64,000 bases of DNA, taken from NCBI RefSeq assembly GCF_002224645.1, contig NZ_CP022121.1, positions 1 through 64,000 on the forward strand, written 5' to 3'. Both the position numbers and the translations under genes were made by a program. Source of the stretch: Dehalobacterium formicoaceticum. Its GTDB lineage: Bacteria > Bacillota > Dehalobacteriia > Dehalobacteriales > Dehalobacteriaceae. Below, in pieces: positions 1-64,000 of the stretch. Under the pieces are notes generated by a model, which saw only the letters and a program-made list of their open reading frames with translations, was not told the origin of the DNA and did no database searches. How positions within the stretch are numbered: the first letter of the stretch is position 1; every line of letters starts with the position of its first letter.

Positions 1-46
1 CTAAACGAACCAAAAAGATGTAATATGGAAAAGGGGATAAAATGAA

Positions 47-346
47 ATGTTTACAATTACAGATCGCGCCCTGGAAAAGTTTGAAGAAGGCAGGAAAAGG
101 TTTGAAAATCCACAAAACGTAATGTTACGTATTGCCTTTGCCGGCCATAGCTGATGCGGCCCAAAATTAAAAGTGACTCTGGATGAGTTACATCAAAAAA
201 AAGATCTCATAGAAGAGATCCAGGGAATTAAGGTTGTATTTGATTCCGACTTTGTCAATGTGCTTAGGGGTTCAGTAATTGATTATTCCAAGAATTGGTT
301 GAATCGGGGGTTTGTTGTTCAAAGGCCAGGACAATCCCAGTGCTAA
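47..346 (+). CDS. HesB/IscA-like selenoprotein (in-frame TGA = Sec36)
   Basis: Reading through one in-frame TGA (152-154) gives a 99-residue HesB/IscA-type protein. The TGA falls at residue 36 in the context GHS-U-CGPKL, where this fold carries its metal- or cluster-binding Cys, and it is followed directly by Cys37. The last residue is Cys99. A 7-bp hairpin with a GG-containing loop (173-191) starts 18 nt after the TGA, the place and shape of a bacterial SECIS element. Start ATG at 47 follows AAGGGG at 31-36. HesB-like selenoproteins with a U-C pair are known in anaerobes, but the role is not established; iron-sulfur or redox chemistry is likely. The alternative, a pseudogene with a nonsense mutation, is less likely because the frame stays open to a family-typical end and the SECIS-like hairpin is present. 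Automatic callers would miss or truncate it. Confidence 0.82.
173..191 (+). other. bacterial SECIS-like hairpin
   Basis: GTGACTC (173-179) pairs over all 7 positions (one G-U) with GAGTTAC (185-191), enclosing the loop TGGAT. The loop GG lies about 27 nt after the TGA at 152-154. Bacterial SECIS elements have a short stem and a G in the first two loop positions, at about this distance. It would recruit SelB to decode Sec36. Confidence 0.75.
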
Positions 347-377
347 GATGGGATCTTCCCTTTCTGCTTCCTTTACC

Positions 378-965
378 TTATTTTAGTTTTTTCGGTCTAA
401 TTAACCTGATTTTTTCTTTCTTCACTATCTTTTTAACCGGTTCCGCCTTTTTGGCCGGTGCAGGGAATGTCCCATAACTGATAACCCTTTTGCTTCCTTC
501 CTGTCCGCTATGAGTTATGCTCTGAAAGTCATCCGTAATTTTCTTTAACGCGTAAATATTAGTCAGTCCCCAAAGGGCAGCTCCTACAAATAGAGTGAGA
601 GCAGCTTTTGCGGGGATATCGCCAAATAGGGGCAGCCTGGTGATGGTACCCATAGCCAAAAGGACGAACCAACTCAAGATACCGATGCCCCAGCTTTTTA
701 AAATCCAAAATCTACTTGATGTCATACTGATAAAAAAGCACACTACCGCGCCAAGTACGGAACCGATGGTCAGATGGGCAAGCCAACCAACAATAAGAGC
801 AGCTAATCCCGGTTTTGGCTCAGACAGGATGATGGTTTTAGCAAGGTCGATATAAATCCGATCCGAAACTCCCATAGCCTTCAAAGCCATACCTACAAAA
901 CCAACAACAACCGCACCAATTAGCCCGGAAAGTATTCCGGGAGTTATCTTGTATCTCACCTGCAT
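378..965 (-). CDS. conserved hypothetical four-helix membrane protein
   Basis: 195 residues with about four hydrophobic helices (roughly residues 9-30, 55-80, 88-106, 118-138). A basic, lysine-rich cytoplasmic tail rich in Pro/Lys (about 165-195) follows. The start ATG at 965 has GAGGGAG upstream. It converges with the selenoprotein gene (31 bp between stops). I do not recognise a catalytic motif. The architecture resembles small uncharacterised integral membrane proteins of Clostridia. No function is proposed. Confidence 0.7.
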   Translation of the reverse strand: MQVRYKITPGILSGLIGAVVVGFVGMALKAMGVSDRIYIDLAKTIILSEPKPGLAALIVGWLAHLTIGSVLGAVVCFFISMTSSRFWILKSWGIGILSWFVLLAMGTITRLPLFGDIPAKAALTLFVGAALWGLTNIYALKKITDDFQSITHSGQEGSKRVISYGTFPAPAKKAEPVKKIVKKEKIRLIRPKKLK

Positions 966-1061
966 GCTCCCTCAGAGATTCAATTTGATAAATCTATTAT
1001 TGTTAATTCTTGCTCCAATTATACTGCCAACGTGTGAGCAATCGGCAGAAAGCATATCCGC

Positions 1062-1454
1062 TTAGTTTTTTATGAAGCTGATGTAAATTTTTCGGGTTCT
1101 GGGGCCGTCAAACTCACAGAAATAAACACCCTGCCAGGTGCCCAGCTTCAGCTTTCCATTTTCAATGATGACGGTCACGGAAGAACCAAAAAGGGATGAT
1201 TTGATATGGGCATGGGAATTACCCTCAGCATGTCGGTATCCATTCAGTTCCGGAAATACCTTGTTTAAGCCCGTTAAAATATCATATATCACATCAGGAT
1301 CAGCATTTTCGTTGATGGTAATGCCGGCGGTGGTGTGAGGAACGAATACAACGGCAATGCCTTCCTTTATTTGGTTCCTTCTTACCTCATCTTGAATGAT
1401 GTTTGTAATATCGATCAATTCCTGGGCATTACCAGTTTTTATTTGATGCTCCAT
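1062..1454 (-). CDS. yjbQ: YjbQ/UPF0047 family protein (secondary thiamine-phosphate synthase type)
   Basis: 130 residues, the normal size for this single-domain family. Diagnostic blocks are HTTAGITINENADPDV (about 41-56), GNSHAHIKSSLFG (about 78-90) and LGTWQGVYFCEFDGPR (about 106-121). The conserved His residues and the C-terminal GTWQ motif are present. Family members show weak thiamine-phosphate synthase activity; the physiological role is uncertain. RBS GGAGG precedes the ATG. It stands alone on the minus strand. Confidence 0.9.
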   Translation of the reverse strand: MEHQIKTGNAQELIDITNIIQDEVRRNQIKEGIAVVFVPHTTAGITINENADPDVIYDILTGLNKVFPELNGYRHAEGNSHAHIKSSLFGSSVTVIIENGKLKLGTWQGVYFCEFDGPRTRKIYISFIKN

Positions 1455-1618
1455 ATGCTAAATCCTCCATCTCTTTTTCCCTCTTTTTATAGCCTGCACA
1501 ATTGAACAATTACTTATTTCCCCAGATCTGCTAATTTTAAAGTATCTTGTTTGATCATTCTTTTTCTTGCCTTAATAAATAAATGACGTAAATTATGTTG
1601 ATAATTTTTGAGAAAAAT

Positions 1619-1645
1619 AAACCTACAGTATTTACTGCAGGTTTT
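1619..1645 (-). terminator. probable terminator downstream of selO and the small ORF
   Basis: AAACCTACAGT (1619-1629) pairs 10 of 11 with ACTGCAGGTTT (1634-1644), loop ATTT. Read on the minus strand the stem is followed by a T-rich stretch (TTATTTTTCTC). Confidence 0.6.
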
Positions 1646-1701
1646 CCGTAATGATTATTGTAATCTTTTCATTACATTTCTTTGCAATTTTTTACGCTTC
1701 T

Positions 1702-1854
1702 TTACACTTCTTTCTTTAGTTCTTTCTGATACGCTTTCCATCCGGGGCACCAGCCGGTATGCCAATGCCATAATCTACCCAGTAGAGATCGAGGTTTCTT
1801 TTCTGCGTAAGCACGAAATTTACAGCTTTCACAGCGAGATTTCACGTCATCCAT
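1702..1854 (-). CDS. small Cys/Trp-rich conserved-looking protein (about 47-50 aa)
   Basis: A minus-strand ORF reads MDDVKSRCESCKF... and ends ...HTGWCPGWKAYQKELKKEV before a stop at 1702-1704. It has a CxxC pair (RCESCKF) and a WHWHTGWCPGWKAY block, a composition typical of small conserved clostridial proteins. The RBS AAGGAG abuts the ATG at 1854. A GTG at 1845, nine bases from the RBS, is a better-spaced start and gives 47 residues. It lies between selO and the shared terminator at 1619-1645, so it is probably co-transcribed with selO. The function is unknown; a metal-binding knuckle is possible. Confidence 0.62.
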   Translation of the reverse strand: MDDVKSRCESCKFRAYAEKKPRSLLGRLWHWHTGWCPGWKAYQKELKKEV

Positions 1855-1894
1855 CTCCTTCCGCGATTATTTTAATCACGTACATCGATTCTAC

Positions 1895-1914
1895 CTCCGC
1901 CTTAGAGGCGGGAG
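1895..1914. repeat. hairpin resembling an IS200/IS605-type end relic
   Basis: CTCCGCCT (1895-1902) pairs with AGGCGGGAG (1906-1914) with one bulged base. The same CTCCC/GGGAG hairpin style recurs at 5290-5313 and 10464-10485. No transposase lies nearby. It could equally be a local mRNA hairpin. Confidence 0.3.
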
Positions 1915-2042
1915 CATGTCACGGTGCAGATCATCTGGCATCATTATACCATATTTTGCATAATAGATATACAGTCTTAATCCTTTATTCTTGGATTCTG
2001 GATCCTCTCAATGACGGCTTTTGCGCCCTGAATGCTTCCGAA

Positions 2043-3518
2043 TCAAGTACCGCAAAAGGTTCGGTAAGAGCAGGCCGATGGTTCGGGAGGCAGAGAGAAT
2101 TCATCCTGTCTGGAGCTATAGTCATAGGGATGCTTAAGGACATCAAGAAGGCGCCCCATCACTTGATAGTCCCCGTCTTTTACCGCCGCTTCCAATGCTT
2201 CTTCCACCCGATGATTTCGGGGAATGACTGCAGGATTGGATTCTTTCATTAATTGACGGGAAGCAGTTTTAGACTGCTGCTGCCTGCTTAATCTTGCCTG
2301 CCACTGCTTATGCCATACAGCAAATTCTTCGGTGCCAAAGAGAACCGTGTCCTCGGTCTGATCAAGAGTTAAAGCCCGAAAGGTATTAGTAAAGTCCCCT
2401 TGATACTTCTCCATCATATTGAGGAGCATTTCTATCAATGATTCATCCTGCGGTTCTTCATTAAACAAACCTAATTTCCTCCGCATTCCTTTGAGCCAAT
2501 GATCATGATACAATTCCGAAAAATTGGCAATCACCTCTTGGGCCATGCTGATGGCTTGCTCCTCATTGTCATGAATGAGGGGCAAAAGGGTTTCGGCCAA
2601 TCGGGCCAGATTCCAAGCAGCAATATTGGGCTGGTTGCCATAGGCATAGCGGCCTTGTCTATCGATGGTACTAAATACCGTTTTGGGATCATAGGTATCC
2701 ATAAAAGCACAAGGGCCATAATCAATAGTTTCCCCACTAAGAACCATGTTGTCCGTGTTCATGACCCCGTGGATAAAGCCAACCAACTGCCACTTGGCAA
2801 TCAGCTTGGCCTGACGTTTCATCACCTCTTGAAGCAAATAAAGATAGAGGTTCCCATCAATTTTTACCTCCGGGAAGTGTCTTTGCAAGGTGTAATCGGC
2901 GAGAGTGCGCAGTTCCTCAGCTGTGCCCCATGCAGCAAGGTATTGAAAGGTACCTACTCTGATGTGACTAGCTGCCACCCGGGTTAAAATGGCACCGGGC
3001 AGCAAAGTTTCCCGAATCAAAGACTCACCGGTTGTCACAACGGCTAAACTGCGGGTGGTCGGAATACCTAATCCGTGCATGGCTTCACTAATGATGTATT
3101 CCCTGAGCATTGGCCCCAGTGCCGCCCTGCCATCTCCCCCTCGGGAATAAGGTGTTTTGCCTGAGCCCTTGAGCTGAATATCAAAACGTTCACCCTGGGG
3201 CGTGATCTGCTCGCCAAGGAGATGAGCCCGACCGTCTCCTAACATGGTAAAATGCCCGAATTGGTGGCCCGCATATGCTTGGGCAAGAGGCATGGAACCC
3301 TCAGGAATCCGGTTACCCGCAAAAACCGCTGCTCCCTCATCGCCGTCCAGTGCCTGAATGTTTAAGCCTAAAGTTTCAGCCAAAGGATCATTTAGAATAA
3401 CCAATGCAGGTGCCCGTACAGGCGTTGGATCGAGCCTGGTAAAAAATGATTTCGGAAGACGAGCATAACTGTTATCAAAGTTCCATCCAGTTTTTATTAT
3501 TTCTTTGCATACTGTCAT
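2043..3518 (-). CDS. selO: protein adenylyltransferase SelO (YdiU/UPF0061)
   Basis: 491 residues, full family length. Pseudokinase-fold landmarks include [18 protein letters not shown] (about 81-98), the [20 protein letters not shown] nucleotide-binding block (about 116-135), [22 protein letters not shown] and HGVMNTDNM. The family transfers AMP from ATP to hydroxyl side chains of proteins under redox stress. The protein ends ...CSYRTFCGT, with Cys where eukaryotic orthologues carry Sec. The ATG at 3518 is preceded by GGAAAGGAG. It is probably followed in the same transcript by the small ORF at 1702-1854. Confidence 0.95.
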
Positions 3519-3769
3519 GGCAGCTCCTTTCCTTTTCCATCCTTTATTCTATCTTTTTTATTATACCCTTTCTTGCGGCTTAATCTATACCCGAACGATA
3601 CCAAAATATGTTTCCAGTATTTCAGCAAAACCAATAAAATTAGTGCATATTAATTCATTCATAAAAAAACGCAGGCCAGGGAATTTTCCCCGACCGGTGT
3701 TAGTTTTATACGATGTCATCGTATCTATTTACTTATGATTATTGAATTTATCTCACCTTATGATCGTGA

Positions 3770-4228
3770 TTATAACTGTTCTTTTCTCGCTAACTGTCTT
3801 TGGAAAAAAATAAAAACAGGTAATGGTATCAAGACCCAACCGAAACTCCTGAACAAACTGTTCTTAGCCCTCAAAATCTGCCTTTCTTTTTCTGATGCTG
3901 CCATCTCATCATATCTGGCACGTAATTCCTCATCAGACAACTTAATTTCTCCTTCTCCAGAGGGATCCGGCTTAATCTCGCCGCCATACTGACGATATTC
4001 AGCAAAAGACTGGTAATAAGGAGCAGGACTGATGATATCAGAAGCAGCCATGAAAACCCCGATACTCCCGCCGATCATCATCATTAATGTGGTAAAAAGA
4101 ACTAAATACAAATAAACTTTTTTAATCATGTCTTCCCCTCCTTCTAGATGCTCTATTTTACTTCCCGCAATAATTATTAATATGATTGCGATAATTGCAA
4201 CCGGTATTAAAATTGATACCATCGTCAT
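3770..4228 (-). CDS. hypothetical membrane protein with three predicted helices
   Basis: 152 residues: a hydrophobic N-terminal helix (about 5-22), a second helix (about 37-62), a charged acidic loop (EGEIKLSDEELRARYDEM...), then a C-terminal helix (about 130-143) and a basic tail. An internal in-frame ATG at 4129 (MIKKVYLYL) has an excellent AAGGAGGGG site. The true product may therefore start there and lack the first helix; the upstream ATG also has a GGGGAG-type site. I do not recognise the family. Confidence 0.6.
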   Translation of the reverse strand: MTMVSILIPVAIIAIILIIIAGSKIEHLEGGEDMIKKVYLYLVLFTTLMMMIGGSIGVFMAASDIISPAPYYQSFAEYRQYGGEIKPDPSGEGEIKLSDEELRARYDEMAASEKERQILRAKNSLFRSFGWVLIPLPVFIFFQRQLARKEQL

Positions 4229-4386
4229 GCCTCTCCCCCCTTGTCAATTTGATCGTTATTGTAGTTAGACGTCTTTTTCGTTCAAATGTTCCAGATTACC
4301 AGCTTTTCTTAACATAATTTTTATGGCTAATTCCCCACAAAAATAGTATGATTAATCTATACAAAACAAAAAAGGAATGACTCCTC

Positions 4387-5205
4387 ATGAACTTAATCTA
4401 TCAAACCAATAAGCTGTCCCAGGAGTGGAATCAGCCCCTGATCTTTGCCTTTTATCAGGAAAAAATATTGGTGGAAACAAATAATGACCGCCTGATTATA
4501 CCCACACCTTTAGATTTAGATAATCACGGCATCATCATAGATAAAAAACTCTATATCGGAATTATCAACGATCATCCCAGTTATATTGCGGAGCTGCCTG
4601 CGGATTATCCGCCTTTGCAGCCGAAGAACCTAAATTTTGTCGGACTGCGGGGACTTTTCGATGCTGTGGAGGATAATGTATTTTGGGCAGCCGGCCGAGC
4701 CTTTCAAATCATGAATTGGCATCGGACCCATATCTTCTGCGGCCGCTGTGCTACACCCACCCAAAATAAAACTAACGAAATCGCCAAAGAATGTCCTCAT
4801 TGCGGTCTGATCAGTTACCCCAATATGGCTCCGGCGGTGATTGTAGCGGTGGTCAAGGACGATAAAATCCTTCTTGCCCGGAACAAGCAAAACCTTTCCA
4901 AGTTTTATAGTGTCCTCGCCGGTTTTGTTGAAGCAGGAGAGACCTTGGAGGACTGTGTACGAAGAGAAATTATGGAGGAAGTGGGGATCAAGGTCAAGAA
5001 CATCACCTATTTTGGCAGCCAACCCTGGCCTTTCCCCAATTCTTTGATGCTGGGTTTCACTGCAGAGTATGAAAGCGGAGAAATTCAGGTGGATGGGGTG
5101 GAGATTGCCGAAGCTGATTGGTTTTGCAAGGATGAGCTGCCGGCAACTCCGGGAAATATCAGCATCGCTCATCATTTAATCGAATGGTTTAAAAACCGAT
5201 TTTAA
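4387..5205 (+). CDS. nudC: NADH pyrophosphatase / NAD-capped RNA decapping Nudix hydrolase
   Basis: 272 residues. The middle holds the four-Cys zinc ribbon (CGRCATP...CPHCG, about 118-139). It is followed by a Nudix domain with the box GFVEAGETLEDCVRREIMEEVG (about 178-199) and the NudC-specific SQPWPFPNS signature (about 212-220). The family hydrolyses NADH and related dinucleotides and removes NAD caps from RNA. AAGGA lies nine bases before the ATG. Monocistronic. Confidence 0.95.
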   Translation: MNLIYQTNKLSQEWNQPLIFAFYQEKILVETNNDRLIIPTPLDLDNHGIIIDKKLYIGIINDHPSYIAELPADYPPLQPKNLNFVGLRGLFDAVEDNVFWAAGRAFQIMNWHRTHIFCGRCATPTQNKTNEIAKECPHCGLISYPNMAPAVIVAVVKDDKILLARNKQNLSKFYSVLAGFVEAGETLEDCVRREIMEEVGIKVKNITYFGSQPWPFPNSLMLGFTAEYESGEIQVDGVEIAEADWFCKDELPATPGNISIAHHLIEWFKNRF

Positions 5206-5289
5206 GATTATCGGAATTTTTGGAGAAAGAATTCCCTTATCCTTCCTTTATACCAACCGTCTTTTCTTTCTATGTTTTCAAATTCCAAG

Positions 5290-5379
5290 ACTCCCACTTC
5301 TATAAGTGGGAGTTCCTATTATTACTCCAATTAGGATAGATTCCCCATCTGAAGCCCATATGTTCAGCTTTGGCTGAAC
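5290..5379. repeat. IS200/IS605-like hairpin relic
   Basis: Two perfect hairpins lie in a gene-free stretch: ACTCCCACTT/AAGTGGGAGT (5290-5299, 5304-5313) and GTTCAGC/GCTGAAC (5362-5368, 5373-5379). Both look like subterminal hairpins of IS200/IS605-family elements, including the CCCATATGTTCAGC context. No transposase or TnpB ORF remains. This is inference from shape only. Confidence 0.4.
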
Positions 5380-5430
5380 GAGTTCGCTAGAAAAACAGGG
5401 TGCTACTGCAAAAGAATATACAAAACTCTA

Positions 5431-5459
5431 TTGCATAGGCGGGGAAAATCCTGTATGAT
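5431..5459 (+). promoter_or_regulatory. sigma-A promoter of the padR-ftsW-like operon
   Basis: TTGCAT (5431-5436), a spacer of exactly 17 bp, then TATGAT (5454-5459). The -10 overlaps the left arm of the inverted repeat at 5458-5466. Confidence 0.65.
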
Positions 5460-5499
5460 AATACATAGATATTCAATGCATCGATTTAGGATGTATTAT
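5458..5499 (+). promoter_or_regulatory. probable PadR operator (inverted repeat)
   Basis: ATAATACAT (5458-5466) is the exact inverted complement of ATGTATTAT (5491-5499). The left arm overlaps the -10 hexamer and the right arm sits just before the padR RBS. PadR proteins commonly bind ATGTAT/ATACAT arms and repress their own operon. Confidence 0.6.
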
Positions 5500-5517
5500 G
5501 AAAGGAGGCAGAACAAA

Positions 5518-5862
5518 ATGTCGGTAAATCAGGAAATGCTTAGGGGCAGCACCGCTGTTTTAGTTTTAAGTATGCTGGACCGAGAGCCTATGTATGGCTA
5601 TCAGATGATTAAAGAAATTGAACAGGAATCCGGCGGAATCTTCCTTTTTAAAGAAGGGACACTTTATCCCATTCTTCACGCCTTAGAATCTAAAGGCATG
5701 ATTGAATCCTACTGGTTGGGTAAAGAAGGCGGCAGGAAAAGAAAATACTATCAATTGACGACAAAAGGTAAAGCTCATTTAAAAGAACAACAACAAGAAT
5801 GGGTGCGCTTCCGCGGGGCCGTTGATAAAATTTTAAAGAGGGAGGTTTTGGCGTGGATCTAA
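5518..5862 (+). CDS. PadR family transcriptional regulator
   Basis: 114 residues from the ATG at 5518, which has AAAGGAGG at ideal spacing; an upstream in-frame start at 5431 lies inside the promoter and is rejected. The winged-helix PadR core is clear: LSMLDREPMYGYQMIKEIEQES, GTLYPILHALESKGMIESYW and GRKRKYYQLTTKGKAHL. It overlaps the next gene by 10 bp. The perfect inverted repeat in the promoter suggests autoregulation. PadR/membrane-protein pairs of this type respond to envelope stress or to small hydrophobic ligands; the ligand here is unknown. Confidence 0.9.
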   Translation: MSVNQEMLRGSTAVLVLSMLDREPMYGYQMIKEIEQESGGIFLFKEGTLYPILHALESKGMIESYWLGKEGGRKRKYYQLTTKGKAHLKEQQQEWVRFRGAVDKILKREVLAWI

Positions 5863-7151
5863 TTAACAATCGCATCATCCAGGATTATGTGAACAAGGTA
5901 TGCGCCCAAGTTAAATTCCGTGATGTTCATCCGGATGTAAAACTGGAACTGGAAGCCCATATCCAGGAAATTATAGAAGAGCATTTAGCCCAAGGCTTTT
6001 CTGAAAAGGAGGCTGCTGAGAAGGCTGTTGTTCAAATGGGCGATGCTGATATGGTTGGGAAACAGCTGAATAAAGTTCATAAACCAAAACCGGAATGGAG
6101 TATTTTACTGATTTCTCTTCTTTTTATCAACACGGGATTGTTGTCCTTGTATTTTATTCAGAAACAAAGTTTGCTCTCACATAATATCCCTATATTTGAA
6201 AGAAGTTTGCTCTTTTCATTGATAAGTTTCATTATTATGATTGGATTCTACTTTTTCAGTTATAAAAAATTGGAGAGGTATTCTAAACATATTTATCTGG
6301 GAACACTTGCACTTCTTACTTATACAGTTTTATTTGGAATTCAATACAATGGCAGCAGCAGTTGGTTAACGCTAGGTTCCTTAAGCCTTAACGTTGTGGC
6401 AGTTAGTCCCATATTATTTATCATAGCATTGGCTGGGATCTTTAATAAATGGGATTGGGACAACACGTTTAACTTTCTGCAAGGTGTAGCCTTATGTGCC
6501 GTGCCATTGATTCTGATGCTGGGAGCACCTTCTATTTCTTCAAGCGTTATCTATGCCGTAGCAAGCATGGTTTTGATGGTTGCCTCAGGGGCAAAATTAA
6601 AAAGGCTGCTTTTCATCTCAGTCCCATTTATCGCGATGATCATCCTGTCTGTTTTTACGGTGCCTTATAGAATAGATAGACTCCTGATATTTTTAAACCC
6701 CGGCAGCGACCCACATGGAAGCGGGTATATAAACACACAGTTGAATAAAATTATTGAGGATGCAGGGCTTTTCGGTCAAGGACTCACCTTTGCTCCCCAA
6801 GGATTGCCAGATCTTCATACAGATTTTATTTTCTCCTTTATTACATATACTTTCGGTTGGATCGCCGGCATTTTGCTGATTGCTTTAACTGTTTTGTTTC
6901 TTGTCCGTATTGCACGAATCACCAGGATTGTGAAGAATAATTATGCCAAATTGCTCATCAGTGGCTTTGTATCTATTCTGACAGTAGAATTTTTGTGGAA
7001 TATCTTGATGAATTTAGGATTAGCCCCCATCAGTGGCATCGGGTTGCCTTTTATCAGTTACGGCGGTTCTCAGCTGATCATTAATGCCGTCATAGTGGGG
7101 ATGATCTCAAGCATTTTTAAGCGAAGAAATGTTTCTCAAAACTGCCAATGA
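5853..7151 (+). CDS. FtsW/RodA/SpoVE-family membrane protein with N-terminal permease-prefix domain
   Basis: 432 residues. Residues 1-80 form a soluble helical prefix (VKLELEAHIQEIIEEH...KEAAEKAVVQMGD), the domain often fused to permeases encoded beside PadR regulators. Residues about 84-425 hold many hydrophobic helices and end with the SEDS-type block GIGLPFISYGGSQLIINAVIVGMISSI. The family includes peptidoglycan glycosyltransferases. The prefix fusion and PadR partner mark an accessory paralogue rather than the divisome enzyme. GTG start at 5853 with GGGAGG upstream; translationally coupled to padR. Confidence 0.82.
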   Translation: MDLINNRIIQDYVNKVCAQVKFRDVHPDVKLELEAHIQEIIEEHLAQGFSEKEAAEKAVVQMGDADMVGKQLNKVHKPKPEWSILLISLLFINTGLLSLYFIQKQSLLSHNIPIFERSLLFSLISFIIMIGFYFFSYKKLERYSKHIYLGTLALLTYTVLFGIQYNGSSSWLTLGSLSLNVVAVSPILFIIALAGIFNKWDWDNTFNFLQGVALCAVPLILMLGAPSISSSVIYAVASMVLMVASGAKLKRLLFISVPFIAMIILSVFTVPYRIDRLLIFLNPGSDPHGSGYINTQLNKIIEDAGLFGQGLTFAPQGLPDLHTDFIFSFITYTFGWIAGILLIALTVLFLVRIARITRIVKNNYAKLLISGFVSILTVEFLWNILMNLGLAPISGIGLPFISYGGSQLIINAVIVGMISSIFKRRNVSQNCQ

Positions 7152-7321
7152 TCGATTAATTCTTTGTCATACATTGGCCTTTGTCCCCAATCATTTCCCT
7201 GGCAATTTTTAAAAACTGTCACCTCCGTGTTACCCATGATGATCTCTGAATAGATTGGGAGAATTGGTTGATACTATCAGAGAGTGATCCACCAAGATCA
7301 GACAAAAGGGAGGTGAATAAA

Positions 7322-7453
7322 ATGAACCGAGATGAAATGATATTTGCTCCTTTAAGCGACCAGGATTTAACCAAAATTCAGGAGGCTGAAAAAATGGTCA
7401 ATCAGCAAGGGGGAAAAAATGACATTATTTTGCTGGCCTATGCCAAAAAATAA
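7322..7453 (+). CDS. small conserved-looking protein (43 aa)
   Basis: The ATG at 7322 follows a strong GGGAGGTGA site and yields a 43-residue soluble, charged peptide (MNRDEMIFAPLSDQDLTK...). The longer in-frame version starting at 7268 has no good ribosome site. It is followed immediately by a strong terminator, which supports a real gene. No recognised domain. It could be a separate transcript or the third gene of the padR operon. Confidence 0.6.
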   Translation: MNRDEMIFAPLSDQDLTKIQEAEKMVNQQGGKNDIILLAYAKK

Positions 7454-7470
7454 ATAACCTTTTTAAAATA

Positions 7471-7513
7471 TAAGGGGTTGGTAAAGAATTTTTTACCAGC
7501 CCCTTATTTATAC
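7471..7513 (+). terminator. intrinsic terminator
   Basis: About 15 bp of stem: TAAGGGG..GGTAAA (7471-7485) pairs with TTTACC..CCCCTTA (7492-7506), followed by TTTATACTTT. It closes the 43-aa ORF. Confidence 0.75.
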
Positions 7514-7580
7514 TTTCGGAAATATAACTTTTAAAAGGTTGAAAGTATAAGAGCAACTAAGGCTTCCGCTAAGCTTTCGG

Positions 7581-7604
7581 CTTGGCGTAAGCCAAGTTTT
7601 CTTT
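7581..7604 (+). terminator. terminator-like hairpin containing a repeated 13-mer
   Basis: CTTGGC/GCCAAG with a GTAA tetraloop (7581-7596) is followed by TTTTCTTT. The string CTTGGCGTAAGCC also occurs at 10452-10464 inside another hairpin, so this may be a dispersed element rather than a dedicated terminator. Confidence 0.5.
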
Positions 7605-7620
7605 ATGGCCAAGATATAAT

Positions 7621-8499
7621 TTACCGCGTTGCAAATAATTCAGTTAATGCTTTGATATGCTCCGGGGTAGTGCCGCAGCAGCCCCCCACCAGGGAAGCTC
7701 CTTCTTGGAAACATTTCAGCACACCTTGAGCAAAGACCTCGGGGGTCATGTCATAAATGGTTTCCCCTTTTACCAGCTTCGGTTTACCGGCATTGGGCAT
7801 GGCCAAAATAGGTAATGTTGTTTTTTCTCTAAGCTCTGCGATAATATCTGCAATTTCTTCCGGATCTAAGTCCCCGCAATTGGTACCAATCACATCTCCT
7901 CCGGCTTGCTCCACAGCCGCAGCACACTCCGCCAGGGTTTGCCCCATCATGGTGCGACCGCCGGAATCTTTAGAAGATAGTGTAAAGGATACCACCACCG
8001 GCAGGCGGGAAACTTCTTTGCAGGCTTTTAATGCGCATAGAGCTTCTTTAAGGTCCATCATGGTTTCAATAATAAAACCATCCACTCCTGCTTCAGCCAA
8101 AACCCGGCCCTGAGCCTGATAACCGGTTATGATCTCCTCCTCCGTATAAGGCCCGAAGGGTACCATCAATTGACCGGTAGGCCCCATATCACCCAATATG
8201 AAACGGGCACCTGATCTTTTTGCCAGTTGCACGCCGGCTTGGTTGACCTCCGCCATATCAACCTGCACGTTATGGGTTTTCAGATAAATGGGATTCATGG
8301 TAAAGGTATTGGCGGTGATGACATCAGCCCCGCTGGACACATAATCTTGATGAACCTTTAAAACAGTTTCCGGATGAATTAGGTTATTGACCCCGCCGCT
8401 AAGTTCCAGGCCGTAACGAGCTAATTGAGTTCCCATACCGCCATCAAAGATGACAGGTTGTTTGGTCTTAATAAAGGATAAAAAGTCCATTTCATTCAC
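7621..8499 (-). CDS. homocysteine S-methyltransferase family protein (MetH N-terminal-like)
   Basis: 292 residues. It has FDGGMGTQLARYGLELS at the N-terminus (about 19-35), the first zinc ligand in GTNCGDLDPEEI (about 205-216) and the paired ligands in VGGCCGTTPEHIKAL (about 271-285). Together these form the three-Cys zinc site of the (betaine-)homocysteine methyltransferase TIM barrel. It lacks the folate, B12 and activation domains of full MetH, so it must work with a separate corrinoid protein or use another methyl donor. RBS GGAG precedes the ATG. Monocistronic. Confidence 0.88.
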   Translation of the reverse strand: MNEMDFLSFIKTKQPVIFDGGMGTQLARYGLELSGGVNNLIHPETVLKVHQDYVSSGADVITANTFTMNPIYLKTHNVQVDMAEVNQAGVQLAKRSGARFILGDMGPTGQLMVPFGPYTEEEIITGYQAQGRVLAEAGVDGFIIETMMDLKEALCALKACKEVSRLPVVVSFTLSSKDSGGRTMMGQTLAECAAAVEQAGGDVIGTNCGDLDPEEIADIIAELREKTTLPILAMPNAGKPKLVKGETIYDMTPEVFAQGVLKCFQEGASLVGGCCGTTPEHIKALTELFATR

Positions 8500-8583
8500 A
8501 CTCCGTCACACCAGCTTTTTCATTATTCTAACACCTTTCGCGCTCCTTGAAAAGAATTCCTGCTTAACCCCAATTGCAATTTT

Positions 8584-9843
8584 TCAGCTAAACAGGAAGC
8601 TTTCCGGATTTTGAGAGCAAAAAACATCTTTCTCCTGCTGAGAAAAGTATGGCGTATCACGGAATATTTTTAAATAATTGCTGTAGGAATTCATCCATAA
8701 TAAATTAATGGAAAAATCGGAGCCAAAAAGAATCCGCTCTGCCAGTCTCTTTTTCAAGCCCGAATCCCCTTGGGCAATCATTTTCCTTAAGGAGCGATAA
8801 TACTGATCATCAAAGCCCCGGCAGGAAAAATCCGTATATACGTGCTCATATTGATCGATTAAGGAAAAAATATCCTGGGCCCATTTATTTTTCCCCTTGC
8901 CCTCCTGATTTCCCAAATGGCCAAAATTCAGCTTTAATTCCGGGAAGTTTTTTAAAACCAATGCCCATCTGGCAGGTGAACTGTATAACTCTGCATCCTT
9001 GGTATCGATAATCCGATAGCCTCCATTGCTGCAGTGGGTTGTGATCGGTATACGTTTACACGAGGAAAACTCATAAAGACACTCAGATTTTTTCCGTTCC
9101 TCCGGATCCTCCGGCCAGGGGTCAAAACCTAAAGGAGGATAAACCTTAATGCCGGAAAAGAAATTACTGCCCATGCTGTCAATATCGCCGTTAAATTTTC
9201 CCTGGTTTGCTTCTAACTCTAAAGGATTTCCAGAATACTCTCCAAAATATTTATCCAGCATCTTCTCAACTTTTTCCATGGTATAGTTGCTTGTATTAAT
9301 CCCTAAAAAGGGATAAACCTGAAAGAATCTTTCCTTGGTTTCTTTTCCCTGATAATAGGTGCGAATCCCATTAAAAAGATCCAGGACCTGCTCAACGATC
9401 GGTTTTTGCACCGGAATAGCATTATAATAAATGGCTGGGTTGGTCATATTCTTATACCCAAAATCCATCATTAAAGGAGTAAGCACAATTTTATCATAGT
9501 GAAAATTTCCTAAAGACAACCGGCTTCCTTCTAATAATTCCTGATGCATTTCCCGATCCAGCATTTGAAATACAGAAGCGGCATCATGTTCCATGATCAC
9601 TAATAGATTCTTTACTCGATTGAGCAGATCCGTGACCCCCATGGTATTTAAAATTCGAGTCAGAGTACGGGGACTGAAAGTATGAAATACCAGGTAAGAA
9701 AGCATTGCTAAATTGGCACCAAAAAAAATTTTAATAGGATGATCTAATAGAGTCGGTTCAAAACGACGTAAAAATGCCAGAAAATTAGGATGACTTAAAT
9801 TCATCACATGACAATGAACATCATAAAACGTTTTTCCTGCCAT
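8584..9843 (-). CDS. amidohydrolase-family metal-dependent hydrolase
   Basis: 419 residues from the ATG at 9843, which has AAAGGAGGG; the longer in-frame version to 9876 ignores that site. The N-terminal YDVHCHVMN supplies the HxH metal motif. Later His/Asp residues occur in ITTHCSNGGYR, NFGHLGN and ILFGSDFSINL, as in Amidohydro_2 TIM barrels. The substrate is unknown. It is larger than typical members because of inserted helices (about 30-150). It is unrelated in sequence detail to the BMC-linked homologue at 32584-33525, which lacks HxH. Confidence 0.75.
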   Translation of the reverse strand: MAGKTFYDVHCHVMNLSHPNFLAFLRRFEPTLLDHPIKIFFGANLAMLSYLVFHTFSPRTLTRILNTMGVTDLLNRVKNLLVIMEHDAASVFQMLDREMHQELLEGSRLSLGNFHYDKIVLTPLMMDFGYKNMTNPAIYYNAIPVQKPIVEQVLDLFNGIRTYYQGKETKERFFQVYPFLGINTSNYTMEKVEKMLDKYFGEYSGNPLELEANQGKFNGDIDSMGSNFFSGIKVYPPLGFDPWPEDPEERKKSECLYEFSSCKRIPITTHCSNGGYRIIDTKDAELYSSPARWALVLKNFPELKLNFGHLGNQEGKGKNKWAQDIFSLIDQYEHVYTDFSCRGFDDQYYRSLRKMIAQGDSGLKKRLAERILFGSDFSINLLWMNSYSNYLKIFRDTPYFSQQEKDVFCSQNPESFLFS

Positions 9844-9919
9844 ACAATTTCCCTCCTTTATGTTCGTGATAAGCATTATGTCGAGTTTTTAGGGTTTATG
9901 ACAGAAAAATTTCCTGCTT

Positions 9920-10435
9920 TTAATAGCCATTTTTATCTTTCAGAATCAATCTAAGGCCAATGGTGAAAATGATAGGCAATAAAATGTATCCGATAAAGGC
10001 CTCTAAGGATACCAAAAACTGCATCAACCCATTTATGGGTGTCACATCACCGTAGCCTACCGTTGTTAAAGTAATGACACTAAAATAAAACCATTTAAAA
10101 TAAGAGGATGTGGGGTAATAAAATCTATCCACGCAATAATAAAAAGTAGCAAAGGCTACAATCACCAAGCCATAGACCAAAACAACGATCATGACAAATT
10201 CTTTTAAACAACGCATGGAGAGAATGGCAATAAATACGCGGTCAATCATGAGAATTTTTTGATAAAAAACCAAGGCCAGGATCAGGATGAGTAAAATGCT
10301 GATCAATGCCGCCAAAATACCGGGTACGCCAAAAAAACCCAACAAGAAATCGCTGATGGGTATGGCAAATAAAAACATAGTGAGCAAAAACATGATTTCA
10401 CCCTTGGGGCTTAGCTTTTTGGCCACAGATGCCAC
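9920..10435 (-). CDS. two-helix potassium channel (Ion_trans_2)
   Basis: 171 residues. Several hydrophobic helices precede the selectivity filter TLTTVGYGDVTP (about 128-139) and a final helix (about 143-165). TVGYGD is the K+ signature. There is no C-terminal RCK domain, so gating is not evident. A GTG start at 10435 with AGGTGA upstream is likely; an ATG lies 14 codons in. Confidence 0.88.
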   Translation of the reverse strand: MASVAKKLSPKGEIMFLLTMFLFAIPISDFLLGFFGVPGILAALISILLILILALVFYQKILMIDRVFIAILSMRCLKEFVMIVVLVYGLVIVAFATFYYCVDRFYYPTSSYFKWFYFSVITLTTVGYGDVTPINGLMQFLVSLEAFIGYILLPIIFTIGLRLILKDKNGY

Positions 10436-10452
10436 CTTTTCACCTGACTAAC

Positions 10453-10556
10453 TTGGCGTAAGCCTCCCGCCTCATTAGACGGGAGTCAAACGCCAACTAA
10501 GTCATGCATTAGCAGTTCTAAAACTTGCTAAGAAAATCACTTAGCAAGTTAAGAAC
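10453..10556. repeat. compound hairpin element (possible IS-derived relic)
   Basis: A nested hairpin has TTGGCG (10453-10458) pairing with CGCCAA (10491-10496) around CTCCCG/CGGGAG (10464-10469, 10480-10485). It is followed by a second long hairpin, AACTTGCTAAG/CTTAGCAAGTT (10522-10532, 10540-10550), extended by GTTCT/AGAAC. It shares CTTGGCGTAAGCC with 7581-7593. It may also end the Memo/A2M transcript. Confidence 0.45.
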
Positions 10557-10573
10557 TTGCGTCAATTAGAAAT

Positions 10574-11455
10574 TTACTTATTTTCTATGCCAAAAAGCAA
10601 GGTAATATAACTGGTCGTGGCGATATTTTTATTACCCAGGATCACACCGGAATTGGTATGATTGAGAACGGCAAAGTCATTCTTGCCCAATTTGTTCATT
10701 GCTGTAAATAAAACGCCGATGGCTGCAGGTGAATCCAGATAATCGTCATTCATGGTAAAAATACGTCCTAAATTCCTCTCTTTTAAGGCTTGAATGGTTT
10801 CTTGATCTTTCAGCTCCGTTTCATCACATTTTAAATAGTGGGAGAAATCCACTGATGCCAAAACAACCGTCTTATCACCCATGATCCCGGCAATTTTTTC
10901 TCCTAAAACATTCGCCTCTTCCCGAGAAAAATTATTGGGGAAAATGATTGGTAACACCTTGGTCTCCGGGAGATAGTATTTGATGAAAGGCATGATATTG
11001 CCCATCGCATGTTCCACACTCATGATTTCGTCATTTACTTGTACGGAGGAAGAAGCTTGACGAAGGCTTTTTAATAGTTTTTCATCCACATCCACCACCC
11101 CAAAGGGCGTTTGCCAGCCCAAGGAACTGGTCACTATTCGGCCCCCTTCATTACTATGATTAGGTCCTAATAGAATAATCGTGTCCGGTTTTTGATCCTT
11201 CAACGTATCAAACACCCGGGCAATCAGCTTGTCCGCCACCAGGTGATGGGGAATGACTCCGCCGCGAATATTTTCTAAATCAGGGCCTTCAGGAAATTCC
11301 CCGGTGTAGAAATTACCCGTTTGAAAAAAAGCATTGGGATGTACGGGGGGGAAGGAACCAGGCTGAACACTGGTTCCTGTCCGATCCCCGCTGAGCGCAA
11401 TATAGGCAATTGCTGCCCAAATGATTACTGCGACCAGGAGTATTTTTTTCATCAT
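10574..11455 (-). CDS. Memo-like protein (AmmeMemoRadiSam system protein B family), membrane-anchored
   Basis: 293 residues. A hydrophobic N-terminal segment (about 4-22) suggests secretion or anchoring. The Memo core includes HHLVADKLIARVFDTL, TIILLGPNHSNEGG (about 95-108), SLGWQTPFGVVDVDEKL, SVEHAMGNIMPFIKYY and VLASVDFSHY. The conserved His residues resemble the dioxygenase-fold site of the family; the reaction is unknown. It overlaps the alpha-2-macroglobulin gene by 4 bp (ATGA-type coupling). The AMMECR1 and radical SAM partners usual for this system are not adjacent. Confidence 0.85.
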   Translation of the reverse strand: MMKKILLVAVIIWAAIAYIALSGDRTGTSVQPGSFPPVHPNAFFQTGNFYTGEFPEGPDLENIRGGVIPHHLVADKLIARVFDTLKDQKPDTIILLGPNHSNEGGRIVTSSLGWQTPFGVVDVDEKLLKSLRQASSSVQVNDEIMSVEHAMGNIMPFIKYYLPETKVLPIIFPNNFSREEANVLGEKIAGIMGDKTVVLASVDFSHYLKCDETELKDQETIQALKERNLGRIFTMNDDYLDSPAAIGVLFTAMNKLGKNDFAVLNHTNSGVILGNKNIATTSYITLLFGIENK

Positions 11456-14400
11456 TTGATTTCCACCCTATCCGTTGCTGTCATACTATAAATTTTACCA
11501 CTCTTTACATGATGCAATGTCATGTTTTGGGCTGTAAAACTACCAGGATTGACAATCCGGGCGTAATAATTAAAAGATCCTTTCTCCGTGACCGCAAAAG
11601 CTACTTTTTGTCCCTCCACCTCAATGGGCCAGCCGATATCATGTTTTGTCACACCCCATTCATAGGGCCTCTCCACCAGTTTTAGTCCTGAAGGAAGGTA
11701 ATCAGTGATCTGATAGACACCATCGGGCGCCTTGCCCCCGATATTCCATGAGACTTTAATTTCGACCAAATCACCGGCATTAAACTGGCGGGTGGTTTTT
11801 CCTGCCACCAGGTAGTCCCGGGCAATGGTGACCCCTTCTGTGGAACTGCTCTTGAGAGGAGTATATTTTTCCTGATAGTTCCAGGTCATACCAACTTTTC
11901 CTTGAATATTCTCAAAGGACAAGGCTTTTAATTTATCAGGCGTTAAAGTCAGGGAATGGATTTCTCCCGCAGGCAATTTAACCTGTTTTTTCTTGCCTTC
12001 CAGAATATAAGTAAAGCTCGTACTTACATCCGTCATTTTATCCAAGCCTTCCTCAATAAATGTGATTTGCTCCAGATAATTCAGTTCATTTTGAGGAGGA
12101 TTTTCCATGACATAACGCAGAAGAAGGCTGCTTTCCGCAAAGTTTAGTCTGCCCGCTGCCAAAGCCGTAAGACCGGTCAACTTTGTCATATCATCCTTAT
12201 TATTACCGCTGTTTATTTGCATATAGGGACCGTTGGTTTCTCCATATTCCTGAAGCAGTCCCTTTAAAATCTTCCTGGCCGGTTGTTCATCGCCCAATTG
12301 GTTTAAGGATAGCACCAGATACAGTTTTTCTGTAAGGCTTAAGTCCTTTTCACTAGCTGCCAGAACCACTTCTTGGAGTACCGGCTCTTCCAGAGAGGTC
12401 AACCCATACAAGGCCATGATACCTCTTTCCCTGCTTTCTTGGGGATCATTAATGATCTTAAAGAAGTAAGACTTTAGGGCATCCACATCAAAATATTCCT
12501 CTGACCAGGGAGCAATCAGCACGCTGACTTCTAAATCACTGCTCCCATAGGGTAATATTGCAATCCCGCCATCTGGGGTTTGATAAGAGGAAAGATCCAA
12601 TTTCTCCAATTCATCAGGCAATCCTGTAAATTCTTCAAAATGCTCCTGCAGCAACGATATTGCCACGTAGGGCGCCAATTTTTGTTCGATGCGGCTGCCC
12701 TCCAGATAGGCCAAAGAACAAAGAGCGGATAAATATTGACTGCGCGTAGTATCCGCAAAGGTAATAGTCACCGGTTTGTTCGTGGCTGCCTCCACCTTAC
12801 TCTCCGTCGTTAAAGGGGCAAAGTTAACTTTCTCCTGGGTCATATAAGATTCTGCCACCTGAAATGTCCTGGTAATGGTGTCTTCCAATCTATTCCCTGC
12901 TGCGCGGACGGTGATTTGATAGTCCCCCGGTTCTAAAGCAGGTAGCTGTACCGGTACCGTATCAAAGGCCGAAGCAGAGAGATTTTTCGATAAAATTTCC
13001 TTTTTCCCGGCTTCCTCAACAACCTGCACCCGATAATTCACCTGTGCGTCAACCTTAAGGGCAGACCCTAAAGAACGCAGGTTAATCACCGGCCGGTCTC
13101 CGGCCAGATAATTCTCATTCAATACCAGATCCGTAAAGAAAGGCAAGCGTACATTGATTTTTGCGGTTCCGCTCATCCCTTCCAGATCCGGGGTAATCCC
13201 TTGATAGGTCAAGCGCCACGAAGTAAGATTATCCGGTACGGTAAATGTAACTGTGGCTTTTCCGTCGGCACCGGTATGGATAGTTTCAAAGAAAGCAGTA
13301 TCCTTAAAGTCTTGCCTGCCGGATCCGCCTTCTCCCCCATGTTCAGCACCGCCGCCGCTAAAACGTGTGGGATCCTGATGGGTACTGCCGGTTAAAATTA
13401 CCCCGCTGGAAATATAATCACTGTAGATGGAGCCCAGCAGGTTCACTTCCTGAGGACTGAGCTGATACAAGGCCTCATCCACTAAATTCAAATTAACTGT
13501 GGCCGGTGCGGGACGACCCCTCTGATCTCTAACCTCTACATTGACCTGCACCTTATCCTGTGGTCGGTATTCTTTTTTGTCAGTGGTGATTTTGATATCT
13601 AATGCTTTGGCCTTTTCATCATAGGCAACCAGCTGTTCCGGTGTCATATGATAATTTTTCCCATCGAAATAAACGCCTGAAACCCAATAATTGGGGATAT
13701 CCCTGCGATTAAATTTGGCACTATAAACTCCGGTATCCTGAATCCGGTAATCCATGATCCCTCTTTTTGCCGTATAAAAAAGATATCCATTTTCCCGATC
13801 AGGAAGCTTTTGTTCATTATTCTTTACCGTTAAGCGCACGTTTTCTCCCTCTTGATATCTTGCTGCCCCGAACTCCCCGTCATCCAGGTAATACCAATTA
13901 TTGTTTTCATCTTGAGGGTTTTGCCCGCCAAAGAGAAATATCTCATTTTCCGTTTGGTTATTATTACCATCCATGGCGCTCAATTCTACATAATAGGATT
14001 TTTCTTCTTCCGCTTTAAAGTTGAACCGGGCCTTTCCGGTATTGTCTGTCACCACCTGTTCCATAGTCACCGGAACTCTCCGTTCCTGATAGCGATATTT
14101 CTGAACTACTTTTTTATTGACGAAATCATAATACTCTCCATCTTCTTCCCGGGTCCACTCCTGACGAAAAACTGCAACCGTAACAGGCACCCGTACTGCT
14201 TTCTCCAAAAAGAAGGCATCTTCTTCCCAATAATCCTTCTCTCCCTGATTTACCTTATCTACCGTGAGCCGATCCGTGGTAATATTTACCTGACCTTGAT
14301 GATCACGAATGGCTCCCTCCGCCTCAATCTCCAGATCATTATTGAGAACAATTATGGAAGTTGCCGTAGAGATCGGTCCGCTTTCCGGCAATGTGGCATT

Positions 14401-16308
14401 GATGGATAGATAACGATACTGAACCACGTCAGAGTATTCCGACTGATACGTAGGTTTGTAAGTGATCTTTCCCTGGCCGCGTTCATCTGTGGTTATTTCT
14501 CCCGGCTGATCCAAATAATAATTTAACTTTACCCGAGGCACAGGTGTTTCTTCAAAGCAGGCTGTAGCCACATTGATGTCCAAGGTATCGCCGACAAAAA
14601 CAGCATTTTTTTCTGTTTCCACGTCAATACGATAGGAGGGTTTGGTATAGGTTTGTACATCAAACCCTTGCTGCATTAGGGTTAGATCATCCAAACGCAC
14701 CGTGATCTGATAGTAGCCCGGGATCAGATTAGGCAGCTTCATCTCTCCGCTGAAAACCTGATTTTCCACCGGCAGCATTTTTTCTTCTAAAATTACTTCC
14801 TCCTGGCTTTCCTTCCATTGGGTCAAGGCAACAGTTAACTGACCGGGCTGTTTAAGTCCTTCCTTTCTGCTTTTAACCAGACCCCAAAAAGAAACCGTAT
14901 CATTCGGTTGATAAAGGCCGCGATCCAAATATATATATTTCCAATAATCCTGGGTTGAAGCTTCAGTCTGATCTTGATTTCCCATGAGGGGGCCAAACCA
15001 AGTAGGTTTTAAAACAGCAACGGCTTCCTGATCTTTCCCTTTTACCACTACATAAGCATTATTATTTTCCAGGGGAGGGGTAGGCATGGATACCAATCCA
15101 TTTTCATCTGTCTTACCTTCGCCCACATGACCGGATAAAGAAACGATTCCCTCTGTTAAAGGCGCACCATTTAACTGATTGTGGGCCCAGACTAAGGTTT
15201 CGTCCTCTCCTACTGCGGCATAAACCGCTAAGTCTGTTACCTGCACCCATACCTGACGGGTCATAGTACCTAACGATACTTCCCCCAGATAATATCCAGG
15301 CGTAAGAGTTTGGGGCAATTCGATAAAATGCTCCCCGCCGTATTTTTTTAAATCAGTGTCAAAGGATAAGACTTTTTCTAATCCCTTATGCTCTGCCTGA
15401 TAAACACCGCGGCTGAAATATGCCCAGGAAGGTATTTTTTCTCGTTCCTGGATGCTCTTGATATAATCCTCTCCCTTCTGATATTTAAAAAAGGAGACCT
15501 TTACCTGGGGTGCTGCATTTCCTTTGGCAGAATAATAGCCGATCGGAAGCACCGGTGCGCTTGTGCTGGGAAATTCCATGGTATTATTATAAAACTCAAT
15601 ATAAGCATCATTGGTATTATGTTGAGTTGGGTCTTGTGTTTCAAATTGAAAGACCAGATCCTCCGCCAAAGCCACATCACTGCCGGCGAGCTTGAGGCCT
15701 TTTTTCACCTTCACCGTATAAACCGTTCCCGGTTGTAAACTATCGGGTACAAAAACCGCGGTTTTTTTGTGCTCTTCAAACCGTCCTTTGACTTGGGGTG
15801 TAATTTCAAAGTATTTATTCAAATCTGCAAAACCGGCATGACTGAAAGTCACTTCTATGCCGGTATTTGTCGGTACCCCCGTTGATTGATCCCGGGGCAG
15901 GGTACTGTTCACTTTAAATGTACCCTTGGTCTGAAAAGCCCATTTCAAAGGACTGGAGCCAGGCAAATCCAAGGTAAACCGGTAAACCTTATTTTCTGCC
16001 AGGGGAGCATTGGGAATAAGCTTAATTTGATTGGTATTCTTTTGTTCCTCAACATTAAATTCAATTTCCGGTTGCACTGAAATATTTTTCGCCACAATCT
16101 TAGGATCAATGTAGGTTGATGTTTTTACTAAAAATTGAGAAGCAGGATCCACTCCGGCACGATCAGCCTGGGTTGGTTCCAGATTAATTTCAGCAGCCAA
16201 GGCACTGGTTAAATCTAAAGGCTGCTGTCCTTTATCAATGAAGAAAAAAACAACGCTGGCTACAATCAGTCCGATGATGACGACAAAAAAAGCAATTTTC
16301 CTTTTCAT
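11452..16308 (-). CDS. bacterial alpha-2-macroglobulin family protein, membrane-anchored
   Basis: 1618 residues. An N-terminal signal anchor (about 5-26) is followed by Ig-like repeats (about 110-225), MG domains with PNDTVSFWGLVKSR, and the family core NLTSWRLTYQGITP followed by a helical barrel region. The thioester motif CxEQ does not appear in the barrel region, where the text reads SRIEQKLAPYVAISLL, so covalent trapping is unlikely. Bacterial homologues are envelope protease traps; here it would face outward from a monoderm membrane. GGGGAGAAG precedes the ATG. It is translationally coupled to the downstream Memo-like gene. Confidence 0.88.
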   Translation of the reverse strand: MKRKIAFFVVIIGLIVASVVFFFIDKGQQPLDLTSALAAEINLEPTQADRAGVDPASQFLVKTSTYIDPKIVAKNISVQPEIEFNVEEQKNTNQIKLIPNAPLAENKVYRFTLDLPGSSPLKWAFQTKGTFKVNSTLPRDQSTGVPTNTGIEVTFSHAGFADLNKYFEITPQVKGRFEEHKKTAVFVPDSLQPGTVYTVKVKKGLKLAGSDVALAEDLVFQFETQDPTQHNTNDAYIEFYNNTMEFPSTSAPVLPIGYYSAKGNAAPQVKVSFFKYQKGEDYIKSIQEREKIPSWAYFSRGVYQAEHKGLEKVLSFDTDLKKYGGEHFIELPQTLTPGYYLGEVSLGTMTRQVWVQVTDLAVYAAVGEDETLVWAHNQLNGAPLTEGIVSLSGHVGEGKTDENGLVSMPTPPLENNNAYVVVKGKDQEAVAVLKPTWFGPLMGNQDQTEASTQDYWKYIYLDRGLYQPNDTVSFWGLVKSRKEGLKQPGQLTVALTQWKESQEEVILEEKMLPVENQVFSGEMKLPNLIPGYYQITVRLDDLTLMQQGFDVQTYTKPSYRIDVETEKNAVFVGDTLDINVATACFEETPVPRVKLNYYLDQPGEITTDERGQGKITYKPTYQSEYSDVVQYRYLSINATLPESGPISTATSIIVLNNDLEIEAEGAIRDHQGQVNITTDRLTVDKVNQGEKDYWEEDAFFLEKAVRVPVTVAVFRQEWTREEDGEYYDFVNKKVVQKYRYQERRVPVTMEQVVTDNTGKARFNFKAEEEKSYYVELSAMDGNNNQTENEIFLFGGQNPQDENNNWYYLDDGEFGAARYQEGENVRLTVKNNEQKLPDRENGYLFYTAKRGIMDYRIQDTGVYSAKFNRRDIPNYWVSGVYFDGKNYHMTPEQLVAYDEKAKALDIKITTDKKEYRPQDKVQVNVEVRDQRGRPAPATVNLNLVDEALYQLSPQEVNLLGSIYSDYISSGVILTGSTHQDPTRFSGGGAEHGGEGGSGRQDFKDTAFFETIHTGADGKATVTFTVPDNLTSWRLTYQGITPDLEGMSGTAKINVRLPFFTDLVLNENYLAGDRPVINLRSLGSALKVDAQVNYRVQVVEEAGKKEILSKNLSASAFDTVPVQLPALEPGDYQITVRAAGNRLEDTITRTFQVAESYMTQEKVNFAPLTTESKVEAATNKPVTITFADTTRSQYLSALCSLAYLEGSRIEQKLAPYVAISLLQEHFEEFTGLPDELEKLDLSSYQTPDGGIAILPYGSSDLEVSVLIAPWSEEYFDVDALKSYFFKIINDPQESRERGIMALYGLTSLEEPVLQEVVLAASEKDLSLTEKLYLVLSLNQLGDEQPARKILKGLLQEYGETNGPYMQINSGNNKDDMTKLTGLTALAAGRLNFAESSLLLRYVMENPPQNELNYLEQITFIEEGLDKMTDVSTSFTYILEGKKKQVKLPAGEIHSLTLTPDKLKALSFENIQGKVGMTWNYQEKYTPLKSSSTEGVTIARDYLVAGKTTRQFNAGDLVEIKVSWNIGGKAPDGVYQITDYLPSGLKLVERPYEWGVTKHDIGWPIEVEGQKVAFAVTEKGSFNYYARIVNPGSFTAQNMTLHHVKSGKIYSMTATDRVEIK

Positions 16309-16452
16309 ATTCTTCTCCCCAGTCGCTTAGGATAATTTGGTCTGCTTTTTAGACGCAGAATAAATTTAAAATGTTCCCTGTTATGTTTCACATATAAATT
16401 TATTCCATACCGTTTGCCATTTTCCTGCCTGCCCATTCCTAAGAATAGTTAA

Positions 16453-16483
16453 GCTCCGCATCATCCTTTCAGATAAGCGGAGC
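16453..16483 (-). terminator. possible terminator at the end of the BMC operon
   Basis: GCTCCGC (16453-16459) pairs with GCGGAGC (16477-16483) just beyond the pduL stop. Read on the minus strand it is followed by TTAACTATTCTT. The stem is only 7 bp with a large loop, so support is moderate. Confidence 0.45.
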
Positions 16484-16489
16484 CCAATA

Positions 16490-17158
16490 CTAATCAATTA
16501 TCTTTACGAAATCACCATTTTTTAATGAAGCAGCATTGGCCTCATCCATATCCACATGCATTTCCAGGTTATACTCCTCACTTACCCGCACCATTACTTC
16601 ACAAAAAACGACACCTCGTGCACCCTCTGTCTGCACATTGATGCGCTCACCGTCTTTGACATTGAAACGGGCTGCCTCCTTGGGATGCATATGAATATGC
16701 CTCGCCGCAATGATGCATCCCTCAGGGACCGTGACTGATCCCGCCGGACCCACCAGGGTTAACCCGGCAGATCCTGACAAATCCCCGGAATCCCGAATGG
16801 GAGCCTTTACCCCCAATTTAAAGCAATCGGACACGGATATCTCTACCTGAGTTCTGTTACGGGTTGGACCCAAAATGCGGACATTTTCAATCACACCTTT
16901 AGGTCCTACCAAGGTCACTTTTTCGGCACAAGCAAATTGTCCAGGTTGAGAAAGATCCTTAAACCTGGTCAGGGTGGCATTTCCTCCAAAAAGAATCTCC
17001 AAATCATGCCCGGAAAGATGGACATGCCGATTGGAAATCCCAATCGGGATTTTTTTATCTTCTTTCATCAGTGGCTGATCGCAGCATTCCTTGCTCAATT
17101 GCTGCCTTAATACCATTTTAACAATCTCCTCCAGCTGTCCTTTGTCCAACCGGATCAC
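16490..17158 (-). CDS. pduL: phosphotransacylase PduL (BMC type)
   Basis: 222 residues from a GTG at 17158, 20 bp after the aldehyde dehydrogenase stop. It converts acetyl-CoA plus phosphate to acetyl phosphate and CoA inside the compartment. The duplicated PduL domains carry the zinc ligands in GISNRHVHLS and IIAARHIHMHPKEA. I chose the GTG because it keeps the N-terminal helix RLDKGQLEEIVKMVLRQQL, which has the spacing and character of a PduL encapsulation peptide. An ATG 14 codons in (GGAGGAG upstream) would remove it. As the last gene of the operon it replaces EutD of classical eut loci. Confidence 0.92.
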   Translation of the reverse strand: MIRLDKGQLEEIVKMVLRQQLSKECCDQPLMKEDKKIPIGISNRHVHLSGHDLEILFGGNATLTRFKDLSQPGQFACAEKVTLVGPKGVIENVRILGPTRNRTQVEISVSDCFKLGVKAPIRDSGDLSGSAGLTLVGPAGSVTVPEGCIIAARHIHMHPKEAARFNVKDGERINVQTEGARGVVFCEVMVRVSEEYNLEMHVDMDEANAASLKNGDFVKIID

Positions 17159-17178
17159 CTGCCTTTTTCCCTTTGAAT

Positions 17179-18624
17179 CTATCCTTTCAATTCTGCAAGG
17201 ACTTTTTTCACGATTGCAGCAATATCCTCCGTGCTCACTGTCCCCGAAGAACAATTGCCCCTTTCTGAAGCTACTGCTTCGCTGACTCCATAAGCCATTC
17301 TTTTAATATTAATCAAATGCATGGGGGTAACATTATAAGAAGTACTGCTCCCGGCAATAGTTCCGCAACCCAAGGTTAGGGAAGGAGCCAGTTTGGTGGT
17401 GTAACCAATGCCCCCGAGAGAAGCAGGAGTATTCACTAAAATTCGGGACACTGGTTTTCGGATGAATTCCCGAATAATAGCATCATCCTGAGAATGGATG
17501 GAGAAAGTATGTCCTGCACCCATCAAATTCAGCAGTTCAATGGCCAAGAGACAGCCCTCTTCCCAATCCTTCACAGTATAACAGGCTAACACAGTAGTCA
17601 ATTTTTCATAGGACAGGGGAAAGCCCGGACCATAACCCTCCAGAGGGGCAATTAAAATCCTGGTTCCTTCCGGAATGGAAATGCCTGCTTTTTCCGCAAT
17701 CACTTTTGGTTCTTTTCCGACACAAGATGAATTCATGCCACCCTTCGGTGTCATAACGACCCGGCTTACTTTTTCTACCTCTTCTTTAGATAAGAAGTAG
17801 GCTCCCTGGGCTTCAAATTCTGCCACAACTTTATCTTTAATAGGCGCGTCGATTAGTACAGAGTTCTCAGAGGCACAAATCACGCCATTATCAAAGGTTT
17901 TCCCTGTCATAATATCGGAAACTGCTTTTTTAATATGCGCGCTCCGTTCGATAAAAGCCGGTGCATTCCCGGCACCTACTCCGTAGGCAGGTTTGCCCAC
18001 GCTATAGGCTGCTTTGACCAAACCGGGTCCGCCGGTCGCTAAAATCACCGAAATATCATCATGTTTCATCAAGGCATCTGTCGCCGCCATGGTCACTTTG
18101 GTAACGCAGCCGATAATACCTTCCGGTGCACCGGCTTTGACAGCGGCCTCATGCATGACCTGAGCCGCCGCATTAATACACCGGCTGGCATTAGGGTGAG
18201 GCGCAAAAACAATGCCATTGGCAGATTTTATAGAGATCAAGGATTTATAGATTACAGTAGACGTAGGGTTGGTAGAAGGAATAATACCCATGACCACGCC
18301 CATGGGATAGGCTGCTTCAATCACCTTATTCCGGGTATCTTCATAAAGAATCCCTACTGTTTTCATATCTTTGATGAATTCATAAACATTTTTAGCAGCA
18401 AAGAGATTTTTCTTTACCTTATCTTGAAAAATTCCGAATTTCGTTTCATCCACGGCCATGCGGGCTAACCATTCGGCATTCGCTACGGCGGCTTCACTCA
18501 TGGCAGCTACGATGCGATCAATTTGCTCCTGATCGTAACCTTCTAATATCCTTTGAGCTTCTTTCGCCTTGCGGGCTAAATCCCTGGCTTCCTGGATGGA
18601 ACTAAGATCATAATCTAGTGCCAT
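17179..18624 (-). CDS. eutE: CoA-acylating acetaldehyde dehydrogenase (EutE/PduP type), copy 1
   Basis: 481 residues. It oxidises acetaldehyde with NAD+ and CoA to acetyl-CoA. The catalytic Cys is in FDNGVICASENSVL (about 245-258). NAD-binding and family blocks are intact (IIPSTNPTSTVIYKSLI, ATGGPGLVKAAYSVGKPAYGVGAGN). A C-terminal helix, STEDIAAIVKKVLAELKG, after a Ser/Gly linker fits an encapsulation peptide. It has a close paralogue at 30680-32123. Compared with that copy it is undamaged, so it is likely the functional enzyme. Confidence 0.95.
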   Translation of the reverse strand: MALDYDLSSIQEARDLARKAKEAQRILEGYDQEQIDRIVAAMSEAAVANAEWLARMAVDETKFGIFQDKVKKNLFAAKNVYEFIKDMKTVGILYEDTRNKVIEAAYPMGVVMGIIPSTNPTSTVIYKSLISIKSANGIVFAPHPNASRCINAAAQVMHEAAVKAGAPEGIIGCVTKVTMAATDALMKHDDISVILATGGPGLVKAAYSVGKPAYGVGAGNAPAFIERSAHIKKAVSDIMTGKTFDNGVICASENSVLIDAPIKDKVVAEFEAQGAYFLSKEEVEKVSRVVMTPKGGMNSSCVGKEPKVIAEKAGISIPEGTRILIAPLEGYGPGFPLSYEKLTTVLACYTVKDWEEGCLLAIELLNLMGAGHTFSIHSQDDAIIREFIRKPVSRILVNTPASLGGIGYTTKLAPSLTLGCGTIAGSSTSYNVTPMHLINIKRMAYGVSEAVASERGNCSSGTVSTEDIAAIVKKVLAELKG

Positions 18625-18639
18625 TACCTAGCTCCTTTC

Positions 18640-19224
18640 TTACTGCTGCTCACCCCGGGCTCGAAGAATTTCCTTGATCAGCTGCTCTTTATTGGCCCTG
18701 GATATTTCTCGCCCTTGGATGGCAATACCCTGCGTTTCCCGGGCCAGTCTCCGGAGTTCTCCTACCGTCATAAAAGCTAAAGCATCATTTTCTTCAGTAC
18801 CTTCCTGAACCCCAAAGGAGCCCTCAGTCTCCGCCTCCTTGTTGGTTATGGTTTGATTAAACTCATCATTTGCATCTGAACATGTATGCCCCGAAGAATG
18901 CGGCGGAATAGGATCATCCTCCGGTTTTTTCGGTTTTTCTAATTTTCCTTTGAAAACCATTTTGATGTCAACTTCCGGCCGGGGAATTACATGCTGGCTG
19001 ATGACAAGGCCAACCTTGGCTGCAGCGGCACTGCCGGCACTGACACTGGCCTGGACAGCAGCAACATCCCCGGCAAAAGCAACCATTATCAGCCCGCCTT
19101 CAACGATTTCATATCCTAAAAGTTTCACATTTGCGGCTTTCACTCCGGCATCCCCAGCCTCAATTGCCGGGACCAAACCTCTGGTTTCAATCATCCCCAG
19201 CGCTTGGTTTTTCATCTGCCCCAA
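18640..19224 (-). CDS. BMC-H shell protein with long C-terminal Rho_N/SAP-like extension (EutK-like)
   Basis: 194 residues. Residues about 5-92 are a standard BMC-H domain (NQALGMIETRGLVPAIEAGDAGVKAANV...). An acidic, low-complexity linker with a PPHSSGHTC segment follows. The C-terminal 45 residues (MTVGELRRLARETQGIAIQGREISRANKEQLIKEILRA) are a helix-loop-helix pattern like Rho_N/SAP nucleic-acid-binding modules. EutK of enteric bacteria likewise carries a C-terminal nucleic-acid-binding-type domain, so this may be its functional counterpart. The interpretation of the extension is inference. Confidence 0.85.
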   Translation of the reverse strand: MGQMKNQALGMIETRGLVPAIEAGDAGVKAANVKLLGYEIVEGGLIMVAFAGDVAAVQASVSAGSAAAAKVGLVISQHVIPRPEVDIKMVFKGKLEKPKKPEDDPIPPHSSGHTCSDANDEFNQTITNKEAETEGSFGVQEGTEENDALAFMTVGELRRLARETQGIAIQGREISRANKEQLIKEILRARGEQQ

Positions 19225-19242
19225 CCCCTTTATCCGTCAATC

Positions 19243-19539
19243 TTATTCAGCTTTATCAGCCTTCTTGTAGTCATTGGGCAGAATCATTTCCACGTCTGCA
19301 TGAGGACGGGGGATAACATGAACTGAGATCAATTCACCAACTCTTTGGGCAGCTGCCGCACCGGCATCGGTAGCGGCTTTCACAGCGCCTACATCTCCCC
19401 GGACCATCACGGTAACCAGTCCGCCGCCCACATGTTCCTTACCAATTAAATAAACATTCGCTGCTTTTACCATGGCATCTGCTGCCTCAATGGCACCTAC
19501 CAAACCTTTGGTTTCAATCATACCTAATGCACTTGTCAT
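19243..19539 (-). CDS. eutM: BMC-H hexameric shell protein (EutM/PduA type), copy 1
   Basis: 98 residues, a canonical BMC-H protein: [30 protein letters not shown], then the pore region [32 protein letters not shown]. It tiles shell facets, with small metabolites passing the central pore. It is nearly identical to the proteins at 29989-30285 and 32172-32471, differing mainly at the pore-side residues before VGGG (KEH here). Strong RBS GAGGT before the ATG. Confidence 0.96.
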
Positions 19540-19597
19540 AATTCATTTACCTCCCCAAATTTAAAATTTATGGTTTATTCATCAGGATTTATAGAAA

Positions 19598-20278
19598 TTA
19601 TTTCTGATAATCTGCCAGTTCCGCCCAATTGGCTGGATAGGTAACAAAAAAGTAACGGCATTTATCAGGAGTCGTAAAGGTCACCTTGGTATCCCTGGGA
19701 ATAAAGAATACATCCCCCGGATGCCCTGTATATTTCTTGCCGTTCACAATAAACTCCAAAGTTCCTTCCACCACATAATCAAATTCGTCATATTTTAAAT
19801 GAAAATCAAAGGTGGAATCCTCAATCGTCATAAAGCCCGCGGCCATATTGGGGCTTTCCTTGATGGTAAGTATCTCTCTGATCCCTACTTTGTCTTTGGG
19901 ATTTCCCGTATTAAACTCTTCACAGACCACAGAGCTGCCCTTGATCAAAGCAAAACCCGTTTCCGGATCCACTTCCCTTTCCATGGGGGGTAAAGATAAT
20001 TGGGGCAGCCGGGCCATCACTTCCAGCACAATCTTAGAAATCATCGCCGGGTCTACATCCCGAGGGGCTGATTTCGTTTCTGCCTGACTGTCCATGATAA
20101 ATGGCTGGGTACATGCCGAAGGATCTTTGGGAGCGGTTCCGGTTTCAAAAGTAATGCCCCATTCACTGGCTGCATCTCTCGCTGCCGGCGTGATAATTGT
20201 ACCCGGTTCAATATAGTGAGTCTTTTTACCGGTACTTGCCAAACTCTTGACATCATTCGCCGTAATTAAAGTCTTCAC
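19598..20278 (-). CDS. eutQ: EutQ cupin protein (acetate kinase-like) with internal targeting helix
   Basis: 226 residues. The N-terminal part (MKTLITANDVKSLASTGKK... to about 60) resembles the EutQ/EutT lead domain. A middle helix, DPAMISKIVLEVMARLPQLS (about 76-95), has the amphipathic character of an encapsulation peptide. The C-terminal cupin (about 115-220) contains DFHLKYDEFDYVVEGTLEF and GDVFFIPRDTKVTF. EutQ has reported acetate kinase activity, which would convert PduL-made acetyl phosphate to acetate and ATP. No ack gene is present in the locus. Confidence 0.93.
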   Translation of the reverse strand: MKTLITANDVKSLASTGKKTHYIEPGTIITPAARDAASEWGITFETGTAPKDPSACTQPFIMDSQAETKSAPRDVDPAMISKIVLEVMARLPQLSLPPMEREVDPETGFALIKGSSVVCEEFNTGNPKDKVGIREILTIKESPNMAAGFMTIEDSTFDFHLKYDEFDYVVEGTLEFIVNGKKYTGHPGDVFFIPRDTKVTFTTPDKCRYFFVTYPANWAELADYQK

Positions 20279-20319
20279 TTTTTCACCTCCCTGATTTTAT
20301 CAATTTTATCATAAAAGAA

Positions 20320-20868
20320 TTAAAGAATACTGGAGATCAAGTTTTTATGAGGTGAGGGAATTACCACCTGCTGTACCAGGAATCCTTTATCTGCAGCAAT
20401 TTTTGACCCCGCTTCCACCGCCGAATTCACCGCCGCTACGTCTCCGGTCAAGGTTGTAAAGCTCTTCCCACCCAAACCCATACCAATGCGAATTTCGATT
20501 AAATCCACGTCACCGGCTTTCACTGCTGCATCAGCTGCTACAATCATCGTAGCTACAGAGAAAGATTCCAGCACACCCAGAGCAGCTACTTCCACCACGG
20601 AACTCCCGGCGGAACAAGCCGGAATTACCTGGGGGTGCACATTGGGCAGGACAAAATCATCAATGACATGGATGTCTCCTTTTGCTACACCGGCCTTAAC
20701 GGCACTTTCCACAGCTGCAACATCACCCCACACCATGGTAATATATTTTCCTGGACAAATGGGACGGCTGATAATAATCTCAACCTGCCCCGTTTTCAGC
20801 ATGGCATCTGCACTTTCAATTCCTTTGGCAATACTGTTAAATTCTACAAAACCAATGGTCCGAATCAC
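20320..20868 (-). CDS. pduT: PduT-like trimeric BMC-T shell protein with Fe-S pore Cys
   Basis: 182 residues made of two tandem BMC domains. The first contains SRPICPGKYITMVWGDVAAV, in which the Cys corresponds to the PduT pore residue that binds a [4Fe-4S] cluster at the trimer axis. The second is GVLESFSVATMIVAADAAVKAGDVDLIEIRIGMGLGGKSF. It overlaps pduS by 4 bp, as expected for partners that pass electrons across the shell. Confidence 0.93.
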   Translation of the reverse strand: MIRTIGFVEFNSIAKGIESADAMLKTGQVEIIISRPICPGKYITMVWGDVAAVESAVKAGVAKGDIHVIDDFVLPNVHPQVIPACSAGSSVVEVAALGVLESFSVATMIVAADAAVKAGDVDLIEIRIGMGLGGKSFTTLTGDVAAVNSAVEAGSKIAADKGFLVQQVVIPSPHKNLISSIL

Positions 20869-22205
20869 GGTCTACCACCTCCATCCCCGTCTGCTTCAAT
20901 GACAATATTGGCTGATACCTCTCTCACAACCCCGCTGATGCTGGCATGCACATTGGCACCCATGGCGCCTTCGGGAATTCCGCCAATTAATGCACCCCTG
21001 TCAACTCTTTGCCCTACTGTTACCAAAGGCTGGGCTGGAGCACCAAGATGCTGCTTTAGGGGAATCGTGACCTTTTGAGGTGCATAATCCACCTCTGTCA
21101 GAGGCGCTGCCACATTGTAGGGCATTAAACCTAAAGAAGCTACCAACCGTTTTACGGGGATTTTCATATATTCCCTGGTGGGAGTCACCTCTTCTTCCCG
21201 ATTATGGGGATCGGCTTTAATGCCGTTTTTACCCAATTCCATCTTGATCATGGCATTAATGCGTCGGGGAGAGAGATGCATAATATTGCAAGCATATTCA
21301 CAGGCACCGCACTCGGTACAGCTTAAAGCCATTTTCATCACGCCCAGTTCACCATCCATATAATTCAATCCCCGCATAATACGATGGGGACTCAACTTAT
21401 GGCCCAGCATATGACGAGGGCAAAGATCCGTGCATCTTCGGCACTGGATACATGCAGCTTTGGCATGCTTGATGATCGTGGCCAGGGACATGCTGCGCAC
21501 CTTCATCATGGGATGATCAGCAGCAAGAAGGATCAATCCTTTCGTCGTTTTGGTAATAGGCTGGTCGAAGTCCTCCAGCACCTTGCCCATCATAGGACCA
21601 CCTTCTACCACCAGCTTATCCTCCAGATTCCTTTGCCCGGCTAAAGCCAATGCTTCCGCTATGGTCATTCCGATGGGCAATTTTAAAGTGATCGGATTGG
21701 GCACCTCACCTGTCACTGTAAGATAAGTGTCTGTCACCGGGACATCATCTAAGGCATCTGCCACATTGATTAATGTTTCTACATTGTCTACCACGCAGCC
21801 AACTTTTAAGGGGATCCCCCCTTCAGGAATAATCTTCTTTGTCACCTCATAGACTGTGACATGCTCATCCCCGGCGGGATAAAAATCACCTAAAATAAAC
21901 AGCTTTAAAGGTTTACCGGCTATCGCTTTTTCCAGGGCTTCAATCGCCTCATGATATTTACTTTTTAATGCGATGGTGCCCAGTGATGCCCCCACCGCCT
22001 GCATCACAGCTTCCAATCCTCGGACCATCTTTTCTGCCTGTTCAGCCATCAATTGTTGGTCGACACGGAGCAGCGGCTCGCATTCCGCGCCGTTGACAAT
22101 TACATGCTCCGCTCCGGCGTTAACTTTAACATAGGTAGGAAACCCGGCACCGCCAGCGCCCACTACACCACCATCTTTAATTTTCTTAATAATTTCCTCA
22201 CGCAT
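20865..22205 (-). CDS. pduS: PduS-like flavin/Fe-S oxidoreductase (RnfC-type)
   Basis: 446 residues from the ATG at 22205 (GAGGTG upstream; an earlier in-frame start at 22223 has no site). Residues about 10-35 carry the glycine-rich nucleotide loop GGVVGAGGAGFPT. The centre has an SLBB region. Two [4Fe-4S] motifs follow: CIQCRRCTDLCPRHM and CTECGACEYACNIMHLSP. A barrel-sandwich C-terminus is present. In Pdu systems PduS reduces cobalamin and/or exchanges electrons with PduT. With no alcohol dehydrogenase in the locus it may recycle EutE-derived NADH. Confidence 0.93.
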   Translation of the reverse strand: MREEIIKKIKDGGVVGAGGAGFPTYVKVNAGAEHVIVNGAECEPLLRVDQQLMAEQAEKMVRGLEAVMQAVGASLGTIALKSKYHEAIEALEKAIAGKPLKLFILGDFYPAGDEHVTVYEVTKKIIPEGGIPLKVGCVVDNVETLINVADALDDVPVTDTYLTVTGEVPNPITLKLPIGMTIAEALALAGQRNLEDKLVVEGGPMMGKVLEDFDQPITKTTKGLILLAADHPMMKVRSMSLATIIKHAKAACIQCRRCTDLCPRHMLGHKLSPHRIMRGLNYMDGELGVMKMALSCTECGACEYACNIMHLSPRRINAMIKMELGKNGIKADPHNREEEVTPTREYMKIPVKRLVASLGLMPYNVAAPLTEVDYAPQKVTIPLKQHLGAPAQPLVTVGQRVDRGALIGGIPEGAMGANVHASISGVVREVSANIVIEADGDGGGRP

Positions 22206-22219
22206 AACTTTCACCTCGA

Positions 22220-22489
22220 TCAAACATCCTGCTGGTCCTCATCAATGATGCCCACAATTGTGGCATCAATAGGAGCATCTTTAAAATTCGGCATGCGCCG
22301 AGCCGAGCTCCCCTGGGTAATTAAAACCCTTTCCCCAATACCTGCCCCAATCATATCCAAGGCCACAATGATTCTGCCTTTGTCTTTTTCAGGAGTATCT
22401 TGAAGCTGCACAATCATAAATTTTGCTCCCTTAAGGGATTCGTCTTTCCTCGTAGACCAGATACTATTAATAACCTTACCAATTAACAT
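22220..22489 (-). CDS. eutN: pentameric BMC vertex protein (EutN/CcmL)
   Basis: 89 residues from the ATG at 22487-22489 with AGGTGG upstream; the longer frame to 22573 overlaps the next gene and is rejected. MLIGKVINSIWSTRKDESLKGAKFMIVQL at the N-terminus and DMIGAGIGERVLITQGSSAR are the EutN/CcmL signatures. It caps the twelve vertices of the shell. Confidence 0.94.
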   Translation of the reverse strand: MLIGKVINSIWSTRKDESLKGAKFMIVQLQDTPEKDKGRIIVALDMIGAGIGERVLITQGSSARRMPNFKDAPIDATIVGIIDEDQQDV

Positions 22490-22532
22490 TTTATCCACCT
22501 GCCTTCCCCATACAACCGGCTCTATATCTTTT

Positions 22533-22826
22533 TCAGGAGTTGAAAAATTCCGTAACCGCCTTAAGGGCAGCATCTACATCGGCAATGGTACCGAAGATGG
22601 CAATCAGGGTGACATGCTGGGGACAAATACCTCTGATTTCCTCCACTTCAACCTGCGCTGCCTTTTCCGCCACGTCTGCCGCGGTAATCATATCAACTAA
22701 AGCTCCTTGCACCAGACCAACAGCACCGGGAGCATGATGACTTTGTACATTGCCCGTTCTTCTCCGGGCCAGAATTGCCATGGTACCGGGAGAAGGAGAT
22801 TTAATAAACTGAATTTTAACCGACAC
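22533..22826 (-). CDS. permuted-type BMC-H shell protein
   Basis: 97 residues. The order of elements matches circularly permuted BMC-H proteins (EutS/PduU class). An N-terminal strand region (MSVKIQFIKSPSPGTMAILARR) precedes the core GAVGLVQGALVDMITAADVAEKAAQVEVEEIRG, and the protein ends right after ADVDAALKAVTEF. It is distinct from the true EutS at 29498-29845. Function: facet tile, possibly with a capped pore. Confidence 0.82.
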   Translation of the reverse strand: MSVKIQFIKSPSPGTMAILARRRTGNVQSHHAPGAVGLVQGALVDMITAADVAEKAAQVEVEEIRGICPQHVTLIAIFGTIADVDAALKAVTEFFNS

Positions 22827-22829
22827 CGT

Positions 22830-23666
22830 TTACGCCTCCTCCTGTTTTTGGGAACTGAGGGCGATACCCATGGGCGTAACCAAGAAAGGATTGTTGGGCT
22901 TCCAAGCGGGAATGCCCGTCTCATTTTGCACAATCGTTTCAATGCCCGGAAAGCAGCTGGTGCCGCCGGCAAGATAGATATTATCGATTTTATAAGGTTC
23001 AACGTGCTTCTTAATAATGGTAGCTACTTTTTCCATCACCGGCTTGAGCACCGGAAATAATTCCCTCTGCCGTTCCGGATTGGTTTTTAATTGTTCAGCC
23101 TCTTCAAATGGGATCCCATATGCTCCTGATACCACCAGAGTGAAATGAGTTCCTCCGGTAGCCTCATCAGCTACATAAATGACTTTTCCCTCTTTGAGAA
23201 TCGCCACCCCGGTGGTTCCTCCTCCGATATCCACCACGGCTCCGTTTTTAATCCCTAAAACATAATTAGCTGCCGTAGGCTCATCCACCAGATGAGTCAC
23301 ATCAAAGCCGGCGCCTTCCACTACATACTGAATAGCTTTTTGATCTCCCCCTACAGTACCCGGGGGATAGGCTGCCCCAGCTGCTAAAAGTTCTACACCC
23401 AGCTTCTCTTCAATTTCTCCCTTTAGTTCTTGCACAATTTTTCTCGCACCCACAAAATCAACGACTAGTCCGTCTTTAACAACCTCAGCATAACGCATGG
23501 CTCCTGTGACCGGCCGACCTTGATCATCCACCACAGCCAGCACAATATAGGCGGTCCCCAAGTCCACACCGGTAAAAAGTTTCGCCCCCTTTTTTACTGA
23601 AGCAGGGTGAGTCATTGTCTCTTCAAACCTTTTGATCAACTGGTTCGCATCCTCTAAGAAGTCCAT
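22830..23666 (-). CDS. eutJ: EutJ, Hsp70/actin-fold chaperone-like protein
   Basis: 278 residues. Actin-like ATPase motifs are present: FTGVDLGTAYIVLAVVDDQG (phosphate 1), VVDIGGGTTGVAIL (phosphate 2) and NIYLAGGTSCFPGIE (adenosine). EutJ is shorter than DnaK and is presumed to assist assembly or reactivation of compartment enzymes. It lies 21 bp from eutT. Confidence 0.93.
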   Translation of the reverse strand: MDFLEDANQLIKRFEETMTHPASVKKGAKLFTGVDLGTAYIVLAVVDDQGRPVTGAMRYAEVVKDGLVVDFVGARKIVQELKGEIEEKLGVELLAAGAAYPPGTVGGDQKAIQYVVEGAGFDVTHLVDEPTAANYVLGIKNGAVVDIGGGTTGVAILKEGKVIYVADEATGGTHFTLVVSGAYGIPFEEAEQLKTNPERQRELFPVLKPVMEKVATIIKKHVEPYKIDNIYLAGGTSCFPGIETIVQNETGIPAWKPNNPFLVTPMGIALSSQKQEEA

Positions 23667-23687
23667 GACGATATTCTCCTATCTATA

Positions 23688-24446
23688 TCAACACCCTATC
23701 CGATAGTGACCGGATACGAGTTGAACCATCATTATATAAAGCAAACTGCTTAACCTGTTTAATCCTTGAATAATATCTTCCCGTTCTACTACTTCCGGAG
23801 CAACGGTAAAGGCATCCATGGCGGATAATTCCAGTTCCCGCACTTGGGTTCTAAGATAATTTAACCGTGCCATATATGATCCCTGGGCAGGATCAGGCAA
23901 CAGATGATTTACCCCAAAATACTTTTGGGGAAAATGGGAGCGGGTTCGGATTTCCTCCGCAGACCATCCGTGAAAACTGATCGGCACCAAGGGCTCGTTC
24001 TTTACCTCTGCCCGGAGCATTTGTCGCACATAGTCTAAAATTTCTCTTAAATCCCGTCCCACTTCCTGATACCCGACTCCTTCGAACTCAATAATCCCGT
24101 TGATCAATAAGGCCTCAAAGGTATCCAAACGCCCACGAAATTTAATCCGGGGATGATTCTTGTAGACCATTTCACGGCCATTCAAATGGGTCATCTGCTC
24201 CGGCTTTTCTTTAATTTCCGATACCTGATACCTTTTATATTGAGTCTGGCTTCCTGCTTCCCCCAGAAGCTTTTCCTGCCCATCCCCGTTTTTTGCAGAG
24301 GTCGAATTTCCATTTACAGCAATCCTCCGTTCACTAAGAAACTGGGCCGCAGCAGGTGTTAAGCGGCTTCCTTCCGGAAGGGTAAAGGAAGTAAATTCGT
24401 TCTTACGATATTCATCCCGCAGTTCGGTTTCCGTGATCGCTCTCAT
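23688..24446 (-). CDS. eutT: EutT-type cob(I)alamin adenosyltransferase
   Basis: 252 residues from the ATG at 24446 with AAGGAGGTG; the longer ORF to 24620 has no ribosome site and overlaps eutL. Residues 1-50 form the lead domain (MRAITETELRDEYRK...TLPEGSRLTPAAAQFLSERRI). The rest is the helical adenosyltransferase core (FRGRLDTFEALLINGIIEF...ELELSAMDAF). I do not find the HX11CCXXC metal motif of the Salmonella enzyme, so it would belong to the subgroup without it. It supplies adenosylcobalamin to EutBC. Confidence 0.9.
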   Translation of the reverse strand: MRAITETELRDEYRKNEFTSFTLPEGSRLTPAAAQFLSERRIAVNGNSTSAKNGDGQEKLLGEAGSQTQYKRYQVSEIKEKPEQMTHLNGREMVYKNHPRIKFRGRLDTFEALLINGIIEFEGVGYQEVGRDLREILDYVRQMLRAEVKNEPLVPISFHGWSAEEIRTRSHFPQKYFGVNHLLPDPAQGSYMARLNYLRTQVRELELSAMDAFTVAPEVVEREDIIQGLNRLSSLLYIMMVQLVSGHYRIGC

Positions 24447-24483
24447 TGATCCCACCTCCTTATCTGTTCTGGTCAAAGAACTA

Positions 24484-25140
24484 TTATCCTTCAATGGGAT
24501 TACGGGCAACACTGACGACCGCATCACGAAAAGCATCAGCTGCTGCTTTGCAAGCACTTTGGGATCCTGTGAGCAGAGCACCGCCAAAGTTAGTCCGGCT
24601 AGGAGGCCCATACCAAACACCCATTTTTACATCTGCGGCCTTAAGGGCTGCATCCACCCCATAGGTTGCTTCCAAGGGAGGAGCAATGAGATAACAGATG
24701 GGTTCCCCTTCACTCACCCCGGCACCCTTGGATAAATAGGATCCCGTACGGGAGATGGTGTAAGCAAAGAAAGATATCGTCCCTTCCTCATTGGCTGTAT
24801 AAAAGAAAGCATCATTTTCAATCAATTGCAAAGCAGCATCAATACCGGCACGAACTTCCGCCGGATCGGGTCCCGCTAAAATACCGATAAATTCCCCTGC
24901 TAATGGTGTATTGGCATTAGCTGCCCCGCCATAAAAGGAGTCGGCATATACCACTTCCACAGCCGCTTTCTTTGTTGCCTCATCAATGGCCGCATAGGCC
25001 ACATCATCAATGTCGCAGGTAAAAAATCCGATACTGTTTTGTCCCGGTTTCAGGTTCATGCTTTGAGCCAACCCCGGTGATACATTGGGAATATACCGGA
25101 CAGCAAGAACTTTTGCCTTTACCGGCTCTAAAATTGCCAT
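24484..25140 (-). CDS. eutL: EutL trimeric BMC-T shell protein
   Basis: 218 residues, normal length for EutL, with its typical start (LEPVKAKVLAVRYIPNVSPGLAQSM) and conserved DIDDVAYAAIDEATKKAAVEVVYADSFYGG and AADVKMGVWYGPPSRTNFGGALLTGSQSAC. EutL forms gated trimers with large pores and can bind ethanolamine. It sits between eutA and eutT, as in classical eut operons. Confidence 0.96.
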   Translation of the reverse strand: MAILEPVKAKVLAVRYIPNVSPGLAQSMNLKPGQNSIGFFTCDIDDVAYAAIDEATKKAAVEVVYADSFYGGAANANTPLAGEFIGILAGPDPAEVRAGIDAALQLIENDAFFYTANEEGTISFFAYTISRTGSYLSKGAGVSEGEPICYLIAPPLEATYGVDAALKAADVKMGVWYGPPSRTNFGGALLTGSQSACKAAADAFRDAVVSVARNPIEG

Positions 25141-25194
25141 TTTATAAACCTCCCCTATGCTTTACTTATTTTGATTGCTCATTGAAATATGGAA

Positions 25195-26664
25195 TTATCG
25201 ATCAAAGACCAAGGTTTTCACCACAACAGGAACGACTCTTCCACCCATTAAGGGTTTCCCCAGATCGATATAATCCCCCTCATCAACCCAGACCTGGTCG
25301 ATACAAATAATTTCCGCATCCATACCTAAACGAATTTGCAGGGTCTGACCCAGCACTTTGGCACAGTCTTTTTGCAGTACGACGATCAAAGGCTTTCCTG
25401 GTTCCAGATAATCCCCCATTCCTTTGATCAATCCCTCCGCCAGCGTCTGAATATTGGCGAAGGTGACCTCTTCCGGCCCCGCCATAGCTAATGCCACCTG
25501 GGAAACGGACCCGTCAGAAACCACTCTCTCTACGGTTCTTAGCACCTGCTCCGCGATTTCGTCCACGGTGTCAGGAATTCTATGGGGAAAGGGAGAGAGG
25601 ACAGATACGTTTTTCAAAGGTAAATTTTCATCCTGCACGGTAATAGTGCTCCCGCTGAGGTTCACGGAATGTGCTCCCGCACCGATTACTGTGGCTCTGA
25701 TGGTTTCTCCCGGTTGCACCGGTTCAATCCCGGCCTTGTGCAGTTCTTGCCGCACCGCCCAGCCCAGCACAGGACCGATATCCCCATACTGAGCAACCTG
25801 GGCCACAGAGATGGGCGTAAAATCGTAATAAACAAAGTCTGCTACCCCGCCGGAAAACATCACCCGCTCGACAGGATAATCCAGCCTTAAGGGAGATGTC
25901 ATCAGCAGATTCCGGGTAAGATCACTGATATTGCTTAGGGTGATGGCTTCCACCACACTTTGCGCCATCAGGGAGGCGATGGTCTTTAGTTCAGCCAAGC
26001 TGACCCGATCTCCCACCATCAGCGGAAGTCCTAATTCACGGAGCACAATCCGTGCCGGTTCCGTAATATATGTGATCTTGTCGGAGTTCTTTTCTATTTC
26101 AATTAGATGGCCCCCAATATTCAAGCAAGCGGTATCAATAGTGTTTCCCTCCCGGAAAACTCCGATATTCGACGTTCCTCCGCCCATGTCCACATTTACT
26201 GTAACCCGATGTTTCTCCTTAGAAAAAGCCGCTGCTCCTGCACCTTTGCCGGCGAGGATTGATTCTAAATTCACACCCGCCGTGGCTACAACAAAATCTC
26301 CAGCCAGCCCAGCCATAGATTCCAGGATATTCCTGGCATTTTCTTTTTTCGCCGTTTCACCTGTAATGATCACCGCTCCGGTGTCAATTCCTTCTGCTGT
26401 GATACCGGCTTCTTTGTATTCCTGCTCCACAATTTGAGCCACTGCTGCAGCATTGATCAGATCATGGTTCTTTAAAGGTGTAAAATGAATGGCGCTGCGG
26501 TGCAGCACGTCCTTATCTGTAATCTCCATGCGGGGAATGGCTGATCCGGGAGCAATATTCTTGATAGTTAAGCGACTGATGACCAATTGGGTGGTTGTCG
26601 TCCCAATATCGATGCCCACACTGATGATACTTTGCTTGCTGGAACTACTGATTGAACTCACCAC
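25195..26664 (-). CDS. eutA: EutA, ethanolamine ammonia-lyase reactivase
   Basis: 489 residues. The sugar-kinase/Hsp70-like fold shows in [18 protein letters not shown] (about 16-33), [17 protein letters not shown] and [13 protein letters not shown]. EutA exchanges damaged cobalamin on EutBC for adenosylcobalamin using ATP. It is placed directly after eutBC, as its partnership requires. Confidence 0.95.
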
Positions 26665-26736
26665 CTTTAAAAGGGCTTGGTTAAAGCAAATTCCTCAAAT
26701 TAAAGTAAGCTCCCATGAATAGCATTCAATAGACTT

Positions 26737-27654
26737 TTACTGAAGATTTAATTTCATCCCGCTGCATTTAGCTGCTAAGATTTGTTTCACAACATCAACC
26801 AAAAGGGCTCCTGCCTCCGCCGGAGGAGTACCCCCTTTATGAATATTGGAGATCATCGTACGATCCGCTTCAACTGTATTTTTATTTGGCTTGTAAATCA
26901 TATAGGCGCTCATACTATCTGCCGTAACCAATCCGGGGCGCTCTCCAATTAAGGACACTACCACCTCAGCATTCAAAAGCATCCCTACCTCATCCTGTAC
27001 TCCAACCCGGCCGTTTTTAATAAAGAAGGGCGTGCCCACCTTAATGCCTGCTGCGGTGAGGCCCTGAGTCAGAGCAGGCAGCACATCTGCCACATTGGCC
27101 TCTATCGCGGAGGAACTTAAGCCATCGATAATAATAATTTGCACTTGGGGATTTTGCTGGCACTTCTCGGCCACTATTTTTTTCCCTTCTTCAGACAATC
27201 TTCTCCCCAGATGAGGCATTTTTAAAAATTCATCTTTATCTTTAGCTGCACTTTCTACGGTGAAAAGATTCATCTTAGCAAGAAAATCCTCGGCAACATC
27301 CATGAAGACAGCATCCATAGCCTGGGCATGATCTGCCAGGAATTTTAGATGGGCATCGGTTTTGGGCCGTGCTCCCGCTCGGAATAAGCCAATTCGGGCC
27401 GGCGTAGATGCTTTCATCGCTTTAATCGCATCCAAATTCACCGGATTGGGTACCCAAACTCCGCTGATATCAGGCACTTCAATCGGAGCTTCTTCAGTAT
27501 ATGGGGAAGATACTGCAGCTTGAGATCCAGTGGTAACCGATTGCACTGCCTCTTTACAAGCCGCTTCCACTTCTCCGCCAAGCATCCCTCTTTTCGCCAA
27601 TTCTTTCATCACATTATCTATGATCAATTTTTCCATTTGATTATCTGCACTCAT
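26737..27654 (-). CDS. eutC: ethanolamine ammonia-lyase small subunit EutC
   Basis: 305 residues from the ATG at 27654 (GGGGGTG upstream). The N-terminal helix MEKLIIDNVMKELAKRGML (about 7-25) plus a linker is the encapsulation peptide that directs EutBC into the shell. The catalytic/B12-binding core follows: ARIGLFRAGARPKTDAHLKFLADHAQAMDAV, IIIDGLSSSAIEAN and VSLIGERPGLVTADSMSAYMIYKPN. An almost identical helix is present at the C-terminus of the amidohydrolase-like protein at 32584-33525. Confidence 0.96.
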   Translation of the reverse strand: MSADNQMEKLIIDNVMKELAKRGMLGGEVEAACKEAVQSVTTGSQAAVSSPYTEEAPIEVPDISGVWVPNPVNLDAIKAMKASTPARIGLFRAGARPKTDAHLKFLADHAQAMDAVFMDVAEDFLAKMNLFTVESAAKDKDEFLKMPHLGRRLSEEGKKIVAEKCQQNPQVQIIIIDGLSSSAIEANVADVLPALTQGLTAAGIKVGTPFFIKNGRVGVQDEVGMLLNAEVVVSLIGERPGLVTADSMSAYMIYKPNKNTVEADRTMISNIHKGGTPPAEAGALLVDVVKQILAAKCSGMKLNLQ

Positions 27655-27671
27655 CCGTGTCACCCCCTGAA

Positions 27672-29036
27672 TTATTTATCAAAAATTGAAGGATCTCCCG
27701 CCTTCTTCGTGAGCCGTCCATTTTCCATGATTTCCATTTTCTCCAACCACTTTTCAAATTCCGGCAGCGGCCTTAAATTTAAGATTTCTCGTACAGAAGC
27801 ATCGTCATGATAACTGGTGTCCTGGTAACTAAGCATAATATCATCTCCGCCGGGAACACCCATAAAGAAATTAGCGCCTGCCATGGCACATAGCATGGTG
27901 CCTACTTCCTGGTCATTCTGATCCGCTTTCATATGATTGGTATAACAAGGGGCAATACCCATGGGAAGTCCGTGGAGCTTACCCATAAACAGATCTTCCA
28001 GATCTGCCCGGATTACTTCCTTACCGTCATAGATGGTTTCCGGTCCAATAAACCCGGTAACATTATTGGTCATAAAGGGACGGAAGTGCCGGCCAAAGCC
28101 ATAGGTTCTAGCTTCCAATGTCATTTCATCCACATCATGATGGCATTCAAGGGAGATCTCAGAACCTTGTCCCGTTTCAAAGTACAGGAGATTGGGGCCG
28201 GTGCCATAACCTTTGCGGCAAGCCAGATCATAGGCTTCATCCAAGATTGCCTTGGTGACACCGAAAGCATCATTAGCGGCCTGAGTTCCGGCAATACTTT
28301 GGAAAATAAGGTCAGAGGGAGCACCTAATTCCAGAGCCTTCATCTGAGTGGTAACATGGGCCAATACACAAGCCTGGGTGGGAATTTCCCATTTATGCAT
28401 AAATTCTTTAACGGCTTCCAATTGTCTTTTGACCGTTTCCGCATTGTCTTCCACCGGGTTGATGCCAATCACCGCATCTCCTGCTCCAAAAGACAGGCCT
28501 TCCTTCATGGACGCCATAATCCCCTGAATGCTGTCTGTAGGATGATTGGGCTGGTTACGAAAAGCCAAAGTTCCCGGAACCCCCAAGGTCGTATTGCAAT
28601 GAGTCTGAATTCTCATTTTCTTGGCTGCATAGACCAAGTCCATATTAGACATGAGCTTGGCCACGGCAGCAATCATTTCGCTGGTCAGGCCCCGGCCCAG
28701 ATGTTTCAGATCATTGTCCCCGGTATCCAGATCCAGGATATAATCCCTTAACTCACCTACGGTATAATTTTTAAACTGATTATAAATGCTGATATTTAAA
28801 TCATCGTAGATAAGCCGGGTTACCTCATCTATTTCGTAGGGAATCACCGGATTATTATATATATCTTCTAAAGTCAGACGGCTGAGCACAAGTCTAGCCG
28901 CTACCCGCTCCGATGCGGAAGCAGCACCGATTCCCGCCAGCATATCACCTGATTTTTCTTCGTTGGCTTTCGCGAGAACCTCCTTGACACTTTTGAAGGT
29001 AAAAGATTTGTTATAAACCTTCGCTGATAAATTCAC
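27672..29036 (-). CDS. eutB: ethanolamine ammonia-lyase large subunit EutB
   Basis: 454 residues, full length. This B12-dependent radical TIM barrel converts ethanolamine to acetaldehyde and ammonia. Family blocks include GDMLAGIGAASASERVAARLVLS, HCNTTLGVPGTLAFRNQPNHPTDS, LSFGAGDAVIGINPVEDN, ACVLAHVTTQMKAL and FETGQGSEISLECHHDVDEMTLEART. Stop-to-start spacing to eutC is 17 bp. Adjacent eutP lies upstream. Confidence 0.97.
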   Translation of the reverse strand: MNLSAKVYNKSFTFKSVKEVLAKANEEKSGDMLAGIGAASASERVAARLVLSRLTLEDIYNNPVIPYEIDEVTRLIYDDLNISIYNQFKNYTVGELRDYILDLDTGDNDLKHLGRGLTSEMIAAVAKLMSNMDLVYAAKKMRIQTHCNTTLGVPGTLAFRNQPNHPTDSIQGIMASMKEGLSFGAGDAVIGINPVEDNAETVKRQLEAVKEFMHKWEIPTQACVLAHVTTQMKALELGAPSDLIFQSIAGTQAANDAFGVTKAILDEAYDLACRKGYGTGPNLLYFETGQGSEISLECHHDVDEMTLEARTYGFGRHFRPFMTNNVTGFIGPETIYDGKEVIRADLEDLFMGKLHGLPMGIAPCYTNHMKADQNDQEVGTMLCAMAGANFFMGVPGGDDIMLSYQDTSYHDDASVREILNLRPLPEFEKWLEKMEIMENGRLTKKAGDPSIFDK

Positions 29037-29060
29037 TTATAATGACCTCCCCTCAAAAAA

Positions 29061-29501
29061 TCAATCTCTATTTAAAAGTTGTTTTAGATCATCAATTCCT
29101 TCCCCGGTAAGAGCAGATACAACAACGATGGCGCCGCTTAAACCCAGGCTTTTTAAAAATCCTTTGGCCTGCTCCACATCTGCTTGAGGATGGTCTATTT
29201 TGGTCACAATACCCATGGTTCTTTTGGAAAAGGCAGCGGCAAATCCAGGCGGAAAAACGGATCGGTTGCGGGTGGCATCCTGAATAAAAGCAACCCCATC
29301 TGCTTCCAGGGAAGTGGCAAACAGTGCTTTGTAATAAGATGGGTTTTCAATAAATTCCCCTGGGGTATCAATGGAGCATGCCGAATACCCTAATGACTGG
29401 GTTTTAGGTACAGAAGCCGTGGCATCCCCATTCAAAGCATTGGCCAAAGTCGTCTTACCACTGTTTACAGCACCCACTAACATAATTCGTTTTGTTTTCA
29501 T
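29061..29501 (-). CDS. eutP: EutP, GTPase-like acetate kinase-type protein
   Basis: 146 residues. The P-loop [14 protein letters not shown] (about 9-22), the switch-region [17 protein letters not shown] and the TKIDHP specificity motif (about 102-107) identify the EutP/PduV small GTPase fold. EutP has been reported to make ATP from acetyl phosphate, alongside EutQ. The start overlaps the end of eutS by 4 bp. Confidence 0.93.
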
Positions 29502-29845
29502 GATTTTGTCATCCTCGCCGGGGTGAAATTCAGCTGAATTTCCAAAATGTTGTTGACTTCTTTTAACGCCGTTTCGACGCTGGCTACATCACCAATGATC
29601 ACCAATGCTCCCGTAAAGCGGTCCAAAAAACCAATTTCCACTTCTGCGGCTTTCGTGGCCAGGTCGGCCGCAATAATGGCTGTTTCCCCGGGGGTGAGGG
29701 TTAAAATCCCAATGGCTCCTCTTTCCGGAAGACCCATTTTATCATAGATATCTTTTACCGGATGGGCAATAACATGAGCAAGGGTTACTTGCTTACCGGG
29801 AACATATTCTTGAATGGAACGTTGTATTTTTTCATGATCATCCAT
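29498..29845 (-). CDS. eutS: EutS, permuted BMC-H shell protein
   Basis: 115 residues. [52 protein letters not shown] is diagnostic for EutS, a circularly permuted BMC-H protein whose hexamer can be bent to form shell edges. It overlaps eutP by 4 bp. Confidence 0.95.
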
Positions 29846-29988
29846 CTGGTGTTCAACTCCTCATATTCTTGGCGCCTTAATTCTTAAGTCAGTTTTGACT
29901 TTTTAAGTCAGTCCCATGACAAAAAATATGCCTGTCATATCCCGGGAGCATCTTTGTCAAAAATCTAATTAAACATACTTTTGATGAT

Positions 29989-30285
29989 TTACTCAGCTTG
30001 CTCAATCTTTTTATAATCAGCCGGAAGAATCATTTCCACATCGTTGTGGGGACGGGGAATCACATGTACAGAGATTAGTTCTCCCACTCTTTGGGCGGCA
30101 GCTGCTCCCGCATCGGTTGCTGCCTTCACTGCTCCCACATCTCCTCTAACCATTACAGTTACCAAGCCACCGCCGACATGTACTTTACCGATCAAATATA
30201 CATTGGCAGCTTTTACCATGGCATCAGCCGCTTCAATGGCGCCGACCAGTCCCTTCGTCTCAATCATGCCCAATGCATTCGTCAT
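29989..30285 (-). CDS. eutM: BMC-H shell protein (EutM type), copy 2
   Basis: 98 residues, nearly identical to copy 1 apart from the pore-side stretch (GKVHVGGG) and the last dozen residues. It is the first gene after the internal sigma54 promoter at 30385-30400, so it leads the eut core transcript. Its position suggests it is the most highly expressed tile. RBS GAGGAGG before the ATG. Confidence 0.96.
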
Positions 30286-30384
30286 TGTTTCATCCTCCTC
30301 AAGTTGATAGTATGCTCCGCCTTCGTTCCATGCTTACACTGTTTCTTTTCTGCAAAATTTCATATTAAATTATATATTTTCTAT

Positions 30385-30400
30385 TGCAAGAATCATGCCA
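30385..30400 (-). promoter_or_regulatory. sigma54 (-24/-12) promoter for the eut core operon
   Basis: On the minus strand the site reads TGGCATGATTCTTGCA, matching the consensus TGGCAC-GR-NNN-TTGCW at all but one key position. It lies 100 bp before the EutM copy 2 ATG and has no competing gene on its strand. The 394-bp gap it sits in (30286-30679) also holds the terminator at 30609-30650 and the palindrome at 30463-30478. Confidence 0.8.
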
Positions 30401-30462
30401 CATACAAAAACCTCAGAAGGCCCGCCAGACTGGGATTACAACACAAATCGCAATTTCCTTTC

Positions 30463-30478
30463 GAGTCATTCATGACTC
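30463..30478. promoter_or_regulatory. perfect palindrome, candidate enhancer site
   Basis: GAGTCAT/ATGACTC arms with a 2-bp centre lie 63 bp upstream of the -24 element of the eut core promoter. This is a reasonable position for binding of a sigma54 activator. No clear second copy was found by eye near the other sigma54 sites. Confidence 0.45.
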
Positions 30479-30608
30479 AACCAATGCTGTTGAACTTACT
30501 ATTATATTTCTATATCCATAAACACATCGGCAAAAATTAAAAATAATTCCCGACATATGTCTTTTCAAGATAAAAAAGATATCACATGACTTTTCCACGT
30601 GAGCGTAA

Positions 30609-30650
30609 AAACTCACCAAGGCTCCACAAAAGCTGAGCCTTGAAGAGTTT
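30609..30650 (-). terminator. strong terminator between eutE copy 2 and the eut core
   Basis: Two stacked stems, AAACTC/GAGTTT and AAGGCTC/GAGCCTT, form a long hairpin. On the minus strand it is followed by a T5 run. It would end the short upstream transcript (amidohydrolase, EutM3, EutE2) before the internal sigma54 promoter. Confidence 0.65.
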
Positions 30651-30679
30651 CTCGACTTGCCGCCACTTGGCATTTAATT

Positions 30680-32123
30680 CTATTTTAGCTTGGCAACTAT
30701 TTCTTGAACAACCGCTGTAATATTATCGATATTTAATTCATCATGTTTACAAATAAAAGAAATTTTCGTTTCGGCAGATTTGAGGTTGTACGCCATCCTT
30801 TTAATATTAATTAAATTCATCGGAGATACATTATCAGATGTGCTGCTTCCTGCCAAAGTACCACAGCCTAAAGTCAAAGAGGGAACCAATCCGGTAGTTA
30901 AGCCAATCCCCCCCCAGGGAACCCGGGGTATTCACTAGAATCCTGGACACAGGTTTACGGAAAAACTCTCGAATCACAGTTTCATCTTCAGAATGAATAC
31001 AGAAGGTATGTCCCGCTCCCATCAAGGAGAGCAAATCAATCGCCAGATAACAGCCTTCTTCCCAGTCCTTTACCACATAAAAAGCCAAAACTGTGGTAAG
31101 TTTTTCATATGATAGGGGATATCCCGGGCCGAAACCGTCTAAAGGGGCAATTAAGAGGCGCGTGCCATCGGGAATCTGAATACCCGCCTTATCCGCAATA
31201 ACATGAGGACTTTTCCCTACCATGGCGGCATTCATGCCACCTTTTGGTGTCATGACAACTCGGCTTACCTTTTCAACCTCTGTTTTGTTCAGAAAGTATG
31301 CGCCTTGTGCTTCGAATTCAGCAACTACCTGCTCCTTAATCGGCTCATCCACTAAAACTGAATTTTCAGAAGCGCAAATCACTCCATTATCAAAGGTTTT
31401 CCCGGTAACGATGCTATAAACCGCTTTTTTAATATTAGCTGTACGTTCAATAAAAACCGGTGCATTTCCTGCTCCCACACCCATCGCCGGTTTACCGGAA
31501 CTATAAGCAGCTTTCACCATGCCTGGTCCGCCGGTGGCAAGGATGACGGCAATATTTTCATCATGCATCAATGAATTGGTTGCCGCCTGTGTTACCTTGG
31601 AAATACAGCCAATGATCCCCTCCGGAGCACCAGCTCGGATGGCCGCTTCATGCATAACCTGAGCAGCTGCATTAATGCAACGGCTGGCATTGGGGTGGGG
31701 TGAAAAAACAATCCCATTTCCTGCCTTGAGAGCAATTAATGATTTAAAAATAGTCGTAGAGGTAGGATTGGTAGACGGAATAATCCCCATAACCACACCC
31801 ATGGGAGAACCAAATTCAATAACCTTACGTTCCGGATCTTCTTTTAGCACCCCAACAGTTTTCATATCTTTGATATAATCATAAACATTTTGTGAAGCAA
31901 ATAAATTTTTCTTGACTTTATCTTCAAAAATCCCGAATTTCGTTTCATCTACGGCCATCTTTGCCAACCATTCCGCATTATCTCTGGCTGCTTCAAACAT
32001 TGCAGTTACAATTTTATCGATCTGTTCCTGAGAATAACCGGCTAATATTCCCTGAGCTGCTTTGGCACTACGGGCCACATCCCGAGCTTCCTGAATGGAA
32101 CTCAAATCATAATCTATTGTCAC
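30680..32123 (-). pseudogene. eutE: CoA-acylating aldehyde dehydrogenase (EutE type), copy 2, frameshifted
   Basis: From the GTG at 32123 (AAGGAG upstream) the reading frame matches EutE copy 1, including FDNGVICASENSVL, up to TPGSLGG. There an eight-C tract (30908-30915 on the plus strand) shifts the frame. Copy 1 reads GGIGY at this point. The +1 frame then continues with VPSLTLGCGTLAGSSTSDNVSP and ends in a targeting-like helix, DNITAVVQEIVAKLK. Removing one C restores a full 480-residue enzyme. Either a recent mutation, phase variation at the homopolymer, or a sequencing error explains this. The truncated product would lack the C-terminal region and targeting helix. Confidence 0.85.
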
Positions 32124-32171
32124 TATGCCAACTCCTTCCCACATCCTTGAGGAGATTTTATGATGTGCCCG

Positions 32172-32471
32172 TTATTCATTGCCTTGGGGAAATTTCTTAT
32201 AATCATCAGGTAAAATCATCTCTACATCCTGATGAGGTCTGGGAATTACATGAACTGAAACCAACTCTCCTACTCTTTGTGCGGCTGCCGCACCAGCATC
32301 TGTAGCAGCTTTTACAGCTCCCACATCGCCTCTGACCATCACAGTCACCAAACCACCACCGACAATAACTCTTCCTATCAAGGAGACATTGGCCGCTTTA
32401 ACCATGGCATCTGCTGCCTCGACAGAACCAACCAAACCTTTCGTTTCGATCATTCCTAATGCATTCGTCAT
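32172..32471 (-). CDS. eutM: BMC-H shell protein (EutM type), copy 3
   Basis: 99 residues. It matches copies 1 and 2 through most of its length but has GRVIVGGG at the pore edge, V/S changes at positions 17, 30 and 71, and a different tail ([11 protein letters not shown]). It lies between the amidohydrolase-like gene and eutE copy 2, so it is co-expressed with them from the sigma54 site at 33585. The Ile at the pore replaces His of the other copies and should make the pore less polar. Confidence 0.95.
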
Positions 32472-32583
32472 AATTATAATCCTCCTTCAGTTATCTCTTT
32501 TAATCTCTTTTAATTTATTTTAATCCCTTTCCATCTAATGGCAGCTTTGAGTCAGTAAAAATCAAGCATTCAATAGAGAAACA

Positions 32584-33525
32584 TTAACCCAGCATGCCTC
32601 TTTTAGAAAGTTCCTTCATCACATTTTCAATGATCATTTTTTCTAACTGGGAATTTTGAGTTTTTGGTTGATCTGGTAGAATAGTTCCTTCATCTTGTAA
32701 TCCCAAAACTCGGGAGGCATTTTTATACATGATTTTTTCTCTTACATCATCCTTGAGGGGCATATTTTCATAAGTCTTGATGGCTTCTCTAAAGTCTACA
32801 AAGGGGTGGGCACTGGCAAACATCACCTTATCACCGATGATGGTATTAACAGCTTGAATATAAGTATCCGACAAAGGAAATGCTTCATATTCGGATAATT
32901 CCAAATATACATTTGCATTACGCTGGCAAACAATGATCATTTCATTTACCCATGGATAACCGCCATGGCTGACCACAATCTTTAACTCTGGAAAATCTCT
33001 GGCTACAAAATCAATATATCTGGGGGCAACATGATCAATAATAGCATTTGGCACTAAAGTTGCTGTTCCAGTTGTAATAACAAGCGGAATGTTCAGTTCA
33101 CAGCATTTGGCGAAAATAGGATAATACTTCGCGTCATTTACATAGATTTGCGCTAGGTAAGGATCAATGGCAGCACCCTTGATGTTATGCTCGCTGACAG
33201 CAATTTTTAATTCTTCAATAGCACGCATACCTTTATGGGGATCAAGGCCAACAAAACCGATAAATTTATCAGGATATTTACTGGAGAATTCAATGACGCT
33301 GTCATTATTTGATTTGGCCGCATAAGTTGTTTCGCAGTCACGTCCTGTGATAACGGCCTTAACCACTTGATACTTATCCATTTCTGCTACAACTTCAGAT
33401 AAAGCCTGTCCTTTCATTTTCGAAAAATCAATGGAAGCACATAATCCTTTGAACATGGTGCTATTAGCAATCCCTGCTAATGTTTCAGGGGTGTTAGGTC
33501 TAAACCTAAAGTCAATTACCTTCAT
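32584..33525 (-). CDS. amidohydrolase-like TIM-barrel protein with C-terminal BMC-targeting peptide
   Basis: 313 residues. The body (1-280) has the Amidohydro_2 fold pattern (FIGFVGLDPHKG, KGAAIDPYLAQIYVND, LKIVVSHGGYPWVNEMI, ASRVLGL). The N-terminal metal motif HxH is replaced by DFRFRP, and the usual terminal Asp region reads FASAHPF, so metal-dependent hydrolysis is doubtful. After a linker the last 20 residues, LEKMIIENVMKELSKRGML plus Gly, match the EutC N-terminal targeting helix at 15 of 19 positions. First gene of the BMC locus, behind a sigma54 promoter. It is probably compartment-resident. The reaction, if any, is unknown. Confidence 0.8.
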   Translation of the reverse strand: MKVIDFRFRPNTPETLAGIANSTMFKGLCASIDFSKMKGQALSEVVAEMDKYQVVKAVITGRDCETTYAAKSNNDSVIEFSSKYPDKFIGFVGLDPHKGMRAIEELKIAVSEHNIKGAAIDPYLAQIYVNDAKYYPIFAKCCELNIPLVITTGTATLVPNAIIDHVAPRYIDFVARDFPELKIVVSHGGYPWVNEMIIVCQRNANVYLELSEYEAFPLSDTYIQAVNTIIGDKVMFASAHPFVDFREAIKTYENMPLKDDVREKIMYKNASRVLGLQDEGTILPDQPKTQNSQLEKMIIENVMKELSKRGMLG

Positions 33526-33584
33526 GATTTTCTCCCTTCATTTTCAAGTTATCAATAAAAATAGTTTCATATCGTCAAATTTAT

Positions 33585-33600
33585 AGCAATATTCATACCA
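33585..33600 (-). promoter_or_regulatory. sigma54 promoter for the amidohydrolase-eutM3-eutE2 transcript
   Basis: Minus strand TGGTATGAATATTGCT: the -24 GG and -12 GC are 12 bp apart, with TTGCT exact. It lies 60 bp before the ATG at 33525 and is divergent from the activator gene that starts at 33713. Confidence 0.7.
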
Positions 33601-33712
33601 ACTAAAAGTATTTTGAACTAGCGGAGAAAATTTTTCGTGTTTCCCTTTTTTCATTACCTATGATAAAATGTTTTTAAATCCTAAAGCAATTTATTATGGA
33701 TAATATTACTGC

Positions 33713-35173
33713 ATGGGCATAATTGAGGTGAGTGATACGCTAAATACAAAAAAGAATCATGACGAAGACCTTATTGTGCAAGAATATTTTGATGATATTC
33801 TTAATACCATTACTGATGGCATCTATATTTCTGATGCTTCCGGTAAAACCTTAAAAGTCAACAAAACTTATGAAATGCTTACCGGTATTAAGGGAGAAGA
33901 AATAATCGGCAAATATGTCACAGACTTAGAAAATGAGGGTGTTTTTAATAACATATTAAACCCGAAAATCGTCAAAACGGGGAAGGCCGCCTCCTCGGTA
34001 CAATACAATGCCAAAGGAAGAAAGGTGGTATTAAGCGGATATCCCATCTTTAACACAACCGGCCAAGTTGTTTTAGTAGTTACCTTTGCCAGAGATATCA
34101 CTGTCTTGTCCCAATTGGAGGATCAAATCAGCTTTCAACAGGGAATCATTAAGAAATCCCAACAAGAAGTGGAGTTTTTATATAACAAACATCAGAAGGA
34201 AAGCGGCAAATTTTTTAACAGCTGCGATGAAATAATGTTGGACATGATGGATTTATTGAAGAGAATTGCTTTAACAGATGCTACTGCGCTGTTGCTGGGA
34301 GAAACCGGCGTAGGAAAAGGTGTTATCGCCCGAAAAATTCATGAATTCAGTCCCCGCAACAAAAGACCTTTTTTTAAAATTGATTGTACCGCCATTCCGC
34401 CCAGTCTCATTGAATCGGAATTGTTCGGTTATGAACGAGGTTCCTTTTCCGGGGCAAATGCCAAGGGGAAACCGGGTCTGGTTGAAATGGCCGATACAGG
34501 CACCTTATTTATTGATGAAATCGGGGAACTTCCCTTGGCCATTCAAGGGAAACTCCTTAGAATCATTCAGGACCAGGAAGTTTTGAGGGTTGGAGCGACG
34601 AGTGTCAAAAATGTTAACGTGCGCATCATCGCTGCTACCAATAGAAATCTGGAAGATGAAGTTGCAAAAGGGGTTTTTCGATCTGACCTTTATTACCGGC
34701 TAAAAGTAGCTGTGATCAATATTCCCGCTTTGCGGAAAAGAAATAAGGACATCCTGCCTCTGGCCCAATTCTTCCTGGAGAAATTTAATCTTAAATATAA
34801 CCAAAGAAAAACTTTTTCAAAAGATGTTGAGCATGTTTTCCTCCAATATAAATGGCCGGGAAATATTCGCGAATTGGAAAATTTGATTCAAAGTTTAATT
34901 ATCACCTCGGAAAACAATGTGATCGGAACTACCAATTTACCTTCCAATATGTATCATAATACGAATCATGCCGGTGTTGCCCAATTTCCCTCTATTAATA
35001 TTAATACTGCTGATAAATCTTTTAAAGAGATCATGAATGAGATCGAACAAAAATTGTTGGATGATGCAATGCAAAAATATGGGAGTATATCAGCAGTCGC
35101 TAAAGCATTTAAAGTTGATCGGTCTACAATCTTTAGAAAATTAAAAAAGAATCCCGAATATATTGCAGAATAG
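33713..35173 (+). CDS. PAS-domain sigma54-dependent transcriptional activator
   Basis: 486 residues. An N-terminal PAS domain (about 20-130: DDILNTITDGIYISDASGKTLKVNKTYEMLTG) and a coiled linker (about 140-165) precede the AAA+ domain (about 175-400). This has Walker A GETGVGKG, Walker B GTLFIDEIGELP and a sigma54 loop written GSFSGA instead of GAFTGA. The C-terminal Fis-type HTH reads YGSISAVAKAFKVDRSTIFRKLKK. It probably senses a metabolite through PAS and activates the four sigma54 sites around it. The RBS is weak. The stop codon lies within the terminator stem. Confidence 0.93.
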   Translation: MGIIEVSDTLNTKKNHDEDLIVQEYFDDILNTITDGIYISDASGKTLKVNKTYEMLTGIKGEEIIGKYVTDLENEGVFNNILNPKIVKTGKAASSVQYNAKGRKVVLSGYPIFNTTGQVVLVVTFARDITVLSQLEDQISFQQGIIKKSQQEVEFLYNKHQKESGKFFNSCDEIMLDMMDLLKRIALTDATALLLGETGVGKGVIARKIHEFSPRNKRPFFKIDCTAIPPSLIESELFGYERGSFSGANAKGKPGLVEMADTGTLFIDEIGELPLAIQGKLLRIIQDQEVLRVGATSVKNVNVRIIAATNRNLEDEVAKGVFRSDLYYRLKVAVINIPALRKRNKDILPLAQFFLEKFNLKYNQRKTFSKDVEHVFLQYKWPGNIRELENLIQSLIITSENNVIGTTNLPSNMYHNTNHAGVAQFPSININTADKSFKEIMNEIEQKLLDDAMQKYGSISAVAKAFKVDRSTIFRKLKKNPEYIAE

Positions 35174-35210
35174 CAACAACCAGTGCATAATTGCACTGGT
35201 TGTTGCTATT
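35169..35210 (+). terminator. perfect 19-bp terminator overlapping the activator stop codon
   Basis: A fully paired stem (35169-35187 with 35192-35210, loop TAAT) begins within the stop codon of the sigma54 activator and is followed by CTTTC. It isolates the activator from the TRAP operon. Confidence 0.8.
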
Positions 35211-35447
35211 CTTTCAAACCCAGTAAACGCATAATAAATCAATGCTTTTTAATTATATAATATATTTATTATCATTGCATTTTTGCACCAATTTTCATAT
35301 TTTGAGGGTTTTTCTGTTGAATTCAATGGAAAAATCCTTTTTTATTAGAAAAATAAATCATAGAAGAATTTAAAAATTTCAACGATGTCGGTAATGATCT
35401 TACTGGTTATAACAAAATATTATCTTTAACGATAATTATTACTATTC

Positions 35448-35463
35448 TGGCACGCAACCTGCT
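35448..35463 (+). promoter_or_regulatory. sigma54 promoter candidate, distal (TRAP/IslA operon)
   Basis: TGGCACGCAACCTGCT has a perfect -24 element and GC at -12 with 12-bp spacing (CTGC rather than TTGC). It is 366 bp before dctP and may be an alternative start. Confidence 0.55.
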
Positions 35464-35603
35464 TAAATCTTTTGATAATATCAAAAAACCTTTCATCATC
35501 ATTGCTTTTTACACGTATTTTAAAAAATTTCCCCCAAAATAACTTCCTCTTGATCGACCTGTTCTAACTATATATGCAAAGTTTTAAATGCGGCATCTTT
35601 AAT

Positions 35604-35619
35604 TGGCATCAAATTTGCT
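35604..35619 (+). promoter_or_regulatory. sigma54 promoter, proximal (TRAP/IslA operon)
   Basis: TGGCATCAAATTTGCT matches the -24/-12 consensus (GG and GC 12 bp apart, TTGCT exact). It is upstream of the leader ORF and dctP. Confidence 0.75.
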
Positions 35620-35723
35620 AATTATTATACTTAAGTTATCATAATAAGTGCGGCTTATTATATGGACTTGTTGCCTATTTTTGATCAGGTCTACATTACT
35701 TTTCGGGGAGGTGAAGAAACGCT

Positions 35724-35786
35724 TTGCATGAATCTGAATATGTAATCCCTTATATGCTAAAGAAAGACATATTCAAAAAATTATAA
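35724..35786 (+). CDS. possible 20-aa leader peptide
   Basis: A TTG start is preceded by GGGGAGGTGA (35705-35714) at normal spacing and reads MHESEYVIPYMLKKDIFKKL before TAA. It sits between the sigma54 promoter and dctP. It may be a leader ORF, a gene remnant or chance; the strong ribosome site is the only support. Confidence 0.3.
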   Translation: MHESEYVIPYMLKKDIFKKL

Positions 35787-36848
<1,062 letters not shown>

Positions 36849-36866
36849 ACGCAGCAGGGGATATGA

Positions 36867-36891
36867 GTGTAGGGGGGTAACACCCCCTCAC
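36867..36891 (+). promoter_or_regulatory. intercistronic hairpin dctP/dctQM
   Basis: AGGGGG (36871-36876) pairs with CCCCCT (36883-36888), plus a few outer pairs. Such hairpins between a binding-protein gene and its permease gene often protect the upstream mRNA and keep the binding protein in excess. Confidence 0.5.
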
Positions 36892-36937
36892 ATCCTACTT
36901 ACCGTTCTAAAAACTTACTGTATAGAAAGGGATCGAT

Positions 36938-38818
36938 ATGGCTAATACATCTAATGAAAATCAATCTAAAAAGCCTAAGGGCATCCTATCATGGTTGGAT
37001 GAAAATTTTGAGAAACCATTCCTCTTTATTGGTATGTTGGCGATAATTATCTTTATTACCTACCAAACCCTTTATCGCTATTTAGTTTCACAATTTTTTG
37101 GCGGAGCCGGGATTCCCGTTTGGACTGAAGAACTATCCAGATTTATCTTTATTTGGATCTCCTATTTAGCTGTTCCCATAGCCATTAAGGAACGTAGTAA
37201 CATTCGAGTAGATATACTTTATGACCGTCTTTCGGATCGATGGAAAAAAATCAGCTGGATTTTGGTGGATCTTTGCATTCTTGCACTCACTGGAATGATT
37301 TTCTACATGGGGATCGACCACATCCGGATGCAGTTTGAATTTCCCCAAAATACTGCTTCAATGGGTATCCCTTATTTTATTCCCTATTTAATCTTACCTA
37401 TTGGCTTTGGCTTAATGGCCATCCGTGCGATTCAGGATTTGATAAAAGAAATAAAATCAATACCAATGAAAGATACGCTTATAGGCCTACTCTGTGCAAT
37501 AATTATTGCAATTCCTCTCTTTATCGGCTTGGAATTACCTGCTTTGGTTTGGCTGTTCGGTTACTTTATCCTTTTTTTGGCTATCGGTGTGCCTGTGGCC
37601 ATGTCCTTAGGACTTTCCGCCATGGCCACCATTATCGGAGCAGGAACGATGCCGGTAGAATATGTAGCCCAGATTGCTTTTACATCTATTGACAGCTTCC
37701 CTATTATGGCCATTCCTTTTTTTGTTGCCGGTGGTGTTTTTATGGGCGTAGGGGGCTTATCCAAACGACTCTTAGACTTAGCTGATGAACTTCTGGGCAA
37801 TTTCACCGGAGGTTTGGCTCTAGCCACTGTTGCTACCTGTATGTTTTTCGCTGCCATTAGCGGGTCCGGACCTGCCACAGTGGCCGCAATTGGCTCTTTA
37901 ACCATTCCAGCCATGGTGGAAAGAGGATATGACAAGTATTTTTCCGCCGCCTTAGTTGCCGCGGCCGGCGCCATCGGGGTCATGATTCCTCCCAGCAATC
38001 CTTTTGTGGTCTATGGTGTTTCCTCTCAGGCTTCTATTGGCAAGCTTTTTATGGGCGGGATCGTACCAGGAATTTTAACCGGCTTAGTATTAATGGGTGT
38101 TAGTTATTATTACGCTAAGAAAAATAATTGGAAAGGCGAAGCGCGTAAGCGTACCGCCAAGAGCATTGGATTAGCTTTTTGGGATGCCAAATGGGCATTA
38201 ATGGTACCTGTGATCATTTTAGGTGGTATCTATTCAGGAAAGATGACCCCCACAGAAGCAGCTGCGGTATCTGCCTTTTATGGATTAATTGTAGGATTAT
38301 TTGTTTACAAAGGAATTAACATGCAGAATATTATTTCCTGCTTTATGGAGGCCTGCAGCACCTCCGCGGTTATCATCGTTTTAATGGCCATGGCTACAAT
38401 ATTCGGTAATATAATGACCGTTGAACAGGTACCGACGATGATCGCTGCTGCTATCCTTAAATTTACATCCAGTAAGATTATGATCCTTCTGATTATTAAT
38501 ATCTTCCTTCTCTGGGTAGGGACTTTTATGGAAGCATTGGCGGCAATTGTGATTCTCACCCCCATTCTCCTTCCCGTCGTAACCCAGGTTGGGGTAGACC
38601 CTGTTCACTTTGGCGTAATCATGGTGGCCAATTTGGCAATTGGCTTTATTACCCCACCAGTAGGTGTGAACTTATTCGTGGCTTGCGGAGTCGCCAAATC
38701 CAAAATCGAAGATATTGCTAAGGCTGTGATACCTATGTTGCTTGCTATGATTGCTGTTTTACTTTTGATCACTTATGTACCAGAGGTCTCCATGTTCCTG
38801 ACCAAGTATGTTAAATAA
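36938..38818 (+). CDS. dctM: TRAP transporter fused DctQM membrane protein
   Basis: 626 residues. Residues about 1-180 are the four-helix DctQ small subunit (FIWISYLAVPIAIKERSNIRVDILYDRL). Residues about 185-626 are the twelve-helix DctM large subunit with AISGSGPATVAAIGSLTIPAMVERGYDKYFSAALVAAAGAIGVMIPPSNPFVVYG. Fusion of Q and M is common. It uses a Na+ gradient to import the DctP ligand, here probably isethionate. Confidence 0.95.
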   Translation: MANTSNENQSKKPKGILSWLDENFEKPFLFIGMLAIIIFITYQTLYRYLVSQFFGGAGIPVWTEELSRFIFIWISYLAVPIAIKERSNIRVDILYDRLSDRWKKISWILVDLCILALTGMIFYMGIDHIRMQFEFPQNTASMGIPYFIPYLILPIGFGLMAIRAIQDLIKEIKSIPMKDTLIGLLCAIIIAIPLFIGLELPALVWLFGYFILFLAIGVPVAMSLGLSAMATIIGAGTMPVEYVAQIAFTSIDSFPIMAIPFFVAGGVFMGVGGLSKRLLDLADELLGNFTGGLALATVATCMFFAAISGSGPATVAAIGSLTIPAMVERGYDKYFSAALVAAAGAIGVMIPPSNPFVVYGVSSQASIGKLFMGGIVPGILTGLVLMGVSYYYAKKNNWKGEARKRTAKSIGLAFWDAKWALMVPVIILGGIYSGKMTPTEAAAVSAFYGLIVGLFVYKGINMQNIISCFMEACSTSAVIIVLMAMATIFGNIMTVEQVPTMIAAAILKFTSSKIMILLIINIFLLWVGTFMEALAAIVILTPILLPVVTQVGVDPVHFGVIMVANLAIGFITPPVGVNLFVACGVAKSKIEDIAKAVIPMLLAMIAVLLLITYVPEVSMFLTKYVK

Positions 38819-38905
38819 GGTTTTTAATTTCCACGCCTTAAGATTTGGATAAATTTATAAGTAAATAAAAAATATAATAATATTTATCGAGAGGAGTATT
38901 TTATT

Positions 38906-41389
38906 ATGGAATGCTGTGCAAGAGTATTATCACCCCATGAACAAAGAATCCAAGACGAAATTATGGGAAAGGCAAGTATTGAAGGCCGGGAAAGAGTCTT
39001 TGGTATTTTGAATAGTTTCCAAGGACAACGCCCCAGCGTGGATGTGGAAAGAGCCCAGTACTTTACCGAATCTTTTAAAGAAACGGAAGGTGAATTGTTA
39101 ACCTTACGTTGGGCCAAGGCTTTAAAGCACATTGCAGAAAACATCACCGTGTATATTGACGACCAGCAGCTATTAGCGGGCAGAATTGGCCATCCCGGCA
39201 GATATGGTATTCTTTACCCGGAATTAGACGGAGACTTCCTTGATTTAGCCGTTAAGGATCTTCCCAAGCGAGTGGAATCCCCTTTTAATCTCTCTAATAA
39301 AGATGGGGACATCATCATTAATGAAATTGCACCTTATTGGAAAGGTAAAACCTTCCACGAAGAATTTGCCCAATCATTACCTGAAGATACCTTGAAATTA
39401 ACTTATGACCCCAAGGATCTACTGAAATCTCGTTTCATCGTTAACGAAACAGCTTCCTTCCGTTCATCCATCCAATGGGTGCATGACTACGAAAAGGTGC
39501 TCAAAATTGGTTTCAAAGGGATCAAAGAAAAAGCTCAGAAGCAAATGGCCGCTCTCGATCCTATGAGTCCGGCAGACAATGTGGAAAAGAAGCCGTTCTT
39601 AGAAGCAATCATTACTGTATGCGATGCTATCGTACTTTGGGCTAATCGTCATGCCAAATTAGCAGCAGAACTGGCTGCCAAAGAAACTGATCCTCAAAGA
39701 AAAGCAGAACTGGAAGGAATCGCTGAAAGATGTGCTTGGGTTCCGGAAAATCCGGCACGTAATTTCCACGAAGCGATGCAATCTCAATGGTTCACCCAAA
39801 TGTTCTCCCGTTTAGAACAAAAAACAGGCACCGTGGTTTCTAATGGCCGAATGGACCAATATCTATATCCTTACTATAAAAAAGATTTGGCAGAAGGCAA
39901 AATAACCCCGGAAAAAGCCACAGAATTAATTGAATTAATGTGGGTGGCCATGGCCCAATTTATTGATCTGTACATCTCACCTGCTGGCGGAGCAATCAAT
40001 GAAGGCTATGCCCACTGGGAAGCTGTGACCGTTGGCGGCCAAACTCCAGATGGACGTGATGCGACCAACGATTTGACATACATTTTCCTACAGTCCAAGA
40101 GAGAATTCCCTCTGAACTATCCAGACCTGGCAGCGAGAATTCATGCCCGGGCTCCGGAAAGATACCTTTGGGAAGTAGCAGAAACTATCAAGGAAGGTTC
40201 TGGGTTCCCCAAACTGATTAACGATGAAGAAGTTATTCCTCTCCATCTGGCCAAAGGAGCGACTTTTGAAGAAATTTACGATTATGCTGTATCCGGTTGT
40301 GCTGAAATCAGAATGCCGAACAGAGACACTTACACCAGCGGCAACCCCTACATTAACTACGCTGCTGCTTTAGAGATGCTGCTCTATAACGGCAAAATGA
40401 AAACCTATGGAGATGAACAGCTGGGATTGGAAACGGGAGATCTTCGAGAATTTAAAACCTGGGATGAACTCTGGAACGCTTATATTGCTCAACAAGATAA
40501 TTTCCTTAAACACGCTTTCATCCAACAGCACCACGTAATTAGTAATAGAGCCAAGCATTTTGCGGCTCCTTTGGGTTCGGCAATGCATGACCTATGTATG
40601 AAAAACTGCATTGACCTGCATCAGCCTAATATTGAAGGCGGCATTAACTTAGGTTACTTTGAATGTATTGGTTATGCTACCGTGGTTGATTCATTGGCTG
40701 CCATCAAAAAGCTTGTCTTTGAAGAGAAAAAATTGACCATGGCTGAGTTATTAGAAGCTTTAGAAAGCAATTTCGAAGGCAAGGAAGTCATTCGTCAAAT
40801 GTTATTAAATGCTCCTAAATACGGAAATAACGATGAATATGCTGATTCGATTGCCAAGGATATGGATCTGGCTTCTTTGGAATACACTAAGAAATACTCC
40901 AAGGAATTAGGCGTACATCTTGATTTAAGATATGTACCCTTTACCTCCCACGTTCCCTTTGGTAAAGTAGTCAGTGCTACACCAAATGGACGTAAAGCCT
41001 GGACGCCTCTATCCGACGGGTCTTCTGCTTCACAGGGCGCCGATACCCATGGTCCCACAGCGGTAATGCTGTCCAACTTTGAATCGAAGAACTATGACCA
41101 CAGGGAACGAGCTGCCCGCTTGCTGAATATCAAATTTAGTCCTAAATGTGTTGCCGGCGATGAAGGTACCGCAAAACTGGTTTCCTATATCAGAACCTTC
41201 TGCGACTTGAAACTCTGGCATGTCCAATTTAATATCGTCAATAAGGCAACTTTGCTGGCTGCTCAAGATGATCCGGAAAAATACCGCAACCTGCTGGTGC
41301 GGGTAGCTGGATACAGTGCCTATTTTGTAGATCTATCTCCGGAATTGCAGCAAGATATTATTGAAAGAACTGAACACGAGGCTGTATAA
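38906..41389 (+). CDS. islA: glycyl radical enzyme, probable isethionate sulfite-lyase
   Basis: 827 residues. It is predicted to cleave isethionate to acetaldehyde and sulfite. The radical loop RVAGYSAYF places Gly802; the thiyl Cys465 and base Glu467 sit in [11 protein letters not shown]. Arg186, Gln190, Trp371 and Arg675 fall exactly three positions before the residues I recall for Bilophila wadsworthia IslA (189, 193, 374, 678; Cys468, Glu470, Gly805). The CutC/PD-dehydratase motif GCVEP is absent. There is no N-terminal targeting extension. The alternative is another sulfonate lyase such as HpsG. TRAP and activase neighbours and the acetaldehyde-type BMC favour IslA. Confidence 0.87.
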
Positions 41390-41400
41390 GTCCATTAGCT

Positions 41401-41426
41401 GAAGTCCTGCTTTTTAGCAGGACTTC
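41401..41426 (+). promoter_or_regulatory. intercistronic hairpin islA/islB
   Basis: GAAGTCCTGC (41401-41410) pairs perfectly with GCAGGACTTC (41417-41426). No long T run follows, so this is more likely an attenuator or mRNA-stability stem that lowers activase relative to lyase. Confidence 0.6.
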
Positions 41427-41478
41427 CCTATATCTGCATTCTATTGATTTTTATATTTAACCGAAGGGAATTTTTAAT

Positions 41479-42414
41479 ATGACAAGTAATGAAAATTTTG
41501 ACAAGAACAAAATGGGCTATGTCTTTAATATTCAAAGATATTCCGTACATGACGGGCCCGGTATCAGAACCATGATCTTCCTGAAAGGCTGTCCTTTAAG
41601 ATGCAGCTGGTGCAGCAATCCGGAATCCCATGAGCGGCATCCCGAAATAGCCTATAATAAAAACAAATGCATTGGAACCAATGAATGTATTCGTTGTATT
41701 GAGATTTGTCTCAAAGGGGCCATTAAAAAAGGACCTGATGACAAGATTATGATTGACCGGGAGCTGTGCAATAATTGCGGGGCATGTGCTGAGGTTTGCC
41801 CTGCCAAAGCTATAACTGTCTATGGAAAACTAATGAGTGTGGAAGAAGTTTTAAAAGAGGCGGAAGCAGACAGTATCTTCTTCTCCCGCTCCGGCGGCGG
41901 AATCACCATCAGTGGAGGTGAACCTTTTACGCAGGCGGAATTCACTATTGAACTGCTTAAAGAAGCAAAAAAAAGGCGGCATAATACAGCCATTGAAACA
42001 ACGGGTTATACAGATTGGGAAAACCTATCAGAGGCATGTAAATACCTAAACTCAATATTGTATGATATTAAATCCATGGACTCCGAAAAACACAAAAAAT
42101 TTACCGGAGTTTCAAATGAACTTATCCTCGATAACTTTAAGAAAATGTGTACTGCTTATCCCAGTTTAGCAGTACATGTAAGAACCCCGGTAATACCGGG
42201 ATTTAATGATACCGAGGGAGATATCCGAGCTATTATCGCATTCATCAAAGACTTCCCTAATGTAAAGTATGAACTTCTTCCCTACCACCGTCTAGGCCAG
42301 CAAAAATATGAGTTCATTGGCAAAGATTACCCCTGTGTCAATCTCAGACCGGATGATAATAAGATGAAAGTTTTAAATGAAATCGTAAACAATAGTTACA
42401 CCTCTGATCAATAA
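41479..42414 (+). CDS. islB: glycyl radical enzyme activase (radical SAM)
   Basis: 311 residues. The radical SAM motif CPLRCSWC (CX3CX2C, about 35-42) follows SVHDGPGIRTMIFLKG. Two ferredoxin-like clusters are present (CIGTNECIRCIEIC and CNNCGACAEVCPAKA, about 62-115), as in the larger activases. SGGGITISGGEPFTQAEF is the SAM-binding GGE region. It installs the radical on Gly802 of the preceding enzyme. Upstream RBS AAGGGAA. Confidence 0.94.
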   Translation: MTSNENFDKNKMGYVFNIQRYSVHDGPGIRTMIFLKGCPLRCSWCSNPESHERHPEIAYNKNKCIGTNECIRCIEICLKGAIKKGPDDKIMIDRELCNNCGACAEVCPAKAITVYGKLMSVEEVLKEAEADSIFFSRSGGGITISGGEPFTQAEFTIELLKEAKKRRHNTAIETTGYTDWENLSEACKYLNSILYDIKSMDSEKHKKFTGVSNELILDNFKKMCTAYPSLAVHVRTPVIPGFNDTEGDIRAIIAFIKDFPNVKYELLPYHRLGQQKYEFIGKDYPCVNLRPDDNKMKVLNEIVNNSYTSDQ

Positions 42415-42440
42415 AGGTCAATGATACCTCCGATTTATAC

Positions 42441-42472
42441 GAAAACCTCCTGCTAAAAAGCAGGAGGTTTTC
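42441..42472. terminator. bidirectional terminator between islB and the arylsulfotransferase-like gene
   Basis: GAAAACCTCCTGC (42441-42453) pairs perfectly over 13 bp with GCAGGAGGTTTTC (42460-42472), loop TAAAAA. It lies between convergent genes. Confidence 0.7.
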
Positions 42473-42537
42473 GACATTAATGTTTCAAAGAAAGCCGTGT
42501 GTCGTATAACCCTGAGAATGCTTGGAATATGACTATA

Positions 42538-44025
42538 TTAGAACTTGGTGTAGCCATCGTAATCATCATCATCTTGCAAGGAAAGATCCTGATCCCCGGC
42601 CGCTACGCAGCCTTGATGAACCGCAGGATATCCGATGGTTCCTTCTACTGAGCGTACATTTTCTTCCTTAACTTCACAATCAGCTGCTCCGGGAACGCGG
42701 AATTTACGAATGTCAAGCTTGGGGATAGCCGTTTCTTTTGGTTCGGGAAGCTGTGGGATATAGCTATAAGGATAACGATATCCGCGATAGAAAATCACAG
42801 CCGGATTCTCCGTAAAGGGGGAGATGAATTCCCACACAACTTCTTTCATTCTGGTAACTTCGAAGAAACGACCGCCTACACCTTCGGTAATAAAGGTGTT
42901 CCCATTAGGAAGACGCTGGGCAGCACTTGTTAATGGACTGTAGAAACGATAATCATTAATAAGGGGGGAACCGTAATCCATAAGTTCACTTCCCGCGATT
43001 TGCCAAACCACTTTCATGGTCACAGGGTTTAATTCCAAGACACGTGAACGGTCAGCAATGTTAACTTTGGTACCGTCTCTGGAGACATTACTGGGTGCGC
43101 CATATCCGGACCAACCACCATTATCAAAAATAAGGATGTTTCCCGCACCAGGTAAACCTTGGGGAATCATATGAACATGGTGTTGACCAATGATTTGCCC
43201 AATTTTCCGGAGCTTCGGATCGTCACTGAAATCAGGACCCATTTTCCAAACTACTTTTCCAGTTTCTTTGGAGATAATCGCACAAATATTGGACTCACGT
43301 GCATCCCAAATAATATTATCCGGATGGAAACGCTCATCACCTTTATCGTACCATTTGTTGGGCCCTAGAACGCTCATGGAGTTAATGTGCATCCAGTCAC
43401 CCATACCGCCTCCTGCTTCATGCATGTTGGGGTTCTTATAGATGGCTAATTTAGCAACAGCATCAAAGCCGTATTCGTTGAAATGATCTACAGCATTCCA
43501 CTCCCAAACAACATTGCCTTCCCAGTCTACTTCGACAATGACATCGTCCAGTAGTTGTTTATCGGAAATGCGTTTATTATAGCAGTTCTTATGACAAAGA
43601 ATTAAGGTGTTGCCACCATCGGTTTTACACTCCATGCCGGGAACATAATAACCAACGGGGTTCCCCTCTCTTTGAAAATCATGATGTTGGCGAGCCATCC
43701 ATTGCGGCTTTTCGCCTTCATCTTCAATATGTTCTAATTTGTTGAATTCCCAAACCACTTTTCCTTCCCAATCCACCTGAATCAGATCAACTTGATCCTG
43801 ATAGCCAAATTTACCGTTTCTTCTGCCGCGGCTCCCCATAACATAACCGCCGGGAAGAATTTTATTGGGGAAACCCATAAGATCTTTAAATACACGAACT
43901 ACATTTCCATTCATGTCGATGATTACAGTACCTAACTTTGGTGCATTCAAAATGGTATAACCGTTAAAACATTTTTCCGGATCGTACATGGTTACTCCTG
44001 TAGGATGAATAAAAGGTTGACCCAT
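42538..44025 (-). CDS. arylsulfotransferase (ASST)-like beta-propeller protein, divergent type
   Basis: 495 residues from the ATG at 44025 (AAGGAG, 8-bp spacing; the GTG at 44034 abuts the site). Repeated propeller motifs VDWEGKVVWEFN, VDWEGNVVWEWN and NPVTMKVVWQIAG, with GDWMHINSMS, QHHVHMIPQGLPGAGNILIFDNGG and RLPNGNTFITEG, fit the ASST superfamily. Two active-site His regions are present, but the Arg after FDNG and the third His region of bacterial AssT are not evident. No signal peptide, so cytoplasmic. The substrate is unknown and sulfotransfer activity is uncertain. Confidence 0.8.
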   Translation of the reverse strand: MGQPFIHPTGVTMYDPEKCFNGYTILNAPKLGTVIIDMNGNVVRVFKDLMGFPNKILPGGYVMGSRGRRNGKFGYQDQVDLIQVDWEGKVVWEFNKLEHIEDEGEKPQWMARQHHDFQREGNPVGYYVPGMECKTDGGNTLILCHKNCYNKRISDKQLLDDVIVEVDWEGNVVWEWNAVDHFNEYGFDAVAKLAIYKNPNMHEAGGGMGDWMHINSMSVLGPNKWYDKGDERFHPDNIIWDARESNICAIISKETGKVVWKMGPDFSDDPKLRKIGQIIGQHHVHMIPQGLPGAGNILIFDNGGWSGYGAPSNVSRDGTKVNIADRSRVLELNPVTMKVVWQIAGSELMDYGSPLINDYRFYSPLTSAAQRLPNGNTFITEGVGGRFFEVTRMKEVVWEFISPFTENPAVIFYRGYRYPYSYIPQLPEPKETAIPKLDIRKFRVPGAADCEVKEENVRSVEGTIGYPAVHQGCVAAGDQDLSLQDDDDYDGYTKF

Positions 44026-44343
44026 AGATAACACTCCTTACTTTTAATTACTTTTTTAAATTCACATAAACTGTATCTAAGCTGCATTAGCATCAACTAC
44101 AACAGGACCACAGCATACTACGCTATTAAGATAATCTGTCACAGCAACAATAACTGCATATATAATTAAATCTTATTAATATAATAGCATAAACATATAA
44201 TTAATGTTGTAGTATAAGCAACACTATTATTGTAATCCGTCTTACTATGTTCTTAAATATTTAATCGATTTTATGATATACTGTAGTCAATAACAAAATA
44301 AAAACCATAAATGATAAAATGCATTTCATAAGAGGTGTTTGTT
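44026..44343. promoter_or_regulatory. divergent regulatory region between ASST-like gene and crp/fnr gene 1
   Basis: An AT-rich 318-bp divergent intergenic stretch. It includes the inverted repeat TGTTG-N9-CAACA (44205-44223), a size plausible for a Crp/Fnr dimer, and a TTAAATATTTAA palindrome near 44255. No clear sigma54 site was seen. Confidence 0.45.
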
Positions 44344-45018
44344 ATGCAAGATAGTGAAATTTTATACTTATGGTCCCCTTGGTTGGATACCTCAAATACA
44401 CCTTGGGAAGAAATCTTGGATTTGGGTAGAAAGCGGCATTACAAAAAAAACAGTATCATCTTGGGGCAAGGTCAAACCGTTAGTGAACTCTGTTATTTGC
44501 ACACCGGTGAAATTAAATTATCCAGTACCAGTGCCAGCGGTAACGAAAAACCAATCTGGTATATAAAAGCAGGGAATGTCTTTGGGGAGGTCCCTTTTTT
44601 TGATCATGGCATTATGAATAGTTATTTTATCTGCACCGAAGATTGTAGTGTTTATTTTTTTAGTAAAGAAGTACTTATGGAAACTATTTTTCCTAAATAT
44701 CCCCATATTGTAATGAATATCTTTGAAACAATGGCTAAAAAGCTTCGCTTGATGTCCAGCCAAATTAACGATTTAAGCCTTAATCCTCCTAAATTACGCG
44801 TTTATAAAATGATCTATGCCTCATTGTCCCATAATGAAACTGCGCACATATCACAACAAGAGTTAGCAGATCTATTAGGTATGCATCGGATTACCTTAAA
44901 CCGGATAATTTCAGATTTAAAGAATGATGGGATTATCCAAAAAAATGAAAACGAAAAAAGATTTTCTCTTTGTGATCCTAAAGGTTTATTAGAATTAATT
45001 GAGGCTGAACAAGAATAA
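44344..45018 (+). CDS. Crp/Fnr family regulator (CprK-like), 1
   Basis: 224 residues from the ATG at 44344 (AGAGGTG). A cyclic-nucleotide-binding-type beta barrel (about 25-125, AGNVFGEVPFFDH) is followed by the long dimer helix and a winged helix with recognition segment QQELADLLGMHRITLNRIISDLK. It has no N-terminal Cys cluster, so not an Fe-S Fnr. The HTH reads like CprK of Desulfitobacterium, which senses chlorinated aromatics. It is divergent from an ASST-like gene, suggesting it senses an aromatic or sulfated ligand (inference). Confidence 0.85.
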   Translation: MQDSEILYLWSPWLDTSNTPWEEILDLGRKRHYKKNSIILGQGQTVSELCYLHTGEIKLSSTSASGNEKPIWYIKAGNVFGEVPFFDHGIMNSYFICTEDCSVYFFSKEVLMETIFPKYPHIVMNIFETMAKKLRLMSSQINDLSLNPPKLRVYKMIYASLSHNETAHISQQELADLLGMHRITLNRIISDLKNDGIIQKNENEKRFSLCDPKGLLELIEAEQE

Positions 45019-45041
45019 ACATTGTGAACCGGAAATAAAAT

Positions 45042-45080
45042 AAGCTGTTCCAACTTTCTTTTTGATCGTTGAAACAGCTT
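45042..45080 (+). terminator. terminator of crp/fnr gene 1
   Basis: AAGCTGTTCCAAC pairs 12 of 13 with GTTGAAACAGCTT, followed by AATATTTG. It lies 23 bp past the stop. Confidence 0.6.
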
Positions 45081-45159
45081 AATATTTGAATGAATAGAAT
45101 GTCTATCATTTAACTATCATTCGAGGATTAAAAAAAAACCAACCATGAGAAATTCCACT

Positions 45160-46377
45160 CTATGAAATAATCTGCGCAGCTAATTTTTCTTTATCCATGG
45201 TACATTCCAGATCTTTCAACTTCTCGCCATTACAAAGCACAACGACAGATGGTACTTCTTTAACATCAAACTTCTCTGCTAAGGTTTTCTTGGTAGAAAT
45301 ATCCACCTGTACAATCTTATATTCCCCACCTTGATCCTGAATCACTGCCTCCAACAAGGTGCCAAAATTCAAGCTTTTTTCCACAGTGGGATCCATAAAG
45401 AGCAATAAACTTTTACTGTTACATTGGAGTACCTTCGTCTTGAATTCACTCATTTCTTCAATATAACGCTCAGCGGCAACTGCAGCTGTTGCACCATCAC
45501 CGGTGGCGGTAGCAACCTGTCTCAGATATTTAACAATATTATCGCCGGCGGCATAGACACCGTTAACATTAGTTTCCATCATGTTATTCACCGGTATATA
45601 GCCTTTTTCATTCAGGTTCACTCCGCTATCCTTCAAAAACCCTGTGGAAGGAATCATCCCAACAAAGAAGAATACCCCCTGACACTCAAGGTTTGTTAAT
45701 TCCCCCGTTTTTAGATTCTTAACCACAACCCCTTCCACATTTTCATCACCTAAGACTTCTTCAATAGTCGAATTCCAAATGAATTCCATTTTTTCATTTT
45801 CAAAGGCCCTTTCCGCACTGGCTTTATTACAATCCAAGATTCCTTCATCATGGAGAACAATAACTGTTACCTTACGGGCAAACTTAGTAATAAACATGCC
45901 TTCTTCAATAGCTTGGTCACCGCTGCCCAGCACAACTACATCTTCACCTTCAAAGAATTCGGCATCGCAGGTAGCACAATAGGCAACACCCATGCCCCGC
46001 AGCCGTTTTTCTCCGGGTACATTCAATAATCTTGGTTCACTGCCGCAAGCCAATATCACAGCCGGGGCTGAAAATTCTTTGCCTTTTTTGGTTCTAATGA
46101 TTTTTTCGTCTTTTGAAAAATCTCCCCCAATGACCTCATCTTTTAAAAATTCTACACCAAATGATTCTGCATGGTTTTTAAAATCCTTCATTAAGTCCGG
46201 CCCATGAACTTTTGTGTAACCAGGATAATTAACCAATTCTTGAGTCGTATTTACCAAGCCGCCAACAGCACCTTTATTAATAACTAAGGTTTTAAGCTTT
46301 GCCCTGCCCCCATAAATGGCAGCTGAAAGACCGGCAGGGCCACCACCAATAATAATTAAATCATAGTTGTTTTCCAA
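45160..46377 (-). CDS. thioredoxin reductase-like flavoprotein fused to a Cys-less thioredoxin domain
   Basis: 405 residues. An FAD-binding GGGPAGLSAA (11-20) is followed by the redox-active CATC (134-137). The pyridine-nucleotide domain has GSGDQA (151-156), but the NADPH-specific HRRxxxR is replaced by VLHDEGI. AAGDN closes the FAD site. Residues about 300-405 form a thioredoxin-like domain (LLLFMDPTVEKSLNFG...KEVPSVVVL) without CxxC but with the cis-Pro loop. It probably reduces the thioredoxin encoded 48 bp upstream. The electron donor may be NADH or ferredoxin rather than NADPH. Confidence 0.88.
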   Translation of the reverse strand: MENNYDLIIIGGGPAGLSAAIYGGRAKLKTLVINKGAVGGLVNTTQELVNYPGYTKVHGPDLMKDFKNHAESFGVEFLKDEVIGGDFSKDEKIIRTKKGKEFSAPAVILACGSEPRLLNVPGEKRLRGMGVAYCATCDAEFFEGEDVVVLGSGDQAIEEGMFITKFARKVTVIVLHDEGILDCNKASAERAFENEKMEFIWNSTIEEVLGDENVEGVVVKNLKTGELTNLECQGVFFFVGMIPSTGFLKDSGVNLNEKGYIPVNNMMETNVNGVYAAGDNIVKYLRQVATATGDGATAAVAAERYIEEMSEFKTKVLQCNSKSLLLFMDPTVEKSLNFGTLLEAVIQDQGGEYKIVQVDISTKKTLAEKFDVKEVPSVVVLCNGEKLKDLECTMDKEKLAAQIIS

Positions 46378-46425
46378 TTATCTTCTGTCCTTTCTTATCC
46401 CTAAAATTTCGGATAATAATGCAAG

Positions 46426-46752
46426 TTAGTTGTCCAATACCTCGGCAATCTTTTCTTCTATCTGGTCATCCTCTACACTGCCAGCCATTTTCCCCTGATA
46501 TTCTCCCTCATTAAAGAATAAAATCTGTGGTACTCCTTTAAGAGAAAATTGCTGGAAGAGAGATTTTTGCTCTTCAACATCAACATAATAGAAACCAAAT
46601 TTACCTTCATATTGATCTACCAGGTCCTCTAAGACATCTGTGACCTCTTGGCAAACATGACAAGATTTGCGTGAGAAAATTACTAAACATGCTTCACCTT
46701 TATTATAGATAATTTCCTCAAAGCTACTTACTTCCAGTTGTTTCAAAGACAT
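46426..46752 (-). CDS. thioredoxin-like protein (CHVC active site)
   Basis: 108 residues from the ATG at 46752 (GAGGAG upstream). Active-site Cys31-His-Val-Cys34 is preceded by Ser-not-Trp (RKSCHVC), unlike the canonical WCGPC. The cis-Pro loop is GVPQI. The unusual dipeptide should alter redox potential. It is encoded with the atypical reductase, so the pair is probably a dedicated electron-transfer module. Flanking arylsulfotransferase-like and Crp/Fnr genes suggest a role in that pathway rather than general thiol homeostasis. Confidence 0.88.
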   Translation of the reverse strand: MSLKQLEVSSFEEIIYNKGEACLVIFSRKSCHVCQEVTDVLEDLVDQYEGKFGFYYVDVEEQKSLFQQFSLKGVPQILFFNEGEYQGKMAGSVEDDQIEEKIAEVLDN

Positions 46753-46973
46753 TTTCCCCACTCCTCTATTTTAAATATATTCTTCAACAGCATGATAACC
46801 CAGTGAAAGCACCATTTCAATAAGATATACTTATTATAAATATACTAGCTTTTAGGTTAAAATTCAGTAGCCTAAGTTACATTTTCCTGAGATATTTTTG
46901 AGATATATTTCATACAAAAATGACCCTAAAACAAGATATCGGAGAGTATTCTCATCCCCTCCAGTAAAATATT

Positions 46974-47612
46974 TTATTCAGTTGCGATATCCAGCAATTT
47001 TTGCGGTTCCTTAATCATAATCTTCTCATATTTATAATCAAGAATACCAAGGTTTTTTAATCGATTCAAATTTTTCGTTATTGTAACCCGATGAGCACCT
47101 AGCATATTTGCGATCTGCTCATGAGTCAGGTTAATTGTGATACTTTTGTTTTGGGGATTCTCTTTTTTCTCATAACAACAGATGCTGTAAAGAACTCTTG
47201 CTAAACTGCGCAAAATGTTGCTTACGGACATATCATAAATTTGATATGCCATCATTCTTGACAAAATAGATTGGGATTTAGCAATAAACAATGTAATTTC
47301 AAAATCTTCCTTCATCACTTCCAAAATTCTTTCCCGGGTAAAAAAATACAATTCACAATCCTCTATGGCAATCGCTTCATATATGCCGGGTTGGTGATGA
47401 AAAACAAATTGTTCGCCAAATATTGTTTTTTCTGCTTTGATACTTATTGTTTTCAACATACCATCTTTACTTAGTAAACCGCCTTTTACTTTGCCTTTGT
47501 TAAGAAAATACAGACCGGCGGGATTGTCACTGACTGCTATAATATATTCACCGCTTTTTCTCAATATCTTCGTGCCCAAATGCAGATACTTGTCCCATAT
47601 CTGGGAAGACAT
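46974..47612 (-). CDS. Crp/Fnr family regulator (CprK-like), 2
   Basis: 212 residues. It has a sensor barrel (about 15-115), a dimer helix and an HTH with LTHEQIANMLGAHRVTITKNLNRLK. The HTH resembles CprK/Crp more than Fnr, and no N-terminal Cys cluster is present. It is transcribed divergently from the ASST gene at 47924, whose promoter contains a perfect palindrome. It shares low similarity with regulator 1. Confidence 0.85.
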   Translation of the reverse strand: MSSQIWDKYLHLGTKILRKSGEYIIAVSDNPAGLYFLNKGKVKGGLLSKDGMLKTISIKAEKTIFGEQFVFHHQPGIYEAIAIEDCELYFFTRERILEVMKEDFEITLFIAKSQSILSRMMAYQIYDMSVSNILRSLARVLYSICCYEKKENPQNKSITINLTHEQIANMLGAHRVTITKNLNRLKNLGILDYKYEKIMIKEPQKLLDIATE

Positions 47613-47923
47613 TCCTTCACTCTCTTGGGTAGTTTCTCCAAAATAATGGGACTGGGTAATATATTCAATTAATTCTTTTGATGTATCTTTTATAAACCAT
47701 CACCACGCTAACTTAGTTTATATTAGAAACTATTGTAATTATTATAAACCACTTCTTCTTTTTGTCACGCAGGTTGATCGCATTTTTTGATTGTTTTTTA
47801 CCTGATAAGTTTTTAATTTGCGAGAATGTAATTTATATTACATTCTTATTTAGACTTGTATAATACAATCATTATTAAAATAATAATATCATATTCGAAA
47901 TTATTTTAAAAGGAGTGACCATT
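47613..47923. promoter_or_regulatory. divergent regulatory region between crp/fnr gene 2 and ASST gene 2
   Basis: 311 bp, very AT-rich. Besides the palindrome at 47824-47845 and the -10 at 47859, there is a degenerate half-like site TTGTAAT-TATT-ATAAA near 47735 that could serve the crp/fnr gene. No ORF stands out. Confidence 0.5.
47824..47845 (+). promoter_or_regulatory. perfect Crp/Fnr-type palindrome (dehalobox-like)
   Basis: GAATGTAAT (47824-47832) and ATTACATTC (47837-47845) are exact inverted copies around TTAT. The inner TAAT-N4-ATTA spacing equals the CprK dehalobox TTAAT-N4-ATTAA. A TATAAT -10 lies at 47859-47864, centred about 27 bp downstream, so a bound dimer would touch the -35 region. 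Confidence 0.7.
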
Positions 47924-49807
47924 TTGAGTAATTATTTGGAAACTGAACAACATTTAATTACCGTACAATTCGAAGCTGAAGAAAAATTCTTAGCTGAACT
48001 AAGATCAGGAAACTATACCTTAGAAAATCCTCTGGTGGTGGAGAATCCCTATATCATTAATCCCCTGGCAGCAGTCATATGTTTTAACACAAACGAAGAA
48101 ACGGCAATAGAAATCACCGTAAAAGGAAAAGCAGAACCAGGCGATTTAACCCATACCTTCGATGCCGCCAAGGAGCATATCCTACCCATTTATGGATTAT
48201 ATGACGATTATGAAAATACGGTTATTTTAAAAGACGGCAGGGGAAAAACATCAGAGGTGAAAATCTCTATCCCCGAATTAAATGTTAATAAAGCCCAATA
48301 TTGCAAGACAACATCGGAGTATTTTGGAAAAGATATCATGGCTATTTCCACCACAACACCTTTAATCGAATCGGCAAAAACAGTAGGTTTTGACTATGCT
48401 GGTGATTTAAGATGGTGTATAACTAATAAACAAAGCTGGGATATTAAGAAAATTTCCAATGGCAGACTGTTAGTTACATCTTACAGAACGATCCAAAAGC
48501 CATACTACACCGTAGGTATTATGGAAATTGACTTTAGCGGCAAAATCTATAAAGAATACAGAATGCCCGGGGGTTATCACCATGATGTCATCGAGTTAGA
48601 AAACGGAAACTTGCTGGCCGCTTCTGATAATGACTTTAATGAATCAGTGGAAGATTTCGTGGTGGAGATCGATAGAAAAACGGGCGTAATCGTTAAATCA
48701 TGGGATTTGATGGACATCTTGCCCAGAGACGGCGGCAAAGCCGGCGACTGGAATCACCATGACTGGTTCCACAACAACTCTGTTTGGTATGACAAACCGA
48801 CCAATTCCATCACTATGTCCGGCAGACATAAGGATGCCGTAATTAATTTTAATTATGATTCCGGTGCACTGAACTGGATCATTGGTGACCCGGAAGGCTG
48901 GGGCGAAGAATGGCAAAAATATTTCTTTAAAAATGTTACCAAAGGCGATTTTGACTGGCAATATGAACAGCATGCAGCGATGATTTTACCTAACGGGAAT
49001 GTATTCATCTTTGATAACGGTACCTACCGGTCAAAAAATGAAGCCACCAGAGTAGATCCCCAAGATAATTTCTCCCGAGGTGTCATCTACCGCATTGATA
49101 CAGATAAAATGGAAATCGAGCAGGTTTGGCAGTACGGCAAGGAAAGAGGTGCGGAATTTTACTCCCCCTATATTTGCAACGTTGATTATTACGGGGAAGA
49201 CCATTATATGGTTCACTCCGGCGGCATCGCCACCTACAGGGGGAAACATACTGACGGTCTGGGCGCTATGCTCTTAAACAAATATAAGGATGAGCATATT
49301 CATTTAACCCTGGAGTCCATCACCGTAGAAGTGCAAAATGATGAAGTAAAATACGAGTTAAACGTGCAGGGCGGTAACTATTACCGGGCGCGAAGACTTA
49401 CTTTCTATGACGAAACCATCAATTTTGCTTTGGGTAAAGGGGAAATGTTAGGCGGGTTCGGTGTAACCCCTGAGTTTGGCATGAAGATCAAATTTAAAGA
49501 TGCCGATGCTGAGCTTCCGGAAAAACATAACTTATCATTGACATTGGAAGAAGATAGATTGGCGCTCAGGGCACGTTTTAGAGAAGGCTCAGATGTATTC
49601 CTGGAATTGAAAGGCAGGGATGGGTCCAAATTCTATTCCATACCCACAGTGGTTCATGATGTGACCGCCGCTTGTGTATCCTTTGAGGAACAGAGCGATA
49701 ACGATTTCCAATTCTACGTCAGCAACGAGGGATTTAGCGGAGAATTTGACATCTATTTAAATATTGATAATCTAAGATATGATGTAAACAAGGGCGTAAA
49801 ATTTTAA
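47924..49807 (+). CDS. arylsulfotransferase (AssT-like), cytoplasmic, 2
   Basis: 627 residues from a TTG at 47924 spaced 8 bp from AAGGAG; a GTG three codons earlier overlaps the site. An N-terminal beta domain (about 1-120) precedes the propeller. Active-site regions of bacterial AssT are present: HHDWFHNNSVWYD (His), SGRHKDAVINF, QYEQHAAMILPNGNVFIFDNGTYR (His and Arg) and MVHSGG (His). The family moves sulfuryl groups from aryl sulfates to phenols without PAPS. There is no signal peptide or DsbA-type partner, unlike periplasmic enterobacterial AssT. About 630-residue paralogue at 49902. Confidence 0.88.
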   Translation: MSNYLETEQHLITVQFEAEEKFLAELRSGNYTLENPLVVENPYIINPLAAVICFNTNEETAIEITVKGKAEPGDLTHTFDAAKEHILPIYGLYDDYENTVILKDGRGKTSEVKISIPELNVNKAQYCKTTSEYFGKDIMAISTTTPLIESAKTVGFDYAGDLRWCITNKQSWDIKKISNGRLLVTSYRTIQKPYYTVGIMEIDFSGKIYKEYRMPGGYHHDVIELENGNLLAASDNDFNESVEDFVVEIDRKTGVIVKSWDLMDILPRDGGKAGDWNHHDWFHNNSVWYDKPTNSITMSGRHKDAVINFNYDSGALNWIIGDPEGWGEEWQKYFFKNVTKGDFDWQYEQHAAMILPNGNVFIFDNGTYRSKNEATRVDPQDNFSRGVIYRIDTDKMEIEQVWQYGKERGAEFYSPYICNVDYYGEDHYMVHSGGIATYRGKHTDGLGAMLLNKYKDEHIHLTLESITVEVQNDEVKYELNVQGGNYYRARRLTFYDETINFALGKGEMLGGFGVTPEFGMKIKFKDADAELPEKHNLSLTLEEDRLALRARFREGSDVFLELKGRDGSKFYSIPTVVHDVTAACVSFEEQSDNDFQFYVSNEGFSGEFDIYLNIDNLRYDVNKGVKF

Positions 49808-49830
49808 AAATAGCCTTGTGGATTTTATGT

Positions 49831-49873
49831 AACGGCCGGAGAATAGGGGTATTACCCTTACTCTCCGGCCGTT
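49831..49873. terminator. bidirectional terminator between convergent ASST genes
   Basis: AACGGCCGGAGA (49831-49842) pairs with TCTCCGGCCGTT (49862-49873), followed by TTAATTTT on the plus strand. Confidence 0.8.
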
Positions 49874-49901
49874 TTAATTTTATAAAGTTTATTACCTGTA
49901 T

Positions 49902-51788
49902 TTATGCCTTAATTGTAACGCCGGTCTCATAAACTTTTTCTTCGGCGACAAGTTTTACTTGATAGTTACCGGATAATCCGATCTTGTTGATAAAGGTATC
50001 GATATTGCGTGGATCCGCTTTTTGGAAAGTACCTACGCACATCGCTTGGAAGGCCTGAGGTACGGTATTGATGGGATATCTTTTTATCTCACCGGCTTCG
50101 TTCACCAGGAGCAATTGGGCCATTTCCCCGGCGTCGAAGATGGCATTAAAGAGAAAACGATCTTCTTCCTCGGTGATGGATGCTTGGAAATGATCCGGTA
50201 CTAACGCACCCGTCTCTTCAGCTTTAATCTTCATTTTTGTTTCTTCGGTCTTAATTAAGTTGCCAAGGATTTCTCCAGCGCCCAATTCCGCAGTTTCGTT
50301 TGCATAGTAGAGCGGTAATTTCTCCGCTCTGTAACAATTGGCAGGCACCTGCAATTCGTACATGAGCACGTCATCTTTAAGCTCACAGGTGATGGAATTG
50401 AAGGTATACACATTATCCTTAAACTCCGGTTGCATGGTCTTCATGACCGCCATACCTTCACATGGTTTACCATTTTCATAGCCTATACCACCGGAATGAA
50501 CCAAGTAATGGCCTTCATTATAATACTCCACATTGCAAATGTAAGGAGAGAAAAATTCGGCGCCCCGTTCTTTCCCATACTGCCATACTTGCTTGATGGT
50601 CATCTTTTCAGTATCAATGCGGTATCTGACCCCACGGCTGAAGTTCTTGCTATTAGGCCAATAATTTTCTTTGTTTTTTGCTCTGAAGTGACCGTTGTCA
50701 AACAGCATGATGTCCCCGTCAGGTAATACGACGCAAGCGTGTTGTTCATACTGCCAGTCAAAATCTCCGTCTCCAACCGGGGTAAAGAAGTATTTATCCA
50801 CCATTTCCTTAGGCCAACCTTCCGGGTCACCGATAATCCAATTTAATTCTCCTGTCTCATAATCAATGTTGATCACAGCGTCTTGATGACGACCGGATAA
50901 GCTTAAGCTATTGGTCTTTTTATCGTACCAAACGGCGTTGTTGTGGAACCAGTCATGCTCATCTTGACTTCCCGAACCAGCGACGTCCTGAGGCAGGACT
51001 TTTTTATAATCCCAGGACTTCAAAACCTCTCCTGTTTTTGCATCCAACAATACGCACATATCTTCTACGGTACCAGAGTAAAAATCAAAAGTGAGAACCA
51101 AGATGTTGCCATCCTCCATGGGGAATTGATCATGATGATAGCCACTGGGCAGGACGTATTCTTTAAAGATTTTACCACTAAAGGCCATTTCATAAAGGCC
51201 TGTGGTGAAATAGGGCATTTTTACTAAACGTTCTGTTCCTACGAGAATATGACCATTGGGTAAGCGCTTGAGATCAAATGCAAAATTCTTCGTAGCATAC
51301 CAACGAATATCACCGGCATAGTCGTAGCCTACAGGCATCGATCGCATAGCAGCAGTCAGGAACATCAGATTGTTTCCCATGTATTCAGGGGTAGTCTTAA
51401 TAGAGGTAGCGACCGGAACATCCGTATGAAGCGGCTCGGTCTGTATTTTGATTGTGTTTTTTTGCCCATTAGCCATGATGAGTTCGATCTTATTTTCATA
51501 ATCTGCATAGAGACCATATATTGGTAGAATATGCTTCTTACCGGCGGGGAAGGTATGACGGATATCCCCAAGATGTTCCTTGCCGCGCACGACGACTGTC
51601 GCTTCAGTAGCTACCGGTGTTTCAAATAGGACCATAGCTGTCAGGGGACAAATTCCATAGGGGTTGATTTTAACAAGGGGGTTATAAAGGGTATAACCCC
51701 CTGCTGCAAATTCAGCTAAAAATGCCTTTTCTAGTTTTTCCTGTTGATGAATAATATGGGGAACTTGTTCACTTTTGATAGCATTCAT
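49902..51788 (-). CDS. arylsulfotransferase (AssT-like), cytoplasmic, 3
   Basis: 628 residues, colinear with the paralogue at 47924-49807. It has NPYGICPLTAMVLFETPV, HDWFHNNAVWYDKKTNSLSLSGRHQDAVINID, QYEQHACVVLPDGDIMLFDNGHFR and YLVHSGGIGY. All candidate catalytic His and the Arg are kept. No signal peptide. RBS AAGGAG. It lies 134 bp downstream of a DASS transporter on the same strand, so import and desulfation or sulfotransfer may be coupled. Confidence 0.88.
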   Translation of the reverse strand: MNAIKSEQVPHIIHQQEKLEKAFLAEFAAGGYTLYNPLVKINPYGICPLTAMVLFETPVATEATVVVRGKEHLGDIRHTFPAGKKHILPIYGLYADYENKIELIMANGQKNTIKIQTEPLHTDVPVATSIKTTPEYMGNNLMFLTAAMRSMPVGYDYAGDIRWYATKNFAFDLKRLPNGHILVGTERLVKMPYFTTGLYEMAFSGKIFKEYVLPSGYHHDQFPMEDGNILVLTFDFYSGTVEDMCVLLDAKTGEVLKSWDYKKVLPQDVAGSGSQDEHDWFHNNAVWYDKKTNSLSLSGRHQDAVINIDYETGELNWIIGDPEGWPKEMVDKYFFTPVGDGDFDWQYEQHACVVLPDGDIMLFDNGHFRAKNKENYWPNSKNFSRGVRYRIDTEKMTIKQVWQYGKERGAEFFSPYICNVEYYNEGHYLVHSGGIGYENGKPCEGMAVMKTMQPEFKDNVYTFNSITCELKDDVLMYELQVPANCYRAEKLPLYYANETAELGAGEILGNLIKTEETKMKIKAEETGALVPDHFQASITEEEDRFLFNAIFDAGEMAQLLLVNEAGEIKRYPINTVPQAFQAMCVGTFQKADPRNIDTFINKIGLSGNYQVKLVAEEKVYETGVTIKA

Positions 51789-51922
51789 TCAATCAACACT
51801 CCTTATATTTTAAATTTATTATTTACTAGCTTAATACCGAATGTTACCGGTTATTAATCGATTTTCTCCAGCGGTCATCCACGTGGTAAAGCCTGGGACA
51901 CATCAGCCCTTGAAAATTTTGT

Positions 51923-53446
51923 TTAAAACAGCATCTTCGCCAATGGATAACCAATGAAGATGTAGTATATCAGAGATACAATGCAGATTGGGAAGCCTAT
52001 ACGCATAATCTCACCAGTACTATAGATATCCTTACGCCCATGCATCATTCCGGCATGAGGGGAGGCGGCAGGGGTTAACATCGCTACGAAGACCATCATG
52101 GTCACGCCCATGGCAACCGGTAAAGGATTCAGACCCATCTGTCCACAGAAAGCCAGTATTACCGGCATAAGCACCACTGCCATAGCAGCGTTGTTAGCAA
52201 AATTGGTAAGGATTAAAGCCACTGTAAACATAATGGCGACAAAGCCCATCTCTGATTGTCCGCCCAAAATAGGATTAAGTACATTCAGCAAGAAACCTGT
52301 AACACCGGTAGCCTCATTGGACAAGGCATTAGCACCGTAAACTGCGGCAGCGATCATGAAGTAAATACCCCAATTGAACTGTTTATAGGCAACGTCTCTA
52401 AAATTCAAAACTTCTTTGCCTTTATAGCGAATGATGGTGAAAAAGATAACCCAGATTAATGTCACACCTAAGGGTCCTAAAGTTGCTAAAATATTTACCA
52501 CCGGATTGCTTCTGTCCAGGAAACTCGGAGCCAGCAGCATGATGAGGTACAAAGGTATCATCAGCATCATTAGCTTCTGCGGCCAAACCATCGCCGGCAA
52601 CGGCTGTTCTTTGGCCAACTGATCAGCATCGACGCCCTTGAGTTTGCTGACATCCGGACGCAGAATATATTTCAAAACGAGAATATAAGTGATCAGAAGC
52701 AGCATAGTCATAATAAAGTTAAACGCCATATAAGGCACATAAGGAACCGGTGTCAAATCAGCAGGAACACCAGTCATGGAACCATACGCACTTACAACAA
52801 TCAATTGTGCACCCATAAAGGGGAAAAAGGGTTGACCCAAAGTCATAACGGCAAACATGCCCACAAAGAAATAGGGCCAGATTTTATCGCTACGTTCTAT
52901 CTTCAATGAGTCCATGATACGCAAGGTGATTGGCCACATCAGGATCAAACCGGTGATCGGCGTTACCAATGCAGAAATAACGTAGCAGGTAAACCAAACT
53001 ACAGCCATAAAAGAATAGGGACGCCCATTAATTATCTTCCGCGTTAGCAACCAGCGCGCAATATATTTGGTGCAGCCCGCTTCGTCAATAGCGCCAAACA
53101 AGATCATCGAAAACAAAGTCAGCAAAACTACGTCCGCGCCAAAGGCATTGAGGAAAACGGCTTTAAAGCCAAGAGCGCCTTGTCCAGCATAGCCGGATAT
53201 AGCAATAAGTACCAGGCCAATCAAGCTTGGCCATAAACTGCCGACGGCTGACCACAAATACACCATACCCAGAAAAGCACCAACGACCTTCATCCCCACT
53301 GGGGTAATCGGTTCAATCGGAGACATAAACCAAAAAATCGCCATAATAGCAAGACCAACCAAACTATGAAAATAAACCATCTTATCATTAGGAAGTATTC
53401 CTTTATCACTAGCAACCGCTTTTTTAGAACCAGCAGCGGGTCCCAT
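51923..53446 (-). CDS. DASS/SLC13-type anion:Na+ symporter
   Basis: 507 residues with about 12 hydrophobic helices. GLVLIAISGYAG, GAIDEAGCTKYIARWLLTRK, NEATGVTGFLLNVLNP and TNFANNAAMAVVLMPVILAFCGQM are features of the DASS family, including the SNT-like TNFANNAA motif. The family imports dicarboxylates, citrate or sulfate. The operon-like position before an ASST gene and behind two LysR regulators suggests an organic acid or sulfated anion. The exact substrate cannot be read. Confidence 0.85.
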   Translation of the reverse strand: MGPAAGSKKAVASDKGILPNDKMVYFHSLVGLAIMAIFWFMSPIEPITPVGMKVVGAFLGMVYLWSAVGSLWPSLIGLVLIAISGYAGQGALGFKAVFLNAFGADVVLLTLFSMILFGAIDEAGCTKYIARWLLTRKIINGRPYSFMAVVWFTCYVISALVTPITGLILMWPITLRIMDSLKIERSDKIWPYFFVGMFAVMTLGQPFFPFMGAQLIVVSAYGSMTGVPADLTPVPYVPYMAFNFIMTMLLLITYILVLKYILRPDVSKLKGVDADQLAKEQPLPAMVWPQKLMMLMIPLYLIMLLAPSFLDRSNPVVNILATLGPLGVTLIWVIFFTIIRYKGKEVLNFRDVAYKQFNWGIYFMIAAAVYGANALSNEATGVTGFLLNVLNPILGGQSEMGFVAIMFTVALILTNFANNAAMAVVLMPVILAFCGQMGLNPLPVAMGVTMMVFVAMLTPAASPHAGMMHGRKDIYSTGEIMRIGFPICIVSLIYYIFIGYPLAKMLF

Positions 53447-53529
53447 ATTTTTTCACACTCCTTTAGTACTTAGATTCTTTCTTTCCATTTTCTCCGCTAA
53501 CAGAACTTTTAAGATAAATGATACTTATA

Positions 53530-53541
53530 AACCAATTGGTT
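53530..53541 (-). promoter_or_regulatory. palindromic operator candidate for the transporter operon
   Basis: AACCAATTGGTT is a perfect 12-bp palindrome 84 bp before the transporter start, within the promoter region. It is in the right place for one of the two LysR-type regulators encoded upstream. Confidence 0.4.
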
Positions 53542-53607
53542 ATATCTATTATAATGTATCAATCTTCTTTAGCATAATACAGATTTTGTGATATCGCTCA
53601 TGTGAAA

Positions 53608-53640
53608 AAAAATATATGCACCTAAAGTGCATATATTTTT
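53608..53640 (-). terminator. terminator of the LysR pair
   Basis: AAAAATATATGCAC (53608-53621) pairs perfectly with GTGCATATATTTTT (53627-53640). On the minus strand it continues into more T residues. Confidence 0.75.
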
Positions 53641-53692
53641 GTTGATAATTATAGTTCTATTTTGTTTTAACTAATCAGAAAATAGAAGTTTG

Positions 53693-54616
53693 TCATTTGT
53701 TTATCAAGTTCTCCTTAATCAGTTTTTTAACCAGGGCAAGCAATTCCTTCTCGACAAATGATAAGGATTCATAGGGAGTGTATAAGATAAAAATATCCCA
53801 TTGCTCACTGAACTCCTGTATCGGTATGGCTTTAATCATGCCACTGTTCATATATAGATCATTAAAGGATAAAATCTCAGGAAAAATTGAGAATCCGAAG
53901 TCATCGCTGATAAGTCTTTTAAGCAGTTCGATATCTTCGACTATAATTGGTTTATTAAGATGATATCTCAAGGCTTTAGAAACCTGGACATAGTTTTCTT
54001 TATAAGAAACCATCTTCAAAGACTTGAGATCAGAGGCGCCGAGCCATTCTCTATCAGCCAGAGGGTTCTTACTGCTTAAAAAAACCAACAGTCTAGTCTG
54101 ACTTCCGGAAATAATCTCACATTCAATATCTACATCTTTTAACTGCTTGAGTAAATTGTTTTTACCCTCTGGATCGCAGGTTATTATGCCAATGGAATAG
54201 GCGCCCTTATCCATGCTCTCCACAATTTCATAATAAGGTGCTTCATGAATATGCAAGCAAATCTTTGGGTGAAGGGAATGAAATTTCATAAGTAGCTCAG
54301 GGATTATGGCATTTGCAAAGGCTCCTGGAATAGCCATATGAAAATTTCGGATCAGGATGTTTTTTTCGTCCATGATTCCCTTAATCTTTTCGCTTAAGTT
54401 TAAGGTGTATTTTGCCAGCTCCAGGACAGCTTCCCCTTGTTCTAAAAGGACAACGCCTGTGCTGCTGCGTTCAAAGATTTTTAAGCCCAGTTCTTCTTCC
54501 AGTCGACTAAGAGATACACTTAAGGAGGGTTGACTAATAAAAAGAGCATTGGCAGCCTTTGACAGTGATCCAAATTCATCAATTTTTACGATTTGCTCAA
54601 GCTGTTCGATACGCAT
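53693..54616 (-). CDS. LysR-type transcriptional regulator, second of a tandem pair
   Basis: 307 residues from the ATG at 54616 (AAAGGAG; an earlier frame start at 54649 overlaps the previous gene). The N-terminal HTH is IEQLEQIVKIDEFGSLSKAANALFISQPSLSVSLSRLEEELGLKIFERS. The effector domain (about 90-300) is of the LysR substrate-binding fold. It starts 13 bp after the neighbouring LysR gene, which has the same length and similar start MRIEQLQ, pointing to a tandem duplication. Confidence 0.93.
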   Translation of the reverse strand: MRIEQLEQIVKIDEFGSLSKAANALFISQPSLSVSLSRLEEELGLKIFERSSTGVVLLEQGEAVLELAKYTLNLSEKIKGIMDEKNILIRNFHMAIPGAFANAIIPELLMKFHSLHPKICLHIHEAPYYEIVESMDKGAYSIGIITCDPEGKNNLLKQLKDVDIECEIISGSQTRLLVFLSSKNPLADREWLGASDLKSLKMVSYKENYVQVSKALRYHLNKPIIVEDIELLKRLISDDFGFSIFPEILSFNDLYMNSGMIKAIPIQEFSEQWDIFILYTPYESLSFVEKELLALVKKLIKENLINK

Positions 54617-54629
54617 AGGAACTTCTCCT

Positions 54630-55553
54630 TTAATTACAGTTGTCGACAATTGTATCGATAAGTATCTTTTTTAATTGTTTTGCCGAATAAGACAAAGGCT
54701 CAGTTTTTGAATAGATAAGGTGCATTTTCATTTTATTTTCATCGGTCACCTTCTCAATGGTACGATAATTCAGCAGCCCTTTTTCAAAAAACAGATCGTT
54801 ATAAAAAAAGAAACGAGGGAAGACAGCAATTGCCTGATTCTTGGCGATGATTATTTTCATGACTTCACGATTAGAAACAATCAAAAATTCATTCTTAGCG
54901 ATATCTATCCCACAATTTCGCAATAAATTACGATACCTGCCGCGATAATCCACAATAGTCATTCCTTCAATATCTGTTAAGCTAATGGTCTCTTTAGCTG
55001 CTAGAGGATGATGTGTACCAATTATCAAGCATAAATCATCCTGAATTATTTCTTCATAGGCAATGTCCAGTTGATCAAGGAGCTTGCGCATTGTCTCATC
55101 ATAATTACTGTTCCAAACCGTGACTCCCATTAAACATGCTCCTGCGGCTACCTTGTCAACGATGCTGATGCCTATATCCTCTGTAAGCGCAAGATTAACA
55201 TTGGGGTATTTTTCATGGAATCGCGCTATGAGAAGGCCACCAAAAGAGTTGAATACTCCCGGGGCGAGAATCAGACTGAAATTTCCGGTTAGATTGGCTT
55301 CGCCACTTGACAGAGACTTAAGTACTTCAATACTATTAATTATTTCCCGGGCCATACTAATGACTTCTTTCCCCTGGCAGGTCGGAATCATGCCGATACG
55401 ATTGCGGCGAAATATTTTGTAGCCAAGCTCGTCTTCAAGGTTTTTCACAGAATGGCTAAGCTGAGGCTGACCCATAAAAAATGTTTTCGCCGCTTCAGAG
55501 ATAGATTTCTTATTATTAATCTCGATGATATGCTGAAGCTGCTCTATACGCAC
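54630..55553 (-). CDS. LysR-type transcriptional regulator, first of a tandem pair
   Basis: 307 residues. The HTH reads RIEQLQHIIEINNKKSISEAAKTFFMGQPQLSHSVKNLEDELGYKIFRRN. The effector domain has diverged strongly from its neighbour, so the two probably respond to different ligands. Both are likely co-transcribed and end at the terminator near 53608. Candidate target: the DASS-ASST operon immediately downstream. Confidence 0.93.
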   Translation of the reverse strand: MRIEQLQHIIEINNKKSISEAAKTFFMGQPQLSHSVKNLEDELGYKIFRRNRIGMIPTCQGKEVISMAREIINSIEVLKSLSSGEANLTGNFSLILAPGVFNSFGGLLIARFHEKYPNVNLALTEDIGISIVDKVAAGACLMGVTVWNSNYDETMRKLLDQLDIAYEEIIQDDLCLIIGTHHPLAAKETISLTDIEGMTIVDYRGRYRNLLRNCGIDIAKNEFLIVSNREVMKIIIAKNQAIAVFPRFFFYNDLFFEKGLLNYRTIEKVTDENKMKMHLIYSKTEPLSYSAKQLKKILIDTIVDNCN

Positions 55554-55723
55554 AGATAATACCCCTCCCTCAATTGTCTTTCATTATCTCTTGTATTCTC
55601 TCTCGATCCTTGATTTCCACTTCTTTTTTGTCCCGAGAATCTATTAAAAAGCAGGAGGTCTAATTCATGAGCAGCACTGTCTGACGCAAAGATTTCCTGT
55701 GGTGAAAGATCATGGTCAATCCT

Positions 55724-56791
55724 TTATTGGAAGAGCTCCGGATCATTCAAAAGTTGGCTCGGCAGTTGCTCATTACTGAATTCCTGTATTCCGGCTGCAT
55801 AAGGCAGGATTTCATACTGTTGAAAATAGACTACGATACCGTTATTGGAAAGATAATAAGGCTGATCAGCAGCAATCTGATCGAAAGGTTCAAACAATGC
55901 TTCGGTTAAGTCCCTTTCCTCCAACTGCTGCTTTACTTCATTACTGATCAGAGAGACGTAGTCTGCATCTTCCCGGAACAAATCCTTTAAAGCATACTGC
56001 TGCCCCGTTTCCAGATTGATGGTATAGGAGGTCTGTACCGTGCTACCATGGGCTCCGCCTGCATACTGATAATTTTGAAAGACCAGGCTCAAGATATTTT
56101 TTTGATTAAATTTGATCTGATAGTTAAAATAAGTTTCACACTGATTGGGTATCCAGTCCTTTACTTCTTTGGCAGCTTCGGTAAGACTCAAGGCATTATT
56201 TTTCCCTTCTTGGGCTGCTTTTTCTGCTAGCTCCTTAAAAATTCCGTTGATTTCATCCTGAAGCATTTGTGATTTCATTCCTTCGATCACCGGATACTGA
56301 AGGGTAATTTTAAGGGTATCATTTTCCGAAGATTCTTTTACCGTATCAATGGTAATATTATTTTCCTGAATTTTTTTCAATAGCACTGTTCCCTCGGATT
56401 GATCCCATTGGGTCTGCATAGAAAAATAATCGGAAAAGAACTCCGCGGCGAAATAAGTTCTTCCCTGAATGATCCTGTATTCATGTGAAAAATAGAAAAG
56501 ATGATCATCATCCCTGATCAATCGGTTTTTTAAATCCAAGGAAAATGATCTTTGTTGGTTGTCAAGGGAAATTAAATGATTCGAGGACATCCAACCCACT
56601 TTATATCCCATGGTCTCACAAATTTCCCGTACCGGGAGGTAGAGAGAACCATCTTCCGCATAAGCACCAAGCTGAAGGATCCGGTTATTCAACTTAATTT
56701 CCTGGGTCTTGAAATCAGCAGCCCAGGCTCCTAAAGACCATGTGACCAGCATGAAAGCCATGAGTCCAAATGTAATAATTTTCTTCATCAT
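55724..56791 (-). CDS. secreted protein: copper-amine-oxidase-like N-terminal domain plus DUF4163/DUF3298-type domains
   Basis: 355 residues. The signal peptide ends near AWA (about 24). Residues 30-140 are a Cu_amine_oxidN1-type module (LGAYAEDGSLYLPVREICETMGYKVGW), common in clostridial envelope proteins and not enzymatic. Residues 145-350 have DUF4163/DUF3298 features (YFNYQIKFNQKNILSLVFQNYQYAGGAHGSTVQTSYTINLETGQQYALKDLF), a fold also found in RsiV-type anti-sigma factors. It probably binds a cell-wall or extracellular ligand. Confidence 0.8.
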   Translation of the reverse strand: MMKKIITFGLMAFMLVTWSLGAWAADFKTQEIKLNNRILQLGAYAEDGSLYLPVREICETMGYKVGWMSSNHLISLDNQQRSFSLDLKNRLIRDDDHLFYFSHEYRIIQGRTYFAAEFFSDYFSMQTQWDQSEGTVLLKKIQENNITIDTVKESSENDTLKITLQYPVIEGMKSQMLQDEINGIFKELAEKAAQEGKNNALSLTEAAKEVKDWIPNQCETYFNYQIKFNQKNILSLVFQNYQYAGGAHGSTVQTSYTINLETGQQYALKDLFREDADYVSLISNEVKQQLEERDLTEALFEPFDQIAADQPYYLSNNGIVVYFQQYEILPYAAGIQEFSNEQLPSQLLNDPELFQ

Positions 56792-56842
56792 AAACCATCC
56801 TTTCCAGTTTATCTAGAATTAGAAAAGTTCGTATTCGTATAA

Positions 56843-56879
56843 AAAGCAAGGAAATGAGATTAGCCCCTTTCCTTGCTTT
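56843..56879 (-). terminator. intrinsic terminator
   Basis: AAAGCAAGGAAA (56843-56854) pairs with TTTCCTTGCTTT (56868-56879). On the minus strand it is followed by TTTTTATACG. It ends the nfeD-floA transcript. Confidence 0.8.
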
Positions 56880-56894
56880 ACAGTAAAATTAAAT

Positions 56895-57359
56895 TTAGCG
56901 TCGATAGGGGCGTTTTGCCCTGGGTGGCTGGAGGATTTCCGACATAATAATGCCTTGAACTAAGGTCTGGGGTGTCAAAGACAAATCCCTCCGGGAACCC
57001 CGAACTTTATCAGATTTGACATTCGGTGCGGTTACCGCAACTTCGTTGACAGGAAGTACCGATTCCGCCGGTGTGGTAGAAAGCATCTCACCTTCTTCCA
57101 TGTTTTTGATGGGATAAGTCTTCTTATTTTGAAAAACCTCCGGTTCCAAGATAACCGGCTCCGGCTGCTCTTGTTTCGGAGCAGATTTTTCCGTGGGCGG
57201 AACCCCGCTCATTTCTCGCAGAAGATCCTGCAGCTCTTTACCAAAATCCTCAAATTTAGGGAAGTTTGATGTAGCAGGGGGCGTGGATTGTCCCTGTCCC
57301 CCCTTAGGAGGTGTTTTTTTCTTTCTTCCCACATTAGAAGCAATCCAGAAGAGCACCAA
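56895..57359 (-). CDS. hypothetical Pro/Glu-rich protein downstream of floA, probably membrane-anchored
   Basis: About 154 residues from a GTG. The frame is open further upstream (DILGILLLVLFWIASNV), which would complete a membrane helix, but it has no ATG/GTG/TTG before a stop; only rarer starts near 57385 would include it. The rest is disordered and basic/acidic (KKKTPPKGGQGQSTPP..., ...PPRAKRPYRR), with a short conserved-looking SLTPQTLVQGIIMSEIL. It lies downstream of floA on the same strand. Function unknown; a link to membrane microdomains is suggested only by position. Confidence 0.6.
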   Translation of the reverse strand: MVLFWIASNVGRKKKTPPKGGQGQSTPPATSNFPKFEDFGKELQDLLREMSGVPPTEKSAPKQEQPEPVILEPEVFQNKKTYPIKNMEEGEMLSTTPAESVLPVNEVAVTAPNVKSDKVRGSRRDLSLTPQTLVQGIIMSEILQPPRAKRPYRR

Positions 57360-57430
57360 TAATAATATGCCGAGAATATCGATCGTAACCTCACCTCACC
57401 TTTTACAATCCTCACCTTTTCTCATTGTTC

Positions 57431-58432
57431 TTACTTCTTAGGGGGGGTGGTGCTTGGTGTGACGTTATCTTTATCAATCTGGGAAATACTTTCCCTCATT
57501 TTTGTATCCGCCATCACATTTTGCATATTATAATAATCCATCACACCCAGTCGTCCGTTCCGGAAAGCCTCCGCCAGGGCTTCAGGAACCTCGGCTTCAG
57601 CCTCAACCACTTTTGCTCTCATTTCCTGGACGCGAGCCAACATTTCCTGTTCTTTAGCCACAGCCATGGCCCGTCGCTCTTCCGCCTTAGCTTGAGCAAT
57701 CCTCTTATCTGCTTCCGCCTGATCTGTCTGCAACTCAGCACCAATATTTCGTCCCACATCCACGTCGGCAATATCAATGGAAAGAATTTCAAAGGCTGTG
57801 CCGGCATCCAACCCTTTGTTCAGTACTGTATGAGAGATATTATCAGGGTGTTCCAGCACGTCTTTATGGGATTCACTAGCGCCCACCGTAGAAACGATCC
57901 CCTCTCCGACCCGGGCAATGACGGTCTCTTCTCCTGCTCCCCCGACTAAACGATCGATATTTGCACGTACCGTCACCTTTGCTCTGGCTTTTACCTCAAT
58001 TCCGTTTTTCGCCATCGCCGCGATCTGAGGTGTTTCAATGACCTTGGGATTAACACTCATCTGTACCGCCTCCAGAACATTTCGACCGGCCAAATCGATG
58101 GCTGCCGCCCGTTCAAAGGCTAAGGCAATATTCGCTCGCTCTGCAGCAATGAGAGCGTTGACTACTCTGTCTACATTCCCGCCGGCTAAATAATGGGCCT
58201 CCAATTTGCCAATATTAACGGATAAACCGGCTTTTTCTGCTTTGATCTGGGGATTAACAATCTTGGATGGTACCACCCTTCTCAAGCGCATACCAATCAA
58301 GTCCACAATACCCACTTTGACACCGGCTGCTAAAGCCGAGATCCACAGACCTACAGGAACAAAGCTGAAAATAATTACAACAGCCAGCAACAGTAAAACA
58401 AAGATGATAATACCGCTTAATTGAATTAGCAT
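57431..58432 (-). CDS. floA: flotillin-like protein FloA
   Basis: 333 residues. A membrane hairpin (about 5-30) precedes the SPFH/UPF0365 region ([85 protein letters not shown] in segments). A Glu/Ala-rich coiled coil follows (about 230-290, [18 protein letters not shown]). FloA organises functional membrane microdomains. It is 16 bp from nfeD, the usual partner. Confidence 0.95.
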
Positions 58433-58448
58433 AGTAACCTCCTCTTGA

Positions 58449-59759
58449 TTATCTACTCATTCTTACCACGACTCGTGTCCCTTCTACTTGCACCACCTGA
58501 ACCTCTGTGTCCCGTGGGATAAATCCACCTTCCGTGACCACATCGATGCGCTTACCGTTAATCTCTGCCGTCCCGGATGGTCTGAGAGGTGTAAGGGATA
58601 TTCCTTGTGCCCCCAATAATTCGGAAAGATTTTCTTCCGGCGCCACATAGCCCTCCGATTTTTCCTGTCTCGTCCCCAAAATCAATCGATTCCACAAGCG
58701 TCTTGTTCTCATATATTTAAAGCTGATTACCACCAAAACCACAGTGCCCAAAAGGGCAATAATTAAGGAAATGATGGCCTGCTCCAAACTTGTCGCCGTT
58801 AAAATAATACTAAATATCATCGCCCCCAAGCCGGCCACTCCGGCAATGCCAAAACCCGGGACTACAAATATTTCGACCAGCATAAGGATAATCCCAATGA
58901 TAAAAAGCAGGATAGACTCCCAGCCGGTAAAACCGGCGATAAAATGGCCTCCAAAATACAGTCCCAGAGATGTTAAGCCCAGCAATCCGGATACACCCCA
59001 ACCTACCGTCAGGAGCTCCAGAATAATCCCGGCAAAACCTATTGTTAACAAAATAGGACTTATATAAGGGTTAGTAACCCAACGGGCAAGGTTTTCGGCA
59101 GAGATGGCCTCTGCTACCACCACCCTGCTGTCACTTAAGTTTGAAAGGTTTAGTACTTCCTGTCGATTAGCTGCAGAGAAATCGGCCATCTTTAACTCCA
59201 GGGCCTGCTGCTGCGTTAAAGTGAGCAGCTTTCCCTTTGCCTTTAGCCCTTCAATTTCAATATCCGCATCTGCCATCGCAGCAGCAATATTACCATCCCG
59301 GCCATAAGTTTCCGCCGCAGCCCGCAGCTTTTGGGACCACATGGAAACTACTTTTTCATCCGCCTTTTGATCACCTAATCTAGGTTCCGCTGCGCCAATG
59401 GTTGTTCCCGGCGCCATAAAGATTTTTTCCCCGGAAAGAGTGATCAAAGCCCCGGCAGAAATGGCTTTCTTGGTCACAAAACTTGTCGTGGGTACAGAAG
59501 AGCGCAGTGCCCGTTCATTAATAAGAATTGCCGCATCAATGTAGCCGCCGTAGGTATCAATTTCTAATATTACCCTGGCAGCATCAGCCTCTTCCGCTTC
59601 ATCATAGATTCGTTCCACAAAAGATGCCAAAGCCGGGTCAATATTTCCTTCAATAGGAATAATATAAACCACATCACCTGGTTGAGCCAGCGCCGGAACA
59701 GATAAAATCAACAGAATCAGCAGGATCCAAAACCATTGAGTTCTTAATTTACACATCAT
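58449..59759 (-). CDS. NfeD-type membrane serine protease
   Basis: 436 residues. Signal peptide (about 5-25), then a ClpP-class protease domain ([39 protein letters not shown]; nucleophile Ser in [14 protein letters not shown]). Several membrane helices follow (about 230-345), with a C-terminal OB-fold NfeD domain ([35 protein letters not shown]). The family pairs with flotillin/stomatin proteins, as here with floA. Confidence 0.93.
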
Positions 59760-59818
59760 ACCACCTCCTAATAAAAATTCCCGATATGTAAATTATTATT
59801 CCAATCTGATACTTAAAA

Positions 59819-59845
59819 GCCCGGTATTTATGACAAATACCGGGC
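59819..59845 (-). terminator. terminator of the dnaJ-rpsU transcript
   Basis: GCCCGGTATTT (59819-59829) pairs with AAATACCGGGC (59835-59845). On the minus strand a TTTTAAG tail follows. Confidence 0.75.
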
Positions 59846-59876
59846 GGACTTTTTACCTAAACTTAAGCAGGAGGGT

Positions 59877-60053
59877 TTAATGGAACTTGCGTTTTCTGGC
59901 TGCTTCTGATTTTTTCTTTCTTTTCACACTGGGTTTTTCATAGTGCTCATGCTTTCTGATTTCAGCCATGACACCTGATTTCTGACATGTACGTTTAAAG
60001 CGACGCAACGCACTATCCAGCGATTCATTTTTGCCTACTCGAACTTCACTCAA
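59877..60053 (-). CDS. rpsU: 30S ribosomal protein S21
   Basis: 58 residues from a TTG at 60053, preceded by a GGGAGGGAG stretch. [21 protein letters not shown] at the start, the [30 protein letters not shown] middle and the basic RKRKFH end are S21. It lies between the HIT gene and nfeD, the common order in Firmicutes. Confidence 0.95.
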
Positions 60054-60186
60054 CCTTGATCTCCCTCCCTCCGCTACTATCCATGTTGCTGCGAATATAG
60101 ATGCGAGTTATTCTAGGATTGGAATAAATATATGTTTGGAAATTATTCAATTTATATTATATCGGAAATAGGCCGTTCAGTCAACC

Positions 60187-60528
60187 CTATCCGGCAAAGG
60201 CTCCCAGTTTTCTGCCGCCGATTAAGTGAAAATGCAGGTGGTAAACTTCCTGACCGCCATTTTCCTTGCAATTGTTTACCAAGCGATATCCCTGCTCAGC
60301 AATACCAGCTTCTTGGGCGATTTTAACAGCCGCCACATGGATTCGTCCGATTAAATCGGCATCTTCCGGCTCAATCTGAGAGATATCAGGTATATGACGT
60401 TTGGGAATGATTAAAATATGTACCGGTGCCCTGGGATTAATGTCTTTAAAAGCAAAAATATCTTTGTCTTCATAGACAATCTGGGAAGGAATCTCTTTGT
60501 TAATAATCTTGCAGAATATACAATCCAT
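60187..60528 (-). CDS. HIT-family nucleotide-binding hydrolase
   Basis: 113 residues from the ATG at 60528 (AGGGGTGA); the longer frame to 60633 lies inside mtaB. MDCIFCKIINKEIPSQIVYEDKDIFAFKDI at the N-terminus and the histidine triad HLHFHLIGGR (about 97-106) are HINT-type signatures. Probable hydrolysis of nucleoside phosphoramidates. Part of the dnaJ-prmA-rsmE-mtaB-HIT-rpsU block. Confidence 0.95.
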   Translation of the reverse strand: MDCIFCKIINKEIPSQIVYEDKDIFAFKDINPRAPVHILIIPKRHIPDISQIEPEDADLIGRIHVAAVKIAQEAGIAEQGYRLVNNCKENGGQEVYHLHFHLIGGRKLGAFAG

Positions 60529-60541
60529 GATTTCACCCCTT

Positions 60542-61873
60542 TTATTTTTTAAGATGGCCAAAAATAACATTATCCTGATAACGTTCCAAAGAAACCGAGA
60601 CCAGCTGACCTTTATAATCACCATTTTCGGCAAACAAGATTTTTAAATAATTGCCACTATGGCCTTCCCAAAAATTTTCTCCGTTAATCTCTACCCTTTG
60701 CTCCGCTAAAACCTCCACGGTTCTTCCTAAATATTTCCGTGCGTATTCCCGGGACAATCTTTCCCCTAAAGCAATCAATCGCTTGCTGCGCTCTTCTTTC
60801 ACCTGCGGGGAAATCTGATCCGGAAAAGAGGCTGCCGCTGTGCCCTTGCGGGGAGAATATTTAAAAACATGAAGACCGGAAAACCCGATTTTTTCCACCA
60901 GATCATAGGTGTTTTGGAAAGCTTCCTCTGTTTCTCCCGGAAAACCTACCATAATATCTGTCGTAAAGGCGATATCAGGAAGTATCCTACGAATCCGTTC
61001 CACTAAGGATAAATAATAGGCGGTGTCATAGTGTCTGTTCATCCGACCTAAGATCTCATCATCACCACTTTGTAAAGAAATATGAAGATGGGGGCATAAG
61101 ATAGGAGAACTCGTCATCACCTGGAGTAATTCCTCATTAATTTCATTGGGATCTAAAGAACTGATGCGCAGCCTTTTTAAATCAGATATCCGGACTAATT
61201 CCCCCACCAAACCGGCTAAATCCATTTGTGGCCTTAAATCAGACCCATAGGCTCCCGTATGGATTCCGGTCAGAATTATTTCCTTGTATCCGCTGTAAAC
61301 CAGTTGTTTTGCCGCCTCCAAGACCCGTTCTAAAGGCCTGCTCCGCACCGGGCCCCGGGCATAGGGAATAATACAATAAGAGCAATACTGATTACAGCCT
61401 TCCTGAATTTTCAGATAGGCCCGGACCATATGAGGATGAAGCTCTTCTCCGGTTATTTCCTCAAAGTCATCCGCCTGCATAATATCCCCGACAACATTGA
61501 GCGGTTTCCGCGCCGCTTTGGCCTCTTCCAGCAGGTCAAGCAAACGATGACGATCTTGAGTGCCGATGACTAAATCCACTCCATTAATCCCCAAAACATC
61601 CCCGGGAGAAGTTTGAGCGTAACAGCCGGTAACCACCACCATGGCGGCCGGATTATTTTTGATCGCCCGCCGAACCATTTGACGGGATTTACGATCTGCC
61701 AAGTGGGTCACGGTACAGGTATTGATGACATAAAGATCAGCTTTTTCTTCAAAGGGTACCTCTTGAAAACCTGCCTGGATTAAGCTGCTCACGATGGCAT
61801 CCGTTTCGTTTTGGTTCACCTTGCAGCCCAATGTACAAACGGCCACCTTTGATTTATTGATTTCTCTTGCCAC
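60542..61873 (-). CDS. mtaB: tRNA (t6A37) methylthiotransferase MtaB
   Basis: 443 residues. The N-terminal UPF0004 cluster Cys (VCTLGCKVNQNETD), the radical SAM motif CNQYCSYC (about 155-162) followed by IIPYARGPVRSRP, and a C-terminal TRAM domain (about 375-440) mark MtaB, which makes ms2t6A37 in tRNAs. The GTG start overlaps rsmE by 20 bp. Confidence 0.95.
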   Translation of the reverse strand: MAREINKSKVAVCTLGCKVNQNETDAIVSSLIQAGFQEVPFEEKADLYVINTCTVTHLADRKSRQMVRRAIKNNPAAMVVVTGCYAQTSPGDVLGINGVDLVIGTQDRHRLLDLLEEAKAARKPLNVVGDIMQADDFEEITGEELHPHMVRAYLKIQEGCNQYCSYCIIPYARGPVRSRPLERVLEAAKQLVYSGYKEIILTGIHTGAYGSDLRPQMDLAGLVGELVRISDLKRLRISSLDPNEINEELLQVMTSSPILCPHLHISLQSGDDEILGRMNRHYDTAYYLSLVERIRRILPDIAFTTDIMVGFPGETEEAFQNTYDLVEKIGFSGLHVFKYSPRKGTAAASFPDQISPQVKEERSKRLIALGERLSREYARKYLGRTVEVLAEQRVEINGENFWEGHSGNYLKILFAENGDYKGQLVSVSLERYQDNVIFGHLKK

Positions 61874-62612
61874 CTAAATCACCCAGTTCATAAAGAATAA
61901 TGGAAAGCGCAACAAATCCGGCGGTTTCCGTGCGTAAAATCCTAGGCCCCAAAGAAACCTTATGGGCACCCCACTCCATGGCCAGCTCTGCCTCCTCAGA
62001 GGAAATCCCTCCTTCCGGACCGATCAGCAAGGCAAAGGGGCCGGTAATCTGAGGGTAACTGCGGAAATAATCCTTCAATCCCGACTGCCTTTCTTCTTCC
62101 CAAGGCATGATCAAGGTGGTTTCCGGAGGCAATTGCCGTAGAGCTGCCACCAAATCAGAAATCGGAAGAATTGGAGGTACAACGGATCTCTGGCTTTGTT
62201 TAGCTGCTTCTGCTGCCACCCGCTGCCATCTTTCCCGCCGTTTTTCTTCTTTTTCTGAAGAAAGTTTGACAATGGTTCGTTTCATTTGCACCGGGATCAA
62301 TTTCTTGATGCCGATTTCCGTGCATTTCTGAATAATAAGTTCCATTTTTTCTCCCTTTGGTATCCCTTGTAGGAGAAAAACATCCACAGGAGGCTCTTGG
62401 CTGGAGGAAACCCGTTCCAATATCTTTGCCTCCACTGATTGGGGGGAGGAGGAGATTATTTCCGCCAAATATTCGGTTCCTGCTCCATCGGTGACGATCA
62501 TGCGGTCACCCGGATTCAAGCGCAGTACCCGATTGATATGATGCACATCACTCCCGGTGATGGTAATAAGTTCATCCATAATCTGAGTGGGAGAAACAAA
62601 GAACCTATGCAT
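61854..62612 (-). CDS. rsmE: 16S rRNA m3U1498 methyltransferase RsmE
   Basis: 252 residues. MHRFFVSPTQIMDELITITGSDVHHINRVLRLNPGD (PUA-like N-terminus) and the SPOUT knot FALLIGPEGGISSEEAELAMEWGAHKVSLGPRILRTETA are diagnostic. It is separated from prmA by 4 bp and overlaps mtaB. Confidence 0.96.
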   Translation of the reverse strand: MHRFFVSPTQIMDELITITGSDVHHINRVLRLNPGDRMIVTDGAGTEYLAEIISSSPQSVEAKILERVSSSQEPPVDVFLLQGIPKGEKMELIIQKCTEIGIKKLIPVQMKRTIVKLSSEKEEKRRERWQRVAAEAAKQSQRSVVPPILPISDLVAALRQLPPETTLIMPWEEERQSGLKDYFRSYPQITGPFALLIGPEGGISSEEAELAMEWGAHKVSLGPRILRTETAGFVALSIILYELGDLGGKRNQ

Positions 62613-62616
62613 AACA

Positions 62617-63549
62617 TCAACCTCGCCGGGCGATCACAACCACCCATTCTCCCTCATGCATCACTTTCTCAATTAAAAATGCATGTTCCTTTAAAACAGT
62701 TTCTACATCTAATAATCGCTCTTTTATGATACCGGAAGCAATGAAAATTCCATTTTTCTCGAGTAAAGCAAGAGTCTGAGGAATCAGACGGATAATAACA
62801 TCTGCGATAATATTGGCTACGATGATATCTGCTGTTCCCTTGATACCGGAAGCTAAATCCCCCTGAACAACAGAAACACGCGCATTCGCTCCATTCAAGG
62901 TAATATTATCTCTGGTGGCATCAATGCTCACCGGATCATGGTCAATGGCCAACACCTTTCCTGCTCCTAATTTAGCAGCAGTCAGCGCCAGAATACCGGA
63001 ACCGGAACCAACGTCAATAACGCGGCAACCTGGGAAAACGTATTCTTCCAAGGCCCGGATACACATGGCTGTCGTAGGATGATTTCCTGTGCCAAAAGCC
63101 ATGCCCGGATCCATTTCAATGATGATTTCTCCTTCTTTGGCCTGGTATGATTCCCAGGAAGGTTTAATCACGACCCGATTACCAATTCTCTCCGGTTTGT
63201 AATAGGCTTTCCAGGAGGTAGCCCAGTCTTCAGTAGCAACCTCAGTTTCGGTAATTTGAAGCCTTCCTTCAGGAAAAAGAGATCTGATTTCCTCCGATTG
63301 CTTTTTAAAGGCTGCCATGGTTTCAACTAAACGATGATCAATGGGAAAATAGCCTTTAATGATCACATTTTCTGCATCTAAAAGCTCCGGAGAGATCTCC
63401 CAAGCATCCCAACTCTGATCATCAATATTTCGGCGCATGGCAAAAGGCTCTTCAATCACAACACCCCCGGCTCCTAATTCCCAAAACAAATTCGCCAGGG
63501 ATTCAGACATTTCTTCTGTTGTTGTAACGGTTACTTCTAAATAATTCAA
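62617..63549 (-). CDS. prmA: ribosomal protein L11 methyltransferase
   Basis: 310 residues from a TTG at 63549 (MNYLEVTV, GAGGTG six bases upstream); the ATG at 63576 adds nine residues and lacks a site. It has a substrate-recognition N-terminus (about 1-60), then the SAM motif VIDVGSGSGILALTAAKLGAGKVLAIDHDP and the NPPY-like VANIIADVI. It trimethylates L11. Confidence 0.95.
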   Translation of the reverse strand: MNYLEVTVTTTEEMSESLANLFWELGAGGVVIEEPFAMRRNIDDQSWDAWEISPELLDAENVIIKGYFPIDHRLVETMAAFKKQSEEIRSLFPEGRLQITETEVATEDWATSWKAYYKPERIGNRVVIKPSWESYQAKEGEIIIEMDPGMAFGTGNHPTTAMCIRALEEYVFPGCRVIDVGSGSGILALTAAKLGAGKVLAIDHDPVSIDATRDNITLNGANARVSVVQGDLASGIKGTADIIVANIIADVIIRLIPQTLALLEKNGIFIASGIIKERLLDVETVLKEHAFLIEKVMHEGEWVVVIARRG

Positions 63550-63559
63550 ATTAAGCACC

Positions 63560-64000
63560 TCAACCTTTAAAAGCATCTTTTACCTTATTAAAAAAACCCT
63601 TTCCTTTATCAGCACGGTGACTATCAGATTCATGTTCTTCAGAAGGTAAATTCCCAAAATCACGCAGTATCTCCTTCTGCTCTTCGGTAAGATGGGTGGG
63701 GGTGACCACTTTAACACGTACATGATGATCCCCTCTCCCGTAGCCTCTCAGCTTGGTTATCCCCCGACCCCGCAAGCGAAAGGAAGTACCTGTTTGAGTT
63801 CCTTCCGGAATCGTTAGTTTAACCTTGCCATCCAGGGTCGGTATCTCTACCTCGCAGCCCAGGGCTGCCTGAACGAAGGATAAGGGAAATTCGCCAATGA
63901 CATCATCGTTTTCTCTCTTGAAGGTATCATGAGGACGTACCGACACATAAACGTAAAGATCACCGGGAGGACCCCCTAAGGTTCCTGCTTCACCTTCGTG
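63560..64000 (-). CDS. dnaJ: chaperone DnaJ, C-terminal part (cut by window edge)
   Basis: The frame is open to the window end. The visible 146 residues start [34 protein letters not shown] and hold C-terminal domains I and II ([40 protein letters not shown]). The J domain, Gly/Phe linker and zinc fingers lie beyond the window edge. Confidence 0.96.

Follow-up and report, generated by a model that had tools for sequence, protein, structure and literature searches.

An amidohydrolase-like neighbour of sulfonate-cleaving radical enzymes with a probable encapsulation peptide

We conclude, with a probability of about 0.75, that the amidohydrolase-like protein described here (AMH) is a dedicated accessory of the pathways of sulfonate-cleaving glycyl radical enzymes (GREs), namely isethionate sulfite-lyase (IslA) and the DHPS enzyme HpsG, and that its C-terminal helix serves in the present genome as an encapsulation peptide. 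The AMH gene (ORF 32584–33525, minus strand) encodes a protein of 313 amino acids with the N-terminus MKVIDFRFRP, and it lies in the window, by which we mean the whole 64-kb stretch of DNA that was analysed.

Orthologues of AMH were collected by a one-genome-per-species scan together with whole-genome searches. After loci too near contig ends were dropped, 91 AMH loci were left. All 32 shell-linked loci encoded an AMH with a C-terminal extension, whereas none of the 59 loci without shell genes did so. When shell-linked, AMH extended about 29 or more residues past the barrel; untailed AMHs ended at about residues 276–283. A few rows missed by the regular expression were scored by eye, loci L114 and L115 were scored as shell-linked because their shell genes lay just beyond the fetched stretch, and in L009 one shell gene was visible before the contig passed to other genes. 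Several of the genomes with an untailed AMH carried shell genes elsewhere, indicating that the tail follows linkage and not simply the possession of a shell. The best tree contained at least six changes of tail and shell state, of which three fell on branches with strong support, and each change affected tail and shell together; phylogenetic clustering limits a formal test, and a sign test on the three strongly supported contrasts gave p = 0.25. Counting against the pattern, the tailed AMHs of L265, L280 and perhaps L269 lay near contig ends with no shell genes in view. An earlier note on this DNA, which had proposed a compartment tag on AMH, had set against its own proposal any homologue bearing the helix outside a BMC locus; none turned up among the 59 AMHs that lacked shell genes and had 6 kb or more of sequence on each side, and all 59 were untailed.

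The geometry of the tail was of the encapsulation-peptide type, a terminal helix of about 15–20 residues behind a flexible linker. In the predicted structure, the barrel was followed by a disordered stretch (residues 279–291) and then by a terminal helix (residues 291–308, mean pLDDT 83). The N-terminal peptide of EutC and the encapsulation peptides of EutE and PduL likewise consist of a short terminal helix that follows a flexible linker on BMC cargo. The cargo differs, and the AMH tag is C-terminal, like those of the window's EutE1 and EutE2, whereas that of EutC is N-terminal; encapsulation peptides are known at either end of their cargo, including published C-terminal cases (PMC8217296).

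AMH orthologues occurred in Firmicutes and Desulfobacterota, most of them next to an isethionate/DHPS-sulfolyase-class GRE with its activase. In 71 of the 91 AMH loci, a GRE with 60% identity or more lay within about 10 kb, and two more loci had a GRE of 50–60% identity. Across 395 Desulfobacterota genomes, an AMH of more than 50% identity was present in 14 of the 16 with a GRE at 62% identity or above, and in 0 of the 379 others. Certain GRE genomes or GRE copies were without AMH (G398, G513, L175), and thus AMH is not essential to GRE chemistry. In a tree, some of the AMH-associated GREs grouped with IslA structures (5ymr, 7kq3) and others with 6lon. In a separate GRE tree, five rows (L147, L160, L162, L169, L170) were antisense frames chosen by their length, and these were ignored. 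We took 6lon to be HpsG on account of its identity to Bilophila IslA, which at 61% fits the 60.6% published for HpsG (PMC8397734). The HpsG-like AMH loci all lacked shell genes (13/13), which fits hydroxyacetone as the product, since this compound is thought to be less toxic than acetaldehyde (PMC8667426). The termini of IslA were alike with and without shell genes, leaving no evident tag on IslA; because these ends do not change between settings, AMH and not the GRE would be the tagged partner. No HpfG (DHPS dehydratase) above 36% identity was found on the plasmids searched. Separately, five loci (L273, L274, L275, L278, L288) encoded divergent AMHs (about 45–48%) beside GREs that were 55–63% identical to IslA/HpsG, and these are possibly further sulfonate-cleaving GREs.

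The features of the window locus are collected in Table 1. We take the ORF beside EutC to be EutB, and EutE1 and EutM1 were named by similarity to EutE2 and EutM3. The regulator divergent from AMH also adjoins AMH/GRE in other genomes. Two sigma54-type sites were found in the 64-kb window, compared with 0.07 expected by chance. The earlier note had placed AMH at the head of the BMC operon behind its own sigma54 site. The site itself was confirmed, but a second one separates off the eut genes; that is, because the eut genes have a sigma54-type site of their own, AMH would head a short unit (AMH, EutM3, EutE2) and not necessarily the whole BMC cluster.

Table 1. Coordinates of AMH, its parts and its neighbours in the window.
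Feature	Position	Strand	Basis or remark
AMH core, residues 1–276	32698..33525	−	Amidohydro_2 TIM barrel, RxR (DFRFRP) replacing HxH
AMH disordered linker, residues 277–290	32656..32697	−	Model pLDDT <50 at 279–291
AMH C-terminal encapsulation-peptide-like helix, residues 291–313	32587..32655	−	Stop codon 32584–32586
sigma54-type −24/−12 site TGGTATGAATATTGCT, upstream of AMH	33585..33600	−	Motif search
PAS + sigma54-activator regulator, divergent from AMH	33713..35173	+	Domain matches
BMC-H shell protein (EutM type; EutM3), next gene after AMH	32172..32471	−	
EutE2, acetylating aldehyde dehydrogenase, broken frame	30834..32144	−	C-terminal part and tag in ORF 30680–30889
Second sigma54-type site, upstream of EutM2 and eut genes	30385..30400	−	Motif search
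EutC	26737..27663	−	N-terminal tag 27577–27648, same family as AMH tail
EutB	27672..29036	−	Named from sequence and position beside EutC
Remaining BMC cluster	16490..26664	−	EutA, EutL, EutT, EutJ-like, EutN, PduS/RnfC-like, BMC-T, EutQ, EutM1, BMC, EutE1, PTAC (PduL)
TRAP transporter DctP + fused DctQM	35814..38818	+	sigma54-like site at 35448–35463
Sulfonate-cleaving GRE, IslA type	38906..41389	+	73% identical to 5ymr
Radical-SAM activating enzyme (IslB type)	41479..42414	+	

The region from 16490 to 42414 thus places an ethanolamine route (EutBC) and an isethionate route (IslA) in one locus, with three sigma54-like sites (at 30385, 33585 and 35448), and both routes are expected to feed acetaldehyde to one shell. 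The frame of EutE2 was broken at a G8 run, which may reflect sequencing error, phase variation or decay. Its continuation ended in the C-terminal tag NIDNITAVVQEIVAKLK, and EutE1 was likewise tagged C-terminally. An arylsulfotransferase-like protein (42538–44034, minus strand) directly adjoins the IslA operon.

The window GRE carried the IslA residues T310, G311, T312, N368, G586 and F682 (Bilophila numbering). Of 58 discriminating positions, the majority state of the window-type GREs agreed with IslA at 38 and with HpsG at 11, where HpsG is represented by 6lon, itself so assigned by inference. In the tree, these GREs branched outside the group of IslA and HpsG. Judged by its sequence, the window GRE is a member of the IslA/HpsG class with IslA-type active-site residues. 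The cluster also encodes two acetylating aldehyde dehydrogenases and a PTAC, which makes isethionate the most likely substrate. We dropped the name HpsG given by NCBIfam NF048011, because authentic IslA structures score almost as high (1556, 1503 bits). That family, (2S)-3-sulfopropanediol dehydratase (HpsG), takes in authentic IslA well above its cut-off, and so annotations derived from it may be wrong.

The match of AMH to Pfam Amidohydro_2 (PF04909; E = 6.4e-38, 131.6 bits against a gathering cut-off of 26.4) placed it in that fold family, in agreement with the amidohydrolase-like call of the earlier note. The alignment begins at profile position 26, and for this reason the HxH part of the profile was unmatched. 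Metal-site positions were placed from alignments that included the solved relative 3irs. These confirmed that the barrel lacks HxH where DFRFRP stands, and RxR (R7, R9) occupied the classical HxH position in all 88 AMH homologues analysed. Four residues were invariant in the same 88 sequences (R7, R9, R62, A239), the last of these replacing the beta-8 Asp with Ala. The beta-5 His position held T, A or S (T151 in the window protein), and the beta-6 His (H187) was the sole classical metal-site residue left. Ten polar or charged positions (R62, D63, D95, H97, K98, D121, S186, H187, E212, E214) were conserved in about 93–100% of the 88 AMHs. AMH is thus an Amidohydro_2 member by fold and not a classical metal-dependent HxH enzyme. 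The LigW/LigJ/ACMSD-type enzymes of Amidohydro_2 share with it the barrel fold and the beta-6 His; in AMH, by contrast, R7 and R9 stand in place of the two His of HxH, T151 in place of the beta-5 His and A239 in place of the beta-8 Asp.

The best solved match to AMH was BB4693 of Bordetella bronchiseptica (PDB 3irs/3k4w; profile E = 2.2e-48 by sequence, E = 2.8e-17 by fold). This protein, which is uncharacterised, reads IDFRLRPP and likewise has no HxH; it differs from AMH in having no tail and in lacking the GRE-linked residues E65, H97, K98, E212 and E214. The loss of the metal motif had earlier been taken to mean that AMH may be a pseudoenzyme. This idea was not supported, because RxR is found throughout the subfamily and in 3irs, and the polar active-site set is conserved. 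The invariant arginines and the conserved polar pocket point instead to a working, probably metal-free, anion-binding site and not to a dead scaffold, and AMH is probably not a pseudoenzyme.

How such a protein would serve the pathway can be outlined as follows. The tail would bind the shell and take AMH into the microcompartment that handles acetaldehyde from isethionate (IslA) and ethanolamine (EutBC), and the core would be a metal-free enzyme for an anionic substrate. AMH might then act in the lumen as a lyase on sulfite or sulfonate species made through the GRE, for example an aldehyde-bisulfite adduct. Sulfite adds to aldehydes and ketones, and IslA and HpsG yield a carbonyl compound together with an equal amount of sulfite; because both GREs give this pair, an adduct lyase would serve both pathways, cytosolic and in-shell. 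Sulfite is the product common to the two enzymes (PMC8397734). By splitting the adduct, AMH would keep both GRE products free. R7, R9 and R62 would hold the sulfonate while H/E/D residues deprotonate the hydroxyl, and a site that pairs arginines with general bases would suit an adduct lyase. That AMH in fact splits alpha-hydroxysulfonates (the sulfite adducts of acetaldehyde or hydroxyacetone) is a guess from this chemistry and the conserved charges, and on balance we think it unlikely. Somewhat less likely again is the fuller proposal that AMH is the first dedicated alpha-hydroxysulfonate lyase, metal-free and re-tagged several times with unrelated tags as the pathway moved into microcompartments.

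A close to even chance attaches to the alternative that AMH works as an enzyme in this pathway but on a different substrate or in a different role, for example as a hydrolase, an isomerase or a repair enzyme for a GRE side product. The conserved pocket would suit such a duty, as would the catalytic diversity of Amidohydro_2, since decarboxylases, hydratases and hydrolases of this family were among the structural matches. No specific evidence opposes it, and only the substrate sets it apart from the favoured reading. One particular version, the isomerisation of hydroxyacetone to lactaldehyde, was set aside, since AMH is found with IslA too and the carbonyl product of IslA is an aldehyde from the start.

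AMH could instead be a non-catalytic scaffold or adaptor, which binds the untagged GRE and carries it into the shell by the AMH tail where a shell exists. The absence of an evident tag on IslA in shell-linked loci, the position of AMH next to the GRE in most loci, and the loss of the canonical metal ligands would all fit. However, AMH with the same polar pocket is kept in the 59 loci that have no shell genes and hence no need of targeting, and some IslA and HpsG copies are without AMH; we therefore consider the scaffold improbable.

The tails themselves varied between lineages. Firmicutes AMHs bore IIExVIKELAKRG-type helices, and related helices were seen in some Desulfobacterota. One further AMH clade had DMVADIVREVLARL-type tail helices, and the AMH of L268 had another helix. 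In L267, the AMH tail DIDAIASRIVAELKKVM (AMH at 9280–10605) was nearly identical to the tail DIDAIASLIVAELKKAL of the co-encoded EutE (6781–8208). Four AMHs carried a non-helical, proline-rich tail of the PLPYLPFxP type (L254, 9500–10435; L256, 9323–10381; L257, 2308–3387; L261, 9338–10252), possibly a different class of targeting peptide. The EutE of these four shell-linked loci had no C-terminal tag. It looks like one cargo was tagged repeatedly, its tails being replaced or independently acquired between lineages.

The resemblance of the window tail to EutC that the earlier note had reported was real. The AMH tail (...LEKMIIENVMKELSKRGMLG-stop) and the EutC head (MEKLIIDNVMKELAKRGMLGG) were identical at 16 of 20 residues and 49 of 63 bases. 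Only one of 2000 random window stretches scored as high, and that one, at 63/63 bases, must be the tail itself. A hidden Markov model (HMM) of AMH tails from other genomes, built without the window sequence, gave strong matches in only two of the 165 window ORFs, one at the AMH tail (E = 1e-10) and one, equally strong, at the EutC head (E = 2e-10). The same peptide family was found on the EutC heads of one EutC lineage (G002, G003, G044, G047, G090), and other EutC lineages had another peptide or none.

The further claim that this locus had captured the 5' end of eutC fared less well. We regard it as doubtful that the AMH tail came from eutC in an ancestor of the window genome. In its favour are the base and residue matches given above, and a hand count in which the AMH tails of the window and of G044 fit the EutC head of their own genome better (16/20 versus 13/20). 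Against it, related AMH tails occur in many genomes, and eutC was not found in every tagged lineage: seven tagged-AMH genomes (G045, G048, G059, G176, G323, G607, G864) gave no match to eutC at E ≤ 1e-20. Matching is almost as good for the nearest AMH tails (44/63 bases for L009), the tails of other lineages are unrelated or resemble EutE tags, and convergence on a common shell partner accounts for the same data. Capture is possible but not required by the data, and the AMH tail is best regarded as belonging to a family of shared tags, in which transfer may have run in either direction. It is the sulfonate GRE, and not EutC, with which AMH is really partnered.

That the tail arose by chance or is a structural appendage, with no targeting function, is highly improbable: the hydrophobic moment of its helix did not differ from that of shuffles, but the tail matches the shell perfectly over 91 loci and resembles both EutC and EutE tags. 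The earlier reading of the tail as a compartment tag was supported. Taken together, the 32/32 versus 0/59 contrast, the lineage-varied tails and the tagged genomes without eutC make it very probable that the tail serves as an encapsulation peptide.

Tagged BMC cargo is a known kind of protein, and AMH itself is a conserved GRE neighbour and not a eutC novelty of the window genome. In the IslAB BMC cluster of Bilophila wadsworthia, HMPREF0179_00649 is listed as a "predicted amidohydrolase" with no function or tag assigned (PMC8667426, Table 1); it is presumably the AMH orthologue, and it too lies in an isethionate sulfite-lyase microcompartment cluster. Our literature search found an amidohydrolase joined with the isethionate sulfite-lyase in that paper only. 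Within the searchable literature, neither the cargo family nor its link to the two radical enzymes nor its changing tails appear to have been described. The suggestion that the IslA/eut BMC locus holds, in AMH, a separate and uncharacterised class of cargo is supported.

Desulfonation of isethionate and DHPS feeds sulfite respiration and H2S formation by bacteria of the gut and of sediments (PMC8397734, PMC8667426). That both radical enzymes share a conserved but unstudied partner would imply a step or factor absent from the current pathway scheme. The tail-shell pattern across many genomes offers a natural experiment in the recruitment of proteins into microcompartments, and two tail types of AMH, the proline-rich and the dehydrogenase-like, are new candidate tags.
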